Part shown: positions 1 to 64,000 of the stretch, piece after piece
Position numbering within the stretch: position 1 is the first letter of the stretch
Layout of the letters: each line of letters begins with the position of its first letter
Source: Allobosea sp.
Lineage (GTDB): Bacteria; Pseudomonadota; Alphaproteobacteria; Rhizobiales; Beijerinckiaceae
Direction: 5' to 3'
Length of the DNA: 64,000 bases
Assembly (NCBI RefSeq): GCF_017308075.1
Contig: NZ_JAFKFX010000042.1
Span: 20,672-84,671 of the forward strand
Position numbers and translations under genes: made by a program
Notes under the pieces: model-generated
The model's database searches: none
What the model saw: the letters and a program-made list of their open reading frames with translations, nothing else
What the model was told of the DNA's origin: nothing

Positions 1-69
1 TTGAATTGGCCAATGAGCGCGGTGCCGCTTCTGGCGCCGCCGAGCCGGGCAATTCAGGGAGATTGGCTG

Positions 70-2145
70 ATGAAGGGGACCAAGCAATCCAAACCGGGAA
101 ATGCCGGTGAAACACATCAGACCGCAACGGGGCGAGAACAGCGGATCACGACGAACCATGGCGTACCGGTCAGCGACAACCAGAACTCGCTCCGGGCCGG
201 CTCACGAGGTCCTAGCCTCCTTGAAGACTTTGTGCTGCGCGAAAAAATCCAGCACTTCGATCACGAGCGCATCCCCGAGAGGATCGTGCACGCACGGGGT
301 TCGGCGGCCCATGGGTTTTTCGAGCTCACGGATTCGCTTGAGGAATTCACTCGCGCCAGGATCCTGACCGAAGTCGGAGCGAAGACCGAGGTTTTCACCC
401 GCTTTTCGACCGTGGCGGGTGGCGCCGGATCGGTCGACACCCCACGAGACGTTCGGGGTTTCGCGGTCAAATTCTATACGAAGGAAGGCAACTGGGACCT
501 CGTTGGCAACAACATCCCGGTGTTCTTCATCCAGGACGCGATCAAATTCCCTGACCTAATTCACGCGGTCAAAATGGAAGCCGATCGGGGCTATCCGCAG
601 GCCGCGAGCGCCCATGACACTTTCTGGGATTTCGTCAGCCTCATGCCTGAAGCAACGCACATGATCATGTGGGCGATGTCGGACCGCGCGATCCCCCGAT
701 CCTACCGCATGATGGAGGGTTTCGGGGTCAACACCTTCCGCCTGCTGAACGACCGTGACGAAGCTACGTTCGTCAAGTTCCATTGGCGTCCCAAGCTTGG
801 GACGCAATCGACCTGCTGGGATGAGGCAGTCAAGATTGCAGGTGCCGACCCCGACTATCATCGTCGCGATCTATATGAAGCGATCGCTGCGGGCGACTTC
901 CCTGAATGGGAATTCGGGGTCCAGCTCCTAAGTCAGAAGGATGCTGATGCATTGCCCTTCGACATCCTGGACGCAACGAAGCTGATCCCGGAAGAGCTCG
1001 TGCCAGTCCGGATGGTGGGCCGAATGGTTCTCAATCGGAACCCCGAAAACTTCTTCGCCGAAACCGAGCAAGCCGCATTTCTTCCGACCAATATGCCGCC
1101 CGGCATCGACGTTTCGGAGGACCCCTTGCTGCAGGGGAGGTTGTTTTCCTATCAGGACACGCAGCTATCGCGTTTGGGTACGGTGAATTTCCACCAGATC
1201 CCGATCAATCGGGCGAAGGGGTGCCCTTTCCAGAACCTCCAGCGCGATGGCCAGATGCAGACGCAGGTCTTCGCCGGCCGCGCCAACTACGAGCCTAACA
1301 GCCTGAATGAAGCGGGCGAGGAGGGCGGGCCTCGTGAAGACCCACGCGGTGGCTTTCGAACGTTTGCCAAGGATCTCGATGGAGCGAAGGTTCGGCTCCG
1401 CGCCGAGAGCTTCGCCGACCACTATTCACAAGCTCGGCTATTTTTCCGCTCACAGACGGAGATTGAACAGGCCCACATCGCCAGCGCTCTGGCTTTCGAG
1501 TTGTCGAAGGTCGCTCTGGAGCACGTCCGAGTGTGCATGCTTTCCAATTTGCGGAATGTCGACGAAACCCTGGCCAAGCGAGTTGCCGACGCTTTGGGCA
1601 TGCCGCTGCCGACGGCTTCTCAACCCGCTCTCGCCCCGCAGGACATGGAGGCGTCGCCGGCCCTTCGTATCATCGGAAAGTATCCGCAGACCCTGGAGGG
1701 CCGAACCATCGGCATCCTGGTTACCGATGGCGCCGATGGCGAGATGATCAATGCTCTCAAGACAGCAGTCGAAACGGAGGGTGGCAAGACTAAGATCGTC
1801 GCGCCCAGGATAGGCGGCGTTTCGTTGAAGAAGGGCGGGAAGCTGAAGGCAGATGGTCAACTGGCCGGGAGCCCTTCGGTGATTTTCGACGCAGTCGCGC
1901 TCGTCCTGTCCGAAGAAGGCTGTATCGGCCTGCTTGATGATGCCGCCGCGGTCGACTTCACCAAGGACGCCTTCGGTCATCTCAAAGCGATGGGCTTTAG
2001 CCCCCAAGCAAGGCCGCTGCTGCAAAAGGCTGGTGTATTCGTCGATGCAGGTATCGTTGCGTTGAGTGATGACCCAGCTGCCTTTGTGGAAGCTGCTCGC
2101 ACGCGGCAATGGGACCGAGAAGCCCAAGTTCGCTCACTCGCCTGA
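70..2145 (+). CDS. katE: Large-subunit monofunctional catalase (HPII/KatE type)
   Basis: Heme catalase dismutating hydrogen peroxide in the cytoplasm. At 691 aa it matches the large-subunit clade. The N-terminal catalase core carries the distal histidine in VHARG (about residue 74), the VGNNIPVFF asparagine region, and the proximal heme tyrosine segment RLFSYQDTQ. The last ~150 residues (from [14 protein letters not shown]) form the DJ-1/PfpI-like flavodoxin-fold domain specific to this clade. The reading frame is open back to base 1, but the ATG at 70 is preceded by AGGGAG and is the better start. It is monocistronic; small stress-associated genes follow on the same strand. Family assignment is very secure; the induction signal is not visible. 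Confidence 0.96.
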
Positions 2146-2308
2146 AGCAGTGAGCCGGCGACTGCGATGAGCTTGCTCTCGGCCATCGCCTCTAAGCTTC
2201 CTCCTCGAGGCGCTTGGTTTTTGTCCCTGCTGCGCTTCGCCGCCGCAGCCGAACAGGAACCAGCGCTCTGGCAGCCGGTTATGTCGCCGTGAAGTCGGAG
2301 TTTGCACC

Positions 2309-2563
2309 ATGACCACAGATGCGGCTTTCGAAACGCTTCGACGGTTCGGCCAAGCGCCATCCACCGCACAGTTCTGGATGTCATCGACCCCGGCGAGAAA
2401 TTTCAGCACCCTGAATGAATGCCTGCTGTTTCTCGCCGATGCGACTGAAGGCGAGCCCCTTCCGGATGTGCGCGTCCACTCTGAAACTGGCGACATCGCC
2501 TTAAACGGCCCAGAGCTGGAAAAGCTGATCTCAGCTGCCAGGCTGCTCCGCTCTCCCGCGTAG
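2309..2563 (+). CDS. Small hypothetical protein
   Basis: An 84-aa soluble protein without a recognised domain. The ATG follows a GGAG about nine bases upstream. Composition is mixed and non-repetitive, with a hydrophobic stretch (NECLLFLAD) and an acidic C-terminal half (GPELEKLISAARLL) that looks helical. It lies between katE and another small gene on the same strand. The opposite-strand frames here are longer but lack ribosome-binding sites. No function can be assigned. Confidence 0.5.
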   Translation: MTTDAAFETLRRFGQAPSTAQFWMSSTPARNFSTLNECLLFLADATEGEPLPDVRVHSETGDIALNGPELEKLISAARLLRSPA

Positions 2564-2610
2564 GGTCTTTAATCGACAATTACCGGCTGGCCGTCGGGGA
2601 GTAGCTTTGG

Positions 2611-2829
2611 ATGCCGTCTATAACTGGAAAGCCCATTATTGAGATCCCGGTCGTGAATGTCTCGGAGGTCGTCGTCACTACGGATATGGGGGAAGGCGCG
2701 ATGATCAAGCTAGAGACGGAAGCCGACGCAGATCTTTGGCTTGTCCTCTCGCCGACGGTGCTTGTCCAATTGGAAGTCATGCTCGCGCGCGCAGCGCAGG
2801 AGCAGGCCAAAAAAGTGCCAAGGCAGTAG
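2611..2829 (+). CDS. Small hypothetical protein
   Basis: A 72-aa protein with a good ribosome-binding site (GGGGAG about nine bases before the ATG). The sequence alternates hydrophobic and polar residues (IIEIPVVNVSEVVVTT, then DLWLVLSPTVLVQLEVML), suggesting a small beta-rich fold followed by a helix with a basic tail (QEQAKKVPRQ). There is no signal peptide. It resembles no family I can name. It sits 48 bases after the previous small gene and may share its transcript. Confidence 0.55.
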   Translation: MPSITGKPIIEIPVVNVSEVVVTTDMGEGAMIKLETEADADLWLVLSPTVLVQLEVMLARAAQEQAKKVPRQ

Positions 2830-2969
2830 TCTAACCGTGCCGAGGACGGCACTGGCCCGCTGCAAGCTCAGCCGCAAGCGGAGCACCATCTGGGATCGCG
2901 CGCGCAGTGACCTGAAAGGAACCTGCTGCGGGTTGGGCGGTTGCTCCGTGGGGGGCGATGGAGGAACCC

Positions 2970-3158
2970 ATGCGTGACGGTCACGGCAACAAGCTCTCGC
3001 CCGAAGAGCAAGAGCGGGCAAAGTCGATCCAGGGTGCCCCTGACAAGGACTCCTTGAACAAGGTTTCGATCGATCCGCACGCCGACAAGGATACTGGCGA
3101 AGCGGACAAGCCCGATGTGAAATCGGAAGACAAGCCGGCCGCCGGGCCAGGTGAATAA
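2970..3158 (+). CDS. Small hydrophilic, probably disordered protein
   Basis: A 62-aa, highly charged protein (MRDGHGNKLSPEEQERAKS...) rich in Asp, Lys, Glu, Pro and Gly and without hydrophobic segments, so likely intrinsically disordered. An upstream ATG at 2958 is in frame, but GGAGG at 2960-2964 is spaced correctly for the ATG at 2970, which I chose. Small proteins of this composition often accompany general-stress genes in alphaproteobacteria; that role is inference from the neighbouring catalase. Confidence 0.55.
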   Translation: MRDGHGNKLSPEEQERAKSIQGAPDKDSLNKVSIDPHADKDTGEADKPDVKSEDKPAAGPGE

Positions 3159-3375
3159 GGTGGGCCATCGGTTGGGCATCAATTGCTTGAGGGGTCAGGC
3201 CGGCTTTGAAGCAAGGAACGGAATTGGCTGAGCGAGCAAGGCAGCCGGGAGCTTGCTTTCTTCTCCGCGATCGGCCGCCATTTCCCGAAGATCGATGAGC
3301 CGGCCAGGACTACGACCCGCTAGCTCCGCGTTTCCGCTTGCCCGGATTGTCGGAGACCACCGCAGAACTGTGTCT

Positions 3376-4152
3376 TCAGATCGCTTTAGCCAAGATGACC
3401 TGGCGTATCAGTTGGCAGGGCTTGTCGGTCGTCAGGAATGCAAGGTCTGCGGCATCTCGCCCGTGCACGATACGGACCAGCCCCTCGATCGGAGCGAGCC
3501 TGGTCGGATCGACGAGCCACCATCGATTATCCAGAAAGACCTCCATGACCGCGTGAAAGTCAGGCGGTTGCAGGTCGACTGCGTAGGCACTGACCGCTCG
3601 TGATGGAATGGACAGCGCCCGGCAAAGCGTAATGCCTAGGTGGGTGAAATCTCTGCAAACGCCGGCGCGAACCGTGAATGTGTGCGCGGCGTCGGTCTCG
3701 GCGGTGCTGACGCCGGACACATAATCTACGTTTCGATTTATCCATTCCATGATCGACATGACCCGAGCGACCCCGTCCTCCGCCTGACCAAACTCGCGCA
3801 ATGCGAAGCGCTGGAACTGGTCGCTGGGGCAAAAGCGGCTTGGAAGCAGATAGGGCAGAACGTCGGCTGGAAGTTCGCTCCAGAGGTGCTGCCGGGCGGC
3901 CGAGGGCAGGAGCGCGCGCGTGCCGTTGTCGACCACGGCGTCGTAGGAGATTGTCACTTCCCCGGACAGACAGGCCCGGAAGCCCCGCTCGCCGTCGGGA
4001 CCGGTATCGCATGCCAGTTCTGTCGAGGGCATCGCCGAGAGTGCTTCGGACAGCACCGTTTGATCCGAGGACCGGGCTGCCTCGATCTTGCCAATCACCT
4101 GGGTTGGAAAGGCAAAGCCGTAGACCAGGGTTGTAGTCGTTCGGACTTGCAT
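3376..4152 (-). CDS. Transglutaminase-like (papain-fold) domain protein
   Basis: A 258-aa protein with an N-terminal beta-sandwich region and a C-terminal transglutaminase core. The catalytic cysteine is in AGVCRDFTHLG, the histidine in PPDFHAVMEVF and the aspartate in WWLVDPT, in canonical order and spacing. Proteins of this type are cytoplasmic proteases or amidases of unknown substrate, often beside stress genes. The ATG has GAGG seven bases upstream. There is no signal peptide. It faces the small katE-side genes convergently. Family is confident, substrate unknown. Confidence 0.88.
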   Translation of the reverse strand: MQVRTTTTLVYGFAFPTQVIGKIEAARSSDQTVLSEALSAMPSTELACDTGPDGERGFRACLSGEVTISYDAVVDNGTRALLPSAARQHLWSELPADVLPYLLPSRFCPSDQFQRFALREFGQAEDGVARVMSIMEWINRNVDYVSGVSTAETDAAHTFTVRAGVCRDFTHLGITLCRALSIPSRAVSAYAVDLQPPDFHAVMEVFLDNRWWLVDPTRLAPIEGLVRIVHGRDAADLAFLTTDKPCQLIRQVILAKAI

Positions 4153-4310
4153 TCTGTCGCCTCGAATAGTGTCGCGCGATCAATCGTGACCGCCGACCAG
4201 CGTTCAATCGGTATTGGCTCGATGAGGATTTTGTCGCGCGTGCGGATTTCAGCGTCGCTGCAAATCACTGGCTCCGACCGCTGCCTCTCTCGAAAAGGAG
4301 GTCGCTCCCG

Positions 4311-4586
4311 TCATGTAGAGCGCTTCTTCCTACGGGCGTGCGATGAGGTTGGCGTCGCGGCCGACTTCGATCGCCGTTTGGGCGTGACGTCCTTCGCTCG
4401 TCGGGCTCGGGCCTCGATATTCAAGCGATAGACCCCATAAGCTATAGTACCGGCAACGAGAACGGGTGTCGGCAGACGAGATGCGAGCAACGTCAATGGC
4501 ACTGCCATGTTCTCAGGGATTTCGCCGTGAGCAACATCGTGCGCTATCCACGCACCCGCTAGGCTAGAGAACGAAGCTTTGATCAT
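4311..4586 (-). CDS. Small membrane-associated hypothetical protein
   Basis: A 91-aa protein with a central hydrophobic stretch (VPLTLLASRLPTPVLVAGTIAYGVY) able to span the membrane and a strongly basic C-terminus (KRRSKSAATPTSSHARRKKRS). Its ATG overlaps the stop of the upstream minus-strand gene as ATGA, so the two are probably translationally coupled. No recognised family. Confidence 0.5.
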   Translation of the reverse strand: MIKASFSSLAGAWIAHDVAHGEIPENMAVPLTLLASRLPTPVLVAGTIAYGVYRLNIEARARRAKDVTPKRRSKSAATPTSSHARRKKRST

Positions 4587-4768
4587 TGCTTATCCTCTGT
4601 GCCGCCTGGTATGACGGGAACCTGTTCGGCAACCGGGTCGCTCGCTGGAAAGGTGTCCTTCAAAGCCTTCTCCAGCTTTTGGTCGACCGTCATTTCGCGT
4701 TCTTCCTTGCGCTGAGCCTTCTGTTCCTGCTCGAGGCTTTTCACCGCGGGACTCTTCTTTTCGGTCAC
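4583..4768 (-). CDS. Small charged protein with TFPASDP motif
   Basis: A 61-aa protein read from GTG at 4768, chosen because AGGAGG lies five bases upstream; a longer frame from 4804 has no ribosome-binding site. It is Glu/Lys-rich (KSLEQEQKAQRKEEREM) and ends with LEKALKDTFPASDPVAEQVP. The TFPASDP motif recurs in short alphaproteobacterial proteins of unknown function, often near stress genes. It overlaps the next gene by ATGA. Confidence 0.6.
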   Translation of the reverse strand: MTEKKSPAVKSLEQEQKAQRKEEREMTVDQKLEKALKDTFPASDPVAEQVPVIPGGTEDKQ

Positions 4769-5034
4769 GTCGCCCTCCTGGGTGCTCGATCTTAGAGGTA
4801 GCAACGCGAGGCGCGCGTCTGCGTTCCCGCGCCGGCCGATCGATAAACTGCTCCAGGGCGGCAGCTAGCGACGTAGATTGGGTGCCCGCATTGCCGGAGT
4901 CACGAGCTTCTGGCCGTCCCGAGGCGGCTGAGCTGGCGCGTTGCGATCGGCTGGCCCGGCTGCTGGCCGGGGAAGAGCCAGCCGAGGGGCCGCTTCACCC
5001 GCCACCACTGCCGCAGGAGGCGAGCATGACATAG
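4769..5034. other. Intergenic stretch, no supported gene
   Basis: Between the charged-protein gene and the IS remnant I see no intact gene. A GC-rich plus-strand frame runs to a TAG at 5032-5034 in the same frame as the istA tail below. It may be decayed istA sequence, but the residues are not recognisable enough to claim. Confidence 0.4.
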
Positions 5035-5163
5035 CGGTCCTTGCGGCCCTTGCGGCGCCCAGCCCGCCTCGATCTAGCGGCCTATCCGCACCTGCCGAAG
5101 ACGGCAGTGAAGACGACCTCGGCCGCCGATTATGCCGTTCTCCTGCCTGGAGCGGCGGCATGA
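5035..5163 (+). pseudogene. istA: C-terminal remnant of IS21-family transposase IstA
   Basis: After an in-frame TAG at 5032-5034, an open frame encodes a tail ending LDLAAYPHLP...TSAADYAVLLPGAAA, which resembles the C-terminus of IS21-type IstA. Its TGA (5161-5163) overlaps the istB ATG as ATGA, the usual istA-istB arrangement. The integrase catalytic core and left terminal repeat are absent, so the element cannot transpose by itself. The identification rests on tail resemblance plus the junction. Confidence 0.55.
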
Positions 5164-6023
5164 CGGGCCCGGCGAAGGAGGTGATGCCGGCGGGCACCAC
5201 CGCGGGAACGCCGCAGGTGCTGCTGGCCCATCACCTCAAGCATCTGAAGCTGCCGACGGTCCTGCGCGAATACGACAAGGTCGCGCGGGAATGCGCCCGG
5301 GACGGCGTCGATCATCCCCGCTACCTGCTGCGGCTGGTCGAGCTCGAACTGATCGACCGGGAACGGCGCATGGTCGAGCGGCGGATCCGGGCGGCGCGGG
5401 TCCCGGCGGTGAAGAGCTTCGACACCTTCGACTTCACGGCGATCCCGAGCATCAACAAGATGCTCGTGCTGGAACTGGCGCGCTGCGGCTACATCCTGCG
5501 CCAGGAGAACATCATCGCGCTCGGCAACAGCGGCACGGGCAAGACCCATGTCGCGATCGCGCTCGGGCTGGCCGCCTGCCAGAAGGGCTTCTCCGTCGCC
5601 TTCACCACGGCGGCTTCGCTGGTCAGCCAGCTCCTCGAGGCCCGCGACGAGAAGCGCCTGCTCAGCCTCCAGCGCGAGTTGCAGGCGGTCAAGCTGCTGA
5701 TCGTTGACGAGCTCGGCTATGTGCCGCTGTCGCCGACCGGCGCCGAGCTTCTGTTCGAGGTCTTCTCGCAGCGCTACGAGCGCGGCTCGACCATCGTCAC
5801 CTCGAACCTGCCCTTCGAGGACTGGACCTCGGTCCTCGGGTCCGAGCGGCTGACCGGTGCGCTTCTCGACCGGCTGACCCACCACGTCAGCATCCTGGCC
5901 GTGAACGGCAACAGCTACCGCCTCAGGCAATCCGCCGGCCGTCGCCGCGCCACCGCCGCGGCGGAGCAAAACCAGGCCACCGCCGACGAAGCCGATCCCG
6001 AAACCGGCGAGATCATCGCCTGA
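5160..6023 (+). CDS. istB: IS21-family helper ATPase IstB
   Basis: A 287-aa AAA+ ATPase that assembles with IstA to select target DNA during IS21 transposition. The Walker A motif is GNSGTGKTHVA and Walker B is LLIVDELGYVPLS, followed by the family signature GAELLFEVFSQRYERGSTIVTSN. The N-terminal helical region (LLAHHLKHLKLPTVLREYDK) is typical of IstB. The ATG at 5160 overlaps the istA stop; the frame is open further upstream but that part is istA or noncoding sequence. The gene is intact although its partner is truncated. Confidence 0.93.
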   Translation: MTGPAKEVMPAGTTAGTPQVLLAHHLKHLKLPTVLREYDKVARECARDGVDHPRYLLRLVELELIDRERRMVERRIRAARVPAVKSFDTFDFTAIPSINKMLVLELARCGYILRQENIIALGNSGTGKTHVAIALGLAACQKGFSVAFTTAASLVSQLLEARDEKRLLSLQRELQAVKLLIVDELGYVPLSPTGAELLFEVFSQRYERGSTIVTSNLPFEDWTSVLGSERLTGALLDRLTHHVSILAVNGNSYRLRQSAGRRRATAAAEQNQATADEADPETGEIIA

Positions 6024-6041
6024 GCAATCCCGGCAGCGCGA

Positions 6042-6075
6042 TATGGCGAGGGCCCCGATCGGGGCCCTCGCCATA
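6042..6075. repeat. 34-bp perfect palindrome downstream of istB
   Basis: TATGGCGAGGGCCCCGA followed directly by its exact reverse complement, with no spacer. It begins 18 bases after the istB stop. It could act as a strong hairpin ending istB transcription (there is no T-tract) or as a subterminal feature of the IS right end. Confidence 0.8.
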
Positions 6076-6167
6076 GCCGCCGCACGCTGGCCTGGAATCC
6101 GACCGTCGTTGACACAGTGGCCTTTGATCGGAGAACGTTCAACGCCCCAAAAACAAGTAGCTACCTT

Positions 6168-6203
6168 ATGGTATGAATTATGGTAGGAATGATGGTATGA
6201 ATT
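6168..6203. repeat. Three tandem 12-bp repeats
   Basis: ATGGTATGAATT, ATGGTAGGAATG and ATGGTATGAATT lie head to tail in a locally AT-rich stretch between the IS remnant and the integrase stop. The first and third copies are identical. They may be arm-type binding sites for the adjacent integrase or excisionase. Confidence 0.6.
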
Positions 6204-6233
6204 GAAATCAGATGGCATTGTAAATATTTGATT

Positions 6234-7385
6234 TTATTTACTTATTGTCGTTATAGGTGCGTATCCCCTAGGGAGCGCCATTGCGGCCAAATGAGCCTGT
6301 TTTGTAAGGCTTTTTTCCTCCTCTTGTCCCACCTCGGAATCCGGTGGGACAATGATAGATCCAGCCTGAAGCTTCATCATCGCTGAATCCGCCATCTGCG
6401 GTTTGCGTGCTGCTCGGGTGTAGCGTTCCACCTCCTCAAGGGTCCTGTGGCCGGTAACGGACATCAGCTCGTGGGCGGTCGCCTGGCTCTCTGCCAGCCT
6501 TGCCGCGATTGCCTTGCGCAGGCCGTGGGCGCGGCCAGGAACGCCGGCATCCTTGCATCGCTCGCGGAACCAATTGCCGAAGCCATTCGGTGTGAACGGC
6601 TCGCCATACTGCGTCTCTAGGAACGTTTCCTCACCGCACGGGCCGGCGGCGATAGCCTCGAGCAAGTGAGGATCTGCTGGGATATCGATATCTACCGGCG
6701 AGCGGTGCTCGTTCTTCGCCTGTGTGAAGCGAAGCCGGCCGTTCTGAATGTGCGAAGGTCCGAGCCGCACAGCATCCTCTCGGCGGCCTGCAGAGAAGTA
6801 GATCAACATCATTGCGAGCCGCGGCTTTGTGCCTAGCGGCCAACGCTTCTCAAAGCGCAAGACCTCCTCGACGGTCCACGAGTGATGGCCATTCGTCTTG
6901 TACTTCACAAGCTTTACGTCGCGGGCCGGATTGGCGGCGGCCTCCTCAGCTTCGACGGCCCAGCTGAAAAGTGCCTTGAGTGCTTTCAGGCGCTGATTGG
7001 CCGCCCCCTTCTCGAGTTCGTCGCGCAGACGCCTGACGTGCTTGGATTCCATGCGATCGACGGGGAGGCTGCCCTTAGTCTCGCAGACGAGATCCAGCGC
7101 CCGCTTGCGCCAAGCCCGAGTACTGGCATCTAAGGCCTTGAATTCCGGGCTGGCGTAGTACTTCCCGCAAAGCTCGTGAAAGCTGCCCTTCACGGCCTTT
7201 TCAGTCGCGGAAGCCCTGCTTGGTGACTTGCCGGCGAGGGTGTCGCGGTACGCTTCCCAGAACGCGTCGGAGCCGTACTCATGTGCCAACCGAACCTTCG
7301 GTTTCCCAGGCACGCGGACATACCACCGCACATTGCCGTGCCGGTCCACATCCTTGCTGAGCCGAGGAGGGTTTGGACGGGGCAT
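6234..7385 (-). CDS. int: Tyrosine-type site-specific integrase
   Basis: A 383-aa phage-type recombinase. The N-terminal arm/core-binding region is followed by the catalytic domain with Arg in SAGRREDAVRLG, Lys in TQAKNEHRS, His-x-x-Arg in AHGLRKAIA, His in VTGHRTLEE and the nucleophile Tyr in VERYTRAARK. All catalytic residues are present, so it is probably active. The start ATG overlaps the stop of the upstream AlpA-like gene (TAATG). Its 3' end overlaps the left candidate att repeat at 6264-6280, so integration there keeps the C-terminal codons. Confidence 0.95.
   Translation of the reverse strand: MPRPNPPRLSKDVDRHGNVRWYVRVPGKPKVRLAHEYGSDAFWEAYRDTLAGKSPSRASATEKAVKGSFHELCGKYYASPEFKALDASTRAWRKRALDLVCETKGSLPVDRMESKHVRRLRDELEKGAANQRLKALKALFSWAVEAEEAAANPARDVKLVKYKTNGHHSWTVEEVLRFEKRWPLGTKPRLAMMLIYFSAGRREDAVRLGPSHIQNGRLRFTQAKNEHRSPVDIDIPADPHLLEAIAAGPCGEETFLETQYGEPFTPNGFGNWFRERCKDAGVPGRAHGLRKAIAARLAESQATAHELMSVTGHRTLEEVERYTRAARKPQMADSAMMKLQAGSIIVPPDSEVGQEEEKSLTKQAHLAAMALPRGYAPITTISK
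6264..6280. repeat. Left candidate attachment site
   Basis: TCCCCTAGGGAGCGCCA, identical over 17 bases to 16973-16989 and flanked by different sequence on both sides. It contains the palindromic core CCCTAGGG and lies in the last codons of the integrase gene. Position and identity suit a tyrosine-recombinase att core. Confidence 0.65.
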
Positions 7386-7636
7386 TAGGCGACATCATCC
7401 CATGGGTTAGTGTCAGGCGGAGCGCTCCGGTAGGGCAGGCATTCAAACGCGGCGTCCAAGTCGCGCGCGTCCCAAATCGTGCGCTTGTTGATCACGCGAG
7501 GAGAGGGCGCGCGGCCATCGCGCACAAGTTCGTCGAAGAGGGACGCTGAGATGCCGAAGTAGAACGCCGCTTCCACGCGCGAGAGCCCCCGCGGCATGAA
7601 GCCGTGACTGCGTCGATTGTCATTGGCTGGCTGCAT
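7385..7636 (-). CDS. AlpA-like helix-turn-helix protein (putative excisionase)
   Basis: An 83-aa DNA-binding protein whose core (PRGLSRVEAAFYFGISASLF...VINKRTIWDARDLDAAF) matches the winged-helix layout of AlpA/excisionase proteins that assist integrases. Its TAA overlaps the integrase ATG by one base, indicating coupled translation. The start is uncertain: the frame continues upstream to 7738, but the ATG at 7636 opens a more typical N-terminus. It probably controls the direction of recombination or int expression. Confidence 0.7.
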   Translation of the reverse strand: MQPANDNRRSHGFMPRGLSRVEAAFYFGISASLFDELVRDGRAPSPRVINKRTIWDARDLDAAFECLPYRSAPPDTNPWDDVA

Positions 7637-7850
7637 TCGAGGTTCCACGGCGGGCGAATGCCCTCTAAAGGGGGAGTGGTTACATGGCGAAGTCAAGCGC
7701 TGGCTGCCTATGACCCGGTTCACACAATTGATTGTCAAGCAGCAGCAGTATCTGCCGCTCGGATTTTGCGCGCCGCCTATCCCGGTCTCGCCGGAACCTC
7801 ATCGCCGCATCCAAGTTGCTTCATCGAGCACGCAACTTGGGAGATCGGTC

Positions 7851-8246
7851 ATGAAAAAACTCGCTTTCGCGTTTGCGTTAGTCGCACTGCCCGCCATGGC
7901 GTTCGCACAGAATTCCGGTGTCGTCGTCCGTGATCCAACTGGCGGCTCAACGCGCGATCCAGCGCTCGGCGTCGGCACTGTTGAGGCTCCCCTGAGGCGC
8001 GATCCAGCGGGCGGGGTGATGATCGACGACACGCCGCGATTCCGAGCCTACATAGTTGAGCAGCGCGTCCCGTCCTACACGTACGCCGAGCCGATGGCGG
8101 TCGGCGCCGTGCTGCCGCAGCAGGGCGTAGTCTATCGCGACTTACCTGCCGAGTTCGGCCCGCAGGGTTATAGCTACACGGTGGTGAACGGCCGCACCGT
8201 TCTGGTGGAGCCTGGCACCCGGCGCATCGTCCAGATCATCAACTGA
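7851..8246 (+). CDS. DUF1236 secreted protein
   Basis: A 131-aa periplasmic protein. MKKLAFAFALVALPAMAFA is a clear Sec signal peptide, cleaved before QNSG. The mature part ends with the DUF1236 core (VPLPQQGVVYRDLP-like segment, then YSYTVVNGRTVLVEPGTRRIVQII), a fold common in Rhizobiales and of unknown function. The ATG at 7851 follows GGGAG. It is transcribed away from the int module and may be element cargo or captured host DNA. Confidence 0.8.
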   Translation: MKKLAFAFALVALPAMAFAQNSGVVVRDPTGGSTRDPALGVGTVEAPLRRDPAGGVMIDDTPRFRAYIVEQRVPSYTYAEPMAVGAVLPQQGVVYRDLPAEFGPQGYSYTVVNGRTVLVEPGTRRIVQIIN

Positions 8247-8524
8247 TCCCGCTCCGGCGTTACAGGGGGCGGACGGGGCGGCCGAGCACAATCCTCGCTT
8301 TGTTCGCTCCGTCCACGCTAGGCAGGCGCCATTGCTAACCCACCTTGCGATGACGGGCGTTCGCGGCACTGCGGCAATGGTGTTCGAACGGACGCTGGCC
8401 GCGAATCTCAGGCGGCGCCGCAATTCAGCCGGAATCGGGGAGCCCGCTAGCGGGCGCCACAGTGATGCGGCAGCGGACGCCGGGTCGTGCAAGTGCCCCC
8501 AGCCCCCATGCGACCCGGCGTCTA
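8247..8524. other. Intergenic stretch, no supported gene
   Basis: About 280 bases between convergent DUF1236 and DUF669 genes. Short frames exist on both strands, but none has a ribosome-binding site or recognisable product. Confidence 0.5.
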
Positions 8525-8944
8525 TCAAGCCGCAGCCGGCTTGTCGTCCCGCTCGAATAGGTACTGTTTGACGACGTTCCGCGGCTCGCCAATGGCCTTG
8601 TGGGCCTGCACCCCGATCTTCACGCGGAACGGCTTGAAATGGAGGTCCGTGCTCCACTCCGGCGCCAGCACGCCCGTCGCGCGTCGCAAGCCCGCGAAAT
8701 CGCGCTGGCCGATCTCCTGCGCCGTCTCGTTCTGGTTCTCCAGATTGTAGTTCAGATAGTAGGGCTGCCCGTCGTACTCGCCGCCAACGAACTGAGCCTT
8801 GCAGGCTAGAAGCATGCCGGTGCCATTAGCGTTCGGCCGGTAATCGCTCTCTACGATCTCGAGGGTGTATTCACCTGCCGGAAGCGGCATGTAGCCGCTG
8901 CTGGGGACGGCGTTGGGGTTGAAGCTGTATGCGATGCTGGCCAT
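8525..8944 (-). CDS. DUF669 phage-type protein
   Basis: A 139-aa protein resembling DUF669 family members, which occur in phage replication/recombination modules and probably bind DNA. Visible features are MPLPAGEYTLEIVESDYRPN, a core with LACKAQFVGGEYDGQPYY and NLENQNETAQEIG, and a conserved-looking VKIGVQAHKAIGEP. The start is the ATG at 8944, with AAGGAG ten bases upstream. It is divergent from the XRE regulator gene, with repeated operator-like sequences between them. Confidence 0.7.
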   Translation of the reverse strand: MASIAYSFNPNAVPSSGYMPLPAGEYTLEIVESDYRPNANGTGMLLACKAQFVGGEYDGQPYYLNYNLENQNETAQEIGQRDFAGLRRATGVLAPEWSTDLHFKPFRVKIGVQAHKAIGEPRNVVKQYLFERDDKPAAA

Positions 8945-8962
8945 GGCGGCGCTCCTTGAGTG

Positions 8963-9030
8963 AACCAAATGCGTTCGCCTGAGCAAAATGAATTCACCAT
9001 GGTCCCATGTCAACCAAAATAGTTCGCCTT
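8963..9030. promoter_or_regulatory. Operator-like direct repeats between DUF669 and XRE genes
   Basis: Two 19-base segments, AACCAAATGCGTTCGCCTG (8963-8981) and AACCAAAATAGTTCGCCTT (9012-9030), match at 15 of 19 positions and are offset by 49 bases in the divergent intergenic region. They are plausible binding sites for the adjacent XRE repressor controlling both promoters. Confidence 0.5.
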
Positions 9031-9059
9031 GTTTGATTCAGTTCTGCTATAAACGCGGC

Positions 9060-9488
9060 ATGATCACGAGAGAGCAATGTCGGGCCGCGCGCGGCCTCCT
9101 TGATTGGTCGCAAAGCCGGCTCGCAGAGGCGGCCAGCGTAGGCCTGTCGACCATCAGACAGTTTGAGGGCGGAACCCGTCAGCCGATCCCAAACAACCTC
9201 GCCGCCATTCGAGCCGCTATTGAGGCCGCAGGCGTCCAGTTCCTGGCTGGCGGCCAAGCGGCTACGGGCAACGGAGTCGCTCTGCGCACATCCCCACGAC
9301 ACGTGGCCACCCAAGGCGAAATGCAGGCCAGCGCGGACCATGCCCGATTTCAGGCTGCAGAGGCCGTAGACGAAGCTCTAATCGGCTCGGACGCCACCGC
9401 GGAACAGAAGGCCGAGCGCCGTGGAGCGCTTACGGACGAGTCCGAGATGATCGGGCAGGCTCGCGGCAAGCCCAGCTCCGACAAATAG
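9060..9488 (+). CDS. XRE-family helix-turn-helix regulator
   Basis: A 142-aa protein with an N-terminal HTH_3/XRE domain (REQCRAARGLLDWSQSRLAE, then VGLSTIRQFEGGTRQPIP) and a hydrophilic C-terminal tail. Regulators of this class act as phage or element repressors. The ATG at 9060 is the natural domain start. It is divergent from DUF669, and the repeats between them are candidate operators. Confidence 0.88.
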   Translation: MITREQCRAARGLLDWSQSRLAEAASVGLSTIRQFEGGTRQPIPNNLAAIRAAIEAAGVQFLAGGQAATGNGVALRTSPRHVATQGEMQASADHARFQAAEAVDEALIGSDATAEQKAERRGALTDESEMIGQARGKPSSDK

Positions 9489-9610
9489 TGAGGATTGATG
9501 GAGGCTACTTGGGCTTTAGCAGGCGGTTGAACATCTCGGTAATCGGGTTGTGAGGGCTTCGGGGACGGGCGGAGAGTTCGGCCTGCCCGGCCAATCAATC
9601 TGCGCCTCGC

Positions 9611-9940
9611 CTATAACCCGCTCCCGGTCGTCCATGCCGCGAACTCGATATTGCGGATCACGCCTGCTGTTTTCAGCTGGTTTAAGATGCCGGTGTACGT
9701 GTCCGCGTACCTCCGAATGTCGTTCAGCGCCGAGCCGACAGCTACGCCGGCGAAAACGCCTGCGACGCGTTTGCCAAGCGCGCTGAGCGAGCCGCCGACG
9801 GACTTTTCCATCGCCGAAGCGCGATCTTCTAATTGTTTAAAGAGGCGAAACGCCTGGGAGTTTTGCTTCTTGAGGGCGTTGCTGAACTGGGTAGCCTGGA
9901 CCTCTAAGAGGAGGCTCAATTTTTCTACGTCGACTGCCAT
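9611..9940 (-). pseudogene. Truncated phage tail tape-measure protein (N-terminus only)
   Basis: The first ~95 residues (MAVDVEKLSLLLEVQATQF, then LFKQLEDRASAMEKSVG and GKRVAGVFAGVAVGSALNDI) match the N-terminal pattern of tape-measure proteins: coiled-coil start followed by a hydrophobic glycine/alanine helix. Intact tape measures are many hundreds of residues long; here the frame ends after 109. A GGGAAA ribosome-binding site remains upstream. Just downstream on the same strand, another frame encodes a short tail ending NPITEMFNRLLKPK, perhaps the 3' remnant after a deletion. Confidence 0.6.
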
Positions 9941-10114
9941 GAATTTTCCCGCGCCGCGGCGCTAATCAAGACCGATCGGCGCCCGGCCGGCGGGCCTTCC
10001 GGTTGCAGTGCCAGGCTGCGGGCCAGATCTTGAGGCCTAAAGGCCAATAAAGGTTGTTAACCAATGAGTTTATCGATAGCATAAAGGCTCCCGCGTTCAG
10101 TACAGGAGAGCCAG

Positions 10115-10318
10115 ATGCATCCGATTTTAGTGAAATGTCCCCAGACGGGACGTTCGGTCGAGACCGGCCTCCGCACGACAAAAGCCAGCTTCGACGCACT
10201 CAGCATTCGACGAGTACTGACATGCCCGGACTGTGGGCGCGATCATGCTTGGTCATGTGAGGAAGCATTTCTTGGCGAGGAGGAGTTGCGAGGACGCGGA
10301 GCCCTGAAGGCGGCTTAG
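10115..10318 (+). CDS. Small zinc-ribbon-like protein
   Basis: A 67-aa protein with four cysteines arranged for metal binding: Cys8 (KCPQTG), Cys37 and Cys40 (TCPDC) and Cys48 (WSCEE). The start has GGAGAG seven bases upstream. Small proteins of this type are common in rhizobial genomes and accessory DNA; no specific role is known to me. A strong intrinsic terminator follows. Confidence 0.65.
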   Translation: MHPILVKCPQTGRSVETGLRTTKASFDALSIRRVLTCPDCGRDHAWSCEEAFLGEEELRGRGALKAA

Positions 10319-10332
10319 TTCCCGCGCGGCTA

Positions 10333-10368
10333 AGCCGGCGCGGCTGTCTTGGAACGCGCCGGCTTTTT
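10333..10368 (+). terminator. Rho-independent terminator
   Basis: Stem AGCCGGCGCG (10333-10342) pairs perfectly with CGCGCCGGCT (10355-10364) and is followed by TTTTT. It lies 14 bases after the zinc-ribbon gene stop, and the converging minus-strand gene ends at its edge. Confidence 0.85.
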
Positions 10369-10612
10369 ATCGAAACGTCGCCTCTTGCCACGGCTCGGGC
10401 AGTCCGAGCCGGCTGGCTTCAGCCAGCGCCCATAGGCGGTGACGAAGCCAGAATTCGCGCCGGTCCTCGAAGCGCTGATCTCCGCCGATCCAGCCGGCCT
10501 CGGCGCAATGGCCGAGCAGGCCCCAGAAACTGGGCTCGCCGCGCAACCAGCGCCGGGCCAATTGTGACAGTTCGGCACCCCTGCGGCGCGTTCGCCGTGC
10601 TCTCACCGGCAT
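10367..10612 (-). CDS. Hypothetical phage-associated protein
   Basis: An 81-aa protein rich in Trp, Leu and Arg (LARRWLRGEPSFWGLLGHC, then WLRHRLWALAEASRLGLPEP). GGGAGG lies about ten bases before the ATG. It overlaps the 3' end of the upstream minus-strand gene by ten bases, which suggests the same operon as the terminase small subunit. Function unknown. Confidence 0.5.
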   Translation of the reverse strand: MPVRARRTRRRGAELSQLARRWLRGEPSFWGLLGHCAEAGWIGGDQRFEDRREFWLRHRLWALAEASRLGLPEPWQEATFR

Positions 10613-10881
10613 CGCCTGCGCCTCCCAACAGCAGGTCCGAACTCACGTTCTGCCCAGATGGGACGCTCGGGTGGCGCGAATCCGCGATGGACCGAGTCGA
10701 TGTGCGCGATCACCGCCTCGCCGATCTCGCGCCAAACTTGCGCAGCGATGGGTGCTGCCGTCTCTTCCGTCAGGCCGATGGCAGCCAGTTCATCGAAATA
10801 GTCAGCCCCGCATTGGAAATAGTCGGACCAAGCCGCAACGTCGCTGGCCCTAGCCTTTGATCTGCGCCTACGTACCGGCAT
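10603..10881 (-). CDS. Hypothetical protein downstream of terminase small subunit
   Basis: A 92-aa protein with a basic start (MPVRRRRSKARASD) and an acidic helical centre (YFDELAAIGLTEETAAP, then VWREIGEAVIAHIDSV). Its ATG overlaps the TGA of the terminase gene (TGATG), so it is translationally coupled. No family recognised; presumably part of the same phage packaging module. Confidence 0.55.
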   Translation of the reverse strand: MPVRRRRSKARASDVAAWSDYFQCGADYFDELAAIGLTEETAAPIAAQVWREIGEAVIAHIDSVHRGFAPPERPIWAEREFGPAVGRRRRCR

Positions 10882-11234
10882 CAGCGCCTCCCGCCGTAAT
10901 CTGCCGTCCGCGCCATGCGGGGGGCTTCGGGGGCATCCACGCCGTCCAAACTGATCTCTCTCAAGAGCCTCGCTAGAACGATCTTATGGTCACGCTCGAT
11001 CGCGATTTCCGGCCGTGCTTTCGGCTGGTCAAATCGATCAAGGTACGTCATTCCCTGCGCATCGATGATCTCACGCGCCGCGCACACTCGGTCCCAGCTT
11101 TCTGCCGCCAAAACCAGCAATTTAAAGTGATGTTCTTCGAGATCGAAGTCTTTCAGAACGGATTTTACCCATGTTTGAGTGGGCTTTCGCAGGTGTTTTG
11201 GCACCCGGAACGCCGGTGAATCCTTGTCTGACAA
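10881..11234 (-). CDS. P27-family phage terminase small subunit
   Basis: A 117-aa protein with the P27 pattern: an N-terminal basic stretch, then LEEHHFKLLVLAAESWDRV, GMTYLDRFDQPKARPEIAIE and a C-terminal helix (HKIVLARLLREISLDG). Small terminases recognise phage DNA for packaging. No large terminase, portal or capsid gene follows, so this is a remnant or a satellite module. It is the first gene of a three-gene overlapping set. Confidence 0.82.
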   Translation of the reverse strand: MSDKDSPAFRVPKHLRKPTQTWVKSVLKDFDLEEHHFKLLVLAAESWDRVCAAREIIDAQGMTYLDRFDQPKARPEIAIERDHKIVLARLLREISLDGVDAPEAPRMARTADYGGRR

Positions 11235-11286
11235 GGGTTACTCCAGATTTTTATTTGAACCGGGGCAGAGCGGTTGCGCGTTGTGG

Positions 11287-11316
11287 AGCCCGACCGTTCC
11301 AAGGACCGGTCGGGCT
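11287..11316. repeat. Hairpin between CSD and terminase genes
   Basis: AGCCCGACCG (11287-11296) pairs perfectly with CGGTCGGGCT (11307-11316) across a ten-base loop. There is no T-run on either side. It sits between two minus-strand genes and may attenuate read-through from the CSD gene. Confidence 0.5.
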
Positions 11317-11343
11317 GAGACTTCGGAGGCACCCCCGCCCCGG

Positions 11344-11586
11344 TCACCCGAGCACCCGGCGGGCCTCCGCCTGCTCCACCGTCAGTGCGCGGAGGTTCCG
11401 GGCAGACGTGCGTCCGTCGCGGTCCGTCATCACGTCGTACACGAACTCATCACCCAGCATCGGCTCGCGCCGGTCAGGCATGTTGTTCAGGTGGACAAAG
11501 TTTCCGCGACACTCTCGGTTCGCGTGATCAGAAATGCGGCCAAAGCCACGCTGATAGTTCCAATATGTAATCTGGCCAGTTGCCAC
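11344..11586 (-). CDS. Cold-shock-domain-like protein
   Basis: An 80-aa OB-fold protein. ITYWNYQRGFGRIS corresponds to the RNP1-containing strand of cold-shock proteins, followed by NFVHLNNM and EFVYDVMTDRDGRTSARNL, the last matching the usual basic RNA-binding end. I place the start at GTG 11586, with GAGG six bases upstream; the longer frame begins with TTG. It probably binds single-stranded nucleic acid, perhaps in phage replication. Confidence 0.72.
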   Translation of the reverse strand: MATGQITYWNYQRGFGRISDHANRECRGNFVHLNNMPDRREPMLGDEFVYDVMTDRDGRTSARNLRALTVEQAEARRVLG

Positions 11587-11662
11587 TAAGTACCTCAATT
11601 CAAATGCATAACCGCCGCCACTGCATGCCGAAGCACGGGGTCTCAGCGGCGGCGGGCTCAGC

Positions 11663-11704
11663 GGTCGCGTCGGCTAACAGGAGCCAGGGGGCACCGACGC
11701 GACC
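11663..11704. repeat. Inverted repeat with 20-base loop
   Basis: GGTCGCGTCGG (11663-11673) and CCGACGCGACC (11694-11704) form a perfect 11-bp stem in the noncoding gap upstream of the CSD gene. It could fold in RNA or bind a dimeric protein; its role is unknown. Confidence 0.55.
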
Positions 11705-11747
11705 TTGTCCGACTGAGCTAGCCGGTCTTTCACGCCCCCAAACTGTA

Positions 11748-11767
11748 GGGGCGCCCGAAGGCGCCCC
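11748..11767 (-). terminator. Hairpin terminator with UUCG loop
   Basis: On the minus strand GGGGCGCC-TTCG-GGCGCCCC forms a perfect eight-pair stem with a stable UUCG tetraloop, six bases past the stop of the 11774-12313 gene. The downstream T content is low (TACAGTTT), so it may be a partial terminator. Confidence 0.65.
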
Positions 11768-11773
11768 ATTGCG

Positions 11774-12313
11774 TCAGGCCACCAGATCGCCATGAATAAA
11801 GGCGTCGGGCCGGAACACAGCGAGGGCCAGCCGCTCTTCGATCCGGATCACGTAGCGGGCCGGTTGGGTGCCCAGCAGGTCCGCGAAGTGCGCGTTGCTG
11901 ACCGCCACGTCCTCATCCGTCATATCCGAGCCGCCCAGCGCGACGTCGGTTTCCTCTCGCGTGCCGAGCATCGCACCGGCTCGCATGCGGCGCCGATATA
12001 CCTCGACCTTCGTGGTGCTGCCGGGCTGGAGGCGCTGAGTCCATTCCGTCTGCGTTCCGTCCGAGAAGCGCAGCTTGCCGATGCGGACGATCTGGCCTTT
12101 GGCGTTGCGCTCGACGTCGTCCGCCTCAACCTGCTCCATCATGTACTTGACGGACGGCGTGACGAGGACCTTCCGCTCGTGGCGCAGCGCTCTGACCTCG
12201 TCGGTATTGGCGTTCGTATTCGCGGCTATGGTCGTCCAGTTCGATCCAACAGGCTGATACGGCCCTTCCGGGCGATTGCGATACGCCCAAAGCGCCTTGA
12301 AATTGGTGTTCAT
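11774..12313 (-). CDS. Hypothetical phage-type protein
   Basis: A 179-aa soluble protein, start chosen at ATG 12313 after AGGGAA. Distinct segments are FKALWAYRNRPEGPYQPVGS, VRALRHERKVLVTPSVKYMM, an acidic middle and a C-terminus reading RYVIRIEERLALAVFRPDAF. No domain recognised. Its position between packaging-type genes and small unknown genes suggests an element-specific role. A UUCG hairpin follows the stop. Confidence 0.6.
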   Translation of the reverse strand: MNTNFKALWAYRNRPEGPYQPVGSNWTTIAANTNANTDEVRALRHERKVLVTPSVKYMMEQVEADDVERNAKGQIVRIGKLRFSDGTQTEWTQRLQPGSTTKVEVYRRRMRAGAMLGTREETDVALGGSDMTDEDVAVSNAHFADLLGTQPARYVIRIEERLALAVFRPDAFIHGDLVA

Positions 12314-12370
12314 GTCGTTCCCTAAGCAGATTAAAGACGGCGCTTGCTGCGCTCTTGGTATTGAATGCAT

Positions 12371-12699
12371 TTTCTCGGCCCAGAGCGGGCCGCTGGCGGC
12401 TATTTGGAAGTATTTGGTAGGCAGATAGCCAAACTAGGCAGAAGCCGCACAGCGGCTTGCTAAGCCCTGATGTCAGAAGGGTGCGTTTCGATGCCCTGCG
12501 GCCGTCTTACAAAATTTAGTCCCGCGGAGCGGAGAGCGTCAAGGATTGGTGTATGCGCCTGACCGCAGCACGACATCTGGTAGGTAGATGTGGCTTTCGT
12601 AGGGAATTTTCACGCGATCCGGCAAACTTATTTCTACTGTCGCTGCATTGCCACAGAGGCCTTCCCCGCGATCGAATTCAAAAAATCAAAGCCACGAAT
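12371..12699. other. Noncoding stretch
   Basis: About 330 bases with no convincing gene. TATTTGGAAG and TATTTGGTAG occur in tandem near 12400. Otherwise nothing distinctive is seen. Confidence 0.4.
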
Positions 12700-12804
12700 T
12701 TAGTTGCGCGTGCGAACAGGGCAGGTTCGGCGGTTTGGCCGTTGAGCTAGCGATGATCGACGCCCCCGCCCGGCTGCCCTACGAATATCCTTGCTATTCG
12801 CCAT
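12700..12804 (-). CDS. Very small basic protein candidate
   Basis: A 34-aa, strongly basic peptide (MANSKDIRRAAGRGRRSSLA...) preceded by a consensus AGGAGG nine bases before the ATG. The length makes it uncertain, but the ribosome-binding site is among the best in the element. It would be a nucleic-acid-binding microprotein if real. Confidence 0.35.
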   Translation of the reverse strand: MANSKDIRRAAGRGRRSSLAQRPNRRTCPVRTRN

Positions 12805-12895
12805 GAAAGGGCGCCTCCTATAAAGGCAGTTGTCTCCTTGCTTATGGATATGACCGCGTGCGGCATCAGTTGATGTCGCCAAGCGGAGACACTTA

Positions 12896-13159
12896 ATGAT
12901 CACCGGAAATGGCTACTTAAACCTGCCTGATGGGCGCGGCGCTGATGTATCTTATCAGTTCTCCAGCGAATACGACGATCAACGAGCCGGTTATTTGTTT
13001 TTTGAGACAGAAGAATTTGACGACGGCCTGTTTGGCCATCGAATGAGACTGGACTGCGATGACGGCACTACCGTCCTTGTTGTCGTGGTCAGCCGAAGCG
13101 ATCGGCATCTGGCCGTCGCGGGACGCATGATACCTGCAGAGGAAGCTCTGGCGGCCTAG
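12896..13159 (+). CDS. Hypothetical small acidic protein
   Basis: An 87-aa protein with an acidic, aromatic-rich first half (QFSSEYDDQRAGYLFFETEE) and a hydrophobic beta-strand segment (TTVLVVVVSRSDRHLAVAGR). GGAG lies about nine bases upstream of the ATG. No recognised domain. Confidence 0.5.
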   Translation: MITGNGYLNLPDGRGADVSYQFSSEYDDQRAGYLFFETEEFDDGLFGHRMRLDCDDGTTVLVVVVSRSDRHLAVAGRMIPAEEALAA

Positions 13160-13209
13160 TCTGACTGCGCCTGCATTCTCCAAAAGCCAGTATTGGCAAC
13201 GAGGGTATG

Positions 13210-13383
13210 ATGTTCAAACGTGTGGATAGATTACGATATCTCAGTATTAGGGCGCGTGCGGATGAAAGGCGAAAGCGAGCAAAGAGAGACGCTCGTGATC
13301 TGGTGCTTCAGAATGCGAAGATCGTTCTTGCCGCAGAGAACGATAATGCGCCTGCGACGCCTCCACTCCGAACGCTTATTTGA
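13210..13383 (+). CDS. Small basic protein candidate
   Basis: A 57-aa frame starting MFKRVDRLRYLSIRARADE, very basic, ending in LAAENDNAPATPPLRTLI. GAGGG precedes two consecutive in-frame ATGs (13207 and 13210). The AENDNAP-like proline/asparagine motif is frequent in short phage and rhizobial proteins, which supports coding. Confidence 0.4.
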   Translation: MFKRVDRLRYLSIRARADERRKRAKRDARDLVLQNAKIVLAAENDNAPATPPLRTLI

Positions 13384-13700
13384 CATTTCGGAAGTCAGTC
13401 AACGCCCCGACATCGCACTGCGGTCCGGAGATGGTGGCAACGACAACGTTTGGGGCGTCGACGGTGTGCAATGTTGTGCGCCGTTGCCGCTGACTCGTTG
13501 GGTACCTCCGGTCCGGTTCGGAATTTTACGAACGAGCTTTCTTACTACCGGGCCGGTGCGGCCGTGTGAGGGCGGGAACCCGAGGGTTACTCCTGTTGGG
13601 TATGTCATTTGACGGTCCAGCGGCGCTATTTTTGCGCTTCCCTGATTTGCTTTGCCTATGCCGTGTCGTTCCGAAACGCTGTGTATCGCGCGGGGCCAAC
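13384..13700. other. Noncoding stretch
   Basis: Around 315 bases without a supported gene; competing frames on both strands lack ribosome-binding sites. Confidence 0.4.
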
Positions 13701-13904
13701 ATGCCGACGAGAGGCCGACCCACTTCAAATCATGCTGAGGCGACAGTTCACTTGCTATCGGCTTTTTTCTGCCTGGATGGTCAAACCCGGCAGGGTCAGC
13801 GACTTCGGGCAGCTATCGAAGGCCTGCTAGCAGAGCTTGCGTATGCTGAGCAGCCGGCGCCCCCCTCGAATGTCATTCCGTTCTGCCGGCGAGTATCTGA
13901 ATAG
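13701..13904 (+). CDS. Small hypothetical protein
   Basis: A 67-aa frame (MPTRGRPTSNHAEATVHLL... ending NVIPFCRRVSE). The GGGG five bases before the ATG is a modest ribosome-binding site. The centre (GQRLRAAIEGLLAELAYAE) looks helical. Unrecognised; low confidence because of its length. Confidence 0.4.
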   Translation: MPTRGRPTSNHAEATVHLLSAFFCLDGQTRQGQRLRAAIEGLLAELAYAEQPAPPSNVIPFCRRVSE

Positions 13905-13958
13905 TTCGGGCTGGAACCAATTGATCCGCCGCGCGTAGGCTGCCCGGGAGGGGCAGCT

Positions 13959-14057
13959 ATGCTTATAACTGAACGCGTGTGGGGCGTCCTGCTCAGGGTC
14001 GCGATCGTTGCTGTACTGGGTGTTGGCGTTCTCCTGCCATTGGTGTTTTTGCGGTAG
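13959..14057 (+). CDS. Single-pass membrane microprotein candidate
   Basis: A 32-aa peptide (MLITERVWGVLLRVAIVAVL...) that is almost entirely one transmembrane helix. A strong GGGAGGGG lies about six bases before the ATG. Such peptides occur in phage lysis and in membrane regulation; no specific role is inferred. Confidence 0.45.
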   Translation: MLITERVWGVLLRVAIVAVLGVGVLLPLVFLR

Positions 14058-14286
14058 CCCTCGCGCGCTGTGCGTGATCGCGCGCGTGAGACGCAATTTC
14101 CCATGTTAGCGCAAAAGCTCGTATACGCGGCCGTTCCTGCGGGCGAGCGCTCCATGCCCTGACTCACCCCCAGCCGCGCAGTTGCGCAAGATCAAAGCTC
14201 CCGCCCCGCAGGTGCGCTTTATTTTAGGCGTTATGCCTGCGCCTGCCGATCTGAAGCACATTGTGTCGAATTGAACGGGGCTTGGG

Positions 14287-14496
14287 ATGTCAAGAAGAGC
14301 AATGCGACCGCGCTTCGCGGTGCTATTGGAACGTGCCAGAGCCCGGCGCCGGAGGGCAAAGCCGGCCACTGTGCAGGTGTTGCAGCAGCAAGAACCTGAC
14401 GAAAGCCCCAACGATGACCTGAACGGAGGCCAGTTGACTGAAGCTGACTCCCTCGCGCGCTTGCGCGCGCATGAGGAAAAACTGTATTTGGACTAG
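14287..14496 (+). CDS. Small hypothetical protein
   Basis: A 69-aa protein with a very basic N-terminus (RPRFAVLLERARARRRRAKP) and an acidic, probably helical C-terminal half (TEADSLARLRAHEEKLYLD). The upstream region is G-rich without a clean Shine-Dalgarno. It ends about 120 bases before the lipocalin gene. Uncertain. Confidence 0.4.
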   Translation: MSRRAMRPRFAVLLERARARRRRAKPATVQVLQQQEPDESPNDDLNGGQLTEADSLARLRAHEEKLYLD

Positions 14497-14614
14497 TGCT
14501 CGATTACGCGACCGTTCCTGTGGTGGGCGGGCGGGAGAGATAGAGGCGCCCCCTCTGGGAACCACCTCGTGCTACCCGCGTTGCAGAATCGCATTTCGCC
14601 ACGCGGGATTTCAG

Positions 14615-15154
14615 ATGCGCTACAGCTCGATCATTGCCCTCACCACTGGCCTGCTCCTCGGAGCCTGCAATCCCCTCGACAATGCACCTGTCGGCAACGC
14701 CCGCGTACCTGAGCCTGCCAAGTCGGTCGAACTCGAGCGCTACCTGGGTAAGTGGTATGAACTGGCCAGGTACGAGGCCAGCTTTCAGCGCGGCTGTGAA
14801 GCGGTGACCGCGAAATACTCGCTCCGGCCCGACGGTGACGTGAGAGTCATCAACACCTGCCGTCAGGATTCGCCTAAAGGTCCTGCGCGATCTGCTGAGG
14901 CTGTGGCCAAGCCGGTTGAAGGATCCAACGGGGCCAAACTCAGGGTCTCGTTCTTCCAACCAATATACGGCGACTACTGGGTCCTGGACCGCGCTAATGA
15001 CTACTCGTGGGCGATCGTCGGCGAGCCGTCTGGCAAGAACTTGTGGATCCTGTCACGCACTCCGAACGTCTCCGAGAGGCAATATCAGCGCCTCGTTCAG
15101 CGGGCAGCAGGGCTTGGCTACGACGTGTCCATGCTTCGCCGGACAAAGTTCTAG
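14615..15154 (+). CDS. blc: Outer-membrane lipocalin lipoprotein (Blc family)
   Basis: A 179-aa bacterial lipocalin. The signal peptide ends in a lipobox (LLLGAC), so the mature protein is lipid-anchored. The lipocalin signature YLGKWYELARYEASFQRGC follows, then KYSLRPDGDVRVINTC, SFFQPIYGDYWVLD and WILSRTPNVSE. Blc proteins bind lysophospholipids or fatty acids at the outer membrane. The start at 14615 opens the signal peptide directly. It is host-type cargo inside the element. Confidence 0.92.
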   Translation: MRYSSIIALTTGLLLGACNPLDNAPVGNARVPEPAKSVELERYLGKWYELARYEASFQRGCEAVTAKYSLRPDGDVRVINTCRQDSPKGPARSAEAVAKPVEGSNGAKLRVSFFQPIYGDYWVLDRANDYSWAIVGEPSGKNLWILSRTPNVSERQYQRLVQRAAGLGYDVSMLRRTKF

Positions 15155-15161
15155 AGCGGCA

Positions 15162-15282
15162 TTGGAAGCGCCAACCGGTTCCAACCGGTGCCAGGTGCTT
15201 CCAACTGGCGGGGGGTTATAGGGGGTATACACACACACGGCGTTGGAAGCCTTGGAAGCCAGTTGGAAGGCCAGTTGGAAGC
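15162..15282. repeat. Iteron-like array of TTGGAAGC repeats
   Basis: TTGGAAGC occurs at 15162, 15243, 15252 and 15275, with variant TTGGAAGG at 15263, and inverted GCTTCCAA at 15197 and GGTTCCAA at 15177. The right-hand group is spaced by 9, 11 and 12 bases. A tandem CCAACCGGTT / CCAACCGGTG pair (15171-15190) and a G-run plus (AC)n tract are embedded. The array abuts the 3' end of the RepA-like gene, so it is a candidate replication origin. Confidence 0.65.
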
Positions 15283-15295
15283 TGGTGAGTTTAGC

Positions 15296-16564
15296 TCATT
15301 CGAACACGACCAGGCGGCTTCGTTTGCGCGAGGCTGAGCCCTCCGTGACCATCCGGATCCGGCCCTCGTCCATGAGCCGACGCATGGCATCGACGAGGTT
15401 GTCCCGCTTCAGCCCCTTGGCTTCAGAATGTTTCAGGAAGACTGTCGGCGCATATGTTGAGCACGGCGTCGCAGTGACGTTGACGCCCTGATCGGTGAGC
15501 TTCTGCAGGAGTGCCAGGAAGATCTCCTCATGGCGTTTCTCGACGAACGCCAGTGCCTCGGGAGGCAACCCATCGTCCAGAACGAAAGCACCGGCGCGCC
15601 AGCGCAGCTTCATCTCATCGCCGGCGGCGCCATAATTGGCCTTCATCGTCTTCAAAACACGAATGTCAGGATCGACGTCCTTCCCCTCGGGTCGCGTCAG
15701 ATAGATCCGACTCCGCACCGAGTTATTCCAGGCCGTAGAGCCGGACGTGCCCGAACCGGTTTGCATGCCGGACACCGACGGGTGCGAGAGCAGGAGCACA
15801 GCGCAGTTCCATTTGATGGCCAGGCCGCGAAGCATCGCGACGAACTGCCGGACCTGGCCACGCTTGATCTCGTCGCCGCCAAACAAGTCGGCGCTCGTAT
15901 CGAGTACGACCAACCCTGGCTGGTGGCGGGCAACATGATTGTCGAGGCTGAAGAAGTTACTGGTCGGCTGCATGACGCCCTTGGGATCAGGCGTCGCAAG
16001 TAGCGCGTCACGATCGGCCAGAGGAATAAGCCGGAAGTCGGCTAGATCGGCGAGCGTCCGGTCATGCGCCGCGACGATGTCAGCAAGCCTGCGGTGGAAC
16101 TCGTCTGCCTCATCTTCCGCGCCCAGATAGACAACCCGGCACGGGGCTGGGGTGAGCCCTAGCGTCTCGACGCCGAGGCAGGCTGCAGCGGCAATCTGAA
16201 CGCCAAGCAAGCTCTTACCGACGCCGCCATCCCCGGCGAGGATTGTCACCTGACGGGTTGGGATAAGGCCTTCAATAAACCACTCGCGCTGCGGAACCGG
16301 CACGCCGTGCCAGTCGGCCGGATTGACGAAGGGAAGTGGTGCGCCCTTTGGGCCTGAAGGGTCGTTGTCGTTGTCGGCTTTCGGGCGGGCCGCCAGTGCC
16401 GCCTCACGGGTTTCGAACTCAAGTTCGAGTTCTTCGCGCTCATCTCGGAGGATGGCGGTGCGCACTGCCACGTACTCGGCGACGATGGCCTCAATTTGCT
16501 CCGGCGTCTCGTCTCCACCAAAAATCAGGCGAGGACGGTCGGTTTCAGGCGCAGTTTCGGTCAA
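15296..16564 (-). CDS. RepA-like AAA ATPase (hexameric replicative helicase type)
   Basis: A 422-aa RecA-fold ATPase of the AAA_25/RepA group found in phages and mobilizable elements. Walker A is LAGDGGVGKSLLGVQ, Walker B is LVVLDTSADLFGGDE, and sensor-like LLLSHPSVSG and the serine/glycine loop MQTGSGTSGST follow. The C-terminal part (TDQGVNVTATPC..., then LVDAMRRLMDEGRIRMV) looks like a winged helix. I place the start at TTG 16564, with GGAGG ten bases upstream; the frame also opens at TTG 16651 without such a site. It presumably unwinds the element at the adjacent iteron array. Confidence 0.82.
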   Translation of the reverse strand: MTETAPETDRPRLIFGGDETPEQIEAIVAEYVAVRTAILRDEREELELEFETREAALAARPKADNDNDPSGPKGAPLPFVNPADWHGVPVPQREWFIEGLIPTRQVTILAGDGGVGKSLLGVQIAAAACLGVETLGLTPAPCRVVYLGAEDEADEFHRRLADIVAAHDRTLADLADFRLIPLADRDALLATPDPKGVMQPTSNFFSLDNHVARHQPGLVVLDTSADLFGGDEIKRGQVRQFVAMLRGLAIKWNCAVLLLSHPSVSGMQTGSGTSGSTAWNNSVRSRIYLTRPEGKDVDPDIRVLKTMKANYGAAGDEMKLRWRAGAFVLDDGLPPEALAFVEKRHEEIFLALLQKLTDQGVNVTATPCSTYAPTVFLKHSEAKGLKRDNLVDAMRRLMDEGRIRMVTEGSASRKRSRLVVFE

Positions 16565-16808
16565 GGGCGTGAAGCCTCCGGTAGGCCGCTTCAGCGGCGT
16601 TGTTGATTTTGGCGAAGAGGTCCGGCGAGAAGTTCGCGACTCGCTGGCCAAAAGCTGCCGGCGGCGCGGCGATGAACGTGCCGTTGGGGCGCAGCCGAAG
16701 GCGAAAGCCCGAGAGCTTCATGTCGTCGAACGATATTGAGAAGCGCGCGACAGTGCGCGCCGTGCTGCCACCTGGATCAGGCAGCGGCACGAAGTCGATG
16801 ATCTGCAT
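16545..16808 (-). CDS. Hypothetical protein upstream of RepA-like gene
   Basis: An 87-aa protein (MQIIDFVPLPDPGGSTARTV...) whose centre, FDDMKLSGFRLRLRPNGTFI then AAPP, loosely recalls the SpoVG fold (a strand-rich core ending in a Phe-Ile-Ala-Pro loop). That similarity is only by eye. It overlaps the start of the RepA-like gene by about 20 bases and is likely its operon partner. Confidence 0.55.
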   Translation of the reverse strand: MQIIDFVPLPDPGGSTARTVARFSISFDDMKLSGFRLRLRPNGTFIAAPPAAFGQRVANFSPDLFAKINNAAEAAYRRLHALDRNCA

Positions 16809-17167
16809 CTAGCAGTCTCCGATGTGTGGAATGACCCGCCGGCGAACGCGGGCGGGGTAGGGGAGTTGTCCAAAAATCAGTGGGACAGTGACGAAAGAAA
16901 ACGTAGCGATTACATGGGAAGAAATTTCGTCCCACTTTCCGCTAACTACTTGTCATCACTTGGCTCTTTGGCTCCCCTAGGGAGCGCCAGCAAAATCAGC
17001 GACTTAGCGTCGATTTTGCTTCGGCTGTTGAATATTCATCAAATAGCCTAGTCCAGTTCAAAATGCGCGGTGACGCGCATTAACGCCTCTGCTTGATTGG
17101 CGTGAGCAGGCGAGCGTGCTCTCGTTTGTTCGGTGCCACGTCCACAGGGCGGGTAAGCGAGGGTGGG
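16809..17167. other. Noncoding right boundary region with inverted repeats
   Basis: No gene seen. It contains AGTGGGAC near 16879 with its inverse GTCCCACT near 16929, the right att repeat, GCAAAATC ... GATTTTGC just after it, and ATGCGCG-GTGA-CGCGCAT at 17063-17080. This density of small palindromes suits a recombination or regulatory zone. Confidence 0.5.
16973..16989. repeat. Right candidate attachment site
   Basis: TCCCCTAGGGAGCGCCA, an exact 17-base copy of 6264-6280. Followed at once by an eight-pair hairpin (GCAAAATC / GATTTTGC). Together with the integrase near the left copy it defines the probable element ends. Confidence 0.65.
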
Positions 17168-17620
17168 ATGATTGTTCACGTCTCGATCGCTGCTGCGTTA
17201 TTCGCGTGCTTCGCATGCGTGCCCGGCATGGCCCGGGCAAAAGATACTGATGGCTGGACCGACGTCTACGCGTGCGGCGCATCGACCGGCCATAGCTTTA
17301 TGATGAATGGGGATGGATGGTCCTCTGACGGCATCAGCAAAGGCGTCATCGTTCTGCGCAAGCGAAACGCTGATTACGATCTCCTCATCGGCGATGCGAC
17401 CGGAGCGAAATTCTCGGCTTTAGAAGATGGCGCCACGATCGCTTCCAGAGAACAAGAGGGGGTCCTTCAGGTACTGGTCGTCTATCCAACTTTGACCATC
17501 GAAACGTTTCTCTTCGCCGCCCCAGAGCGCGGTCGGACGACCGTTGCCTGGACTAGCAGTAAGCGCGCCGGTGTGGCGGACCGGGTTTCAGCCTTCGTTA
17601 GCTCTTGCATCGTGCGCTAA
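17168..17620 (+). CDS. Secreted hypothetical protein
   Basis: A 150-aa protein with a Sec signal peptide (HVSIAAALFACFACVPGMARA) and a mature part containing two cysteines that could form a disulfide (VYACGAST near the start and SSCIVR at the end). The pattern IVLRKRNADYDLLIGDATG and VVYPTLTIETFLF suggests a beta-barrel-like fold. The ATG at 17168 follows GGGTGGG. No family recognised. It is just outside the right att repeat. Confidence 0.65.
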   Translation: MIVHVSIAAALFACFACVPGMARAKDTDGWTDVYACGASTGHSFMMNGDGWSSDGISKGVIVLRKRNADYDLLIGDATGAKFSALEDGATIASREQEGVLQVLVVYPTLTIETFLFAAPERGRTTVAWTSSKRAGVADRVSAFVSSCIVR

Positions 17621-18168
17621 GACGCCTGCCATGAAGAATGTTGCGATTGTCATCGTGGGAGAAATAGTAATATTATTTTAAAAATAACACTTTAATACAG
17701 TATATTTATTATATTTCTTATCTAACAAATCTTTAACATCATAAGCTCTCTGCGTGCTCTGCTTGGTCAGGAACAGTCCAAGACGCCTGATTTGGAGCGC
17801 ATCATGATGGATCAGAGATATCGCTCTGTAATTCAAAATTTTGCGTCAAATCATCTTTCTAGGCCGCGAGATGACAATGACGGAAGGTATCGCCATTCTC
17901 ATCGAATGGATTTATATAGTCCGGACCATGTTTTACGGGTTTCTGCTCGTGAGCTGTTTGGTGGCAGGGCTGCGCGTAGGGCTATAGCGATCGTCTCGCG
18001 CGTTAAAGAAACTGTGTCCGGACTATCGCGAGCCTACGCGACCGGTCCGCGCCGGTGGGGCTGGGGCTTCCCGATGCCTCGCTCCATCCCGATGAACATC
18101 GACCGACGGTCTTGTTCACCTCCCGTTGACCTGTGCCGGCGTCCAATGCCGGGAGAGAAGGAGAAGTC
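17621..18168. other. Intergenic region with AT-rich island
   Basis: No supported gene. Bases ~17655-17745 are strongly AT-rich (long runs such as ATTATTTTAAAAATAAC), in sharp contrast to the surroundings. This looks like a promoter or nucleoid-protein binding region at the edge of the acquired DNA. Confidence 0.5.
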
Positions 18169-18510
18169 ATGCATAAACTTTTCGCGCTGGCGGCCTTTAC
18201 GGTCGGCGCTGCCTTTATCACCCCCATTCAGGCTTCCGAGGCGATTTCTCAGAGTCTGGCGCAACGGCTGGACGGCACCGCGGCCGCGTACAGCATGACC
18301 GAGGCCAAGCGGCGCCGGCTCTACATGATGGATCAGGCCAATCGGCAGCAGCGCTATGGTCGCGGTGGGCCAGGGTATAATCGTGGTTACGGGCCGCCGC
18401 CGCGCTATGGATACGGCCCGGGGTACGGCTACGGCCCGCGTCCGGGTTATGGTCGTGGTCCGGGCTATTATGGTCCCCGTCCGGGATATCGTCCGCCTCC
18501 GCGGTGGTGA
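18169..18510 (+). CDS. Secreted glycine/tyrosine/proline-rich protein
   Basis: A 113-aa exported protein. The signal peptide MHKLFALAAFTVGAAFITPI ends before QASEA. After a short helical part comes a low-complexity tail built from GYGPRPGYG-like units and ending PGYRPPPRW. Proteins of this kind are cell-envelope associated in Rhizobiales; the function is unknown. A consensus GAAGGAG precedes the ATG and a perfect intrinsic terminator follows. Confidence 0.75.
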   Translation: MHKLFALAAFTVGAAFITPIQASEAISQSLAQRLDGTAAAYSMTEAKRRRLYMMDQANRQQRYGRGGPGYNRGYGPPPRYGYGPGYGYGPRPGYGRGPGYYGPRPGYRPPPRW

Positions 18511-18516
18511 TGTTGG

Positions 18517-18547
18517 AGAGCGACGGGCAACCGTCGCTCTTTTCTTT
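18517..18547 (+). terminator. Rho-independent terminator
   Basis: AGAGCGACGG (18517-18526), GCAA tetraloop, CCGTCGCTCT (18531-18540), then TTTCTTT. It begins seven bases after the preceding stop codon. Confidence 0.92.
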
Positions 18548-18836
18548 GCGCGCTGGTTCATGAGAGCGCTCCGCTCCCGACGCGGACGGCCTGGACCTCG
18601 GCTACGCCAATATTCTCCAAACACCTAAGGTGTGCATACGGTTGCTCTCCGGGCTCTGCCGGTGGGCTGGGAGGCGACTCGTCCTCCGTCTCGGGCCTCA
18701 GGGGCGCGGTAAAGCATCTCGCCCGGACGCCCTCCGGACTCGTCAGCCGATATCCGCCGCCGTTTCCCAGTCGGAATAATTTCATCTCCGAGCAGACCTG
18801 CGTCGAGCATAGTAAGTGCTGACAGTGCGGGATTTT
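18548..18836. other. Intergenic stretch, no supported gene
   Basis: About 290 GC-rich bases between the terminator and the cysK promoter region. No gene with a usable start was identified. Confidence 0.4.
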
Positions 18837-18855
18837 GAATAAATATACTTATTCT
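18837..18855 (+). promoter_or_regulatory. Palindromic AT-rich motif upstream of cysK
   Basis: GAATAAATATACTTATTC is an inverted repeat with one mismatch per half, 110 bases before the cysK ATG. Its AATATAC core recurs before the monooxygenase operon (28491) and near the flavin reductase (39847), so it is a candidate CysB-type operator. Confidence 0.45.
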
Positions 18856-18963
18856 CCCGATGCTATTGATCAAGCATTCGATCCAGGTACGAATATCGAT
18901 GACGACCGCCTGCCGAAGTCGGAGTGCAGTCATAGCTGCCTCAAATCTTATCGAGAGCGTATC

Positions 18964-19968
18964 ATGGCATCTGGACACGATCATTTCGCGGCGCTGGTCG
19001 GCGATACGCCGCTGCTCGAACTCAACCGCTTCGCCGAGGGACTTAAGCTCGGCGCGCGGATCCTTGCCAAGATCGAGTATCTGAATCCTGCCGGCAGCAT
19101 CAAGGACCGGACGGCCTGGGGCCTCATTCGCGACGCCGAGGAAAGCGGCCAGCTGAAGGCGGGCCAGCGTATCGTCGACCTCACCAGCGGGAATACGGGG
19201 ATCGGGCTCGCCGCGCTGGCAGCCGCGCGCGGCTATCCCTCGAAGTTCTATCTGCGCAACACGATCAGCGACGACAAGCTCAAGCTGCTCCAGCATTATG
19301 GCGCCGAGATCGTTCTGATCGACAACAGCGTCTTCCTCGAACCGGGCGCCATTCACGCGATCATCGACCGGGTCCGTCGCGAGAACCCGGATGCCTACTA
19401 CACCAATCAACGGGCGAACCCTGCCAATCCGCGTATCCATTTCGAAACGACCGGCCCCGAGATCTGGCGCGGGACGGAAGGCCAGATCGACATTTTCGTG
19501 GCAGCGGTCGGAACCGGAGGCACGATCTCCGGCACGGGGCGCTTCCTGAAGGCGCATAATCCCGAGGTGAAGGTCGTCGTCGTCGAGCCCGGGCCGGCCT
19601 CCGTGCCCTCGCTCGAAACCCCTTATCCGGACGCCATCGAGGGCGTTCACAAGGTCACGGATGTCGAACCCGGCTACTTGCCGGAGAATTTCGACGCATC
19701 CGTCGTCGACGAGGTGATCGTGACGGAGACGGCGCAGGCGCGGGAGTTCGTCCGGATTCTGGCGCAGCGGGAAGGTATCCTGGCCGGAACCTCGTCCGGC
19801 GCGGTGCTGTTCGCCGCCTCTGCGCTCGCGCGGCGGCCCGAGAACGCCGGCAAGACCATCGTCGCCATCGTCGCCGACAGCGGCGAGCGCTATCTCAGCC
19901 CGCCAAAGCTCGGCCCCGCTCTTGCCGAGAAGTCAGCGCGAGCGCCCTTTTCGGACGCTCCTGCGTAG
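18964..19968 (+). CDS. cysK: Cysteine synthase A (O-acetylserine sulfhydrylase)
   Basis: A 334-aa PLP enzyme making L-cysteine from O-acetylserine and sulfide in the cytoplasm. The PLP lysine is Lys47 in NPAGSIKDRTA; the substrate loop TSGNTGIGLA, the phosphate loop VGTGGTISGTGR and the C-terminal LAGTSSGA are all present. The frame extends upstream to 18835, but the ATG at 18964 begins the conserved N-terminus. It is single and starts the sulfur region; it would capture sulfide released by the downstream pathways. Confidence 0.92.
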   Translation: MASGHDHFAALVGDTPLLELNRFAEGLKLGARILAKIEYLNPAGSIKDRTAWGLIRDAEESGQLKAGQRIVDLTSGNTGIGLAALAAARGYPSKFYLRNTISDDKLKLLQHYGAEIVLIDNSVFLEPGAIHAIIDRVRRENPDAYYTNQRANPANPRIHFETTGPEIWRGTEGQIDIFVAAVGTGGTISGTGRFLKAHNPEVKVVVVEPGPASVPSLETPYPDAIEGVHKVTDVEPGYLPENFDASVVDEVIVTETAQAREFVRILAQREGILAGTSSGAVLFAASALARRPENAGKTIVAIVADSGERYLSPPKLGPALAEKSARAPFSDAPA

Positions 19969-20437
19969 CCGAGAAGCAGGGCCATCGCCGTGCAGCGACC
20001 AATCGTCTCGCGTTCCGGTCGCTCAGAAACAAATCCTCGCCTCATCTGAGGAAAAACGCATGTTTTGTTTCATTGCAATAAATAATAATCCAAGCAACAA
20101 TCCTAAATGCGTTGATGCTTCGAACGTCTTCGCCGCGGGATTTGCTGGAGCAGCTTGCGCCGCGTCAACAACGCTAAAAGCACCACGATGTCTCGTGGGC
20201 TCCTTCTATTTTGGAGGCGCGAATGTCTATGACGTTCAGTACAGCAAAATCGGCCATGGGCTCGGTCTTCCATCGAAGGCCCTGACCTTCTGAGCCGTCG
20301 CCAGGAGCGGCTCGGGCCGCGATCCTGCACTCCCTTCGATTCAGTCACAGCCCTGGATCGGCGCAGTCCCATGCGGGCCGCAAGCGCGGCTGCGCAATCG
20401 AACCCGCGCGTCCATCCAGTCCAGACAGGCCGCTTCC
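19969..20437. other. Intergenic region with promoter-like AT-rich segment
   Basis: No gene is supported. It contains CCTCATCTGAGG (20040-20051) and an AT-rich run around 20060-20100 that stands out from the GC-rich background and is the probable promoter of the OsmC-Ssu operon. Confidence 0.45.
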
Positions 20438-20974
20438 ATGTCCGATCTCAAGGAATATCTCGCCCAGAAGCGCGACGCCGTGCTGCGGCGCAGGGCTCAT
20501 GCCCGCTCGGAAGGCGCGCACCCGCTGCGCCTGCAGGCGCAAGCTCAGGCAGAAGGGCGCAGCGGCGTCCGGCGTATCCGCATCCGTGACTTCCAGGTGA
20601 TCAGCGACAGCCTGCCGGATTTCGCCGGCTACGATCTCGGGCCGAGCTCGCCGGAGCTGCTGCTCGGCGCGCTGTCGAGCTGCTTGACCCACACCTATCT
20701 CATCCAGGCCGCCGACCTGCAGATCGCGCTGGAGGATGTTTCGGTCGAGGTTCTCGGTCAGCTCGATCCGCGTGCCGGAGCGCCCGGCCACGAGACCACG
20801 CCGATCTATCCGCACGATCTGTCCTACACGGTGAGGCTGACGACGGATGTGACCGAGCTCGCTGCCCTCCACGCCGCCGTCGAGCGCTTCTGCCCGATCC
20901 TCAACCTGCTTCGGCAGGGCGTCGCTGTACGCGGCACCGTCGAGCGCATTCCCGCCAGCCGCGCCGCGGCCTGA
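20438..20974 (+). CDS. OsmC-family protein
   Basis: A 178-aa OsmC/Ohr-fold protein. The redox cysteines are in ALSSCLTHTYLIQ and VERFCPILNLL, the usual positions for the thiol peroxidase pair. The family reduces organic hydroperoxides or acts on other thiol-reactive compounds. It leads an operon with an SsuABC-type transporter (next ATG 50 bases on). That context suggests protection from, or processing of, an imported sulfur compound, but this is inference. Confidence 0.85.
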   Translation: MSDLKEYLAQKRDAVLRRRAHARSEGAHPLRLQAQAQAEGRSGVRRIRIRDFQVISDSLPDFAGYDLGPSSPELLLGALSSCLTHTYLIQAADLQIALEDVSVEVLGQLDPRAGAPGHETTPIYPHDLSYTVRLTTDVTELAALHAAVERFCPILNLLRQGVAVRGTVERIPASRAAA

Positions 20975-21023
20975 CCTTTCCCGACCCAGCATGCCGCCGC
21001 GACCGGAGCGGCAAGGAGCGACC

Positions 21024-22043
21024 ATGACCCAGACCAGCTTCCCCTCCCGCCGTACCCTGCTGCGCGGTGCCGCCGCGCTGGCTGCCGCGCCGCTCGCCGG
21101 ACTGGCCGGGCACCACGCCTTCGCCCAGGTCACGCCGCTGAAGCAGCGCCAGACGATCAAGCTCGCCTGGGGCCAGACCGCCGTCTGCCAGTCGCCGATC
21201 TCGGTCGCGCTGAAGCAGGGGTTGTTCGAGAAGTACAATCTCGCGGTGGAACCGGTGAATTTCAGCGGCCCGACCGACGCCCTGCTGCAGGCGATCGCGA
21301 CCGGCCATGCCGATGGCGGCATCGGTATGGCGCTACGCTGGCTGAAACCGCTGGAGCAGGGTTTCGATGTCGGCCTCACGGTCGGCACGCATGGCGGCTG
21401 CATGCGCCTGCTGGTGCCGGAGGCCGCCAATATCCGCAGCCTCAAGGACCTCAAGGGCAAGGCGGTCGCCGTCACCGACCCGGCGAGCCCGGTGCGCAAC
21501 TTCTTCGCCATCCGGCTGGCCCAGATCGGACTCGACCCCGAAAAGGACGTCAGCTGGGTGCAGTATCCGCAGGACCTGTTCGGCGAGGCGCTGAAGAAGG
21601 GCGAGGTCCAGGCACTGGCCGGCGACGATCCGCATCTCTACCTGATCCGCGAGCGCGACAAGCTCGTCGAGCTCGCCACCAATCTCGAAGGCGAGTACGC
21701 GAAATCCACGTGCTGCGTGCTGGGTTTGCGCGGCGCCCTGATCCGCGACCAGCCTGAGGTCGCCGGCGCTATCTCCCGTGCGATCGTCGAGGCGCAGGCC
21801 TGGACTGCCGCCAACCCCGACAAGACGGCCGAGATCTTCGCGCCCTTCGTCCCGGCCAAGGTCACGCCCGAGACGGTGGCCGCGATCCTGCGCAGCCATA
21901 CCCATGACCACCATTCCACCGGCGCGGCCCTGCGCGACGACGTCGCGCTGTTCACCGAGCAGCTCAAGCTCGTCAACGTGATCCGCAAGAACACCGACGC
22001 CAAGGCCTTCGCGCAGAAGATCGTGCCCCATGTCCCCGTTTGA
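21024..22043 (+). CDS. SsuA/TauA-type substrate-binding protein
   Basis: A 339-aa periplasmic binding protein of the nitrate/sulfonate/taurine ABC family. The N-terminus carries a twin-arginine-type signal (SRRTLLRGAAALAAAP) ending in HHAFA. Family features include IKLAWGQTAVCQSPISVALK, LLQAIATGHADGGIGMAL and DLKGKAVAVTDPASPVRNFF. Unusually it has several cysteines and a histidine cluster (SHTHDHHST). The start has AAGGAG six bases upstream. The permease and ATPase genes overlap directly downstream. Substrate is likely an organosulfur compound by context. Confidence 0.88.
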   Translation: MTQTSFPSRRTLLRGAAALAAAPLAGLAGHHAFAQVTPLKQRQTIKLAWGQTAVCQSPISVALKQGLFEKYNLAVEPVNFSGPTDALLQAIATGHADGGIGMALRWLKPLEQGFDVGLTVGTHGGCMRLLVPEAANIRSLKDLKGKAVAVTDPASPVRNFFAIRLAQIGLDPEKDVSWVQYPQDLFGEALKKGEVQALAGDDPHLYLIRERDKLVELATNLEGEYAKSTCCVLGLRGALIRDQPEVAGAISRAIVEAQAWTAANPDKTAEIFAPFVPAKVTPETVAAILRSHTHDHHSTGAALRDDVALFTEQLKLVNVIRKNTDAKAFAQKIVPHVPV

Positions 22044-23049
22044 ACAGACCGGCGCCGTATCGGCCTTCGCCCAGCCGCGCCTACAGGTCGATGGCTCGGT
22101 ACTGGCGCGGGGCGCGCTGGCCACGGCGGCGTGGACCGCGGTCGCGGCCTCCGTCACCCTGCTCGCGAACAGGAAGGTCGGCTTTGCCGACCCTCTCTAT
22201 GTCGCCGAAACCAACGCCGGCTTTGTCGGCTGGGCCGTCGCCCTGGCTTTGGCGACGGTCGTGGGCGCGCTCTGGCCTCCGCTGGGCCAGCGCCTTGGCC
22301 GGGCGGCGCCCTGGCTCGTCGTCCTCGCGCTCCTCGTCGGGGTCTGGGATCTGCTGACGGCCAAGCTCGGCCTGCTGCCCGTGCCCTTCTTCGCCCCGCC
22401 ATCCTCGCTGGTCGAGGTCTATGCCGAGGATTGGCCACGGCTGGGCGAAAGCGTGCTGCATTCGCTGCGCCTCCTGGCGCTCGGCTTCCTGTTCGGGACG
22501 GTCTCCGGCTTCGTCACCGGCGTCGCGATCGGCTGGTCGCGGGGGCTCGGCTACTGGGTCCATCCGGTGCTGCGCTTCCTCGGCCCGATCCCCTCGACCG
22601 CACTGCTGCCGATGGCGTTCTTCTTCTTCCCGTCGAGTTTCTCGGCGGCGATCTTCCTGATCGCGCTCGCCACATGGTTCCCGGTCACGGTGCTGACCTG
22701 GTCCGGCGTCGCCAGCGTCGACAAGGCCTATTACGACGTCGCCCGGACGCTGGGTGCCGGCCGCGCCTTCCTGATCTTCAAGGTCGCGATCCCTGCTGCG
22801 CTGCCGCATGTCTTCGTCGGGTTGTTCATGGGGCTCGGCGCCTCGTTCTCGGTGCTCGTCGCGGCCGAGATGATGGGCGTCAAGTCAGGCCTGGGCTATT
22901 ATCTGCAATGGGCACAGGGCTGGGCGGCCTATTCCAACATGTATGGCGCGCTGATCGTGATGGCGCTGATCTTCTCGAGCCTGATCACGCTGCTCTTCAC
23001 GCTGCGCGACCGCCTCCTCGGCTGGCAGAAGGATGTGGTGAAATGGTAG
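22030..23049 (+). CDS. SsuC/TauC-type ABC permease
   Basis: A 339-aa inner-membrane permease. The N-terminal third has additional hydrophobic segments, then the BPD_transp_1 domain with the EAA-type loop DKAYYDVARTLGAGRAFLIF and the following VAIPAALPHVFVGL. The start overlaps the binding-protein gene by 14 bases and the end overlaps the ATPase gene by seven, a tight operon. At 339 aa it is longer than the usual ~260, because of the N-terminal extension. Confidence 0.9.
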   Translation: MSPFEQTGAVSAFAQPRLQVDGSVLARGALATAAWTAVAASVTLLANRKVGFADPLYVAETNAGFVGWAVALALATVVGALWPPLGQRLGRAAPWLVVLALLVGVWDLLTAKLGLLPVPFFAPPSSLVEVYAEDWPRLGESVLHSLRLLALGFLFGTVSGFVTGVAIGWSRGLGYWVHPVLRFLGPIPSTALLPMAFFFFPSSFSAAIFLIALATWFPVTVLTWSGVASVDKAYYDVARTLGAGRAFLIFKVAIPAALPHVFVGLFMGLGASFSVLVAAEMMGVKSGLGYYLQWAQGWAAYSNMYGALIVMALIFSSLITLLFTLRDRLLGWQKDVVKW

Positions 23050-23849
23050 CGGCCCAGTTCGCCCTCTCGCCGCAGCCCGGCGCGCCCGCGTCCAGCGGCG
23101 CCGAGCTCACGATCGCCGGGGTCTCGCATGCCTTCGATCTCGAAGGCCGCCCGCTACCGGTGCTCGACGACATCGATCTCGACATCAAGGCCGGCGAGTT
23201 CGTCGCTCTGCTCGGGCCGAGCGGTTGCGGCAAGTCGACCCTGCTCAGGCTGGTCGCCGGTCTCGAACAGCCCTCGCAGGGCCGGATCGCGGCGGCGGGC
23301 GAAGAGATCACCGCGCCCGATCCGTCCCGCGTCGTCGTCTTCCAGGATCCGACGCTCTATCCTTGGCGCACGGTCTGGAAGAATGTCGCGCTTGGGCTCG
23401 AGGCGCGGGGCCTGCTGGGCAGCCAGAAGGGCCGTGTCGACGAGGCGCTCAAGACCGTCGGCCTCGCCGGTTTCGAGCGAGCCTTCCCGCGCCAGCTGTC
23501 CGGCGGGATGGCCCAGCGCGCGGCGCTGGCCCGCGCCCTCGTCAACGATCCCAGCGTGCTCATCCTCGACGAGCCGCTCGGCAAGCTGGATTCGCTGACG
23601 CGGATCGCCATGCAGGCCGAGCTCGCCGAGCTCTGGCGCCAGCGCGGCTTCACCACCCTTCTCGTCACCCACGATGTCGAGGAGGCGCTGTTCCTGGCCC
23701 AGCGCGTCATCGTGCTGAGCGAGCGCCCGGCCCGGATCAAGGCCGAGATCGTCAACGACCTGCCCTATCCGCGCCATCGCGGCGACCCGCGCCTGGCGGA
23801 ACTGCGCGGACAGGCGCTCGCCCATCTCGGTCTCGGCGCGAGCTGGTGA
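23043..23849 (+). CDS. SsuB/TauB-type ABC ATPase
   Basis: A 268-aa cytoplasmic ATPase energising the preceding permease. Walker A is GPSGCGKSTLLRL, the Q-loop is FQDPTLYPWRT, the signature is LSGGMAQRAALARAL, Walker B is VLILDEPLGKLD, and the H-loop is LVTHDVEEAL. The ATG at 23043 lies inside the permease gene end. It completes the uptake system; copC follows 37 bases on. Confidence 0.92.
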   Translation: MVAAQFALSPQPGAPASSGAELTIAGVSHAFDLEGRPLPVLDDIDLDIKAGEFVALLGPSGCGKSTLLRLVAGLEQPSQGRIAAAGEEITAPDPSRVVVFQDPTLYPWRTVWKNVALGLEARGLLGSQKGRVDEALKTVGLAGFERAFPRQLSGGMAQRAALARALVNDPSVLILDEPLGKLDSLTRIAMQAELAELWRQRGFTTLLVTHDVEEALFLAQRVIVLSERPARIKAEIVNDLPYPRHRGDPRLAELRGQALAHLGLGASW

Positions 23850-23886
23850 GCAAAACCCTTCCTTCTCTCCTCACAGGATGATCTCC

Positions 23887-24240
23887 ATGTCTCGCCGTTT
23901 CGGGCTGGCGCTTGCCTTCGCCCTCGTTGCTTCGCAGGCTTTCGCGCATGCTCATCTCAAGACCGCATCTCCCGCCGACGGTGCGACGGTGGCTCCTCCG
24001 GGCGAGATCATTCTCGGCTTCACGGAGGAACTGGAGGTCAAGCTGAGCAGCATCACCGTCAAGGATGCGCGCGGCGCGACCGTCAGTCTGGCGCCGGTCG
24101 AGGCGGTGCCCGGAGACCGCAAGGCTCTGAAGGTTCGGCTGAAGCCGGTTTCGGCTGGCGCTTACAGCGTTGAATGGGCTGCGACTTCGGTCGATACCCA
24201 CCGCGTCACCGGGCAGTATCGCTTCAACGTCAGGCCCTGA
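23887..24240 (+). CDS. copC: CopC-type periplasmic copper-binding protein
   Basis: A 117-aa protein. The signal peptide (RRFGLALAFALVASQAFA) is followed at once by HAHLKTASPADG, the conserved N-terminal His copper ligand of CopC. GFTEELEVKLSSI and the C-terminal DTHRVTGQYRFNV hold the rest of the fold. The ATG at 23887 is preferred over 23878, where AGG would touch the start codon. It is followed by a CopD fusion, so it should deliver copper for membrane transport. Confidence 0.9.
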   Translation: MSRRFGLALAFALVASQAFAHAHLKTASPADGATVAPPGEIILGFTEELEVKLSSITVKDARGATVSLAPVEAVPGDRKALKVRLKPVSAGAYSVEWAATSVDTHRVTGQYRFNVRP

Positions 24241-24241
24241 T

Positions 24242-26017
24242 GTGGACGCGCTGATCGGGCCGGCTCTGCCGGCTGTCCGCTTGCTCCACCTCCTCGCCCT
24301 GTTGTCAGGGCTCGGCATCGAGGCCTTTCGTCTCCTGTCGCATCGCCTGCTCGCCAGCACGCCGGAAGGCCGGAAGCTTCTGCGCGGGTTCGCCGCCTGC
24401 AGCCGCCTGATGGTCATCCTGGCGCTCGCCAGCGGCGCGGTCTGGTTCTGGCTGCAGGGCAGCGCCATGCTGGGCCGGCCGCTGGGCAGCATCGAGGCGG
24501 GCGCAGTGGTGGCGGGGACCCGTTTCGGCGAGGCTCTGCTGCTGCGTGCCGGCCTTCTCTTGCTGGCGGTCCTGCTTCTGCGCGGCAAGGAGTCTATGCG
24601 GGCGGCGGGGCTGATCCTGTTGGCGGCTGCGGCCTTGCTGCAAGGTCAGCTGGGACATGGCGCCGCGGTCGATCTCTGGACGGCGGTCGCTCTCGGCCTG
24701 CATGTCCTGGCGGCCGGCCTTTGGCTAGGAGCCTTGCCGCCGCTCCTGGCCGTCTGTCTTCGTCGGCCTGTGCAAGCCCCCGCGATCGCCCGGCGCTTCA
24801 CGCCGCTCGGCTTCGGCTGCGTCGTCGTGCTCGCCGCGACCTCCGTCCTTCAGGTGCAGACTCTGGTCGGCGGGCTGCCGGCGCTGCTCGGCACCGATTA
24901 TGGCAAGCTTGCACTCGCGAAGCTCGCCATCTTCGGCGGGCTCCTCTTGCTGGCGCTCGCAAACCGCTTCCGCTTCGTGCCCTCGGCCGAAACCGGCGGC
25001 TCGGTGCGGAGCCTTGCCCTGTCGATCGCCACGGAGACCGGGCTGGGTCTGGCGATCGTGGCAGTCGCGGCCGCGCTCGCCAGCGAACCGCCCGCGATCC
25101 ACGTGCCGCCGGCCTGGCCTTTCGCCCTGAGGCCGGTTCCGGCGTTTTGGGAGGATGCCTATCTGCGCGACGGGCTCCGGCGCCTGCTGAGCCCGGTTGC
25201 CATCGCCATCGCTCTCTTCGCCCTGGCCATGGCAGTTCGCAGGCTGCGTTGGCCGGCCTTTCTCGCCGGAGCCGTCAGCCTGGCTTTCGTCCAGCTCCCG
25301 CCCTGGCGCCCCTATGTCGTGGCTGCGGTGCCGACGAGTTTCCAGCCATCCCCGACCGGTTATGGCGCGCGCTCGATCGCGAACGGTCGGGACCTGTTCC
25401 AGCGTGGCTGCGCGAGCTGCCATGGTGGGGATGCGCGTGGCCGCGGAGCCCTTGCGATCGCCCAGTCCGTCTGGCCGCCGGATCTCTCCGCGCCCCTGAT
25501 CGCAGGGCGGCCGGGCGGCGAATTGTTCTGGTCGATCAGGCACGGCATCGGTGCGATGCCGCCGGCGGCAAGACTCGACGATGCGGCGATCTGGTCCCTG
25601 GTCGATTTCATCCGGCTGCGTGCCGGTGCGCGCATCTTCTCCCCTGACGAGATGCGCTGGTCCGGTGCCGCGCGTATGCCGGGCTTCGTCGCGCGCTGCG
25701 CCGACGGTGCCATCGTCGCGCCCGGAAATGGCAGGCCGCTGCGGATCTGGACAGGGCGCGATGAACATGGCGCGAGCGGGCGGGTCCAGGTCGATGGCCT
25801 TGGCGAGCGTTGCGTGATCGAGGATGCCGAGCCGTTGGCGGCGGCTTTGGCCGAGCTGGCGGGTGCTTCCGTGCCGCCGGCGCAAATCCTCGTCGACGCC
25901 AATGGCTGGCTGCGGCGCGCCTTCGGTACGGACGGCGATGCTTCGCAAGACACCGTCGCATCGGATCTCGCGCTCATCCGCGAACGCCCCCTCGACGGCG
26001 CAGCGCGACATCACTGA
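24242..26017 (+). CDS. CopD copper permease fused to a cytochrome c domain
   Basis: A 591-aa membrane protein starting at GTG 24242, one base after the copC stop. The first ~270 residues form about eight transmembrane helices of CopD type (VRLLHLLALLSGLGIEAF, LDLWTAVALGLHVLAAGLWL-like helix). After further hydrophobic helices comes a class I cytochrome c domain with CASCH at residues 390-394 and the axial methionine in GIGAMPPAARLD. The last ~110 residues are a soluble domain without a known family. The fusion suggests coupling of copper import to electron transfer. Confidence 0.87.
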   Translation: MDALIGPALPAVRLLHLLALLSGLGIEAFRLLSHRLLASTPEGRKLLRGFAACSRLMVILALASGAVWFWLQGSAMLGRPLGSIEAGAVVAGTRFGEALLLRAGLLLLAVLLLRGKESMRAAGLILLAAAALLQGQLGHGAAVDLWTAVALGLHVLAAGLWLGALPPLLAVCLRRPVQAPAIARRFTPLGFGCVVVLAATSVLQVQTLVGGLPALLGTDYGKLALAKLAIFGGLLLLALANRFRFVPSAETGGSVRSLALSIATETGLGLAIVAVAAALASEPPAIHVPPAWPFALRPVPAFWEDAYLRDGLRRLLSPVAIAIALFALAMAVRRLRWPAFLAGAVSLAFVQLPPWRPYVVAAVPTSFQPSPTGYGARSIANGRDLFQRGCASCHGGDARGRGALAIAQSVWPPDLSAPLIAGRPGGELFWSIRHGIGAMPPAARLDDAAIWSLVDFIRLRAGARIFSPDEMRWSGAARMPGFVARCADGAIVAPGNGRPLRIWTGRDEHGASGRVQVDGLGERCVIEDAEPLAAALAELAGASVPPAQILVDANGWLRRAFGTDGDASQDTVASDLALIRERPLDGAARHH

Positions 26018-26274
26018 TCGCCTCTCTGGCTTCGCCGCAGGTCATCGGGGAGAGGTGCTGGCGATGACGCTGACCTGCAAGGCTTGAAGCGATACGGCAA
26101 GGCTTGGCCGCCTCCAACGGCATCCCGCGCTAGCGGCCGGCCTACCAAGGTCTGCAGTCGCCATGAAGCCGCCGATCCGCGCTGAGCGGCCCGAACGGGA
26201 ATGCTCTCGGCCGATCGCAGCCAAGCTAGGAACGACAGGCTCGCTCCGGCGCGTGTCGCCCTTCCGATCGGTGC
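26018..26274. other. Intergenic stretch between convergent genes
   Basis: About 250 bases between the CopD fusion and the GNAT gene. No gene, and no clear terminator hairpin with a T-tract on either strand. Confidence 0.4.
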
Positions 26275-26901
26275 TCAGGCGGCAAGGACGCCATGGGCGG
26301 CCAGCCGCGCCAGGATCAGGGCTTCCTGCTGATGCTTCAGCGCGGTGACGCGCGCCGTCGCAGCTTCGAGGGATGCGGCCGGTTCGTAGATCGGCGAGGT
26401 CCCGGATTGCCCGGTCTCGGCGCCGATGCGCTTTTCGAATGGCAGCGAGCGGTAGAGCGCCGGATCGGCGGTCACGTCGAATAGCGGCCGATAGCCCAGC
26501 TTGATATAGAGCGCCGTCGCCTCGGGCTGGCGGAAGCCCGTCGTGAGATAGGCCCGCCTGTAGCCCTGTGCGGCGGCCCGCGCTTCCAATTCGGCGACGA
26601 TGCGCTCTGCCAGCCCCTGACGGCGAAATCCGTCATCCGTCCAGATGCGCTTGAATTCGGCCGTCTCGTCGTCATGGCTCATGAAGGCGCCGCCGGCGAT
26701 GGTCCGGCCGGACCGCTGCAGCAGGATGAAGTCGCCTAGCGGTGGCGAAAAGGCTTCGGCCGGATAGCGGAACAGCTCCGAGCGCGCCCCGCCGGGCCGG
26801 CTGTTCGCGCCATAGCGCCCGTCATATTCGAGGATGAGCCCTTCGACGAGCGGCCGCGCCGCCTCGCAATGATGCGACGATCTGAGGATGACGTCGCTCA
26901 T
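26275..26901 (-). CDS. GNAT-family N-acetyltransferase
   Basis: A 208-aa acetyl-CoA-dependent acetyltransferase. The acetyl-CoA loop is FRRQGLAERIV, with LTTGFRQPEATALYIKLGY forming the C-terminal strand and helix. It is clearly paralogous to the enzyme at 32164-32691 (shared EYDGRYG, AGGAFM, RRQGLA, YLTTG.RQPEA), with ~45 extra C-terminal residues. The start at 26901 follows GAGAGG. By context it probably N-acetylates a cysteine derivative. Confidence 0.88.
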   Translation of the reverse strand: MSDVILRSSHHCEAARPLVEGLILEYDGRYGANSRPGGARSELFRYPAEAFSPPLGDFILLQRSGRTIAGGAFMSHDDETAEFKRIWTDDGFRRQGLAERIVAELEARAAAQGYRRAYLTTGFRQPEATALYIKLGYRPLFDVTADPALYRSLPFEKRIGAETGQSGTSPIYEPAASLEAATARVTALKHQQEALILARLAAHGVLAA

Positions 26902-27254
26902 GGAAGCAGCCTCTCGGCCGGGCCATTCGATGAGAGCCACCCGTCCGGGGCGACGGCAGATGCAGGAGGCAATGTCGGCATGGTGCTCGGCTTCCGACCT
27001 GGCGCATCGGCTGGAGAAGCCGGGTCAAGCCTTGAAAATGCAGTAAATCGGGCTCTCTAAGCCGTTTGGCTGCTATGAATAAGGCAATTCTTTCGTGTTG
27101 GGTCAAATTAAATGATCGAATAAGCTTTTTCGTCAATCGAATATTGAGTTTGCGTAAGAAGTATATTTTTCGTGCGCAGATTATAATTGAGCTTCGTTTT
27201 ATTTTTTATCGATAGATTGGATTTTCTATATTCAGGAATGGCGTATGCCGGGCT
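26902..27254. other. AT-rich intergenic promoter region
   Basis: Bases ~27060-27235 are strongly AT-rich, with elements such as GAATAAG, CGAATATTG and AGTATATTTTTCG. It lies upstream of the GNAT gene and after the CysB-like gene, both on the minus strand. No gene seen; probably the GNAT promoter with regulator sites. Confidence 0.5.
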
Positions 27255-28181
27255 TCAGGTCGGCACTGTGCCGATGGCTCTGCTCACGATGCCCGCCTCG
27301 AGCTCCGGCCTGCACAGTTCGATGAAGCGATGGGCGTAGCCGGGCAGGAAGCGCCCGCGCGGCGCTGCGATATAGGATGTCGCTATTGGGAAAAGGCCGT
27401 CGGCGATCTTGACCAGGCCAGGATCGCATTCCGGATCAAAGGCGACCTCGGCGACGATGCCCAAGCCCAGCCCCAATGCGACATAGGACTTGATCACGTC
27501 GGAATCGATGGCAGAGACGACGATATCGGGCCTCAACCCGCGATCATGGAACGCCGCATCGATCAGCGGGCGCCCGGTGAAGCCCTGGCCGTAAGTTACG
27601 ATCGGCCGCTCCGCGATCTCGGACAGGCCGACATCGCTGCGGCTGGCGAGCGAGTCGTTCCGGCCGGCGATGACGATGTGGCGCCAGCTGTAGTAGGGGA
27701 AGGCGACCAGATCCGCCGCCTGGGCAAGGCTTTCGGTGGCTATGCCGATATGGGCGCTTCCTTCGCGCAAGCGGGCAACGATCTCGGTGGGCTCGCTCTG
27801 CCGGATCGAGAGACGCACGCGGGGAAACTCGTCCCGGAATTGCTTGATGATGCGAGGCAGCGCATAGCGCGCTTGGGTGTGCGTCGTGGCGATCACGAAT
27901 TCACCGGAAGCGGGATCGCGCAACTGGTCAGTGACGCGCTTGATGCTCATCGCGTCGGCAAGGATGCGCTCGACATAGCTGATGACGGAGCGGCCCGCTT
28001 CGGTGAGGCCGATCATGCGTTTGCCGCGTCGCTCGAACAGCTCGACGCCGAGTTCCAGCTCAAGGTCCCGGATGTGCTTCGACACGCCGGATTGCGAGGT
28101 ATTCAGCGCCGCCGCAGCCTCGGTGAAGTTGTAGCCGCTGCGGACGGCTTCCTGGAGAATGCGAAACTGCTGCAGATTCAT
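27255..28181 (-). CDS. CysB-like LysR-family regulator
   Basis: A 308-aa transcriptional regulator. The N-terminal HTH (FTEAAAALNTSQSGVSKHIR) and, above all, the effector domain are CysB-like: IATTHTQARYALPRIIKQF, ATESLAQAADLVAFPYYSW, VTYGQGFTGRPLIDAAF and DADVIKSYVALGLGLGIVAE-like residues. In CysB these segments bind sulfate or O/N-acetylserine. It is placed between the transporter operon and the monooxygenase operon, and likely activates both under sulfur limitation. Confidence 0.9.
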   Translation of the reverse strand: MNLQQFRILQEAVRSGYNFTEAAAALNTSQSGVSKHIRDLELELGVELFERRGKRMIGLTEAGRSVISYVERILADAMSIKRVTDQLRDPASGEFVIATTHTQARYALPRIIKQFRDEFPRVRLSIRQSEPTEIVARLREGSAHIGIATESLAQAADLVAFPYYSWRHIVIAGRNDSLASRSDVGLSEIAERPIVTYGQGFTGRPLIDAAFHDRGLRPDIVVSAIDSDVIKSYVALGLGLGIVAEVAFDPECDPGLVKIADGLFPIATSYIAAPRGRFLPGYAHRFIELCRPELEAGIVSRAIGTVPT

Positions 28182-28620
28182 CTGGTTGGCGGCGTTTGTC
28201 CGGGCCTGGTGGCTCTTCGGCCATGATAGGGCCCGCCCGCGAGTGGGTCTTTGCGAAATCGGCCGCTTCCGGAGAACGAAACGACGCTGTCACGGCCTGA
28301 CACGCATGGGTTTTTCCAGGCGCGGCATCGAAGCGGCAATCCGGCCGGAACCGGCTCTGCAAAGAGCAGCATCGCCCCGGCGTTTGGCCCCATCGGTTCC
28401 GGCACCGTTCAGGCCCGGGGCGGCAGCTTATTCATCGCAAAGTTTGCGAGAAACGGAGAATAGCCTTGCCGCTGGAAAGCGGGTGAAGGGAATATACGTA
28501 TTGTTTCTTCGCCTTATGATCTATTTCGATAAGTAAAGATGAAATACTTGTTTCACTCCGCCTGCCGGTCGACGCGTAATTTATCGCATGTCGCTTTCCA
28601 CGGCGCCGGCGGAGCCGAAC
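28182..28620. other. Divergent promoter region with shared AATATAC motif
   Basis: This is the intergenic region between cysB-like (minus) and the monooxygenase operon (plus). AATATACGTATTGT at 28491-28504 matches AATATACTTATTCT ahead of cysK at 12 of 14 bases. AT-rich sequence continues to 28560. No gene is supported. Confidence 0.5.
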
Positions 28621-29592
28621 ATGACCTATTTTCTGAGCCTTCTCGACAAGAGCCCGATTCCCGGGGGCTCCAACCCTGAACGTGCCCTGGCCGATACCGT
28701 CGCCTATGCACGCCATGCGGAGAAGCTCGGCTATCATCGCTTCTGGCTGGCCGAGCATCATGGCAGCGCGGAGGTCGCCGGCGTGGCGCCGGAAATCCTG
28801 GCCGCGTGGGTTCTGGCATCGACGGAACGTATTCGCGTCGGATCCGGCGGCGTCATGCTGCAGCATTACAGCCCCTTCAAGGTCGCCGAGACCTTCAGGC
28901 TTCTGGCTGCGCTCGCGCCCGATCGGGTCGACCTCGGGATCGGCAGGGCGCCCGGCGGATTGCCGCAGACCACCCAGGCGCTTCAAGCCCGCCTCGACAA
29001 GTCGGCTCCGCCCGATTTCGCCGCTCTGGCCGAGGAGCTGGACGGACATCTGAACGGCGAACTCGCACGCCCGCTGCCGCGCGTCGCGCCGCGGCGGGTT
29101 CTGCTCGGCGGCTCCCCGGACAGCGGTGCGCTTGCCGCCCGACTCGGCTGGGATTTCGTCTTCGCCGGCCATTTCAATGGCGATGCGGCTTTGATCGAGG
29201 CCAGCCTCGGCGCTTATCGCACCGGCGGCGGCCGCGCACCGGCGCTGGCCGTACATGCCTTCGCGGCAACTTCGGCAGCTTCGGCGCGGGACGCGGTGCG
29301 CGAAACGCGCATCTTTCGCGTCACGCTGTCGGATGGACGTGCGCTCAATCTGCGCAGCCGCGAGCAGGCCGAGAGCTTCGCGCGGCAGGCGGGCGACAGC
29401 GGTTTCACCATCCGCGAGACGCAGCCCCACGTCATCGCCGGCTCGGGCGAGGATGTGCGCGCCGCACTCGATGCGCTCGCGGAGCGCTTCGACGTGAACG
29501 AACTCGTGCTCGACAACCCGGTTCCCGATGGTGCCGCGCGCCGGCTCTCCATCGAGTTGATCGCCACCGGCACCCGCCGCGCCGCGGCCTGA
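28621..29592 (+). CDS. LLM-class flavin monooxygenase, luciferase group 1 (YtmO/CmoO-like)
   Basis: A 323-aa FMN-dependent monooxygenase with the group 1 luciferase-like signature ([63 protein letters not shown]). It depends on reduced flavin supplied by a reductase. The ATG at 28621 is favoured over 28588 because CGGAG lies seven bases upstream and the family starts there. First gene of a nine-gene run; in Bacillus subtilis a relative (YtmO) sits in the cysteine-derivative salvage operon, so S-oxidation of an N-acetylated S-alkylcysteine is likely. Confidence 0.88.
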
Positions 29593-29621
29593 CCGCTGAC
29601 CTGAAAGGAATGAGGCGCCCC

Positions 29622-30974
29622 ATGACCGCGACCGACAAGAAGCCCGTGAAGTTCGGCATCATGCTGCATGGTGCGGGCGGGCACATGAATTCCTGGCGCC
29701 ATCCCTCCGGCCGGGCCGATGCCAGCGTCAATCTCGACTTCTACATCGACACGGCACGGAAGGCCGAGGCGGCAGGCGTTACCTTCGCCTTCGTGGCAGA
29801 CGGCCTCTACATCAACGAGAAGTCGATCCCGCATTTCCTCAACCGTTTCGAGCCGCTGACGATCCTGTCGGCGCTGGCGGTCGCGACGACGAAGATCGGT
29901 CTCGCAGGCACGGTCTCGACCTCCTATTCCGATCCTTTCACGATCGCCCGGCAGTTCGCCTCGCTCGACCTCATCTCCAAGGGACGGGCCGGCTGGAACG
30001 TCGTCACCACGCCGCTCGAGGGCTCGGCCAACAACTACAGCCGCCAGCATCCCGAGCATGCGCTGCGCTACGAGATCGCCGACGAATATCTCGAGGTCAC
30101 GCAGGGCCTCTGGGATTCATGGGATGACGACGCAGTCTTGCGCGACCGCGCGACCGGCCGCTTCTTCGATCCCGCCAAGCTGCATCGGCTCGATCACAAG
30201 GGGCGCTTCTTCCAGGTCGAAGGTCCGCTGAACATCGGCCGTTCGAAGCAGGGCCAGCCGGTGATCTTCCAGGCCGGCTCATCGGAGGCCGGCATCAAGC
30301 TGGCCGGCAAATACGCAGATGCCGTCTTCACCCATTCGCCCTCCGTCGCCGAGACGAAGACCTTCCGTGATCAGGTGCGCGCGGCGGCCGTCGCGCATGG
30401 ACGACGCGCCGACGACGTGAAGATCTTCCCCGGCATCGGCCCGATCGTCGGCCGCACGGCGCAAGAGGCGCAGGCGAAGTACGAGGTCATCCGGAACCTC
30501 TTGTCGATCGACGACGCGCTGGCCTATCTCGGCCGCTATTTCGACCATCACGACTTCACGCAGTACCCGCTCGACGCGCCATTCCCGGAACTGGGCGAGA
30601 TCGGCAGGAACAGCTTCCGCTCGACCACGGACCGCATCAAGAAGAACGCACGGGAAAAAGGCCAGACGCTGCGCGAGGTCGCGCTCGAGGCCGCGACGCC
30701 CAAGCCGAACTTCATCGGCACCGGCGCGCATGTGGCGGATGAGATCATCCGCTGGATCGATGCGGGCGCAGCCGACGGCTTCATTCTCGGCTTCTCGGTG
30801 ACGGCTGAGGGGCTGGACGACTTCGTCGAGCTGGTGATCCCCGAACTCGAGTCGCGCGGGCGCTACAGCCGCGATCTTTCCGGCGAAACCCTGCGGGACC
30901 ATCTCGGCCTGCCCTTCAAGCCGAGCCGCTACGCCGAGAACGAGGCGCCTGCGCTGCGGGCGACGGCGCGATGA
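29622..30974 (+). CDS. NtaA/SnaA/DszA-family flavin monooxygenase (YtnJ/CmoJ-like)
   Basis: A 450-aa member of the LLM subfamily with nitrilotriacetate and dibenzothiophene-sulfone monooxygenases. Typical segments: [68 protein letters not shown] and [24 protein letters not shown] six bases before ATG 29622 supports this start over 29610. It overlaps the deacetylase gene by ATGA. In the related Bacillus pathway this enzyme performs the C-S (or S-alkyl) cleavage step. Confidence 0.9.
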
Positions 30975-32149
30975 ACGCTCCGTTTCGAGCCCCGCCGCTC
31001 ACCACGCGGGAAGTCGCGGCGGAGCTCGACCGCTTCGTCGCGCTGCGGCGCCATTTCCACCAGAATCCGGAGCTTTCGACCAAGGAGCGGCAGACGGCGG
31101 GGCGGATCGCGGAGCTGCTCGTCGAATGGGGCTACGAGGTCGAGACGGGCATTGGCGGAGAGGGCGTCGTCGCCTCCCTGCGCAATGGGGCCGGCCAGCG
31201 CGCCATTGGCATCCGTGCCGATTTCGACGCGCTGCCCATCGCCGAGGCGACGGGCCTGCCCTATGCGAGCCGGAGCGCGGGCGTGATGCATGCCTGTGGT
31301 CATGACGGGCATACCACGATCCTGCTGGCGGCCGCCCGTGCGCTCGCCCTGAGAAAGTCCTTCGACGGCACGCTGCGGCTGATCTTCCAGCCGGCCGAGG
31401 AAATCAGTGCCGGCGCCCGGGCGATGATCCGTGACGGGCTGTTCGAGCGCTTCCCCGTGGATGGGATCTTCGGCCTGCATAACTGGCCCGGCGTGCCCGA
31501 GGGCGTCTTCGGCTTCGTCGACGGGCCGGCCATGGCGGCGGTCGACAAGGCGGTCATCACGGTGGCCGGCAAGGGCGGGCATGGCGCCGCGCCGCACGAG
31601 ACCGTCGATCCGGTGCTGGCAGCCGCCCATCTGGTCACGGCGCTGCAGAGCCTCGTTTCGCGCAATATCGATCCGCTGGACGCGGCCGTCGTCACGGTGG
31701 GCTCGATCCATGGCGGCACGGCGTCGAATGTCATCCCGGATTCGGTCGAGCTTCAGGCGACGATCCGCAGCTTCACGCCCGAGGTCCGCGCGTTGCTGGC
31801 CGAGCGGCTGCCGGCGCTGGCGCAAGCCCAGGCCGCCGCCTTCGGCGCGAAGGCCGACGTCGATTACCGGCTCGGCATGCCGGCCGTGGTCAACCACGCC
31901 GCCGAAACCCGCTTCGCGCGGGAGGCCGCGCTGTCCACCTTCGGCGCAGCCGGGGTGATCGAGCATCTGCGGCCACGCTCGGCGAGCGAGGATTTCGCTT
32001 ATTTCCTGGAGCAACGCCCCGGCGCCTTCCTCTTCATCGGGGCTGGGGAGGGCCCGCCGCTCCATTCTCCCCGATACGATTTCAACGACGCGCTGATCGC
32101 GCCGGGCGCGACCTATTGGACGCGTCTCGCCGAGCGATTTCTGGCCTGA
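30971..32149 (+). CDS. M20-family amidohydrolase/deacetylase (YtnL/SndA-like)
   Basis: A 392-aa metallopeptidase-fold amidohydrolase. Metal-ligand motifs are [21 protein letters not shown] (catalytic Glu) and GLHNWPG, with [11 protein letters not shown] near the C-terminus; the dimerisation domain carries [15 protein letters not shown]. The family removes acyl groups from N-acyl amino acids. Coupled by ATGA to the monooxygenase gene and followed by a GNAT: an acetylation-deacetylation pair around an oxidation step. Confidence 0.9.
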
Positions 32150-32163
32150 GCGAGGGAGATCCG

Positions 32164-32691
32164 ATGGCCGATCAGTTCTTTTCGACCAGCCCGGCCGATC
32201 CGCTGGCGCAACCGTTGATCCAGGACCTCATCCGTGAATATGACGGCCGCTATGGTGACATTCCCGGTCGCGACCCGGCGGTCGTCGAGCTGCACCGCTA
32301 TCCGCCCGAGCTCTTCCTGCCGCCCCGCGGCCGCTTCCTGCTCGTGCTGCGTGCCGGCGAGGCGATCGCCGGTGGCGCCTTCATGCCGCATGCCGAGGAG
32401 GCGACGGCCGAGGTCAAGCGGGTCTGGGCGCGGCCCGATCTGAGGCGGCAGGGGCTCGCGGCGCGAGTCGTCATGGAACTCGAACGGCTCGCGCGGCTGC
32501 AGGGCTACACGGACCTCTACCTGACGACCGGCAGCCGCCAGCCGGAAGCCGTGCGGCTCTACCGGTCGCTCGCCTACGAGCCGCAATTCGACCTGAACGT
32601 CGATGCCACGAAGTTCAGCCTTCTGTCGTTCCGCAAGCGGCTCGCCACGCCCTTGAGCGCGCTGGCCGATGCGGCCGCCCTCCCGGCCTGA
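32164..32691 (+). CDS. GNAT-family N-acetyltransferase (YtmI/SnaA-like)
   Basis: A 175-aa acetyltransferase with acetyl-CoA loop LRRQGLAARVVMELE and YLTTGSRQPEAVRLYRSL. AGGGAG precedes the ATG by six bases; the gene begins 14 bases after the deacetylase. It is a shorter paralogue of 26275-26901. In the proposed pathway it would N-acetylate an S-modified cysteine so that the monooxygenases can act. Confidence 0.9.
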   Translation: MADQFFSTSPADPLAQPLIQDLIREYDGRYGDIPGRDPAVVELHRYPPELFLPPRGRFLLVLRAGEAIAGGAFMPHAEEATAEVKRVWARPDLRRQGLAARVVMELERLARLQGYTDLYLTTGSRQPEAVRLYRSLAYEPQFDLNVDATKFSLLSFRKRLATPLSALADAAALPA

Positions 32692-32717
32692 GCCCAAATC
32701 CCGAAGAGGAACCTGAC

Positions 32718-34487
32718 ATGTCTCTCGCCGTCGACGGCTCTGCGGCCGCCGTACCCCTGTCCCAGCCGCGCCTCGACGCGGCCGGCCTGCGCATCGTGCC
32801 GGCCCGTCATCCCTGGCGCTTCGTCGGCGGAGCCTTCGCGCTCGTCCTCGTCTTCTCGGTCGTGAACTCCGTGCTCGGCAATCCGCGCTGGGGCTGGGAC
32901 GTCTTTGCCGAATGGTTCTTCTCCGAGCCGGTGATCGCTGGGCTCGGCCGCACCTTGCTGCTGACGCTGCTTGGTGCGCTCTTCGGCTTCTCCATCGGGG
33001 CTCTCCTGGCGCTGGCACGGCTATCCGGCTCGGTGCCTCTGGCCGCGGTGTCCTGGACCTTCGTATGGCTGTTCCGTTCAATCCCGCTGATCGTGCTCCT
33101 GCTGATCCTCAATAATCTCGGCTATCTCTACGAGACGGTTTCGCTCGGCGTGCCCTTCACGGGTTGGAACTTCTTTTCCTATCCCACCACGCAGCTCATC
33201 AGCCCCTTCATGGCGGCAGTGCTGGGCCTCACGTTGAACCAGGCCGCCTTTTCGGCCGAGTTCATCCGCGGCGGGCTGCTCTCCGTCGACCAGGGCCAGC
33301 ATGAGGCCGCCGCGGCCCTCGGCCTACCGCGGCAGCGGCAATTCTTCCGCATCGTGCTGCCGCAGGCGATGCGTTCGATCATCCCGACGGCCTTCAACGA
33401 CATTATCGGCCTCGCGAAGGGCACCTCCAACGTCTACATCCTGGCGTTGCCGGAACTGTTCTACACCGTACAGGTGATCTACCGCCGCAACCTGGAGGTG
33501 ATCCCGCTGCTGATGGTGGCGACGGTCTGGTATCTCGTCATCCTGACCGTGCTCTCCGTGGTCCAGGCGCAGATCGAGCGCTACTATGCCCGCGGCGCGC
33601 TCCGGCATCTCCCGCCCTCGATCTTCGATCCGTTGCTGCGCCGTCTCGCGCGCAGGGCCGCGCCCGCCGTGCCGCCGGCCGCCGCCTCCGCCGCGCCGGT
33701 GGTTCCCGCTCCGCTGGTCTGGCGTCGCGGGGGCGAGATCACCATCCGCAACGTCTCGAAAAGCTTCGGCGAGCTGAAGGTCCTGGACGACGTCTCGCTC
33801 ACCTTGCCGTCCGGATCGGTCACCGCGATCATCGGCCCCTCCGGGTCCGGCAAGTCGACGCTGCTGCGTTCGATCAACCATCTCGAACGCCTCGACCGCG
33901 GCGTGATCACGCTGGACGGCCAGCTCATCGGCTATCGGCAGGAGGGCGAGCTCCTCTACGAGCTGAAGGAGAGAGAGGTGCTCCGCCGGCGCGTCGATGT
34001 CGGCATGGTGTTCCAGAACTTCAACCTGTTCCCGCATCTGACGGCGCTCGAGAACATCGTCGAGGCGCCGGTCAATGCGCGCGGCGTCGCCCGCGCCGAA
34101 GCGGAAGCCGCCGCAAGCGAACTGCTTGCCCGCGTCGGCCTCTTCGACAAGGTGAACGCCTATCCGCGCCAGCTCTCGGGCGGCCAGCAGCAGCGCGTCG
34201 CGATTGCCCGCGCCCTGGCGCTGAAGCCCAAGGCGCTGCTTTTCGACGAGCCGACATCCGCGCTCGATCCGGAACTGGTCGGCGAAGTGCTCGCCGTCAT
34301 CAAGGAACTCGCCCGCTCCGGCGCGACGCTGGTCATCGTCACCCATGAGATCGGTTTCGCCCGCGAAGTCGCCGACACGGTCGTCTTCATGGATGCCGGC
34401 CGGATCGTCGAGGTCGGCGCGCCCGAAAAGGTGCTCGGCGCACCCGAGCATCCGCGTACGGCGGAATTCCTCGCGAAGGTCCTTTGA
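32718..34487 (+). CDS. Fused polar amino-acid ABC permease and ATPase
   Basis: A 589-aa single-chain transporter. Residues ~75-295 are a HisM-type permease (GRTLLLTLLGALFGFSIGAL, EAAAALGLPRQRQFFRIVLP); a Pro/Ala-rich linker follows (about 310-335). Residues ~340-589 are the ATPase with Walker [14 protein letters not shown]-loop VFQNFNLFPHL, signature [15 protein letters not shown], Walker [13 protein letters not shown] and VTHEIGFA. These parts are normally separate genes. Two binding-protein genes follow, so it probably imports cystine or S-alkylcysteine-like amino acids. Confidence 0.93.
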   Translation: MSLAVDGSAAAVPLSQPRLDAAGLRIVPARHPWRFVGGAFALVLVFSVVNSVLGNPRWGWDVFAEWFFSEPVIAGLGRTLLLTLLGALFGFSIGALLALARLSGSVPLAAVSWTFVWLFRSIPLIVLLLILNNLGYLYETVSLGVPFTGWNFFSYPTTQLISPFMAAVLGLTLNQAAFSAEFIRGGLLSVDQGQHEAAAALGLPRQRQFFRIVLPQAMRSIIPTAFNDIIGLAKGTSNVYILALPELFYTVQVIYRRNLEVIPLLMVATVWYLVILTVLSVVQAQIERYYARGALRHLPPSIFDPLLRRLARRAAPAVPPAAASAAPVVPAPLVWRRGGEITIRNVSKSFGELKVLDDVSLTLPSGSVTAIIGPSGSGKSTLLRSINHLERLDRGVITLDGQLIGYRQEGELLYELKEREVLRRRVDVGMVFQNFNLFPHLTALENIVEAPVNARGVARAEAEAAASELLARVGLFDKVNAYPRQLSGGQQQRVAIARALALKPKALLFDEPTSALDPELVGEVLAVIKELARSGATLVIVTHEIGFAREVADTVVFMDAGRIVEVGAPEKVLGAPEHPRTAEFLAKVL

Positions 34488-34528
34488 TCCCCTTCCAACA
34501 CGCGTTCTCTCCGAAGATTGAAAGGCTG

Positions 34529-35479
34529 ATGCTCATGACGCATTCCCTCGCCATGCCGCGCCGCGTTGCGCTCGGCTTCGTTGCGCTTGTCGCGCTCGCC
34601 CCCTCGCTGGCTTTCGCCCAGCAGCAGTTCGATCTGACCTCCGTGCAGAAGGCGCAGCCGCGCGCCGAGGTCGTGCCGGAAGCGGTGAAGTTGCTCGGCA
34701 AGGACGTGAAGCTCGCCAAGCCCGGCACCTTCACCATCGCGACGACCGGACAGCGCCTGCCGTTCGGCATCAATGCGACCGACAATCAGAGGATCATCGT
34801 CGGGTCCGAGCCCGATATCGGGCGGCTGATCGCCGACGGGCTGGGTCTCGAACTGGAGGTGGTGCAGGTGGCCTGGGCCGACTGGCCGTTGGGTGTCACC
34901 TCGGGCAAGTATGACGCGGCGATCTCTAACGTCACCGTCACCGAACAGCGCAAGGAGCGGTTCGACTTCTCGACCTACCGCAAGGACCAACTCGGCTTCT
35001 ATGTCGGCAGCAAGAGCGCGATCAAGGAGATCGCCAAGCCGGAGGACGTCGCCGGCCTCAAGGTCATCGTCGGCTCCGGCACCAATCAGGAGCAGATCCT
35101 GCTGCGCTGGATCAAGGCCAACGAGGCCAAGGGCCTCAAGACCACCGAAGTGCAGTATTTCGACGATGACGTCGTGCTCTATCTGGCCTTGGAATCCGGC
35201 CGTGCGGACGCTTATTTCGGTCCCAATGGCACGCTCGGCTTCAAATCCGCGCAGACCGGGACCACGCGCCTCGTCGGCTCCTTCTCGGGGGGGTGGCCAG
35301 AGATCGCCGAGATCGCGGTGACGACGAAGAAGGGCGCCGGTCTCGCCGAAGCGATCACCGCCGTGCTCAACGCGCAGATCAAGAACGGCAACTACCAGAA
35401 GTCGCTGGCGCGCTGGGGGCTCGCGCCGGAGGCAATCGAGGTCTCGCGCACCAACCCGCCAGGGCTCCCCAGGAGCTAA
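34529..35479 (+). CDS. Amino-acid ABC substrate-binding protein (copy 1)
   Basis: A 316-aa periplasmic protein of SBP_bac_3 type. Signal peptide RRVALGFVALVALAPSLAFA. The core has FTIATTGQRLPFGINATDN, PDIGRLIADGLGLELEVVQV, YDAAISNVTVTEQRKERFDF and GLKVIVGSGTNQEQILLRW. The ATG at 34529 has AAAGG close upstream; ATG 34535 is an alternative. It is clearly paralogous to the next gene. It serves the fused transporter. Confidence 0.9.
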   Translation: MLMTHSLAMPRRVALGFVALVALAPSLAFAQQQFDLTSVQKAQPRAEVVPEAVKLLGKDVKLAKPGTFTIATTGQRLPFGINATDNQRIIVGSEPDIGRLIADGLGLELEVVQVAWADWPLGVTSGKYDAAISNVTVTEQRKERFDFSTYRKDQLGFYVGSKSAIKEIAKPEDVAGLKVIVGSGTNQEQILLRWIKANEAKGLKTTEVQYFDDDVVLYLALESGRADAYFGPNGTLGFKSAQTGTTRLVGSFSGGWPEIAEIAVTTKKGAGLAEAITAVLNAQIKNGNYQKSLARWGLAPEAIEVSRTNPPGLPRS

Positions 35480-35546
35480 CGCGAACCGCGAAACCGCGAT
35501 GCGGGACGCCGAAAGCCGGCGGCCCGCTCCTTTCAGGAGCAAACCA

Positions 35547-36470
35547 ATGTTCATCCGCAAGGCGGCCCTTGCCGCCGCCGCCATGGTTGCGTTCGCCACG
35601 CTCGCCTCGGCGCAGAGCGTCTATGATCTGAGCCCGCAACAGCCTGGCCGGCCTCGTACGCAGCCCAATCCCGCGGCGATCGCCGCCATCGCCGGCGACG
35701 CCAGGCTCGTCGAGCCCGGCGTCCTGACCGTGGCGACCAATGCGAGCACGCCGCCGCTGGCGACCTATGCGACGGATTCCGCGACCCTTGTCGGCGCCGA
35801 TCCCGATGTCGCGCAGCTCATCGCCGACAGCCTCGGCCTCAGGCTCAAGCTCATTCCCACGCCCTGGGCAGACTGGCCGCTGGGAGTCGCATCCAGAAAA
35901 TACGATGCGGCGATCTCCAACATCGGCGTCACGGAGCAGCGCAAGGAGAAGTTCGATTTCTCGAGCTATCGCGCGGGCTTGCACGGTTTCTTCGTCAAGG
36001 CGGACAGCAAGGTCGGGAAGATCGCCGAGCCAAAGGACGTCGCGGGGCTGCGCGTCGTGCTGGGTGGCGGCACCAATCAGGAGCGCATCCTGCTCGAATG
36101 GAGCAAGCAGAACCTCGCGGCGGGGCTGAAGCCGATCGAGCTCATCACCTTCGACGACGAGGCCAATCGCCTGTTGGCGTTGTCTTCGGGCCGCGCCGAC
36201 GTGATCGTGCAGCCGCATGCGCAGCTGCTCTTCATCCAACAGCGCGACCGGAACATCAGGCGCGTGGGCGTGCTGAGCGCGGGCTGGCCGGAAAGGTCGG
36301 ACGTCGCCGTGGCGACGCGCAAGGGCGCGGGGCTGGCCCAGGCGATCACGCTCGCCCTGGAAGGCGCCTATCGGGACGGCACCTTCGATGCGGCGCTCAG
36401 GCGCTGGGGTGTCGAGGAGGAGCGCCTCGAAAAGCCCGAGACAAATCCCCGCGGCCTGCCGAAATATTGA
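35547..36470 (+). CDS. Amino-acid ABC substrate-binding protein (copy 2)
   Basis: A 307-aa tandem paralogue of 34529-35479, sharing the ADWPLGV, KYDAAISN, VTEQRKE.FDFS and GTNQE.ILL segments. Signal peptide RKAALAAAAMVAFATLASA. AGGAG precedes the ATG by eight bases. Divergence in the region after PGVLTVATNASTPPLATYA, which lines the ligand pocket in this family, suggests a second substrate for the same transporter. Confidence 0.9.
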   Translation: MFIRKAALAAAAMVAFATLASAQSVYDLSPQQPGRPRTQPNPAAIAAIAGDARLVEPGVLTVATNASTPPLATYATDSATLVGADPDVAQLIADSLGLRLKLIPTPWADWPLGVASRKYDAAISNIGVTEQRKEKFDFSSYRAGLHGFFVKADSKVGKIAEPKDVAGLRVVLGGGTNQERILLEWSKQNLAAGLKPIELITFDDEANRLLALSSGRADVIVQPHAQLLFIQQRDRNIRRVGVLSAGWPERSDVAVATRKGAGLAQAITLALEGAYRDGTFDAALRRWGVEEERLEKPETNPRGLPKY

Positions 36471-36480
36471 GGGCGCGATC

Positions 36481-37665
36481 ATGAGCTCTCAAATGGCGGA
36501 CATCGTCGTCCTCGGCCTCGGCGCCATGGGGTCGGCCGCCCTGTTTCAGCTTGCATCGCGCGGCGCCGACGTCCTCGGGGTCGATCAGTTCCATCCGCCG
36601 CACGAGAACGGCTCGAGCCATGGCGAGACGCGCGTCACGCGCCTCGGCGTGGCCGAAGGCACGGCACTGGCGCCACTGGTGAAGCGCTCGCATGAGATCT
36701 GGAAGGAGCTGGAGGGCCGGACTGGCGAAAGCCTGTTCGGGCAGGTCGGCTTCCTGGCGATATCGAGCGAGCCTTTGCAGCACGGTGCGGCCGATTATGT
36801 CGAGCGTACGCTCGCCGTCGCCCGGCGCAGCGGCACACGACACGAGCTGATCGCCCCCGACGAGGCGCGCCGCCGCTATCCCTGGCTGAACGTCGCCGAC
36901 GGAGACCGGGTCTATTTCGAGCCGGAAGGCGGATATCTGCGTCCCGAGCGCTGCGTCGCGGCGCAGCTTCGGCTCGCCGCCGCAGCCGGCGCGCGGCTGG
37001 TGCTCGACACGCGGGTCGAGGCGATCGTCCCGCACGCCGGTCATGTCGAGATCAGGACCGGCAAGGGCAGGATCCTCGCGGGCCGCGTCGTGGTCAGCGC
37101 CGGCGCCTGGGCTGGCCGGCTGCTGGGGCCGCAGGTCTCCGGGCTGCTGCGCCCCACGCGCGAAATCCTGCACTGGTATGCGCTCGAGCCGTCTGCTCCG
37201 GCCGGATGGGGCGAGGCGCCGGTCTATATCTGGTCCTACGGGCACGGCGTGGAAGAGGGCTTTTACGGCTTTCCCGCCTTCGACGGCTCGGTGAAGCTGG
37301 CCCATGGCGAGAAGACCCGCAGCGTCGACCCGGATGGTTTTGATCGATCGAGCGAGGAGGAGGAGTCGCGTGACTTCTATGCGCGTTCCATCGCCGGGCG
37401 GCTGAAAGGCCTGCGCGTCGACCAATCGCGCCGCAAGACCTGCCTCTACACGGTTTCTCCGGATAACGGCTTCATCATCGACCAATGGCCGCAATGTGAG
37501 CGTGTGCTCGTCGTCTCGCCCTGCTCGGGGCATGGCTTCAAGCACTCGGCTGCGATCGGTGAGGCCGTCAGCCAGCGGCTTCTGGATGGCGCAAGCCGCA
37601 TCGATCTCGCGGCTTTCGGACTGGCGCGGTTCGGCCATGCGCCGCTTCCTGACGTTGCTGCCTAG
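36481..37665 (+). CDS. FAD-dependent amine oxidase of the monomeric sarcosine oxidase / SolA family
   Basis: A 394-aa DAO-fold flavoenzyme. The dinucleotide motif is IVVLGLGAMGSAALFQLASR; the family segment HENGSSHGETRVTRLGVAEG follows. Near the C-terminus KTCLYTVSPDNGFIID holds the cysteine that binds FAD covalently in monomeric sarcosine oxidase, and SGHGFKHSAAIGEAVS is conserved. It oxidises secondary or N-alkylated amino acids, releasing an aldehyde and hydrogen peroxide. Within this operon it may act on an N- or S-modified amino acid; substrate unknown. Confidence 0.88.
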   Translation: MSSQMADIVVLGLGAMGSAALFQLASRGADVLGVDQFHPPHENGSSHGETRVTRLGVAEGTALAPLVKRSHEIWKELEGRTGESLFGQVGFLAISSEPLQHGAADYVERTLAVARRSGTRHELIAPDEARRRYPWLNVADGDRVYFEPEGGYLRPERCVAAQLRLAAAAGARLVLDTRVEAIVPHAGHVEIRTGKGRILAGRVVVSAGAWAGRLLGPQVSGLLRPTREILHWYALEPSAPAGWGEAPVYIWSYGHGVEEGFYGFPAFDGSVKLAHGEKTRSVDPDGFDRSSEEEESRDFYARSIAGRLKGLRVDQSRRKTCLYTVSPDNGFIIDQWPQCERVLVVSPCSGHGFKHSAAIGEAVSQRLLDGASRIDLAAFGLARFGHAPLPDVAA

Positions 37666-37771
37666 CCGACATATCGCCGAGCCGAGGCCGGAAGAGCATC
37701 CGGCCTGGTGCTCGATCACGATAGGCAGAGCCTCGCGGCCTTCGCCCGGTCCAGGGTGCCGGAGATAGAGC

Positions 37772-38968
37772 ATGGCCGGCCGCCGCCAACCTTTCACAGA
37801 GAGCATCGATCCCGTGTACGACTTCGACCTCGCGCCAGACCGCCTCGAGACCGGCAGTACGAAATGGAGCCGCTATCCGGCCGACGTCCTGCCCATGTGG
37901 ATCGCCGACATGGATTTCGCCGTCGCTCCTGAAATCGTCTCGGCGCTGAAGCGGCGGCTCGACCATCCGGTATTCGGCTATGCCGTCGCCAAATCCCAGC
38001 TTCGCGAGCAGATCGTGGCCGATCTCGACAGGCGGTTCGGATGGCGGATCGCGCCCGATGACATCGTGTTCCTGCCGGGTATCGAGCCCGGCTTCAACAT
38101 GGCCCTGAAGGCGAGCCTCTCGCCCGGCGAAAAGATCCTGATCCAGACGCCGATGTACAAGCCCATCCTGGATGCGCCGAGCCATTGGGGCCTCGAGGCG
38201 CTTCATGTGCCGCTCGTCCGTGGCGAGAAGGGCTACGGGCTGGATCGCGGCGCGCTGGCGGAAAAGCTGGCCGGGGCTGGCGCGTTCCTCCTGTGCAACC
38301 CGCACAACCCGACGGGCCATGTCTACGCGCGGGACGATCTCGCCTTCATCGCCGCGGCCTGCGAGGCCGGGGACACATTGATCATCTCCGACGAAATCCA
38401 TTGCGATCTCGTCTTCGACGGCCGGTCGCATGTTCCGATCGCGAGCCTCGCTCCGGAGATCGCGAAGCGGACCATCACGCTCATGTCCGCCAGCAAGACC
38501 TACAACATCCCGGGACTCAAGACCGGCTTTGCCATCATCACCGACCGCGAGCTCCGCGATGCCTTCAACGCGGCCCGCAGCGGCATGGTCGACAGTGTCA
38601 ATCTGATGGGGCTCGAAGCCACATTGGCGGCTTATCGCGACGCCGGCCCGTGGCGCGCGGCGCTTCTCGACTATCTGCAGGAGAACCGCGATCACCTGGG
38701 CCGCGCGCTTTGGCGGCTGATCCCGGACATCCGCTACCATCCTCCCGAGGCCTCTTTCCTGGCCTGGCTCGACTGCAGCGCGCTGGGCCTGAAGCAGAGG
38801 CCGCATCTCTTCTTTCTCGAGGAAGCGAAGCTCGGGCTCTATGCCGGGGAGGTTTTCGGGACGGGATACGAGCAGTTCGTCCGCCTGAATTTCGGCTGCA
38901 CGCGAGCAACGCTGACGCAGGCGGTCGAGCGCATGGCTGCTGCCCTCTCGCGGAATGCCGGGAACTGA
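37772..38968 (+). CDS. patB: PatB/MalY-type cystathionine beta-lyase (C-S lyase)
   Basis: A 398-aa fold-type I PLP enzyme that releases thiols from cysteine S-conjugates, giving pyruvate and ammonia. The PLP lysine is Lys242 in SASKTYNIPGLK; LPMWIADMDFAVAPEI, LLCNPHNPTGHVY and IISDEIHCDLVF are classic for PatB/MalY. It starts 106 bases after the flavoenzyme gene, so it may have an extra promoter. It offers an alternative route for cleaving imported S-substituted cysteines. Confidence 0.92.
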   Translation: MAGRRQPFTESIDPVYDFDLAPDRLETGSTKWSRYPADVLPMWIADMDFAVAPEIVSALKRRLDHPVFGYAVAKSQLREQIVADLDRRFGWRIAPDDIVFLPGIEPGFNMALKASLSPGEKILIQTPMYKPILDAPSHWGLEALHVPLVRGEKGYGLDRGALAEKLAGAGAFLLCNPHNPTGHVYARDDLAFIAAACEAGDTLIISDEIHCDLVFDGRSHVPIASLAPEIAKRTITLMSASKTYNIPGLKTGFAIITDRELRDAFNAARSGMVDSVNLMGLEATLAAYRDAGPWRAALLDYLQENRDHLGRALWRLIPDIRYHPPEASFLAWLDCSALGLKQRPHLFFLEEAKLGLYAGEVFGTGYEQFVRLNFGCTRATLTQAVERMAAALSRNAGN

Positions 38969-39056
38969 GTTCCCTCACGGCGGGGCGGCGGTATTCCGGC
39001 CGCCTCCGATCTTGCGGCTGCGCGGCGGCCTTAAGCCGGCGCTTGGCTGGCGAATA

Positions 39057-39635
39057 TCAGTCGGAACGCAGGCCGAGCGCGGCCGAGGCCTCCTCCGGCA
39101 ACCAGCCCAGCCGCTCGTAATTGCCGCGCCAATAGGCCAGCGCGGCGTTTTCGCCGCCGAGCCGGATCTCGCGGACGCGGCCGATGACGATCGCATGGGA
39201 GTGCCGCTCGATCAGATCCTCCACCTCGCAGTCGAGAGCGGCCAGCGCACCGACGAGGAGCGGAGCTCCGGTCGGGCCTTCGCTCCACTCCACCCCGGCA
39301 TAGCGGGCCGCGCCCTTTTCGCCGCCACGGCCAGCGAAGCGATCCGCGACCTTGGCCTGGGCTGCGGTCAGGAAGTTGACGCCGAAGGCGCGGTGTCGGC
39401 CGAGCAAGGGAAAGCTCGACGATGCGAGGTTGAGCCCGAACATCACCGTCGGCGGTTCGGCCGAAAGGGACGACACCGAGGTTGCGGTCAGGCCGGTGCG
39501 GTCCTCGCCACGCCCGACGGTGACGACGCTGACGCCACCGACGAGCCGACGCAGCGCCGTGCGAAACGTGGCGGTATCGGGCGAGGCAGGTTGCTGCCGG
39601 AGAGCTGCCCTGGTGTGGAGCGGGATGATGGTCAA
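39057..39635 (-). CDS. NAD(P)H:flavin reductase (HpaC/DszD family)
   Basis: A 192-aa flavin reductase domain protein with FRTALRRLVGGVSVVTVG, GLTATSVSSLSAEPPTVMF, FGVNFLTAAQ and a late GRVREIRLGGENAALAYWRG. Such enzymes feed reduced FMN to two-component monooxygenases. It converges on the PatB gene and is the obvious partner for the two LLM enzymes at 28.6-31 kb. Confidence 0.9.
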   Translation of the reverse strand: MTIIPLHTRAALRQQPASPDTATFRTALRRLVGGVSVVTVGRGEDRTGLTATSVSSLSAEPPTVMFGLNLASSSFPLLGRHRAFGVNFLTAAQAKVADRFAGRGGEKGAARYAGVEWSEGPTGAPLLVGALAALDCEVEDLIERHSHAIVIGRVREIRLGGENAALAYWRGNYERLGWLPEEASAALGLRSD

Positions 39636-40191
39636 AAGGCTAGCTCCGTTTCAGCGCGCCATGCCGAATGCCGACGGCGCGCTTGATCGAGTAATCGACC
39701 GGCGGAAGGCCACGCCGTTTCTGGCTGGCGTCTCGTCAAAGTCGGTAAAAAACTCGCTCAGACAAGTTATAACGTCAACAAGAATGTTCTTTTTAAAGAA
39801 TCAAATGTCGAAACAATGTATTCTACTGATTGGGATTACGGTAGAAAATATACGTTTGCGCTGGTGTTGAATGGCGATATGCCTGATTGGCAGGAATTAT
39901 GGTTCTATAAAGAAAACAACTTGTCGTTCTCTGCGTGTCGTTCCAAGCGCGCAATGGGCATCAACCGGACGGGCGCTCCTGCAGCGCGCCGTCGAGCGGT
40001 CGATCTTCAAGGCCAGGCACGCCCGACGCGGCTTGCCGCATGCACCGTGCAGGCAGGAGCCACCGCCTTCCGCCTTCGTCTAGTCCGCCTCCTTGATTGA
40101 CGGCCTCGGCTCAAATCCGGAGGCAAATCAGGGTCTCGGCTCAGCGACAATCTCCCGAGAGTCCCGGGTCGTCTTCTCGCCGCCATGAACC
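39636..40191. other. Intergenic region with AT-rich promoter
   Basis: About 555 bases upstream of the flavin reductase (minus) and downstream of the hydrolase operon (also minus). Bases 39740-39870 are AT-rich with AAGAATGTTCTT and TTCTTTTTAAAGAA near-palindromes, plus AATATACGTTTGC at 39847-39859, similar to the motif before cysK and the monooxygenase operon. No gene with support. Confidence 0.5.
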
Positions 40192-40890
40192 CTACGAGCT
40201 TGCCACGATCTTGTCGGCCAGCAGGCGAATGCGGATGGGATCTCGAGCCGCCCATGGATGGATCTGATGGGGAGCGTCGGGAAGATCGAGGTGATCGAGC
40301 ATGGCCGAGGGGATGGCTCGGCGATAGGCTTCGATCACGCTAGCGGGAATTACGTGATCCTGCCCGGCGGTGACGAGGAGCACTTTTCCACGGAATGTGC
40401 GGAGGAGTGGGAGAGGGCGGGCATTCGCGAAATCCCGGCTCTGCCGCAGAACCTCAGTGAAATGATGATCGAAGTGCACATCGAATGCCTCCGCCACGTA
40501 AAGGGCAGGGCAGGAGAGCACCAGCGAACGCGGCTGCAGGAACGCGAGCAACTCGGCTGCCACATAGCCGCCCATGCTGTTGCCCATGACGATGCTGGGC
40601 TCGCTTTCGCCCATGAACGCAGCCGCGGCACGCGCCTGGTCGAGCCGCAGCCTGAGGCTGGACCCGGAGAGTTGTCCGGAACTCTCGCCATGGCCGGAGA
40701 AGTCGAAGGCGAAGGTCGAGACGCCCCGCTCCGCCAAGGCCCGGGCAAGATAGCCGATACGCTTGCGGTTCCCCGAGCCGCCGCCGTGCAGATACAGCAT
40801 GTGCCCGGTCGCGCTGCCGCTGGGCGCTACCCAGGTGTAGCGCAGCGTCTCGCCCGTGGCCTCGAAGCTGCCGTCCTGGCAGCGGATCAA
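40192..40890 (-). CDS. Alpha/beta hydrolase
   Basis: A 232-aa serine hydrolase. The oxyanion HGGG-type segment is HMLYLHGGGSGNRKR, the nucleophile elbow is VMGNSMGGYVAAE (Ser in GNSMG), the acid lies in LLVTAGQDHVIP and the base His in DAPHQIHPWA. The start is taken as TTG 40890, with GGGGAGG five bases upstream, 19 bases after the ATPase stop. It is the last gene of the ten-gene minus-strand operon. Substrate likely an ester or amide intermediate of that pathway. Confidence 0.82.
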   Translation of the reverse strand: MIRCQDGSFEATGETLRYTWVAPSGSATGHMLYLHGGGSGNRKRIGYLARALAERGVSTFAFDFSGHGESSGQLSGSSLRLRLDQARAAAAFMGESEPSIVMGNSMGGYVAAELLAFLQPRSLVLSCPALYVAEAFDVHFDHHFTEVLRQSRDFANARPLPLLRTFRGKVLLVTAGQDHVIPASVIEAYRRAIPSAMLDHLDLPDAPHQIHPWAARDPIRIRLLADKIVASS

Positions 40891-40909
40891 GCGAGCCTCC
40901 CCAGGCTGG

Positions 40910-41677
40910 CTAGCGATGGAGGATTTGCCCGAGGAAGGCCTTCGTCCTCTCGTTTCGCGGATTGGTGAAGAACGCTTCCGGAGGCGCCTCTTCGACGATC
41001 TCCCCCTTGTCCATGAACAGGATGCGGTCGGCGACGGTGCGCGCAAAAGCCATCTCGTGGGTGACGCAGACCATGGTCATGCCCTGACCGGCGAGCTCGA
41101 CGATCACGTCGAGGACCTCCTTGATCATTTCCGGGTCGAGGGCCGAGGTCGGCTCGTCGAACAACATGGCCGTCGGCTTCATGCACAGCGCCCGTGCGAT
41201 CGCCACGCGCTGCTGCTGTCCGCCGGAGAGTTCGCCAGGGTATTTGTGCGCCTGCTCTCCAATGCGGACACGCAGCAGGTATTCGCGCGCCGTCGCCTCC
41301 GCTTCGTCCTTGCTGACGCCCTTGATCTTCATGGGCGCGATCATGAGGTTTTGCAGGACGGTGAGGTGCGGGAAGAGATTGAATTGCTGGAACACCATGC
41401 CGACGTCCTGCCGGACGGCGGCAACACTGCGCATGCTGTGGTCCAGGGTGACGCCGTTGACGAGGATCTCACCGTCGCGATGGTCCTCGAGCCGGTTGAT
41501 ACAACGGATCAGGGTCGATTTTCCTGATCCGGACGGCCCGCAGATCACCACGCGCTCGCCGCGCGCGACCTCGAAGTCGATTTTCTTCAGAACCTGAAAG
41601 TCGCCATACCATTTGCTCACGCCGCGGAGGCGGATCATCGGAGCGGTGTCGGCTGCCGCCAGCGTCGATGTCGTCAT
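40910..41677 (-). CDS. Polar amino-acid ABC ATPase (GlnQ/HisP type)
   Basis: A 255-aa ATPase. Walker [14 protein letters not shown]-loop [11 protein letters not shown], signature [15 protein letters not shown], Walker [16 protein letters not shown]-loop [13 protein letters not shown] eight bases before ATG 41677. It works with the two permeases and binding protein further upstream in the operon, separated from them by the epimerase and SDR genes. Confidence 0.93.
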
Positions 41678-41696
41678 CGTTTCGTTCCTTAGAAGC

Positions 41697-42470
41697 CTAG
41701 CTCGCCATCCAGCCGCCGTCGACGAGGAGATTCTCCCCGGTGATGAAGTTCGCCTCGTCCGAGGCCAGGAACAGCGCGGCGCTCGCAACATCGTCCGGCC
41801 TGCCGAAGCGCGGCCAGGGCGTCCGGTTGCGGGAGTATTCGAGCCAGCGCTCTTCGACTGCACGGCCGGTCTTGCCCGTCAGGATCTTGCCGGGAGCCAC
41901 GGCGTTGCAGATGATGCCGTGTCTGGCATAGTCGGCGGCGATCTGCCGGGTCATGTAGACGACCCCGGATTTCGAGGTTCCGTAGGCGATATCCTCCGGA
42001 GCGGCGATCATGCCGTGCTGCGAGGAAATATTGACGATCCGGCCGCGAGCCTCGTTGCGGATCTCCTGGGTCATCATCTGCCTGACGGCGGCGCGCGCCA
42101 TCAGGAACGGCCCCGTCAGATTGACCGCCAGAACCCTGTTCCATTCGGCGAGGCTGGTCTCGACGAGCGGCTTGCCGACGCCGATCGCGGCATTGTTCAC
42201 GAGGACGTCGAGCCGGCCGAAACGGCGGGTCGCTTCGTCGACCACCCTTTCGACATCCTCTTCGTTGGCGACATCGGCCTTCAGAAAGGCAATGTCGTGT
42301 CCTTCGCGGCGAAGCACCGTTTCGATCGGCTCGCCACCCTCGCGGACCTCTTCCGTCCGATCGACGAGCACGAGACGTGCGCCTTCCGATGCGAAGCGCA
42401 GGGCGATGGCCCGCCCGATGCCGGATGAAGCCCCGGTGATGATCGTCACCTTGCCCGAAAGCCTGGTCAT
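41697..42470 (-). CDS. Short-chain dehydrogenase/reductase
   Basis: A 257-aa classical SDR. Cofactor motif [19 protein letters not shown] strand, catalytic Ser in NISSQHG and YxxxK in [10 protein letters not shown], with typical C-terminal [19 protein letters not shown]. Acidic residue at the end of strand 2 (LVLVDRTEE) points to NAD(H). Starts inside the epimerase stop (ATGA), GGGGAGG upstream. It presumably oxidises an alcohol intermediate. Confidence 0.92.
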
Positions 42471-43456
42471 GGCCGTGCCTCCCCGAGCGCCGCAAGCCGG
42501 CGCGTCCAGTCGAGATATTCGCTCGCCGCCGCAGCGAGCTCGCGCCGGGCGGAGAACCCGGTGTCGGCCGCGAGGGCGGCGGTGCTCAGGGCAGGGCGAT
42601 CCTGCTTGAGATTGTAGGCGACGCTCGCCGGCTCGCCGGCCTCCGCGAGGCGGTAGCGAAGGCCCGTGTGCCGGGCGATATGGCTGCACCATTCGAGCAG
42701 GTCGGTCGTGCTGCCTGCGCCGAGATTGTAGATCCGCCGCTGCAAGCTCTGGCCGAAGAGAACCGTGACGATGCCGGAGGCCGCATCGCGCGAGTAGATC
42801 CAATCCGCGGCCATCGGGCGCGGCAGCACGACCTCTTGCCCGGCAAGAGCCTGATCGAGGATCTGCAGATGCGGGCTCATCGCGTCGCGCGCGCCAGAGC
42901 GATGTTCCCAAGGACCAAAGACGGGCCCCAGGCGCACCACCCGGACATCGATGTCATACAGGCCGCCGAGATGCAGGGCAGCCTGTTCGGAAGCGAGCTT
43001 GGTGATGCCGTACAGCGAAGCGGGCGAAGGGCAGGAGCTTTGCTCCTCATAGCTGCCCGACGGGCCCGGAGCGGAGGAGCCGTAGACGGCGACGGAGCTG
43101 AGCATCGTCAGGCGCCGTATCCCGCCGTGCTCGTGCGCCTGCTCCAGAACGTTCAGAGTCCCGTTCAGGTTGACGTCGACGATGCTGCGCGCGTCGGTCC
43201 TTTCCCTTTGCGGCCCGGCGGTGATCGCCGCCGTATGCACGATGCGGTCTATCGAGCAGCCGGCAAGCGCCCGACGGATATCGTCGGCGCAGGTCACGTC
43301 TCCAACTACGGGCCTTGCCGCCTGCCCGAACTGCTTCAGGGCGTGGGGCGGGGGCTGGCGGGTATCGAAGAGGACGATGTCCTCGCCATGGGCGAGCAGT
43401 TGCTCGGCGATCGCAAGGCCGACGAAGCCTGCGCCTCCGGTGATAAGAACGGTCAT
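42467..43456 (-). CDS. NAD-dependent epimerase/dehydratase family protein
   Basis: A 329-aa extended SDR. N-terminal TGGAGFVGLAIAEQL binds NAD; the catalytic YGITK and SSVAVYG segments are present, followed by RLGPVFGPWEHRSG. The family acts on nucleotide sugars, sugar acids or lactones. It is coupled by ATGA to the SDR gene and ten bases downstream of a permease gene. The exact substrate is not visible. Confidence 0.88.
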   Translation of the reverse strand: MTVLITGGAGFVGLAIAEQLLAHGEDIVLFDTRQPPPHALKQFGQAARPVVGDVTCADDIRRALAGCSIDRIVHTAAITAGPQRERTDARSIVDVNLNGTLNVLEQAHEHGGIRRLTMLSSVAVYGSSAPGPSGSYEEQSSCPSPASLYGITKLASEQAALHLGGLYDIDVRVVRLGPVFGPWEHRSGARDAMSPHLQILDQALAGQEVVLPRPMAADWIYSRDAASGIVTVLFGQSLQRRIYNLGAGSTTDLLEWCSHIARHTGLRYRLAEAGEPASVAYNLKQDRPALSTAALAADTGFSARRELAAAASEYLDWTRRLAALGEARP

Positions 43457-43466
43457 GGCAGATCCC

Positions 43467-44138
43467 TCAGCGGACGATCATGGTGCGCCGCTCGAGCTTC
43501 GCGACCCAGCGGGCAAACGGCCAAAGCAGGACGAAGAAGATCAGCGCCGCGGCCGTGAGCGGAGTCGGATTGTAGGTTTGTTCCTGTGCCACACGGGCGG
43601 AGCGCAGCAATTCGGGCAGGGCGACGAGGGCGGCGATCGAGGTGGTTTTCACGAGCTCGAGCGAGTTGCTCGCCAGGGGCGCCAGGACGTTTCGGATCGC
43701 TTGCGGCAGGATGATGTAGACCACTGTGCGGATCGGGCCGAAACCGAGGGCGTGGGCGGCTTCCCTCTGGCCCTTGGGTACGGATTCGACGCCTGCGCGC
43801 AGAATCTCGCCATAATAGCCGGAGTTGTTGACGGTTATGGCCATCACCACGGCGGCAAAGCTGCCGAGCTTGAGACCCAGGAACGGCAGTCCGTAGAAGA
43901 TCAGCACCAGCAGGACGATGACTGGAAACGAGCGCAGCACATCGACGTAGATCAGCAGCAGGATATTGAGCCAGCGAATGTGGAAGCTGTACAGGATCGC
44001 GATGAGCAGGCCGCAGAGCACGGCGAGCGGCAGAGTGACGATGGCCAGCAGGAGCGTCAGCTCCAGGCCCTGAACCAGAAGCGGGTATATCTGGATCAGA
44101 GAATCGATGTTGAAGAAGTTCTCGAGAAAGATGTCCAT
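43467..44138 (-). CDS. Polar amino-acid ABC permease
   Basis: A 223-aa HisM/GlnP-type permease with about five transmembrane helices, the EAA loop QREAAHALGFGPIRTVVYII and LPELLRSARVAQEQTYNPTP near the end. It pairs with the similar permease 12 bases upstream as the two halves of one channel. Confidence 0.92.
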   Translation of the reverse strand: MDIFLENFFNIDSLIQIYPLLVQGLELTLLLAIVTLPLAVLCGLLIAILYSFHIRWLNILLLIYVDVLRSFPVIVLLVLIFYGLPFLGLKLGSFAAVVMAITVNNSGYYGEILRAGVESVPKGQREAAHALGFGPIRTVVYIILPQAIRNVLAPLASNSLELVKTTSIAALVALPELLRSARVAQEQTYNPTPLTAAALIFFVLLWPFARWVAKLERRTMIVR

Positions 44139-44150
44139 CGTGCCTGTACC

Positions 44151-44825
44151 TCAGCGGCTGCGCGGGCTGAACTTGCGTTCGACCCAGCGACTGGCGATGA
44201 CCAGCGGGATGAAGAAGGTGAGGTAGAAGGCGGCCGCCAGCGTCAGGGGGGAGGGGTTGGCGACGATCGCCATCACGCTTTGCGCCTGCCCAAGGGTTTC
44301 CGGCAGGGCGACGGCCGTGCCCAGCGCAGTTCCCTTGCTGATCGCGATCGCACGGTTGGTCAGGAGCGGAATCGCCAGGCGGATGGCCTGTGGCAGCACG
44401 ATGAGGAACAGTGCCCGAAAATAGGTGAATCCGAGCGCTTCGGAAGCTTCCCATTGCCCGCGCGGCACCGCCCTGATGGCCGAATGGAAAATCTCGGTGG
44501 CGAAGGCGGAGAGCACCAACGCGAGGGCGACGACCGTGGTGGCGAATGGCGACAAGGCCAGGCCGGCATAGGGTAGGCCGAAATAGACGAAGATGATGAC
44601 GACGAGCTGGGGCAGAGTCCGGAAAAGATCGACATAGACGACGATCGCCGCGCTCAGGGCCCTGCTATTCATGCAATGCAGTACGGCGAAGCCCAGCCCG
44701 ACGCCGATGCCGAGTATGATCACCAGAATGGAGACCAGCACCGTCAAGCCAAATCCGCCGAGGACCGTCGGGAAGGCCTCGACCATGACCTGAAGATTGA
44801 AGTAGTTCTCGACGATCTTATCCAT
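44151..44825 (-). CDS. Polar amino-acid ABC permease
   Basis: A 224-aa HisQ/GlnP-type permease. EAA loop QWEASEALGFTYFRALFLIV, family segment RTLPQLVVIIFVYFGLPYAG. First of the two permease genes, 77 bases downstream of the binding-protein gene. Confidence 0.92.
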   Translation of the reverse strand: MDKIVENYFNLQVMVEAFPTVLGGFGLTVLVSILVIILGIGVGLGFAVLHCMNSRALSAAIVVYVDLFRTLPQLVVIIFVYFGLPYAGLALSPFATTVVALALVLSAFATEIFHSAIRAVPRGQWEASEALGFTYFRALFLIVLPQAIRLAIPLLTNRAIAISKGTALGTAVALPETLGQAQSVMAIVANPSPLTLAAAFYLTFFIPLVIASRWVERKFSPRSR

Positions 44826-44902
44826 GACAGATGTCCGCCCAAGGTCCGTCGCAGCCGGAACGGAGCCCGGCCGCGGTGGATTTTGCGTGCTTCACGCCAG
44901 GA

Positions 44903-45769
44903 TTACTTGCAGTTGAGCGCGCTGGGCGTGGCTTCGAAGCCCTTGAAGCCGGGGGCGCCGTAGCCGAAATAGACGGTATCGATCGCGGAGCCGTCGTCCG
45001 GCTTGCCGTACCATTTCTCGTGCATTTTCCGCATCGTGCCGTCGAGCTTCATGCATTGCAGGATGTCTTCGACCTTGTTGCGATATGCGTTGCTTTCATT
45101 CCGGAACGCATATCCGAAATTGCGGCCGTTATAGTCTTTGAATGCGACCTTGATCGCCTTGTTCTGCTTGGCAGCGTAGACGGCCGTCGGGATCTCGTTG
45201 AGCGCCGCGAAGGCGCGCCGCGTAATGAGCGCCTGGACGGTGTCGGGGAAAGCATCGTAGCGCTGGACCTCGAAGCCGTATTTCTCGGCATTTGCCGTGG
45301 CCCAGGTGTCGGAAATCGTGCCGCGATTGACGGCGATCGCCTTGCCCTTCAGGTCTTCGAAGCCTTTCATTTCATCGCTGGTGCGAACGAGAAAGCCGTT
45401 GCCGGTCGCAAACAGAGGCTCGGTGAAGAGCATCCGCTCGGATCGTTCCGCTGTGATGTTCAATGGGTTGACCGTGAACTCGATCCGCTTTGCGAACAGG
45501 GCGGCGAACAGGCCTGAGAAGGGAATGTCGACGATCTCGACCTTGGGGCGACCGAGGCGCTTGCCGACTTCGTTGATCAGGTCGGCGCCAAAGCCCTCGG
45601 GGCCGCTTGCGCCGCGGACCATCCAGGGGGCCACGCCAAAATCGGTGCCGACGACCAGTGGCGCATTTGCCGGGTGATCGGCTTCCTGCGCCAGGGAGGC
45701 GCTGCCGGCGAAGAGCGTCGCGCCAAGCAGGGCCGCCGCCGCGACTGTCAGGTTCTTGAAGTGTTTCAT
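44903..45769 (-). CDS. Amino-acid-type ABC substrate-binding protein
   Basis: A 288-aa SBP_bac_3 protein. Signal peptide NLTVAAAALLGATLFAGSAS, then VVGTDFGVAPWMVRGASGPE, FGADLINEVGKRLG, FSGLFAALFAKRIEFTVNPL and GKAIAVNRGTISDTW. Two cysteines near the C-terminus may form a disulfide. GGAGG seven bases before ATG 45769. The ligand is probably the ureide-type substrate handled by the neighbouring enzymes. Confidence 0.92.
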   Translation of the reverse strand: MKHFKNLTVAAAALLGATLFAGSASLAQEADHPANAPLVVGTDFGVAPWMVRGASGPEGFGADLINEVGKRLGRPKVEIVDIPFSGLFAALFAKRIEFTVNPLNITAERSERMLFTEPLFATGNGFLVRTSDEMKGFEDLKGKAIAVNRGTISDTWATANAEKYGFEVQRYDAFPDTVQALITRRAFAALNEIPTAVYAAKQNKAIKVAFKDYNGRNFGYAFRNESNAYRNKVEDILQCMKLDGTMRKMHEKWYGKPDDGSAIDTVYFGYGAPGFKGFEATPSALNCK

Positions 45770-45803
45770 GGGGTTCCTCCTCAATTGTTGTTCTGTGTCG
45801 GGA

Positions 45804-46715
45804 TCAGGGCCTCGCCGGATGGGTGGCCAGCCAGTGGCGCGCGATGTCGGCGCGCCGGCAGACCCAGACATCCGGATGGCTGGCGACGTGGTCGAGAAAG
45901 CGCTCGAGCCCGGCCGCTCGGCCGGGGTGGCCGACGAGGCGAAGATGCAGTCCGACGGACATCATCTTGGGCGCCTGCGCGCCCTCCCGGTAGAGCATGT
46001 CGAAGGTATCGCGCAGATATTCGAAGAGCTGGCTTCCGGTCGACATGCCGCCGCGAATGAATTTCGCGTCATTGTTGACCAGGCCATAGGGCACGACGAG
46101 GTGAGATTTGCCGTCTACTTCGGTCCAGTACGGCAATTCGTCGTTGTAGGCGTCCGAGTCGTACAGAAACCCGCCATGTTCGACGAGGAGGCGACGTGTA
46201 TTGGTGCTCGATCCGTATCGGCAGTACCAGCCGAGCGGCGCCTCGCCAAAGAGGTGCGTCAGCTTCGCGGTGGCGTTGCGGATGCGCTCGCGTTCTTCCG
46301 CCTCGCTCATCCCCTGATGATGTTCCCAGCGCAGCCCATGGGAGCACACATCGTATCCGCGAGCGCGGATGCGCGCGCACACTTCCGGGTTGCGTTCCAG
46401 TGCCAAGGCGCATCCGAGGATCGTCGCGGTCATGCCGCGTTCCGCGAGCAACCGGTCGACGCGCCAGAAACCCACCCGGCTGCCGTATTCGAACATAGAC
46501 TCGGCAGCGAGGTCGCGCCCCTTGTAGCCGGAGCTTCCGCCCTCGGTCAGACCGCTCTCGCTGGTGGCGTCGCCGTCCGGAACGGAGGGCTCGCCGCCTT
46601 CTTCGTAGTTGACGCAGATGTTCAGCGCGAGGCGGGCATTGCCGGGCCATTGCGGATGGGGCGGCTCGGCGCCATAGCCGCGAAAGTCGCGACGCAGATG
46701 ATCAAGGCTGGACAT
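45804..46715 (-). CDS. puuE: PuuE-type allantoinase (polysaccharide-deacetylase fold)
   Basis: A 303-aa NodB-fold hydrolase. The N-terminus RDFRGYGAEPPHPQWPGNAR and NYEEGGEPSVPDGD is diagnostic of PuuE-type allantoinases, which hydrolyse allantoin to allantoate without the usual binuclear amidohydrolase fold. Other segments: YDVCSHGLRWEHHQGMS and GLHLRLVGHPGRA. It overlaps the ureidoglycolate lyase gene by 14 bases. It may act on allantoin or a related cyclic ureide. Confidence 0.85.
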   Translation of the reverse strand: MSSLDHLRRDFRGYGAEPPHPQWPGNARLALNICVNYEEGGEPSVPDGDATSESGLTEGGSSGYKGRDLAAESMFEYGSRVGFWRVDRLLAERGMTATILGCALALERNPEVCARIRARGYDVCSHGLRWEHHQGMSEAEERERIRNATAKLTHLFGEAPLGWYCRYGSSTNTRRLLVEHGGFLYDSDAYNDELPYWTEVDGKSHLVVPYGLVNNDAKFIRGGMSTGSQLFEYLRDTFDMLYREGAQAPKMMSVGLHLRLVGHPGRAAGLERFLDHVASHPDVWVCRRADIARHWLATHPARP

Positions 46716-47232
46716 GGCTTGCTCCCACGAGGGCAGGCGCCGGGCTACGGATCTCGACCGGGCGATCGAGATCGAGGAAGACGTCGTCATCGTTCCGGCC
46801 GGTCAGCGACATGACCACGGCGTATTCGGCGGGCTTGTCGAGCGCGGTGAAGCCGTGGTGCCAGACGTCGCGGCCATAGGTCACGCCATGGTCCTGGGGG
46901 ACCAGGAACGCCCGCAGCGTCCCGAGATCGGGCCGACCCTCGGCATCGGAATGGCAAACCACCGCGAGATGCTCCACGCCGCGCAGCGGCAGGAAGGTTT
47001 GTGCGGAGAAGGGATGGCGCTCCAGGTGGCGGACGATCAGGGGTAGGGTCACGGCGGCCGCCACCTGGCTGACCCATAGGGTCGGCTGTCCGGCCTCGTC
47101 GGTGCGTTCGAAAGCGCGCGGGACGTAGTGGCGGCGGGCCGTCCCGGAATGCAGGACAACGGTTCCGAAGGGGGCGAAGCCTTCGGCCGTGAGAGGCGCG
47201 ACCTCGATCTGTATCGGACCGGCCGCCATCAT
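46702..47232 (-). CDS. allA: Ureidoglycolate lyase (AllA family)
   Basis: A 176-aa cupin-like enzyme splitting ureidoglycolate into glyoxylate and urea. Family features: AEGFAPFGTVV near the start, ERHPFSAQTFLPLRGVEHLA, GVTYGRDVWHHGFTALD with the metal/substrate histidines, and FLDLDRPVEIRSP. Two tandem ATGs overlap the GntR stop. It combines with PuuE as a ureide module. Confidence 0.9.
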   Translation of the reverse strand: MMAAGPIQIEVAPLTAEGFAPFGTVVLHSGTARRHYVPRAFERTDEAGQPTLWVSQVAAAVTLPLIVRHLERHPFSAQTFLPLRGVEHLAVVCHSDAEGRPDLGTLRAFLVPQDHGVTYGRDVWHHGFTALDKPAEYAVVMSLTGRNDDDVFLDLDRPVEIRSPAPALVGASHVQP

Positions 47233-47915
47233 AGGGCTCCCCGTCCGAAGGCAGCCAGAAACCCTTCACGGATATTCTCGAGATGGCGGAACATCGCCTC
47301 CCGCGCGGCCTTGCCGTCGCCGGCGCCGAGCGCGTCGATGATGGCGAGATGCTCTTCGCGCGCATGGCTTGTGCGGCCCGGCACCCGTTCGATATGCGAC
47401 AGGCGGATGCGCCTGCGGGCCTCGCCGATCATTAGGGCGAGCGAGCGGTTGCCGCAGTGCTTCGCGATGAGGTCATGGACCTCGTCGCCCTTCAGCCAGG
47501 TATTGGTGTCGTTGTGATCGGCCGCGGGATCGTCGACATGGTCGCGTGCGGCCTGCAAGGCAGCGGCAGGAATCCGACCCGCGGCCATGGCCGCGGCCTC
47601 TGGTTCCAGCAGGCGGCGCACCAGGAGCAGCTCAAGCACCTCGCCGGCGCCGATATCCCTGACGACCATCGTGCCGTTCGCCAGGCGCACGAGATATCCC
47701 TCGCCTTGCAGTCGGCTCAGAACGTTGCGCAGCGGCGTTCTTGACACCTCCAGCGCCTCCGAGATGCGCCGCTCGTCGAGCACGGATCCCGCGCCGATCT
47801 CCCGGTTCTCGATCCAGCGAAGGATCGTTTCATAGGTGCGTTCGGTCACGCTCGAGGCGGCGGGCGGGGCTGGAGGCTTTGGGATGGGAGGCACTCGATC
47901 CTCTATGGCATTCAT
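47229..47915 (-). CDS. GntR-family regulator with FCD domain
   Basis: A 228-aa repressor. N-terminal winged helix (TILRWIENREIGAGSVLDE, RRISEALEVSRTPLRNVLSR) and a C-terminal FCD all-helical effector domain with metal-binding histidines (HDLIAKHCGNRSL, HLAIIDALGAGD). It is the first gene of the ten-gene operon. A perfect operator lies on its own ribosome-binding region at 47923-47942, indicating autoregulation. Confidence 0.93.
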   Translation of the reverse strand: MNAIEDRVPPIPKPPAPPAASSVTERTYETILRWIENREIGAGSVLDERRISEALEVSRTPLRNVLSRLQGEGYLVRLANGTMVVRDIGAGEVLELLLVRRLLEPEAAAMAAGRIPAAALQAARDHVDDPAADHNDTNTWLKGDEVHDLIAKHCGNRSLALMIGEARRRIRLSHIERVPGRTSHAREEHLAIIDALGAGDGKAAREAMFRHLENIREGFLAAFGRGAL

Positions 47916-47922
47916 GGATTAT

Positions 47923-47942
47923 TCTCTTGGGATACCAAGAGA
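47923..47942 (-). promoter_or_regulatory. GntR/FCD operator palindrome
   Basis: TCTCTTGG-GATA-CCAAGAGA, a perfect 8+4+8 inverted repeat, eight bases upstream of the gntR start. The TTGGnnnnCCAA core matches the usual FCD-type GntR operator shape. Binding here would cover the AAGAGAA Shine-Dalgarno region of the DNA and block the operon. Confidence 0.75.
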
Positions 47943-48210
47943 GCGCCAGATCGCGCCGCTGTCAAGTTCCTGAGTGAGGCGCTGCCGTCAGGCTGGTGTG
48001 AGCGCCGGCGTCAGCAAGCCTTCGGCGCGGACGTCACGCCTCCCGGGCTTGGACATGGGTGTGATGAGACGTCGCCGATCCCCAGTGTGCGACACTCAGG
48101 TGAAGCGGATGCGGCGCCGAGATGATGTGGTTCCGATCGCGATTGTGGCGAACGTCTCGGCCGTTGTCCTGAACAGCACGCAGTGGCGAGCCAGGGGGGA
48201 GCGCCTCAGC
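47943..48210. other. Intergenic stretch between minus-strand regulator genes
   Basis: About 270 bases downstream of the LysR stop and upstream of gntR. Apart from the operator no gene or clear terminator was identified; the operon promoter should be here. Confidence 0.4.
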
Positions 48211-49125
48211 CTAGCTCGACCTGGAACCCTGCTGTCTTTCACCATCTGGGTTCGCCTGGAGCTCCGCGAGCAGCCAACTGATAAATGCCGCAACGATCGG
48301 CGCTTCCTGGGTGCCGCTCGGGCAGGCGAGATACAGTGATCGGTTCGCAGGAACGCTGGCGGCGAACGGGGCGACGAGCCGCCCGGTATCGAGGGCGTGC
48401 CGCGCCGTGAGATCGTCTCCCAGGGCGACGCCCTGACCGTAGATGGCCACTTCGAGAGAGAGTTGGGCATCCGGAAGATATTGCCGGGCGTAAGGTCTTC
48501 CCCGCACGCCCGAGGATTGCAGCCATCTCTGCCATTCCGCCCCGTCATCGGCGTGCAGGAGCACGTGCCGGTCGAGATCGCGGATCGATCGGAGCGGAAG
48601 CCGGCCAGCGAGATGCGGGCTGATCACCGGGAAGAGGTTCAGGCCCGCGAGCAGATGAACCCACATGTCCGGCCAGTCGCCGTCCCCGTACAGGATGTTG
48701 ACGTCGCCTTTTCCGACATCCGGGCCCGAGGAGCTCGTGGAAACGAACCGGACCTCGACATCAGGCAGATGCGCTCGGATCGCCTCGAGCTTCGGCATCA
48801 GCCAGTAGGACAGGAAGGCCGGAACGCAGCCCACGCAGAGCTTTCCGTGCGATATCGGCTTTTCGATCTTCGTTATCGAGCCGGACAGGATATCGAAGGC
48901 TGCGGCGCTGTCGGCATAGAGCTGTTCGCCCGCTCGCGTGAGGCTGACTTTCCGCTTTCCCTTTTCGAGCAGGCTTATCCGTAGGCCGGCCTCGAGCGCC
49001 CGCAACTGATGGCTCACCGCGCTCGGCGTGACATGCAGCTCCCCGGCTGCGCCGGTGAGGCTTCCATGCCTGGCAACGGCCTCGAAGGTTCTGAGCGCGT
49101 TGAGAAGGAGTGGTCGACGACGCAT
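48211..49125 (-). CDS. LysR-family regulator (GcvA type)
   Basis: A 304-aa regulator. HTH GSLTGAAGELHVTPSAVSHQ and LISLLEKGKRKVSLTRAGEQL-like linker are typical of the GcvA/AmpR branch; effector domain contains VNILYGDGDWPDMW and VAIYGQGVALGDDL. ATG 49125 is preferred to the in-frame TTG at 49137. It is divergent from the ureohydrolase gene and likely controls it. Confidence 0.92.
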   Translation of the reverse strand: MRRRPLLLNALRTFEAVARHGSLTGAAGELHVTPSAVSHQLRALEAGLRISLLEKGKRKVSLTRAGEQLYADSAAAFDILSGSITKIEKPISHGKLCVGCVPAFLSYWLMPKLEAIRAHLPDVEVRFVSTSSSGPDVGKGDVNILYGDGDWPDMWVHLLAGLNLFPVISPHLAGRLPLRSIRDLDRHVLLHADDGAEWQRWLQSSGVRGRPYARQYLPDAQLSLEVAIYGQGVALGDDLTARHALDTGRLVAPFAASVPANRSLYLACPSGTQEAPIVAAFISWLLAELQANPDGERQQGSRSS

Positions 49126-49243
49126 CGGATCTGCCAATTTTTCTCATCATAGGCCTGCTGATATTCTCAATTGCAATAGAATTCCTCGCAGGCAATCTGT
49201 CTGGACCACTCGCCATCGTCATGGATGCAGGGAGCCAGCGACA

Positions 49244-50305
49244 ATGTGGAACTCCGATGATCTTGCGGCGCTCCGGAGCCGGTTCGGAACGGCCTCAGGC
49301 GGGGCAATGGAGACGCCGGCCTATCAGCGGATCGCCGACCTGATCTTCAAGGACGGAGACCGGCGCGAATTCCCCTATGCGGGTTTTCCGACCCTGCTGG
49401 ATGCGCCCGCATTGAACCTCGTCGAAAGCCCGGAGCGCCTCGGCGCGTTGCAGGTCGCGCTTCTGGGTATCCCGATGGACCTCGCCGTGACCAACCGGGC
49501 CGGCTCGCGGTTCGGCCCGCGCGCCTTGCGGACGGTCGAGCGGATCGGGCCTTACAACGACGCGCTCGCATGCGCCCCGGTCCACGAAATGCGCGTGGCC
49601 GATATCGGGGACGTGCCGTTTCGCAGCAGGTTCGACCTGGCGATGAGCCATGAGGACATCGAGCGCCATATCGGCAGGATCGTCGATGCCGGCGTCATCC
49701 CGCTCTCGGTCGGTGGAGACCACTCGATCAGCCATCCCATCCTGAAGGTTCTCGGCCGCCACGGCCCTGTCGGCATGATCCATATCGACGCCCATTGCGA
49801 CACCGGTGGCGTCTATGAGGGCGAGCGCTTTCACCATGGCGGCCCGTTCCGGAACGCCGTGCTCGACGGCGTGCTCGACCCCACCCGGACGATTCAGATC
49901 GGGATTCGGGGGGCGGCCGAGTACATCTGGGAGTTCTCCCGGATATCGGGGATGACGGTGATCCCTGCCCGGGAGATTTCCGGGCTCGGCCTGCCGGCGA
50001 TCATCGAGAAGGCGAGAGCTGTCGTGGGGGATGGGCCGACATACCTCTCCTTCGATATCGACAGCCTCGATCCGGCCTTCGCCCCGGGCACCGGCACGCC
50101 GGAGGTGGGCGGGCTCACAAACCGCGAAGCCCTCGAGATCCTGCGCGGGATGAAGGGCGTCAATCTGGTCGGCGGCGATGTCGTCGAGGTCGCGCCTGCC
50201 TATGACGCGACGAGCAACACGGCCCATAACGCGGCCCAGATGCTGTTCGAGATTCTGAGCCTCATCTTGTTCAGCCCCTCGCTCTGCGAGGCGGATCGCG
50301 CTTGA
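49244..50305 (+). CDS. Agmatinase/arginase-family ureohydrolase
   Basis: A 353-aa Mn-dependent ureohydrolase. Metal ligands appear in SVGGDHSISHP, IHIDAHCDTGG and SFDIDSLDPAFAPGTGTPE; the loop GGLTNREALEIL and DVVEVAPAYD are conserved. The family cleaves guanidino groups to urea (agmatine, guanidinobutyrate and others); the specific substrate cannot be read from sequence. GGGAG upstream supports ATG 49244. The adjacent ureide operon implies a shared nitrogen-salvage role. Confidence 0.92.
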   Translation: MWNSDDLAALRSRFGTASGGAMETPAYQRIADLIFKDGDRREFPYAGFPTLLDAPALNLVESPERLGALQVALLGIPMDLAVTNRAGSRFGPRALRTVERIGPYNDALACAPVHEMRVADIGDVPFRSRFDLAMSHEDIERHIGRIVDAGVIPLSVGGDHSISHPILKVLGRHGPVGMIHIDAHCDTGGVYEGERFHHGGPFRNAVLDGVLDPTRTIQIGIRGAAEYIWEFSRISGMTVIPAREISGLGLPAIIEKARAVVGDGPTYLSFDIDSLDPAFAPGTGTPEVGGLTNREALEILRGMKGVNLVGGDVVEVAPAYDATSNTAHNAAQMLFEILSLILFSPSLCEADRA

Positions 50306-50411
50306 TCAGTTTCCGGCAAGCAAGGCTTGAAGGCCGGCCTGTGCTTCCTTCCGCCTACGGGGGGCGGCATCGGCCGGGCGAGGTGGCCCGGCCTGCCGCC
50401 GGCGCTGGGGA
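50306..50411. other. Short GC-rich intergenic
   Basis: Inverted GGCCGG/CCGGCC elements but no T-tract. Nothing else identified. Confidence 0.35.
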
Positions 50412-50603
50412 TTAGTCTGGCCGCGAAAGGGTAAGTCGCCCGGATTTCATCAGCTTTCCCGGGAGATCATGCCCGATCGATGTCTCCGCCAGATGGGTCG
50501 CGCTGATCAATGCCTCCAGCACTGCGGCCTCGTTCTCGGCATCGAGCGCGGCGCCGGCCTCGTCGAGCCGGATGACCGGCGCAGCCTTGTGGGTTTCGCG
50601 ATC
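50412..50603 (-). pseudogene. C-terminal remnant of an ABC transporter ATPase domain
   Basis: On the minus strand, ahead of a TAA at 50412-50414, the frame reads APVIRLDEAGAALDAENEAA followed by VLEALISATHLAETSIG. This is a degraded Walker B / D-loop of a permease-ATPase (normally LLDEATAALD), with no Walker A, signature or start upstream. It sits just after the metal ATPase gene. Too short to function; a deletion remnant. Confidence 0.6.
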
Positions 50604-50620
50604 GGCGGCGCAAGGGCATG

Positions 50621-52624
50621 TCAGGCCGGTGTCGCCTGATCGCTATTCGTGTCCACGGCGACTTGCCCACCGAGCAGGGCGCGGTGCGGTGCTGAGGCCG
50701 GCCTGTTTCCGGTCGTCTGCGCTCCGGCCCGCGAAACAACCCGGATCGGATCGTTCAGCAGCCGCAGGCCGTTGAGAACGACGAGAACCGTCCCGCCCTC
50801 GTGCCCGAGCACTGCGAATGGCAGAGGCAGGTTGAAAAAGGCGGCGCCGGTGACGAGAAGCAGCATCGCGCCGATCGCGAACATCAGGTTCTGGCGAATG
50901 ATCCGTGCGGCTCGCTGCGACAGTCTGTGCGCCGCCGCGAGCCGCTCCATGTCTTCCGAGAGGAGGGCGACGTCGGCTGCCTGAAGGGCCACCTCGGAGC
51001 CGGCCGCGCCCATGGCGATGCCGACATCGGCACGCGCCAGCGCGGCCGCATCGTTCACGCCGTCGCCGACGAACGCGATTTTCCGTCGTTTCGCTGCCGC
51101 GGCTACCAGCCTGACCTTGTCCTCGGGCAGCATCTCCGCATGGACCTCGTCGCCGCTCAGGCCCAGCTCCGCACCGATCCGCAGCGCGACGGAACGTCTG
51201 TCGCCCGTCATCATGAGAATTGTTTCGACGCCGCTTCGCCGCAGCGCGGCGAGCGCGGCCGCGGAGGTTTCGCGCGGCTTGTCGGCGACGCTTGCGGCGC
51301 CGAGGAGGCGGTTGCCACGCCCCAGATAGACCACGGTCTCGGCTGCGTTGTGCAGTGCGCTTAGCGCTTCGTGATCCAGTGCTGCGCCCATGGCCTCTGC
51401 CATCCGGCGGTTCCCTGCCCAGAGCGGGCCGGCATCGTCTTCTCCCGTGATCCCCCTGCTGGGCAGCGCTTTCACGTTCCGCACTTCACGGATCGGCAGC
51501 CCGCGCCGCGCGACTTCGCGGCGCAGGGCATCGGCAATATGATGCTCGGAATGGGCCTCAAGGCTGGCGAGAGTCGACAGGAGGTCGCGCTCGTTCCCGT
51601 CAAGAGCGACGACGTTCGTCACGCTGGCCCGTCCTGCCGTCAAAGTTCCGGTCTTATCGAACGCAAAGACCTTGACATCGGCCAGGGTCTCCAGTGCCGC
51701 GCCGCCCTTGAAGAGAACGCCTCCGCGAGCTGCCGCCGCAAGCGCCGAAAGGACTGCGGCCGGCACGGAGATGACGACTGCGCAAGGACTTGCCGCGACC
51801 AGCATGGTCGCGGCGCGATAAAGGGCGATCTCCCAGCTGTTTCCGAGCCAGAGGAAGACAGCGAGCGCGGCGGCGGAGCCGGCGAGCACCGCGATCGTGT
51901 AGCGCTGTCCGAACCACGCGCTGAACCGTTCGGAGGGCGCCTTCGCCGCCTGAGCCTGCGTGACCAGCGCGATCATCCGGGCGACCGTGCTCTGCGCCAG
52001 CGTCTTGGTGACCCTTAGCTCGAGCACGCCATCGAGATTGACGGTCGCCTCGAATAGCGGCTGGCCCGGCTCCTTGCTGACGGGCATCGACTCGCCGGTG
52101 ATCGTGGATTCGTCCAGCGCACTCCGGCCGGAGACGACCACGCCGTCCGCCGGAACCCGTGAGCCCGGGCGAAGGATCAGCACATCGCCGATCCGCAGAT
52201 CGGTCGCGGGCACTTCCTCGACCCCGCCATGCGGCATCTTGCGGAAGGCCGTTTCCGGCCGCAGCGCCATCAAGGCCTCGATGGCACGCTTGGCGCGCCC
52301 CATGGCCCGCTCCTCGAGCGTCGTCGACAGGCTGAACAGCGTCAGCAGGATCGCGCCTTCGAGCGAGGCGCCGACGGCTGCCGCGGCGATCGCCGCGACG
52401 ATCATCAGGAGATCGATATCGAGGACATGGTCGCGTGAGAGTGCCGCCAGGGCCCGCCAGCCGGCCGGCACGCCGCCGGCCAGGTAGACGAGGGCCGTGC
52501 CGGCCAGGGCTGCTCGTGCCCCAGTCTCGCCCCCGAGGATCCAGTGGCCCGATACGGCCAGCACGAGGCCAATCACCGTGGCCATGGTGAGAACGACCGG
52601 GAGATTCAATCGGAAACGCGGCAA
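50621..52624 (-). CDS. P1B-4-type heavy-metal ATPase
   Basis: A ~667-aa metal-transporting P-type ATPase. TGES actuator motif, phosphorylation site FAFDKTGTLTAG, GDGVNDAAALARAD hinge. The membrane metal site is SPC (VAASPCAVVIS) in the sixth helix, with HEGGT in the eighth; this pair defines the P1B-4 group, associated with Co, Fe(II) or Zn export. No N-terminal metal-binding domain, as usual for this group. Start unclear: TTG 52624 has GGAGGG four bases before it; TTG 52636 is also in frame. A perfect iron-box-like palindrome lies upstream. Confidence 0.92.
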   Translation of the reverse strand: MPRFRLNLPVVLTMATVIGLVLAVSGHWILGGETGARAALAGTALVYLAGGVPAGWRALAALSRDHVLDIDLLMIVAAIAAAAVGASLEGAILLTLFSLSTTLEERAMGRAKRAIEALMALRPETAFRKMPHGGVEEVPATDLRIGDVLILRPGSRVPADGVVVSGRSALDESTITGESMPVSKEPGQPLFEATVNLDGVLELRVTKTLAQSTVARMIALVTQAQAAKAPSERFSAWFGQRYTIAVLAGSAAALAVFLWLGNSWEIALYRAATMLVAASPCAVVISVPAAVLSALAAAARGGVLFKGGAALETLADVKVFAFDKTGTLTAGRASVTNVVALDGNERDLLSTLASLEAHSEHHIADALRREVARRGLPIREVRNVKALPSRGITGEDDAGPLWAGNRRMAEAMGAALDHEALSALHNAAETVVYLGRGNRLLGAASVADKPRETSAAALAALRRSGVETILMMTGDRRSVALRIGAELGLSGDEVHAEMLPEDKVRLVAAAAKRRKIAFVGDGVNDAAALARADVGIAMGAAGSEVALQAADVALLSEDMERLAAAHRLSQRAARIIRQNLMFAIGAMLLLVTGAAFFNLPLPFAVLGHEGGTVLVVLNGLRLLNDPIRVVSRAGAQTTGNRPASAPHRALLGGQVAVDTNSDQATPA

Positions 52625-52669
52625 CACCCCCTCCAATGCGTGATCGGTGCCAGGTGGTCTTGGGACGTG

Positions 52670-52698
52670 GCATAGATTAGAATTATTCTAATCTATGC
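52670..52698 (-). promoter_or_regulatory. Irr-box-like 29-bp perfect palindrome
   Basis: Arms of 14 bases around a single central T: GCATAGATTAGAAT and its exact reverse complement. The inner part fits TTAGAA-N3-TTCTAA, the iron-control element bound by Irr in Rhizobiales. It is 46-75 bases upstream of the metal ATPase start and 43 bases after the sensor kinase stop boundary region. Confidence 0.7.
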
Positions 52699-52740
52699 CT
52701 GATGCACTCTTCGCGCAACTGCCGGGCCGTCCAGAAGGGA

Positions 52741-54078
52741 TCATCCCAGCCGGCCGATCCGGAGGTGGACCTCGAAGCCGTCTTGGTGTCCCTCTCTCGG
52801 GGAGATCAGCTCGAGGCTGCTGCCGGTACCGGCGGCGATCGCCTTCGCGATGGCCAGCCCGAGCCCGGCGCCTTTCGCCTGCGTGCGGCCGCGCTCGAAC
52901 GGGTCGAGCAGGCGGGCGAGCAGATCCTGCGGCACGGCCGGCCCGGCATTGGCGATGCGCAGCAGGCCGTCCATCGACAGCGTCACGCGGACCGGTTCGG
53001 CCTGCGAGCCGTGCTTCAGCGCATTCTCGATCAGGTTCCGCATCAGGATCGCGAAGGCATCGGGGTCGATGCGGGAGAGTACCGGGGCATCGGGCAGGGC
53101 CAGCTCGATCGGCCCGGCTGCGCCGGCGTTGGCGGTCAGTTCATCCACGATCAACCGGAGTAGGGCGCCGATGTCGACCGGCTCGGCGCCATGCAGGCTG
53201 CCGCCTTCCGCCCTGGCCAGCTGCATCAGTTTTTCCGAGAGAGCCGAGAGCCGCCGCAATGCGGTTTCAATGTCGCGAGCGCGGTTGCGTGCGGCTGCGT
53301 CGGTCGTTTCAACGATCAGTCTCTGTGCCTGCGCGAGCGCGGCGGCCACCGGCGTGCGTAACTCATGCGCGGAGTTGGCGGCAAAGCTGCGCTCGGCTTC
53401 CAGAGTGCGCCTGAGCCGTTCCAGCAGCTGGTTCACCGCCCGGGCGACGGGTCGGATTTCCGAGGGCAGGTCGTCGGCGGCGACGGCGGTCAGATCGCCG
53501 GCGCCGCGAAGTTCGATCTCGGAGCGGAAGCGCCGCAGGCTCATCGTCGACAGGCGTATGACGGCCCACACGCCGATCAGGCTGATCGGAACGATCAGGG
53601 CGAGCGGGCGGGCCAGTCCGACAAGCACTTCCCACGCCACGGCGCGACGGCGGATCTGCGGCTCGGCGACCGTGATGGTGATCGTGCCCTGCAGCGCGGC
53701 ATCCGAGTAGAGACGGTGGGTCGGCGTATCGGAGAAGCCCATGCCGCTGAATGGCGGAAAGATCGCCGGGTCGGCTTTATGCGAGCGCAGCAGCACCTGG
53801 CCTTCGGCGTTTCGCACCACATAGGTGAAGTGCTCGTCATGCTCGCGCATCGTCGCGACGCTCTGGCTGGCGGCGTCGTCGCTGTCGCGCCCGATGATGT
53901 CGCGCACGGCCAGAGGCAGCAGGCGCTGCCCGGTTTCGGCAAGCGCGCTGTCGAAGACCTCCTCCATTTCGTGACGCAGATTCTGGGCGGTCACCGCAGC
54001 GGCCAGTGCCCAGACGAGCGCAATGGCCAGGCCCAGCCAGAGCGACAGGCGCCATTGCAGGCTTTTCGGCGCGGTCAT
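52741..54078 (-). CDS. Two-component sensor histidine kinase
   Basis: A 445-aa membrane kinase of QseC/TctE type. First transmembrane helix LSLWLGLAIALVWALAAAVTA, periplasmic sensor ~130 residues, second helix near LALIVPISLIGVWAVI, then HAMP-like region, phosphoacceptor His in FAANSAHELRTPVAAAL, N-box NLIENALKHG and G-box KGAGLGLAIAKAIAAG. Start overlaps the response regulator stop (ATGA). The metal/redox genes on either side are likely targets. Confidence 0.93.
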   Translation of the reverse strand: MTAPKSLQWRLSLWLGLAIALVWALAAAVTAQNLRHEMEEVFDSALAETGQRLLPLAVRDIIGRDSDDAASQSVATMREHDEHFTYVVRNAEGQVLLRSHKADPAIFPPFSGMGFSDTPTHRLYSDAALQGTITITVAEPQIRRRAVAWEVLVGLARPLALIVPISLIGVWAVIRLSTMSLRRFRSEIELRGAGDLTAVAADDLPSEIRPVARAVNQLLERLRRTLEAERSFAANSAHELRTPVAAALAQAQRLIVETTDAAARNRARDIETALRRLSALSEKLMQLARAEGGSLHGAEPVDIGALLRLIVDELTANAGAAGPIELALPDAPVLSRIDPDAFAILMRNLIENALKHGSQAEPVRVTLSMDGLLRIANAGPAVPQDLLARLLDPFERGRTQAKGAGLGLAIAKAIAAGTGSSLELISPREGHQDGFEVHLRIGRLG

Positions 54079-54737
54079 CGCGCGCTTCCGAGCCGGTAGC
54101 CTATACCGCGCAGGGTGTGGACGATCTCGGGTCCGAGCTTCTTGCGCAGGCGGCTTATATAGACCTCGATCGTGTTGCTCTCGACCTCGGTACCGAAGGC
54201 ATAGAGCCGATCTTCCAGCTGCGCCTTGGAGATCACCAGGCCCGGGCGCTGGACGAAGGCCTCGAAAAGCGCCCATTCGCGCGCGGTGAGATCGACGAGC
54301 CGCCCGCTTTTCACGACCGTTCGCGCCGCGAGATCGATCTGCAGGTGGCCGATCTCGACGAGCGGGTTGGGATTGCCACTGTAGCGGCGGGCCACCGCGT
54401 TCAGCCTTGCCGAGAGTTCCGAGAGGTCGAACGGCTTGGTCATGTAGTCGTCTGCTCCCGCATTCAGCCCGGCGATGCGGTCGGATATCTGGTCCAGCGC
54501 GGTCAGGATGATGACCGGCGTGGCGCAGCCCTTCCTGCGCAGCTCGCGCAGGAAGGCGAGCCCACGCCCGTCGGGAAGCATCAGGTCCAGCAGGACCAGA
54601 TCATAGGCGGCGCTGTCGAGATGCTCGGCGGCGCGATCGAGGCGGCCGACCCAGTCCACCGAATGGCTGTCGCCGACGATCTGGTCGCGTACCGCGGCCC
54701 CGAGGATCGTGTCGTCCTCGATCAGAAGAACTCTCAT
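54075..54737 (-). CDS. OmpR-family response regulator
   Basis: A 220-aa regulator. Receiver domain with phospho-Asp51 (LVLLDLMLPDGRG) and Lys in YMTKPFDLSEL; C-terminal winged helix with LTAREWALFEAFVQRPG and VYISRLRKKLG. Divergent from the PepSY gene 143 bases away, which it probably controls along with its own operon. Confidence 0.95.
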   Translation of the reverse strand: MRVLLIEDDTILGAAVRDQIVGDSHSVDWVGRLDRAAEHLDSAAYDLVLLDLMLPDGRGLAFLRELRRKGCATPVIILTALDQISDRIAGLNAGADDYMTKPFDLSELSARLNAVARRYSGNPNPLVEIGHLQIDLAARTVVKSGRLVDLTAREWALFEAFVQRPGLVISKAQLEDRLYAFGTEVESNTIEVYISRLRKKLGPEIVHTLRGIGYRLGSAR

Positions 54738-54880
54738 GAAGGCGCAATCCCATCTGTCGCAGACCAGTTGCCTGCGGAACCTGTCAGCTTGCTGAAAGGG
54801 CGGGCTCTGCCCGCTTCAGCTGCGCGTCAGGAAAGATTGCCATCATTCCGGCTTGTGGAGACTGATCAGGGACAAATGCC

Positions 54881-55276
54881 ATGATGAAGCAGTTCGTGGC
54901 GGGCTTGCTGCTCCTTGCCGTCGCTGGATCGGGCGCCGCGCGGGCCGATGACGATTGCGACGTGCCCCTGGGGCAGTGGCAGCCCCGGGAGGCCGTGCAG
55001 GCGATGGCGCAGGCCCGTGGCTGGCAGGTAGACCGGCTCAGGATCGATGACGGCTGCTACCAGATCAGGGGCACCGACGAGACGGGGCGGCCTTTCAAGG
55101 CCAAGATCGACCCCGCCACTCTGGCGATCGTCAAGATGAAGCACCGGTCCCGGAGCGGCGGACACCGGCATGAACGGGCTCCGTCGGCCCCGACGGAGAC
55201 GGCCGAGCCATCCGGCCCTGTATCCCCGAAATCCCTGTTCGACCGCGGCGAACCGCCGAAGGCCAGGGTGAACTGA
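54881..55276 (+). CDS. PepSY-domain periplasmic protein
   Basis: A 131-aa protein. Signal peptide KQFVAGLLLLAVAGSGAARA, then DDCDVPLGQWQPREAVQAMA and a PepSY core (GWQVDRLRIDDGCYQIRGTD, PATLAIVKMK). Two cysteines may form a disulfide. A disordered, His/Pro-rich tail follows. PepSY_2 proteins like this accompany cytochrome b561 and two-component genes in proteobacteria; the role in metal sensing or redox is inferred. Confidence 0.85.
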   Translation: MMKQFVAGLLLLAVAGSGAARADDDCDVPLGQWQPREAVQAMAQARGWQVDRLRIDDGCYQIRGTDETGRPFKAKIDPATLAIVKMKHRSRSGGHRHERAPSAPTETAEPSGPVSPKSLFDRGEPPKARVN

Positions 55277-55337
55277 GCGGGCCGGACACCGTGTCCCGGG
55301 ACGCCGCATCCTTTCGTCCAACGCTGGAGAAATGGCC

Positions 55338-55853
55338 ATGTCCGTCGCAACCGCGCGCTATTCGAGAAGCCTGGTCGTCATTCACTGGATGACGGCCCTC
55401 GCCGTGCTCGGCGCATGGCTGACGGCGGAAGGCGGCCGTGAAGTGGTCCGGAATCCGCCTGTGCTGCATTTCTGGCTGGGCCTCGCGGTCCTGGTTCTGG
55501 TCGTTCCCCGCCTGATCCTGAGGCTGGCCGAGCCCGCTCCCGAGGCCGGCCTGCGGCATGGCTGGCTCGCCATCGGTGCCACGCTCGGCCATGGGCTGCT
55601 CTATCTGCTGCTGATCGCCTTGCCGCTCACCGGCTGGTATGCCGCCTCGCGTATGGGCGTGTCCGTCCCCATTTTCGGCCTGCATCTGCCGGCTATCGCT
55701 GCCCCGGTGCAGGGCCGCCCCGGTCTGATCGCCGAACTCCACGAGAATGGCGGCACCTTCATCCTCATCCTCGCCGGCCTGCACGCCCTGATGGCGATCT
55801 GGCACCAGTTCGTTCTGCACGATGGGACGCTGCGGCGGATGAGCCTGCGCTGA
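55338..55853 (+). CDS. Cytochrome b561-family membrane protein
   Basis: A 171-aa four-helix di-heme b561. Helix 1 starts RYSRSLVVIHWMTALAVLGA with heme His; further histidines lie in LHFWLGLAVLVLVV, LGHGLLYLLLIAL and LHALMAIWHQFVL. ATG 55338 is preferred over 55332 for ribosome spacing to GGAG. It likely passes electrons from the quinol pool to the periplasm. Confidence 0.9.
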   Translation: MSVATARYSRSLVVIHWMTALAVLGAWLTAEGGREVVRNPPVLHFWLGLAVLVLVVPRLILRLAEPAPEAGLRHGWLAIGATLGHGLLYLLLIALPLTGWYAASRMGVSVPIFGLHLPAIAAPVQGRPGLIAELHENGGTFILILAGLHALMAIWHQFVLHDGTLRRMSLR

Positions 55854-56121
55854 GAAGGCCGGCGGCCTGCGCCCTCCGCCTCTCCCGCCCGGCCTGCATC
55901 GGTCGCGGCGGGGAGGGCCGGAGAGGCGCGGCATTTCCCACGATCCCGGCTCTTCCTGACGCCCGGCTGAAGCCGAAACCGTCACGGCGTCAGGAGGCCG
56001 TCAGCGCAGGGTCCCAGGTTGATCGTGCCGGATGGCGGGGCGCTGGCCTCGCCGGTGCGGCTCGATGCTCGCCGGCCGGGACATGCCGTTCTCGGGGCCG
56101 GGCAAAGGAGGTCCAGCTACC
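55854..56121. other. Intergenic stretch, no supported gene
   Basis: About 270 GC-rich bases between two genes on the same strand. No gene or terminator could be supported. Confidence 0.4.
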
Positions 56122-56592
56122 ATGAAGACGATCCTGCCGGCCATCGCGTTGGCCACCGCGCTCACGCTGCCCGCTCTTGCCGAGGCGCGACCGCTCAAGC
56201 TCACAACCACGCTGGCCAATTATGGCGGCGACGGTGCCTATCTCGCATTCTATGTCACGAATGCGCAGGGGGCCTATGCCGGCAGCCTGTGGCTGGCTGG
56301 CCGCAAGTCGAAATACTATTCGCACCTGTCGGGTTGGCACCGCGCAACCGGCGGCAACCCCGCCGAGATCAACGGTATCACGGGCGCCAGTGTCGGCGCG
56401 GGCCGCACGCTCGAGATTTCGCTCGATCTGGCCGATGCGCTCTTCGACGCAGGCTATGTTCTGCATGTCGATGCTGCCGTGGAAGACATGCGCGACAGTC
56501 CGAACGAGATCGTAATCCCGCTGACGAGCGCGGGCGCGAAAACGCCGGTCCGTGGTCGGCGCTATGTCTCGAGCCTGGCTTATTCTTTCTGA
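56122..56592 (+). CDS. DUF2271 periplasmic protein
   Basis: A 156-aa exported protein. Signal peptide KTILPAIALATALTLPALAEA; the DUF2271 body includes TTLANYGGDGAYLAFYVTN, GSLWLAGRKSKYYSHLSGWH and DGITGASVGAGRTLEISLDL-like residues. AAAGGAGG precedes the ATG. DUF2271 genes are found with PepSY-type reductases and ApbE, as here. Possibly a redox or flavin-linked partner; mechanism unknown. Confidence 0.87.
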   Translation: MKTILPAIALATALTLPALAEARPLKLTTTLANYGGDGAYLAFYVTNAQGAYAGSLWLAGRKSKYYSHLSGWHRATGGNPAEINGITGASVGAGRTLEISLDLADALFDAGYVLHVDAAVEDMRDSPNEIVIPLTSAGAKTPVRGRRYVSSLAYSF

Positions 56593-56604
56593 GCGGTGGC
56601 CGGC

Positions 56605-58809
56605 ATGATCCGTGTTGTCCACCGCTGGCCGGGTCTTCTCGCCGGCCTTCTTCTGCTGGTGCTCAGCCTGAGCGGCGCGCTTCTCTCGCTATTCCCGGCC
56701 ATTGAGCGCCTCTCCTCGGTGCAGCCGGCGGCGCTTTCGACGGCGGAGCTCGCGGAGCGCATCCAGGCGGTTCATCCCGAGGTCGAGCAGATAAGGCGCA
56801 GGCCCTCGGGCCGCATTACCGCCTACTGGTCCGAGAGCGGCGTGCCGCGGGCGGCGGTCATGGATCCCGCGAACGGCCGGGAGATCGCCTCCGCCGATCC
56901 GAATCCGTTCGAGCGCTGGTTGACCAGGCTGCATCGTTCCCTCCTCTTCGATGATGCCGGCCGCATACTGACGGCGGTCGGTGCGGCCGCCATGCTGGTG
57001 CTGGCCGTTTCCGGGGCCGTGCTCGTCGCGCGGCGGGCTGGCGGCTGGCGGCGCTGGCTCTCGCCGTTGCGGGGGCCGTTCGCGGCACGCCTGCATGTCG
57101 AGATCGCGCGGATCGCCGTCGCCGGCCTGCTGCTGTCATCTGCCACGGCCCTGTGGATGTCGGCCTCGAGCTTCGACCTCCTGCCCGACGGGGCGCCTTC
57201 GGCCGTGACCGAGGCCGAGGGAAGCGGCCGGACGGGAATGCCTGTCGCAGATATGGACATGCTGAAACGGACACCGGTTTCCGAGCTGCGCAGCCTGTCC
57301 TTTCCCGATCCGGCGGATGCGGCCGATGTCTTCACGCTCAAGACGGATCGCGGCATTGGCCATCTCGATCAGGGAACCGGCGCGCTTCTGACCTGGAGCG
57401 AACCGAGCGCATGGCAGCGCGTCTCGGCAACCCTCTACATGCTGCACACCGGACGGGGCGCCGCCGTCCTGGGGCTGATCCTCGGCATCATGGCGCTCGG
57501 CGTGCCCGCGATGGCCGGGACGGGCTTCGTCCTGTGGTTCGCGGGCCGGCCTGCCCGTCCGCGCATTCGCGGCAATGTCGCCGCCGGGCGCGCCGAGACG
57601 ATCCTGCTCGTCGGCTCCGAGGGCGGCAGCACATGGGGCTTCGCCGCGACGCTGCATGCGGCGCTCTCTGCATCCGGGCAGGCCGTTCATGCCGCGCCGA
57701 TGTCGTCCTTCGAGCCGGCCCGCTACCGGCAGGCGCGGCGCATCCTGATCCTGACCGCGACCTATGGCGATGGCGATGCACCGGCCTCCGCGCGCGGATT
57801 TCTCGACCGGCTGAAGTCCGTGCCGGTGGCTGCGCCGGTCGCGCTCGCGGTTCTCGGCTTCGGCGATCGCAGCTTTCCCGGTTATTGCGCTTTCGGGCGC
57901 GCCGTCGCCGAGATGGCCGAGGCGCGGGGCTCGTGCATGCTGGTTCCGTTCATGGCGGTGAACCGCCAGTCACCGCAGGATTTCGCCCGCTGGGGCCGGT
58001 CGCTGGGGGCTGCGATGGGGATGACTCTGGACCTCGTCCATCATCCGGTCCTGCCGGCGGTTTTCCCGCTGAGGCTGGTTTCGCGCCGCGATCATGGGGC
58101 CGAGGTGCAGGCTCCGACCGCGATCCTGCGCTTTGCGCTGCCGACGCCGCCATTCTGGCTGCGGCTCACCGGCCGCGGTTTCGGGCGCTTCGTGGCCGGA
58201 GATCTCCTCGGTGTCCTGCCGGAAGGCTCTGCCGTTCCCCGGTTCTACTCGCTGGCCTCCGGGTGTCGCGACGGTTTCATCGAGATCGTCGTTAGAAAGC
58301 ACCCTGCCGGCCTGTGCTCCGGCCAGCTCTTCGAGCTGCAACCCGGCGATATGGTCAACGCCTTCATGCGGCAGAATCCCGGCTTCCATGCCGGCCGTGA
58401 CACCGCGCCCCTCATTCTCATCGGAGCGGGGACGGGCATCGGGCCGCTGGCAGGCTTCATCAGGGCCAATGCCCGGCGCCGCCCCATCCGTCTGTTCTTC
58501 GGGATGCGGCATCCCGACAGCGATTTTCTCTATGGCGATGAGCTGAAGGGCTGGCGGCGGAGCGGGCAACTGCAACGGCTCGCCACGGCGTGCTCGCGCA
58601 CGCAGCAGCCCAGCTATGTGCAGGATGTTCTGCGCGAAGAGGGAGCCGAGATCGCACGCATGGTTCGCGAGGGGGCGCGGGTCATGGTCTGCGGCGGGCG
58701 CGACATGGCAGCCGGCGTCTCCGCGGCGCTCGCCGACATTCTCGCGCCCACGGGGCTGACCCCGGCGCGGCTCCGGGCGGAGGGACGCTATGTCGAAGAC
58801 GTCTTCTGA
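56605..58809 (+). CDS. PepSY transmembrane protein fused to a flavodoxin/NADPH reductase
   Basis: A ~734-aa membrane flavoreductase. The N-terminal half is a PepSY_TM unit with four or more helices (RWPGLLAGLLLLVLSLSGAL, ILTAVGAAAMLVLAVSGAVL, AAVLGLILGIMALGVPAMAG). After that a flavodoxin domain (ILLVGSEGGSTWGFAATLHA, LTATYGDGDAPASA), an FAD domain (RFYSLASG) and an NADP(H) domain (ILIGAGTGIGPLAGFI, VMVCGGRDMAAGV). This resembles ferri-siderophore or periplasmic-flavin reductases. GTG 56596 is an alternative start. Confidence 0.9.
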   Translation: MIRVVHRWPGLLAGLLLLVLSLSGALLSLFPAIERLSSVQPAALSTAELAERIQAVHPEVEQIRRRPSGRITAYWSESGVPRAAVMDPANGREIASADPNPFERWLTRLHRSLLFDDAGRILTAVGAAAMLVLAVSGAVLVARRAGGWRRWLSPLRGPFAARLHVEIARIAVAGLLLSSATALWMSASSFDLLPDGAPSAVTEAEGSGRTGMPVADMDMLKRTPVSELRSLSFPDPADAADVFTLKTDRGIGHLDQGTGALLTWSEPSAWQRVSATLYMLHTGRGAAVLGLILGIMALGVPAMAGTGFVLWFAGRPARPRIRGNVAAGRAETILLVGSEGGSTWGFAATLHAALSASGQAVHAAPMSSFEPARYRQARRILILTATYGDGDAPASARGFLDRLKSVPVAAPVALAVLGFGDRSFPGYCAFGRAVAEMAEARGSCMLVPFMAVNRQSPQDFARWGRSLGAAMGMTLDLVHHPVLPAVFPLRLVSRRDHGAEVQAPTAILRFALPTPPFWLRLTGRGFGRFVAGDLLGVLPEGSAVPRFYSLASGCRDGFIEIVVRKHPAGLCSGQLFELQPGDMVNAFMRQNPGFHAGRDTAPLILIGAGTGIGPLAGFIRANARRRPIRLFFGMRHPDSDFLYGDELKGWRRSGQLQRLATACSRTQQPSYVQDVLREEGAEIARMVREGARVMVCGGRDMAAGVSAALADILAPTGLTPARLRAEGRYVEDVF

Positions 58810-59764
58810 CCGAGGTCGCCGGGCACTGAGCGGGCCGACCATGGGTACGCGCTGGTCGGCGCTGTTCCACACGATCTCGGCCTTCGACCCCGCGCCGGTT
58901 CGGAGCGCGCTTCAGGCTGCGGTGGACGAGGTGGACGAACAGATGTCCGGCTGGAAGCCGGATAGCGATCTGATGCGCCTCAATGCCGGGCCGGTGGGGC
59001 GATGGATGGCGGTGCCGGAACAGCTGATGAAGGTGCTCGGGCTCTCGCTCGAAATCGGTCGCGCCTCGGCCGGAGCGTTCGACATCGGCATGGGCGACGC
59101 CGTGGGCGCCTGGGGGTTCGGTCCGTCCGGCGCCGACCGGGCCCTGATCCGGGAGGCGCTCGAAGCTCCGCGGCAGGCCGCCCATGAGGTGCTGGAGCTG
59201 AATGTCGAGGGCGGAGAAATGCGCAAACGCGCTCCCATCGTCCTCGATCTCAACGGCATCGCCAAGGGCCATGGCGCCGACCGGCTGGCCGAGACGCTGC
59301 GTGGCTTCGGCATCGTTTCCGGGCTGGTGGGCATCGATGGCGAGATGCGAGCCCTTGGCCTGCGCCCGGATGGCGAGCCGTGGATGATCGCCGTCGAGAA
59401 GCCCGATTTCGCCTCCCGTGCGCCGCATTCGATGCTTGCTCTGCAGGATGCCGCGGTGGCGACTTCGGGCGACTATCGGCACTGGGTGGACGTCGCTGGC
59501 CGTCGCCTGTCGCACACGATGGACCCGCGCCGCGGCACGCCGCTGGCGACGTCGCCCGCCTCGGTCACCGTAGTGGCGCGAACCTGCGCCGAAGCCGACG
59601 CCTGGGCGACTGCGCTGATGGTTCTGGGCCCTGGAGAGGGGGAAAGGCTGGCGCGGCGGCTCCGGCTCGACGTGCTGTTCCTGATGCGCGAGGGCGAAAC
59701 CGTCCGGTCCCGGGCGGTCGGGGCCTTGTTCGCAGATGGCCCGTGCAGCCAGGCCGCGTTCTGA
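58790..59764 (+). CDS. apbE: FAD:protein FMN transferase (ApbE family)
   Basis: A 324-aa flavin transferase that attaches FMN covalently to target proteins. Motifs: SGPTMGTRWSALFH, MSGWKPDSDLMRLN, DIGMGDAVGAWGFG, LDLNGIAKGHGADR and ATSGDYRHWVDV with TMDPRRGTPL. It overlaps the reductase gene by 20 bases. No signal peptide is obvious. The target could be the reductase or DUF2271 protein of this cluster. Confidence 0.93.
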   Translation: MSKTSSDRGRRALSGPTMGTRWSALFHTISAFDPAPVRSALQAAVDEVDEQMSGWKPDSDLMRLNAGPVGRWMAVPEQLMKVLGLSLEIGRASAGAFDIGMGDAVGAWGFGPSGADRALIREALEAPRQAAHEVLELNVEGGEMRKRAPIVLDLNGIAKGHGADRLAETLRGFGIVSGLVGIDGEMRALGLRPDGEPWMIAVEKPDFASRAPHSMLALQDAAVATSGDYRHWVDVAGRRLSHTMDPRRGTPLATSPASVTVVARTCAEADAWATALMVLGPGEGERLARRLRLDVLFLMREGETVRSRAVGALFADGPCSQAAF

Positions 59765-59825
59765 AGTTCGCGAGGCAGCCCTATCGCCACGACCGCAGCA
59801 TGCTGCGGCACTTGCCTTGCTGTCG

Positions 59826-59850
59826 ATATACATTATATGTAACTGTATAT
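59826..59850. promoter_or_regulatory. AT-rich inverted repeat
   Basis: ATATACA (59826-59832) and TGTATAT (59844-59850) with an 11-base spacer, in a sudden AT-rich patch. Probable promoter/operator for the genes that follow. Confidence 0.45.
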
Positions 59851-59873
59851 TGATCCCTGATGAGGATGCCAGG

Positions 59874-60020
59874 ATGATCAGCGAGAAGATCGTCGAAGCC
59901 GGGACCGTCACGGCGCATCGCGCGGCAGGGCAGGGCTTCTGCCGGCTGAGCGAAGGGAAGGGCCGCGCCGCCGTTCGCAGCGCTCACGCCATCCACAGAG
60001 AACCGGAAGCGCGACCATGA
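59874..60020 (+). CDS. Short hypothetical protein candidate
   Basis: A 48-aa frame (MISEKIVEAGTVTAHRAAGQ...) with GAGG eight bases upstream and a promoter-like repeat before it. Unrecognised; it may be only a leader peptide or spurious. Confidence 0.3.
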   Translation: MISEKIVEAGTVTAHRAAGQGFCRLSEGKGRAAVRSAHAIHREPEARP

Positions 60021-60099
60021 GTGTCTATTGGCCTGTCTCGATGAGGCTCGGCCCGGCTCTCCCGTTCGTCGCGGCGATGACGACAGGGACGCTGCCGCA

Positions 60100-60885
60100 A
60101 TGACCTCGACCCTCATTCCCGCGCTCGCGTCCGGCGGCCTCGTCGGCTTCAGCCTCGGCCTGGTCGGCGGCGGCGGCTCGATCCTTGCCACGCCGCTGCT
60201 GCTTTATGTCGTCGGTGTCGCCAGCCCGCATGTCGCGATCGGCACCAGCGCGCTGGCGGTCTCGATCAATGCCTATGCGAACCTCATTGCGCATGCCCGG
60301 AAGGGCCATGTGCGCTGGCTCTGCGCGGCCGTCTTCGCGGCGGTGGGCACGCTTGGCGCCTTGCTCGGTTCCAGCCTCGGCCTCGTCTTCGACGGAACGC
60401 GCCTTCTCCTGCTCTTCGGCGTGCTGATGGTCGTCGTCGGGCTGCTGATGCTGCGCCCACGCGGCATCGGAGGTAGCGAGGAGCGGCCGGTCGACCGGCG
60501 CACATGCGCACTCACCGCCGCCGCGGCGCTCGCGACAGGCATGGCTTCCGGCTTCTTCGGCATCGGCGGCGGCTTCCTCATCGTGCCGGCGCTGGTCCTC
60601 GCCACCGGCATGCCGATGATCAACGCCATCGGCTCCTCCTTGCTCGCGGTGGGAACCTTCGGGCTGGCGACGGCGCTGAACTATGCCCGCAACGGCCTCG
60701 TCGACTGGGGCATCGCAGCGCAGTTCATCTCCGGCGGCGTCCTGGGCGGGTTTCTCGGCATGCTGCTGGCGACGCGTCTCTCGGCGGGCAAGGCCACGCT
60801 GAACCGCATCTTCGCAGCGCTCATCCTGACCGTCGCGACCTATGTGATCTTCAAGACCCTGCCGGCGACGATCGGCTTCGGGTAG
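60100..60885 (+). CDS. TauE/SafE-family (TSUP) membrane permease
   Basis: A 261-aa permease with about eight helices in two internal repeats, each with the family's glycine-rich motif: GFSLGLVGGGGSILATPLLL and MASGFFGIGGGFLIVPALVL. The family exports or imports sulfite, sulfoacetate and related organic anions. It is isolated from the sulfur operons, so its substrate is open. ATG 60100 has a weak ribosome-binding site. Confidence 0.92.
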   Translation: MTSTLIPALASGGLVGFSLGLVGGGGSILATPLLLYVVGVASPHVAIGTSALAVSINAYANLIAHARKGHVRWLCAAVFAAVGTLGALLGSSLGLVFDGTRLLLLFGVLMVVVGLLMLRPRGIGGSEERPVDRRTCALTAAAALATGMASGFFGIGGGFLIVPALVLATGMPMINAIGSSLLAVGTFGLATALNYARNGLVDWGIAAQFISGGVLGGFLGMLLATRLSAGKATLNRIFAALILTVATYVIFKTLPATIGFG

Positions 60886-61031
60886 CCGCGGAGGCAGGCG
60901 TTGACTGCACCTGACCGCCGCCGGCCGGCGAACCGCCCGGGAACCCGGCGAGATCAGCGCGACCGGAGTGTCGCGTCTTGCCTGAACGGCGGCGACGCCG
61001 CGTGCATAGCCGCTATGGAGTCTGAACCAGC

Positions 61032-62255
61032 ATGGATGCGCGATCAAAACAGCCGAGCCTGGCCGGTAGCAAGCCGAAGAAAACAAGCGTCTTCGGCCGG
61101 CGAGCCGTCCGGCGTGCCCTTGCGGGCATCGGGATCATCGTCACGCTTTTCGGTGCCGGCGTCGTCTACAGCAACCGTCCGGTCGAAGTCGAAACGGTCC
61201 GGCCCGAACGCGAGGTCCCGATCCGCGTGTTCGGGCTGGGCACGGTCGAGGCGCGGGTGACGTCGAAGGTCGGCTTCGAGGTCGGAGCCGCGCTGGCGGA
61301 ACTTCACGCGGATCATGGCGACCAGGTTCGTAAGGGGCAGGTTCTGGCCCGGCTCAGTCTCGGCGAGCAGGAGGCCAAGATGGCAAAGGCACGTGCCGCA
61401 CTCCGGATCGCCGAAGTCAGTATCGAGCGGGCGGACGCGAATCTGGAGAAGACGCGTGCCGTTCTGGCGCAAAGGCAGGTTGCCAATCGGCGCCGGCAGG
61501 AGCTCGCCGGACGCAGCATCGTGTCGGAGCAGTCGGCCGAAGAGTCGGCCCGCGACGAGGCCGTCGCCAAGGCGGACGTCACTGTTGCCGAAAGCGAGGT
61601 CGCGAGCAGCAGGGCACAGCTGGTGGACGCCCGGGCGCAAGTCCAGTTCGAAGAGACCTTGCTGGGACACCGGACATTGACGGCGCCCTATGATGCGATC
61701 GTCATCGAACGGCACAAGGAACTGGGCACCGTCGTCAAGGCCGGCGATCCGATCTTCACCCTGATCGCAAACGACAGCTACTGGGGGCTTGCCTATGTCG
61801 ACGAGGCGCGTGCCGGCTTCATCGCCGAAGGCCAGCGGGTGCAGGCCCGCTTGCGTTCACGCCCGCAGGACGTCTTCACCGGCAAGGTGGTCCGTATCGG
61901 ACTTGAAAGCGACCGCAGCACCGAGGAGCGGCGCGTGTTCATCAAAGGCGATAATCCGCCGGCCCGCGTCTTCCTGGGAGAGCAGGTGGAATTCCTGATC
62001 ACGGCGGCGACGCTCGCCGAGGCGCTCCTGGTTCCGGAGGCCGCCGTCCATGGCTACAACGGGCATGAAGGCACGGTCTGGACGGTCGAGGATGGTCGGC
62101 TGAACCGGCGGCTCGTCAGGTTCCGTCACCGTGCCGAAGATTCGCGCCTCGAGATCGTCGGTGGGGTGCCTGAGCGCGCGCAGGTGGTCGCGCGACTCGC
62201 GCCGGGCCTGCGGGTCGGGCGCCAGGCACGGATCAGCGAGGTCAAGGGGCCGTGA
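61032..62255 (+). CDS. Periplasmic adaptor (HlyD/MacA-like) of an efflux system
   Basis: A 407-aa membrane-fusion protein. One N-terminal helix (ALAGIGIIVTLFGAGVVYSN), lipoyl half (FEVGAALAELHADHGDQVRK), a long coiled-coil hairpin (~residues 110-215), the second lipoyl half (TLTAPYDAIVIERHKELGTV) and a beta-barrel (VQARLRSRPQDVFTGKVVRI). It overlaps the permease gene by GTGA, giving a MacAB-type tripartite export set. Confidence 0.9.
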   Translation: MDARSKQPSLAGSKPKKTSVFGRRAVRRALAGIGIIVTLFGAGVVYSNRPVEVETVRPEREVPIRVFGLGTVEARVTSKVGFEVGAALAELHADHGDQVRKGQVLARLSLGEQEAKMAKARAALRIAEVSIERADANLEKTRAVLAQRQVANRRRQELAGRSIVSEQSAEESARDEAVAKADVTVAESEVASSRAQLVDARAQVQFEETLLGHRTLTAPYDAIVIERHKELGTVVKAGDPIFTLIANDSYWGLAYVDEARAGFIAEGQRVQARLRSRPQDVFTGKVVRIGLESDRSTEERRVFIKGDNPPARVFLGEQVEFLITAATLAEALLVPEAAVHGYNGHEGTVWTVEDGRLNRRLVRFRHRAEDSRLEIVGGVPERAQVVARLAPGLRVGRQARISEVKGP

Positions 62256-63430
62256 ACCTCGCCTATCGCGACATCAGACATGGCTTCGGGCGCTTCATCC
62301 TGACCTGTATCGGGCTTGGGCTCCTGCTCGGCGTCGTGCTCGCCATGATCGGTATCTATCGCGGGCTTGTCGTCGATGCACTGACCATCGCCCGGGCTCC
62401 CGCCGTCGATCTGTGGGTCGTCGAGGCCAATACGCGCGGTCCCTTCGCCGAGGCCTCGCGGATACCCGGCGACGTCCGTGACGCCGTCGCGCGCATAGCC
62501 GGTGTGAAATCGGCAGGCGGCATCACCTATCAGACGGTCGAAACCGAGCATCTGGGCGCCAAGCTCCGGCTCTATGTCATCGGCTATGAGCCGGCGCGCC
62601 CCGGGGGGCCGCCGGAGGTCGTCGCCGGGCGCGGGATCACGCGCAGCCATTACGAGATGGTGGCTGATCAAAGCACCGGCCTGACGCTCGGCGATCGCCT
62701 CCATGTCGGCCGGAACACGTATTCGGTCGTGGGGTTGACGCGCCACCAGGTCAGCTCCGGCGGCGATCCGGCCGTGTATATCACCCTGGCGGATGCCCAG
62801 AAGCTGCAGTTCGACCTCGCACCGCCCGCTATACGTATCCAGCAGGCGCGCGGTGCCATCGCAGCGAGCCGCGACACCGTGAACGCCGTCGTGGCACGGC
62901 TGCAGCCCAATGCTTCTCCCGAAGCGGTGGCAGAAGCCGTCCGCCGCTGGAAACACCAGACTGCGATCACGCAGGAGGCCCAGGAGCAGATCCTGATCCG
63001 CTCCCTGGTCGACCGCGCCAGGCGTCAGATCGGCCTCTTCACCTCGCTCCTGCTCGTCGTATCCGCCGTGATCATCGCCCTGATCATCTACACCATGACC
63101 ATGGAGAAGACGAAGCAGATCGCCACGCTGAAACTGATCGGCGCCCCGGACAGAACCATCATCGGGATGATCGTTCAGCAGGCGCTGGCGCTTGGTCTCA
63201 TCGGATTTTCCATCGGTGCAACGCTGATCGCCGGCATCAGCGACCATTTTCCGCGCCGCGTGATCCTCGAAGCCGACAACATGTTCGCGCTCGGCCTCGT
63301 CGTGGTGGTCGTGTGCCTGATCGCGAGTGGCCTCGGGGTTCGCGCAGCGCTCCGGGTGGACCCCGCGACCGCATTGGGGACAAGCATTTCGGCGAAGGCG
63401 AGACGCGCGTGGATGCGCTTCGCGATGTGA
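62252..63430 (+). CDS. MacB/FtsX-type ABC permease
   Basis: A 392-aa permease read from GTG 62252. One N-terminal helix (FILTCIGLGLLLGVVLAMIG), a large periplasmic domain and three C-terminal helices (LFTSLLLVVSAVIIALIIYT, ALALGLIGFSIGATLIAGIS, LGLVVVVVCLIASGLGVRAA). The conserved MEKTKQIATLKLIGAPDRTI loop contacts the ATPase. The C-terminus after VDPATALG reads into sequence that also encodes the next gene. Confidence 0.9.
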   Translation: MNLAYRDIRHGFGRFILTCIGLGLLLGVVLAMIGIYRGLVVDALTIARAPAVDLWVVEANTRGPFAEASRIPGDVRDAVARIAGVKSAGGITYQTVETEHLGAKLRLYVIGYEPARPGGPPEVVAGRGITRSHYEMVADQSTGLTLGDRLHVGRNTYSVVGLTRHQVSSGGDPAVYITLADAQKLQFDLAPPAIRIQQARGAIAASRDTVNAVVARLQPNASPEAVAEAVRRWKHQTAITQEAQEQILIRSLVDRARRQIGLFTSLLLVVSAVIIALIIYTMTMEKTKQIATLKLIGAPDRTIIGMIVQQALALGLIGFSIGATLIAGISDHFPRRVILEADNMFALGLVVVVVCLIASGLGVRAALRVDPATALGTSISAKARRAWMRFAM

Positions 63431-64000
63431 GCCTGGACGTCTACCCGCGCGAGGTCGTCGCCTTGCTCGGCCCTTCCGGCTCCGGGAAGACGACGCTCCT
63501 CAACATCATCGGCTGCATTCTCGATGCATCCTCGGGCGCGATGGCGCTCGACGGCGAGACGGTGCTGAGCGAGGGACGATGGCTGAAAACCAATCTCAGG
63601 CAGCTCAGGCTTCACAAGATCGGCTTCATCTTCCAGTTCCACAACCTGATCCCGTTTCTCGACGCGACCGACAATGTGGCTCTCGTGCTGCAACTGGCCG
63701 GGGAAGAAGCGGGCGTGGCCCGGGCGCGAGCGATCGAGTTGCTCGACTATCTCGAGGTCGGGCACAGGCGGAATGCGATGCCCGCCAAGCTGTCGGGCGG
63801 CGAGGCGCAGCGTGTTGCCATCGCGCGCGCCCTGGCCAATCGGCCGCGCGTCATTCTCGCCGACGAGCCGACCGCAGCACTCGACTCGAAACGCGCCGGG
63901 ATCGTCATGGACCTGCTGCGCAAGGTCGCTGTCGAGCAGGAGGCCGCGATCATCGTCGTCACCCATGACGAGAAGATATTCGACTGGTTCGACCGCAAAT
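63373..64000 (+). CDS. MacB-type ABC ATPase, partial at window edge
   Basis: The frame reads [20 protein letters not shown] onward with Walker [14 protein letters not shown]-loop [13 protein letters not shown], signature [15 protein letters not shown], Walker [14 protein letters not shown] and VTHDEKIF; it runs off the window. The expected first beta-strand (~10 residues before KHFG) and a normal start codon are missing: upstream in frame there is only non-family sequence overlapping the permease end. The start given is an ATT and is a placeholder. Confidence 0.8.

Follow-up and report, generated by a model that had tools for sequence, protein, structure and literature searches.

Organisation of the locus

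The window, by which we mean the whole 64,000-nucleotide stretch of Allobosea sp. DNA analysed, carries a set of operon genes that, by gene calls and family models, all lie on the forward strand from 28621 to 38968, with a flavin reductase gene convergent to them. The sequence-only reading had listed these genes, and the open reading frames and profile matches recover every one that it named, in the order and on the strands it gave. From LLM1, the first gene, to the flavoenzyme gene here called MTOX, neighbours overlap by 4 bp or sit 10 to 67 bp apart; the gene for the PatB-type lyase starts 106 bp after MTOX. For LLM1 the start at 28621 is preferred over the longer open reading frame start at 28588 because its GGAGCnGAnCATG context is common to Root381 and G337, the two other Bosea-type genomes that carry MTOX.

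LLM1 (28621..29592, forward strand) is an LLM monooxygenase of the MsnO8/group 1 type (TIGR03558, 301 bits against a cut-off of 167) and is proposed to be the sulfur oxygenase in the CmoO role. It is followed by an NtaA-type LLM protein, a YtnJ/CmoJ-type FMN monooxygenase (29610..30974, forward; TIGR03860, 526 bits, cut-off 280), for which C-S cleavage of an N-acetylated sulfoxide is proposed. This protein is identical to B. subtilis YtnJ (1tvl), which we take to be CmoJ, at 242 of 425 aligned residues (57%), and it keeps the N-x-V part of the oxygen motif. In a tree, YtnJ clusters with all island copies and five paralogues fall outside (support 100, with long-branch warnings). Identities among the 60 listed of 557 plasmid records leave a gap from 45% to 55%, with YtnJ-type copies above it and other NtaA-type proteins below.

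The M20 amidohydrolase (30971..32149, forward; TIGR01891, 357 bits, cut-off 154) has YxeP/ScmP as its best solved match (1ysj, 270 bits, 145 of 363 residues identical), and both carry the HACGHD, PAEE and KGGH motifs. YxeP/ScmP has demonstrated N-acetylcysteine deacetylase activity (PMC12757645), and the same role is proposed for the M20 protein. The GNAT acetyltransferase (32164..32691, forward) matches PF00583, has a single, weak solved relative and no informative family model among its NCBIfam matches; it is a proposed S-alkylcysteine N-acetyltransferase.

The amino-acid ABC transporter has its permease and ATPase fused in one open reading frame (32718..34487, forward; PF00528 and PF00005), annotated in relatives as "amino acid ABC transporter permease/ATP-binding protein", and its ATPase half has the cystine ATPase model TcyN as second-ranking match, which stays under the cut-off. 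Two substrate-binding proteins follow on the same strand. The first (34529..35479) matches amino-acid binding-protein models of NCBIfam, with the cystine-binding model ranking second and all below cut-off; the second (35547..36470; PF00497) has the cystine-binding model as its best NCBIfam match, yet below cut-off, and its nearest solved chains are weak matches. Because these models rank first or second for all three parts but stay below cut-off, a cystine-type importer is likely, not proven.

Conservation of the core

The gene-neighbourhood check that had been suggested for this locus was run, and the core order does recur in relatives, across Alpha-, Beta- and Gammaproteobacteria. The comparison comprised 113 loci: the window, 13 same-genus loci (L038-L050), 80 genome-contig loci (the best 80 of 579 confirmed), G337 (L147), 7 plasmid loci and 11 from a same-order sample. 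A copy of L057 (L037) and six paralogue loci (L051-L056) were left out, and the loci amount to 111 distinct ones, since L061/L176 and L114/L160 have identical core proteins. Most were picked for their similarity to the window protein rather than drawn at random. A match had to reach E of 1e-8 or lower and cover more than 35% of the query, which lets distant homologues into the single-gene counts; absences may be overstated because several loci stop early at contig ends.

In 109/113 loci the YtnJ-type gene is preceded by LLM1, in the same orientation and no more than 600 bp away, which is more than chance would give. A GNAT homologue of the same orientation is found no farther than 9 kb away in 110/113 and a permease/ATPase homologue in 111/113 (108 of them at 60% identity or more), and the full order LLM1-YtnJ-(M20)-GNAT-permease/ATPase-binding protein is kept in 79. 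The same-order sample, which is less biased and in which the best few candidates per genome were scored at E up to 1e-150, yielded 14 carriers among 397 genomes, all 14 with LLM1-YtnJ-(M20)-GNAT-permease/ATPase. Root381 has no M20 gene close to the core, nor do 13 of the 14 islands belonging to the other Bosea-genus lineage. Plasmid records numbered 274 at E up to 1e-100, 203 of those at 60-80% identity, and many of the copies are on rhizobial, Burkholderia-group and Pantoea plasmids. As for the six NtaA-type paralogue controls, a small set, five (L051-L055) have no match to LLM1, GNAT or M20, and the sixth (L056) has LLM1-like (46%) and gnat2-like (70%) genes.

The 3' end of the core is variable, often with a third LLM gene and sometimes with a cysteine-synthase homologue; the lineage-specific additions MTOX and PatB also lie there.

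Accessory genes and regulator

MTOX (36481..37665, forward) is a flavoenzyme of the sarcosine-oxidase type that scores 397 bits against NF008425 (N-methyl-L-tryptophan oxidase; cut-off 257) and is 34.5% identical to SoxB (128/371). As in the monomeric sarcosine oxidase family, it keeps equivalents of the covalent-FAD cysteine, the O2-activating lysine and the carboxylate-binding arginine and lysine: Cys321 and Lys272 align with SoxB Cys315 and Lys265, which we take to hold the first two roles, and Arg54 and Lys354 align with SoxB Arg52 and Lys348. The latter two SoxB residues have carboxylate-binding roles (PMC12582975). The positions of SoxB Tyr55, Phe100, Met245 and His269, in contrast, are changed in MTOX, with Tyr55, the third carboxylate residue, replaced by Val. 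A pocket of Tyr106, Tyr253 and His275 is present in 3/3 island copies and in 0/13 more distant relatives aligned (several of these near-alike to one another), and we therefore rejected the view that MTOX is an ordinary member of a wider MTOX group. Its substrate is probably a secondary-amine amino acid, either N-substituted or cyclic, which it would oxidise.

The PatB/MalY-type C-S beta-lyase (37772..38968, forward), whose membership of the operon is uncertain, scores 409 bits against TIGR04350, above the curated cut-off of 340 for PatB family C-S lyases, and its best solved matches are 5z0q and PatB (6qp3). It probably provides a direct beta-lyase route for non-acetylated conjugates. The flavin reductase (39057..39635, reverse strand; PF01613, 131 bits) is proposed to supply FMNH2; of the 14 islands in the other Bosea-genus lineage, 12 have a flavin reductase homologue just before LLM1, in the same orientation.

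Divergent from the operon is a LysR regulator (27255..28181, reverse; PF00126 and PF03466), which the sequence-only reading had called CysB-like and linked to the whole arrangement. The likeness stands: among solved chains CysB (1al3) matches it best (253 bits over 1-303, 131/303 residues identical), both proteins have THTQARY and GFTGR, and effector-domain motifs are kept. It reaches the cut-off of none of the NCBIfam models shown: the best, for a CysB-family subfamily, gives 370 bits where 402 are required, and the CysB equivalog gives 305 against 436. Copies 85% (Root381) and 76% (G337) identical are divergent from the equivalent operon. Of the genomes examined, only the three that carry MTOX showed the regulator, LysR matches at 27-33% in L043, L045 and L091 not being counted, and with copies of at least 76% in these three only, CysB regulation of all such islands was rejected. 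The divergent intergenic region, aligned across the three genomes, is conserved in blocks, and no operator was derived from it.

The cysK gene said to be nearby is a cysteine-synthase homologue about 8.7 kb upstream of LLM1 (about 18961..19968, forward), a possible distant member that scores below the cysKM cut-off (TIGR01136, 320 bits against 344). The suggestion gains some support from other loci, as 7/112 of these have a cysteine-synthase relative at most 9 kb from the YtnJ-type gene; in three same-order genomes a 60% relative is the next recognised gene after the third LLM, and in L040 a 78% relative follows the binding-protein gene.

Discussion

From the gene content, homology and conserved order we consider it likely that the locus is a proteobacterial CmoO/CmoJ-type salvage operon for S-modified (S-alkylated) cysteines, and from these we infer the reactions, substrate and regulation of the pathway. 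S-alkylcysteines would enter through the ABC importer and its two binding proteins, and the GNAT would acetylate their amino group. LLM1 would then oxidise the sulfur to a sulfoxide, and the YtnJ-type monooxygenase would cut the C-S bond to give an aldehyde and N-acetylcysteine sulfenic acid. Cell thiols would reduce the latter, with the M20 hydrolase stripping the acetyl group to yield cysteine. Both monooxygenases would receive their reduced flavin from the flavin reductase. Under sulfur shortage the operon is probably turned on by the divergent CysB-like protein.

The gene-by-gene roles behind the Bacillus names are partly general knowledge; the chemistry of the CmoO/CmoJ pathway (PMC10863075) and the make-up of the B. 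subtilis operon (PMC6323116) have been described. The locus shares with the B. subtilis operon a GNAT, two LLM monooxygenases, by homology an M20 deacetylase and, probably, a cystine-type ABC importer, but the gene order differs, the permease and ATPase are fused, and MTOX and PatB are extra. B. subtilis has CmoI between CmoO and CmoJ; no counterpart of CmoI, RibR or YtnM was recognised in the operon, every gene of which was assigned to another family. Its regulators are AscR and CymR (PMC6323116), whereas that of the window is CysB-like. The earlier proposal of a Bacillus-like salvage system is supported for the core as a proteobacterial counterpart, but not for PatB and the CysB-like regulator as general parts.

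A reading compatible with this, and one to which we give a little less than an even chance, is that the core salvages S-alkylcysteines and that its neighbours MTOX, PatB and the flavin reductase are unrelated to it. PatB adjoins the core in 2/113 loci, the window and Terrarubrum, on the opposite strand in the latter, so its standing as a regular part was not supported. MTOX is at the operon 3' end in three Bosea-type genomes (copies of 84% in Root381 and G337; a weak match of 25-29% in L049 was not counted), hence in 3/113 loci at 84% or more, and its distant relatives lie away from such islands in 11/11 loci examined of 28 listed, and adjoin hydantoinase/oxoprolinase-type genes in the two plasmid records examined out of 11. 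Against this, MTOX sits 10 to 39 bp after the preceding operon gene and keeps its unusual pocket in all three genomes, and a flavin reductase homologue recurs within 9 kb in 22/113 loci.

Alternatively, the operon might be an scm (yxe)-type S-(2-succino)cysteine pathway, in which one monooxygenase carries out the breakdown between acetylation and deacetylation. The B. subtilis scm locus has the same acetylation-breakdown-deacetylation logic and an enzyme of the same M20 family, to which the M20 protein here is closest in the PDB, and YxeK and CmoJ are homologous in sequence (PMC10863075). We nevertheless find this unlikely: scm (yxe) and the 2SL variant, otherwise similar loci in which one enzyme is exchanged, have one monooxygenase or lyase (PMC9706529), whereas a second LLM is present in 109/113 loci here and the NtaA-type protein is YtnJ-type at 57% identity. 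Among the families shown, no lyase-class-I model had a match in the operon proteins scanned. Less probable still is that the LLM pair acts on nitrilotriacetate, EDTA, dimethyl sulfide or dibenzothiophene sulfone with the amino-acid genes incidental. In its favour, TIGR03860 is named NtaA/DmoA and the nearest solved chain, 3sdo (624 bits), nitrilotriacetate monooxygenase. Against it, the GNAT and permease/ATPase recur as given above, and the PDB match to YtnJ (541 bits) far exceeds those to DszA (265), dimethyl-sulfide monooxygenase (228) and EDTA monooxygenase (199); on these scores a nitrilotriacetate, EDTA or dimethyl sulfide role was rejected.

In the literature we found CmoO/CmoJ characterised for B. 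subtilis only. A proteobacterial version, differently ordered and strongly conserved, would give soil and plant-associated bacteria a general means of recovering sulfur from S-conjugates. The role of the extra enzyme in each lineage can be approached through the 3' end of the operon, where a third LLM, a cysteine-synthase homologue, MTOX or PatB may be found. We also found no sarcosine-oxidase-type enzyme placed in a cysteine-salvage operon in the literature. One speculation, which we hold to be improbable, is that MTOX is a thiazolidine oxidase recovering cysteine trapped by the aldehyde that CmoJ releases. Cleavage would yield an aldehyde (formaldehyde from S-methylcysteine), which might condense with the cysteine freed by M20 to thiazolidine-4-carboxylate (thioproline); MTOX would oxidise this cyclic secondary amine, giving back cysteine, possibly via N-formylcysteine and the M20 hydrolase. 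If so, thiazolidine oxidation would be a dedicated repair of the pathway's own by-product, and a sarcosine-oxidase-type enzyme would gain a physiological role in cysteine salvage.

Past the regulator lies a second GNAT acetyltransferase (26275..26901, reverse; PF00583), a possible accessory to the operon. Copies 86% and 80% identical occupy the equivalent position in Root381 and G337, and a 62% homologue adjoins the island on a Roseomonas plasmid.

Gene content and layout

We note that the genes, their order and their strands, as first proposed from the sequence alone, are confirmed by open reading frames and family scans. On the forward strand a luciferase-like monooxygenase of the MsnO8/group 1 type (LLM1, 28621-29592) is followed by an NtaA-type monooxygenase (YtnJ-type, 29610-30974), an M20 hydrolase (30971-32149), a GNAT (32164-32691), an ABC permease and ATPase fused in one gene (32718-34487), a first (34529-35479) and a second (35547-36470) binding protein, a sarcosine-oxidase-type flavoenzyme (MTOX, 36481-37665) and PatB (37772-38968); the reverse strand carries a flavin reductase (39057-39635). 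Between LLM1 and MTOX, adjacent genes either share 4 bp or lie 10 to 67 bp apart, and the gap between MTOX and PatB is 106 bp. A CysB-like regulator (27255-28181) lies divergently upstream of the operon. The genome containing the window measures 5.55 Mb.

A candidate cysteine salvage core

The NtaA-type protein scored 541 bits against YtnJ of Bacillus subtilis (1tvl) and 624 bits against 3sdo, compared to 199 for EDTA monooxygenase, 228 for dimethyl-sulfide monooxygenase, 265 for DszA and 279 for 7e36_B; counted on the alignment, it is 57% identical to YtnJ (242/425 residues). When 113 island copies were placed in one tree with YtnJ and five paralogues, YtnJ grouped with the island copies with support of 100, although the program flagged YtnJ and the paralogues as long branches. 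PMC8234197 describes an oxygen motif for this monooxygenase group, and every one of the 114 sequences examined has its N-x-V part, with Val at x in 66, Ala in 47 and Leu in 1.

We take cmoJ to be ytnJ and cmoO to be ytmO. The CmoO/CmoJ route, as set out in PMC10863075, begins with N-acetylation, after which CmoO oxidises the sulfur and CmoJ splits the C-S bond of the resulting sulfoxide, yielding an aldehyde and N-acetylcysteine sulfenic acid; reduction and deacetylation follow, and a flavin reductase takes part. The central proposal of the sequence-only reading, a proteobacterial salvage core (here LLM1, YtnJ-type, variably M20, GNAT and permease/ATPase), is backed by homology and gene neighbourhood, and cysteine salvage is a well-supported reading of it, for which we infer both the reactions and the substrate. 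The yxe locus, as defined in PMC9706529, has one monooxygenase, which can be replaced by a lyase. No description of the proteobacterial operon was found in the literature searched, in which subscription journals were poorly covered.

Conservation of the neighbourhood

Conservation was assessed in 113 loci (111 distinct), most of them picked by similarity to the window protein, with a homologue counted if no more than 9 kb away from the YtnJ-type gene. LLM1 was present in 111, GNAT in 110 and the permease/ATPase in 111 (108 at 60% identity or more), as compared to 64 for M20, 66 for a third luciferase-like monooxygenase and 22 for a flavin reductase. All LLM1, GNAT, M20 and M14 deacylase cases share the strand of the YtnJ-type gene, as do 110 of the permease/ATPase, 65 of the third monooxygenase and 17 of the flavin reductase cases. 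LLM1 lies no more than 600 bp upstream of the YtnJ-type gene in 109/113 loci, and the full run from LLM1 to a binding protein occurs in 79/113, 57 of these with M20 included. Among six paralogue control loci, LLM1, GNAT and M20 were not found in five; the sixth, L056 (G022:C9:950001-970000), has densely clustered NtaA-type paralogues together with LLM1-like, flavin reductase and second-GNAT-like genes, and is perhaps another organosulfur island of the same genus.

Co-occurrence across the Hyphomicrobiales, presumed from Bosea to be the window's order, had been suggested as a check, and the neighbourhood proved to be conserved there: a YtnJ-type copy (E up to 1e-150) is carried by 14 of 397 genomes, and the core accompanies it in 14/14 (13 with M20), so the island is rare in the order yet compact. 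The same genes are found on annotated plasmids of Terrarubrum, Sinorhizobium, Roseomonas (without M20), Rhizobium and Paraburkholderia (with an aspartoacylase-type gene). A Pantoea plasmid has the set rearranged, with permease and ATPase as separate genes, and an Erwinia plasmid carries the YtnJ-type gene alongside an annotated GNAT, its ABC transporter being a different one. Plasmid relatives of the YtnJ-type protein fall into two identity groups, 55-78% (Pantoea and Erwinia included) and 45% or less, among 60 of 557 records spread over the ranking.

Three loci call for separate mention. In L120 the permease/ATPase match falls in two pieces (6.3-8.0 kb), and this gene may be split or frameshifted. 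In L172 (Rhizobium leguminosarum) the island is followed at 18067-19423 by an annotated 2-hydroxychromene-2-carboxylate isomerase, which could be a stand-in for CmoI, and an msuE FMN reductase. L126, titled Bacillus subtilis SK7B5, has 68% G+C in the stretch and a YtnJ-type protein placed among Stenotrophomonas in the tree; it is probably a mislabelled genome.

The proposed deacetylase

The top solved match of the M20 protein is YxeP (270 bits, 145/363 identical), which is ScmP, since scm is the new name of the yxe cluster. N-acetylcysteine deacetylase activity is shown for YxeP/ScmP, YtnL and YhaA in PMC12757645. A DoeB-like M14 deacylase, of which one copy reached 239 bits, under the cut-off, lies beside the core in 17/113 loci (L071, L073-L075, L077-L079, L081, L086-L089, L092, L099, L102, L115 and L173), all Burkholderia or Paraburkholderia by title and none with M20; it looks like a replacement for the M20 deacetylase.

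The variable 3' end and the MTOX enzyme

Past the binding proteins, the commonest recognised gene in the 113 loci is the third luciferase-like monooxygenase. It is followed by a cysteine-synthase homologue in three genomes of the same order (L184-L186); in G337, a Bosea-type genome, the third monooxygenase precedes MTOX, on which a cysteine-synthase homologue stretch converges. In Bosea sp. Root381, which is without M20, the second binding protein leads directly to MTOX, and the window has MTOX and PatB without the third monooxygenase. MTOX at 84% identity or more occurs in 3/113 loci, the window counted, and other relatives in the order sample reach at most 51%. No salvage island was seen beside any of the 11 MTOX-relative loci examined, out of 28 listed; both plasmid relatives examined, out of 11, lie near hydantoinase/oxoprolinase and alanine-racemase genes. 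Two of the 113 loci have PatB by the core: the window itself and Terrarubrum, whose copy is 57% identical and on the opposite strand. MTOX is therefore a lineage-specific operon member, and PatB the weaker case.

MTOX is 34.5% identical to SoxB (128/371) and keeps the equivalents of His45, Arg49, Arg52, Tyr254, Lys265, Cys315, His345 and Lys348, with Tyr55 replaced by Val, Phe100 by Tyr, Met245 by Ile and His269 by Gly. Tyr106, Tyr253 and His275 are common to the three island copies and occur in none of 13 more distant relatives aligned. L-thioproline is a minor SoxB substrate, and pocket residues affect this, according to PMC12582975. A thiazolidine substrate for MTOX is possible because SoxB has this minor activity and such residues bear on it, but not likely because MTOX keeps Tyr254, a hindrance to thioproline in SoxB.

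Regulator and second GNAT

The CysB-like protein matches CysB (1al3) over its whole length with 253 bits (131/303 identical), and scores below the NCBIfam CysB cut-offs. It keeps THTQARY and GFTGR, which presumably include effector-binding residues. Of the other loci looked at, only Root381 and G337 have a copy with at least 76% identity beside the island. Beyond the regulator, divergent from the operon, is a second GNAT (26275-26901, reverse strand) related to the operon GNAT, with relatives (68-86%) by the islands in Root381, G337, L040, L048 and L107; the two acetyltransferases may serve two substrates.

Origin and surroundings of the island

The closest named relative of the window's YtnJ-type gene, among the matches listed, is in Root381 (91%), and a copy at 69% or more is present in 15/37 genomes searched in the window's genus (Bosea or its equivalent), the window's own genome counted. 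In the tree, the copies of the window, Root381 and G337 cluster together (support 99) within a set of 64 rows in which Betaproteobacteria are abundant; the remaining 14 copies from the genus group separately with Methylobacterium indicum (support 97). The genus therefore holds two island lineages, which suggests transfer. The second lineage has a flavin reductase immediately upstream of LLM1 in 12/14 and M20 in 1/14.

Upstream, an IstB-type ATPase, a phage-type integrase and an AAA_25 ORF (4941-7385 and 15296-16651), together with a G+C that drops to 0.57 at 12-14 and 16-18 kb, are signs of mobile DNA; no tRNA was found in the window. An apparent second cluster for organosulfur uptake occupies 18961-23881 on the forward strand: a cysteine-synthase homologue, an NMT1-type binding protein and a permease, with an OsmC-like ORF and an ATPase-like frame recognised by eye. 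At 40192-45871, on the reverse strand, lie a separate amino-acid-type ABC transporter, an epimerase (PF01370) and a binding protein (PF00497), together with, by eye, an SDR ORF and an alpha/beta hydrolase ORF.
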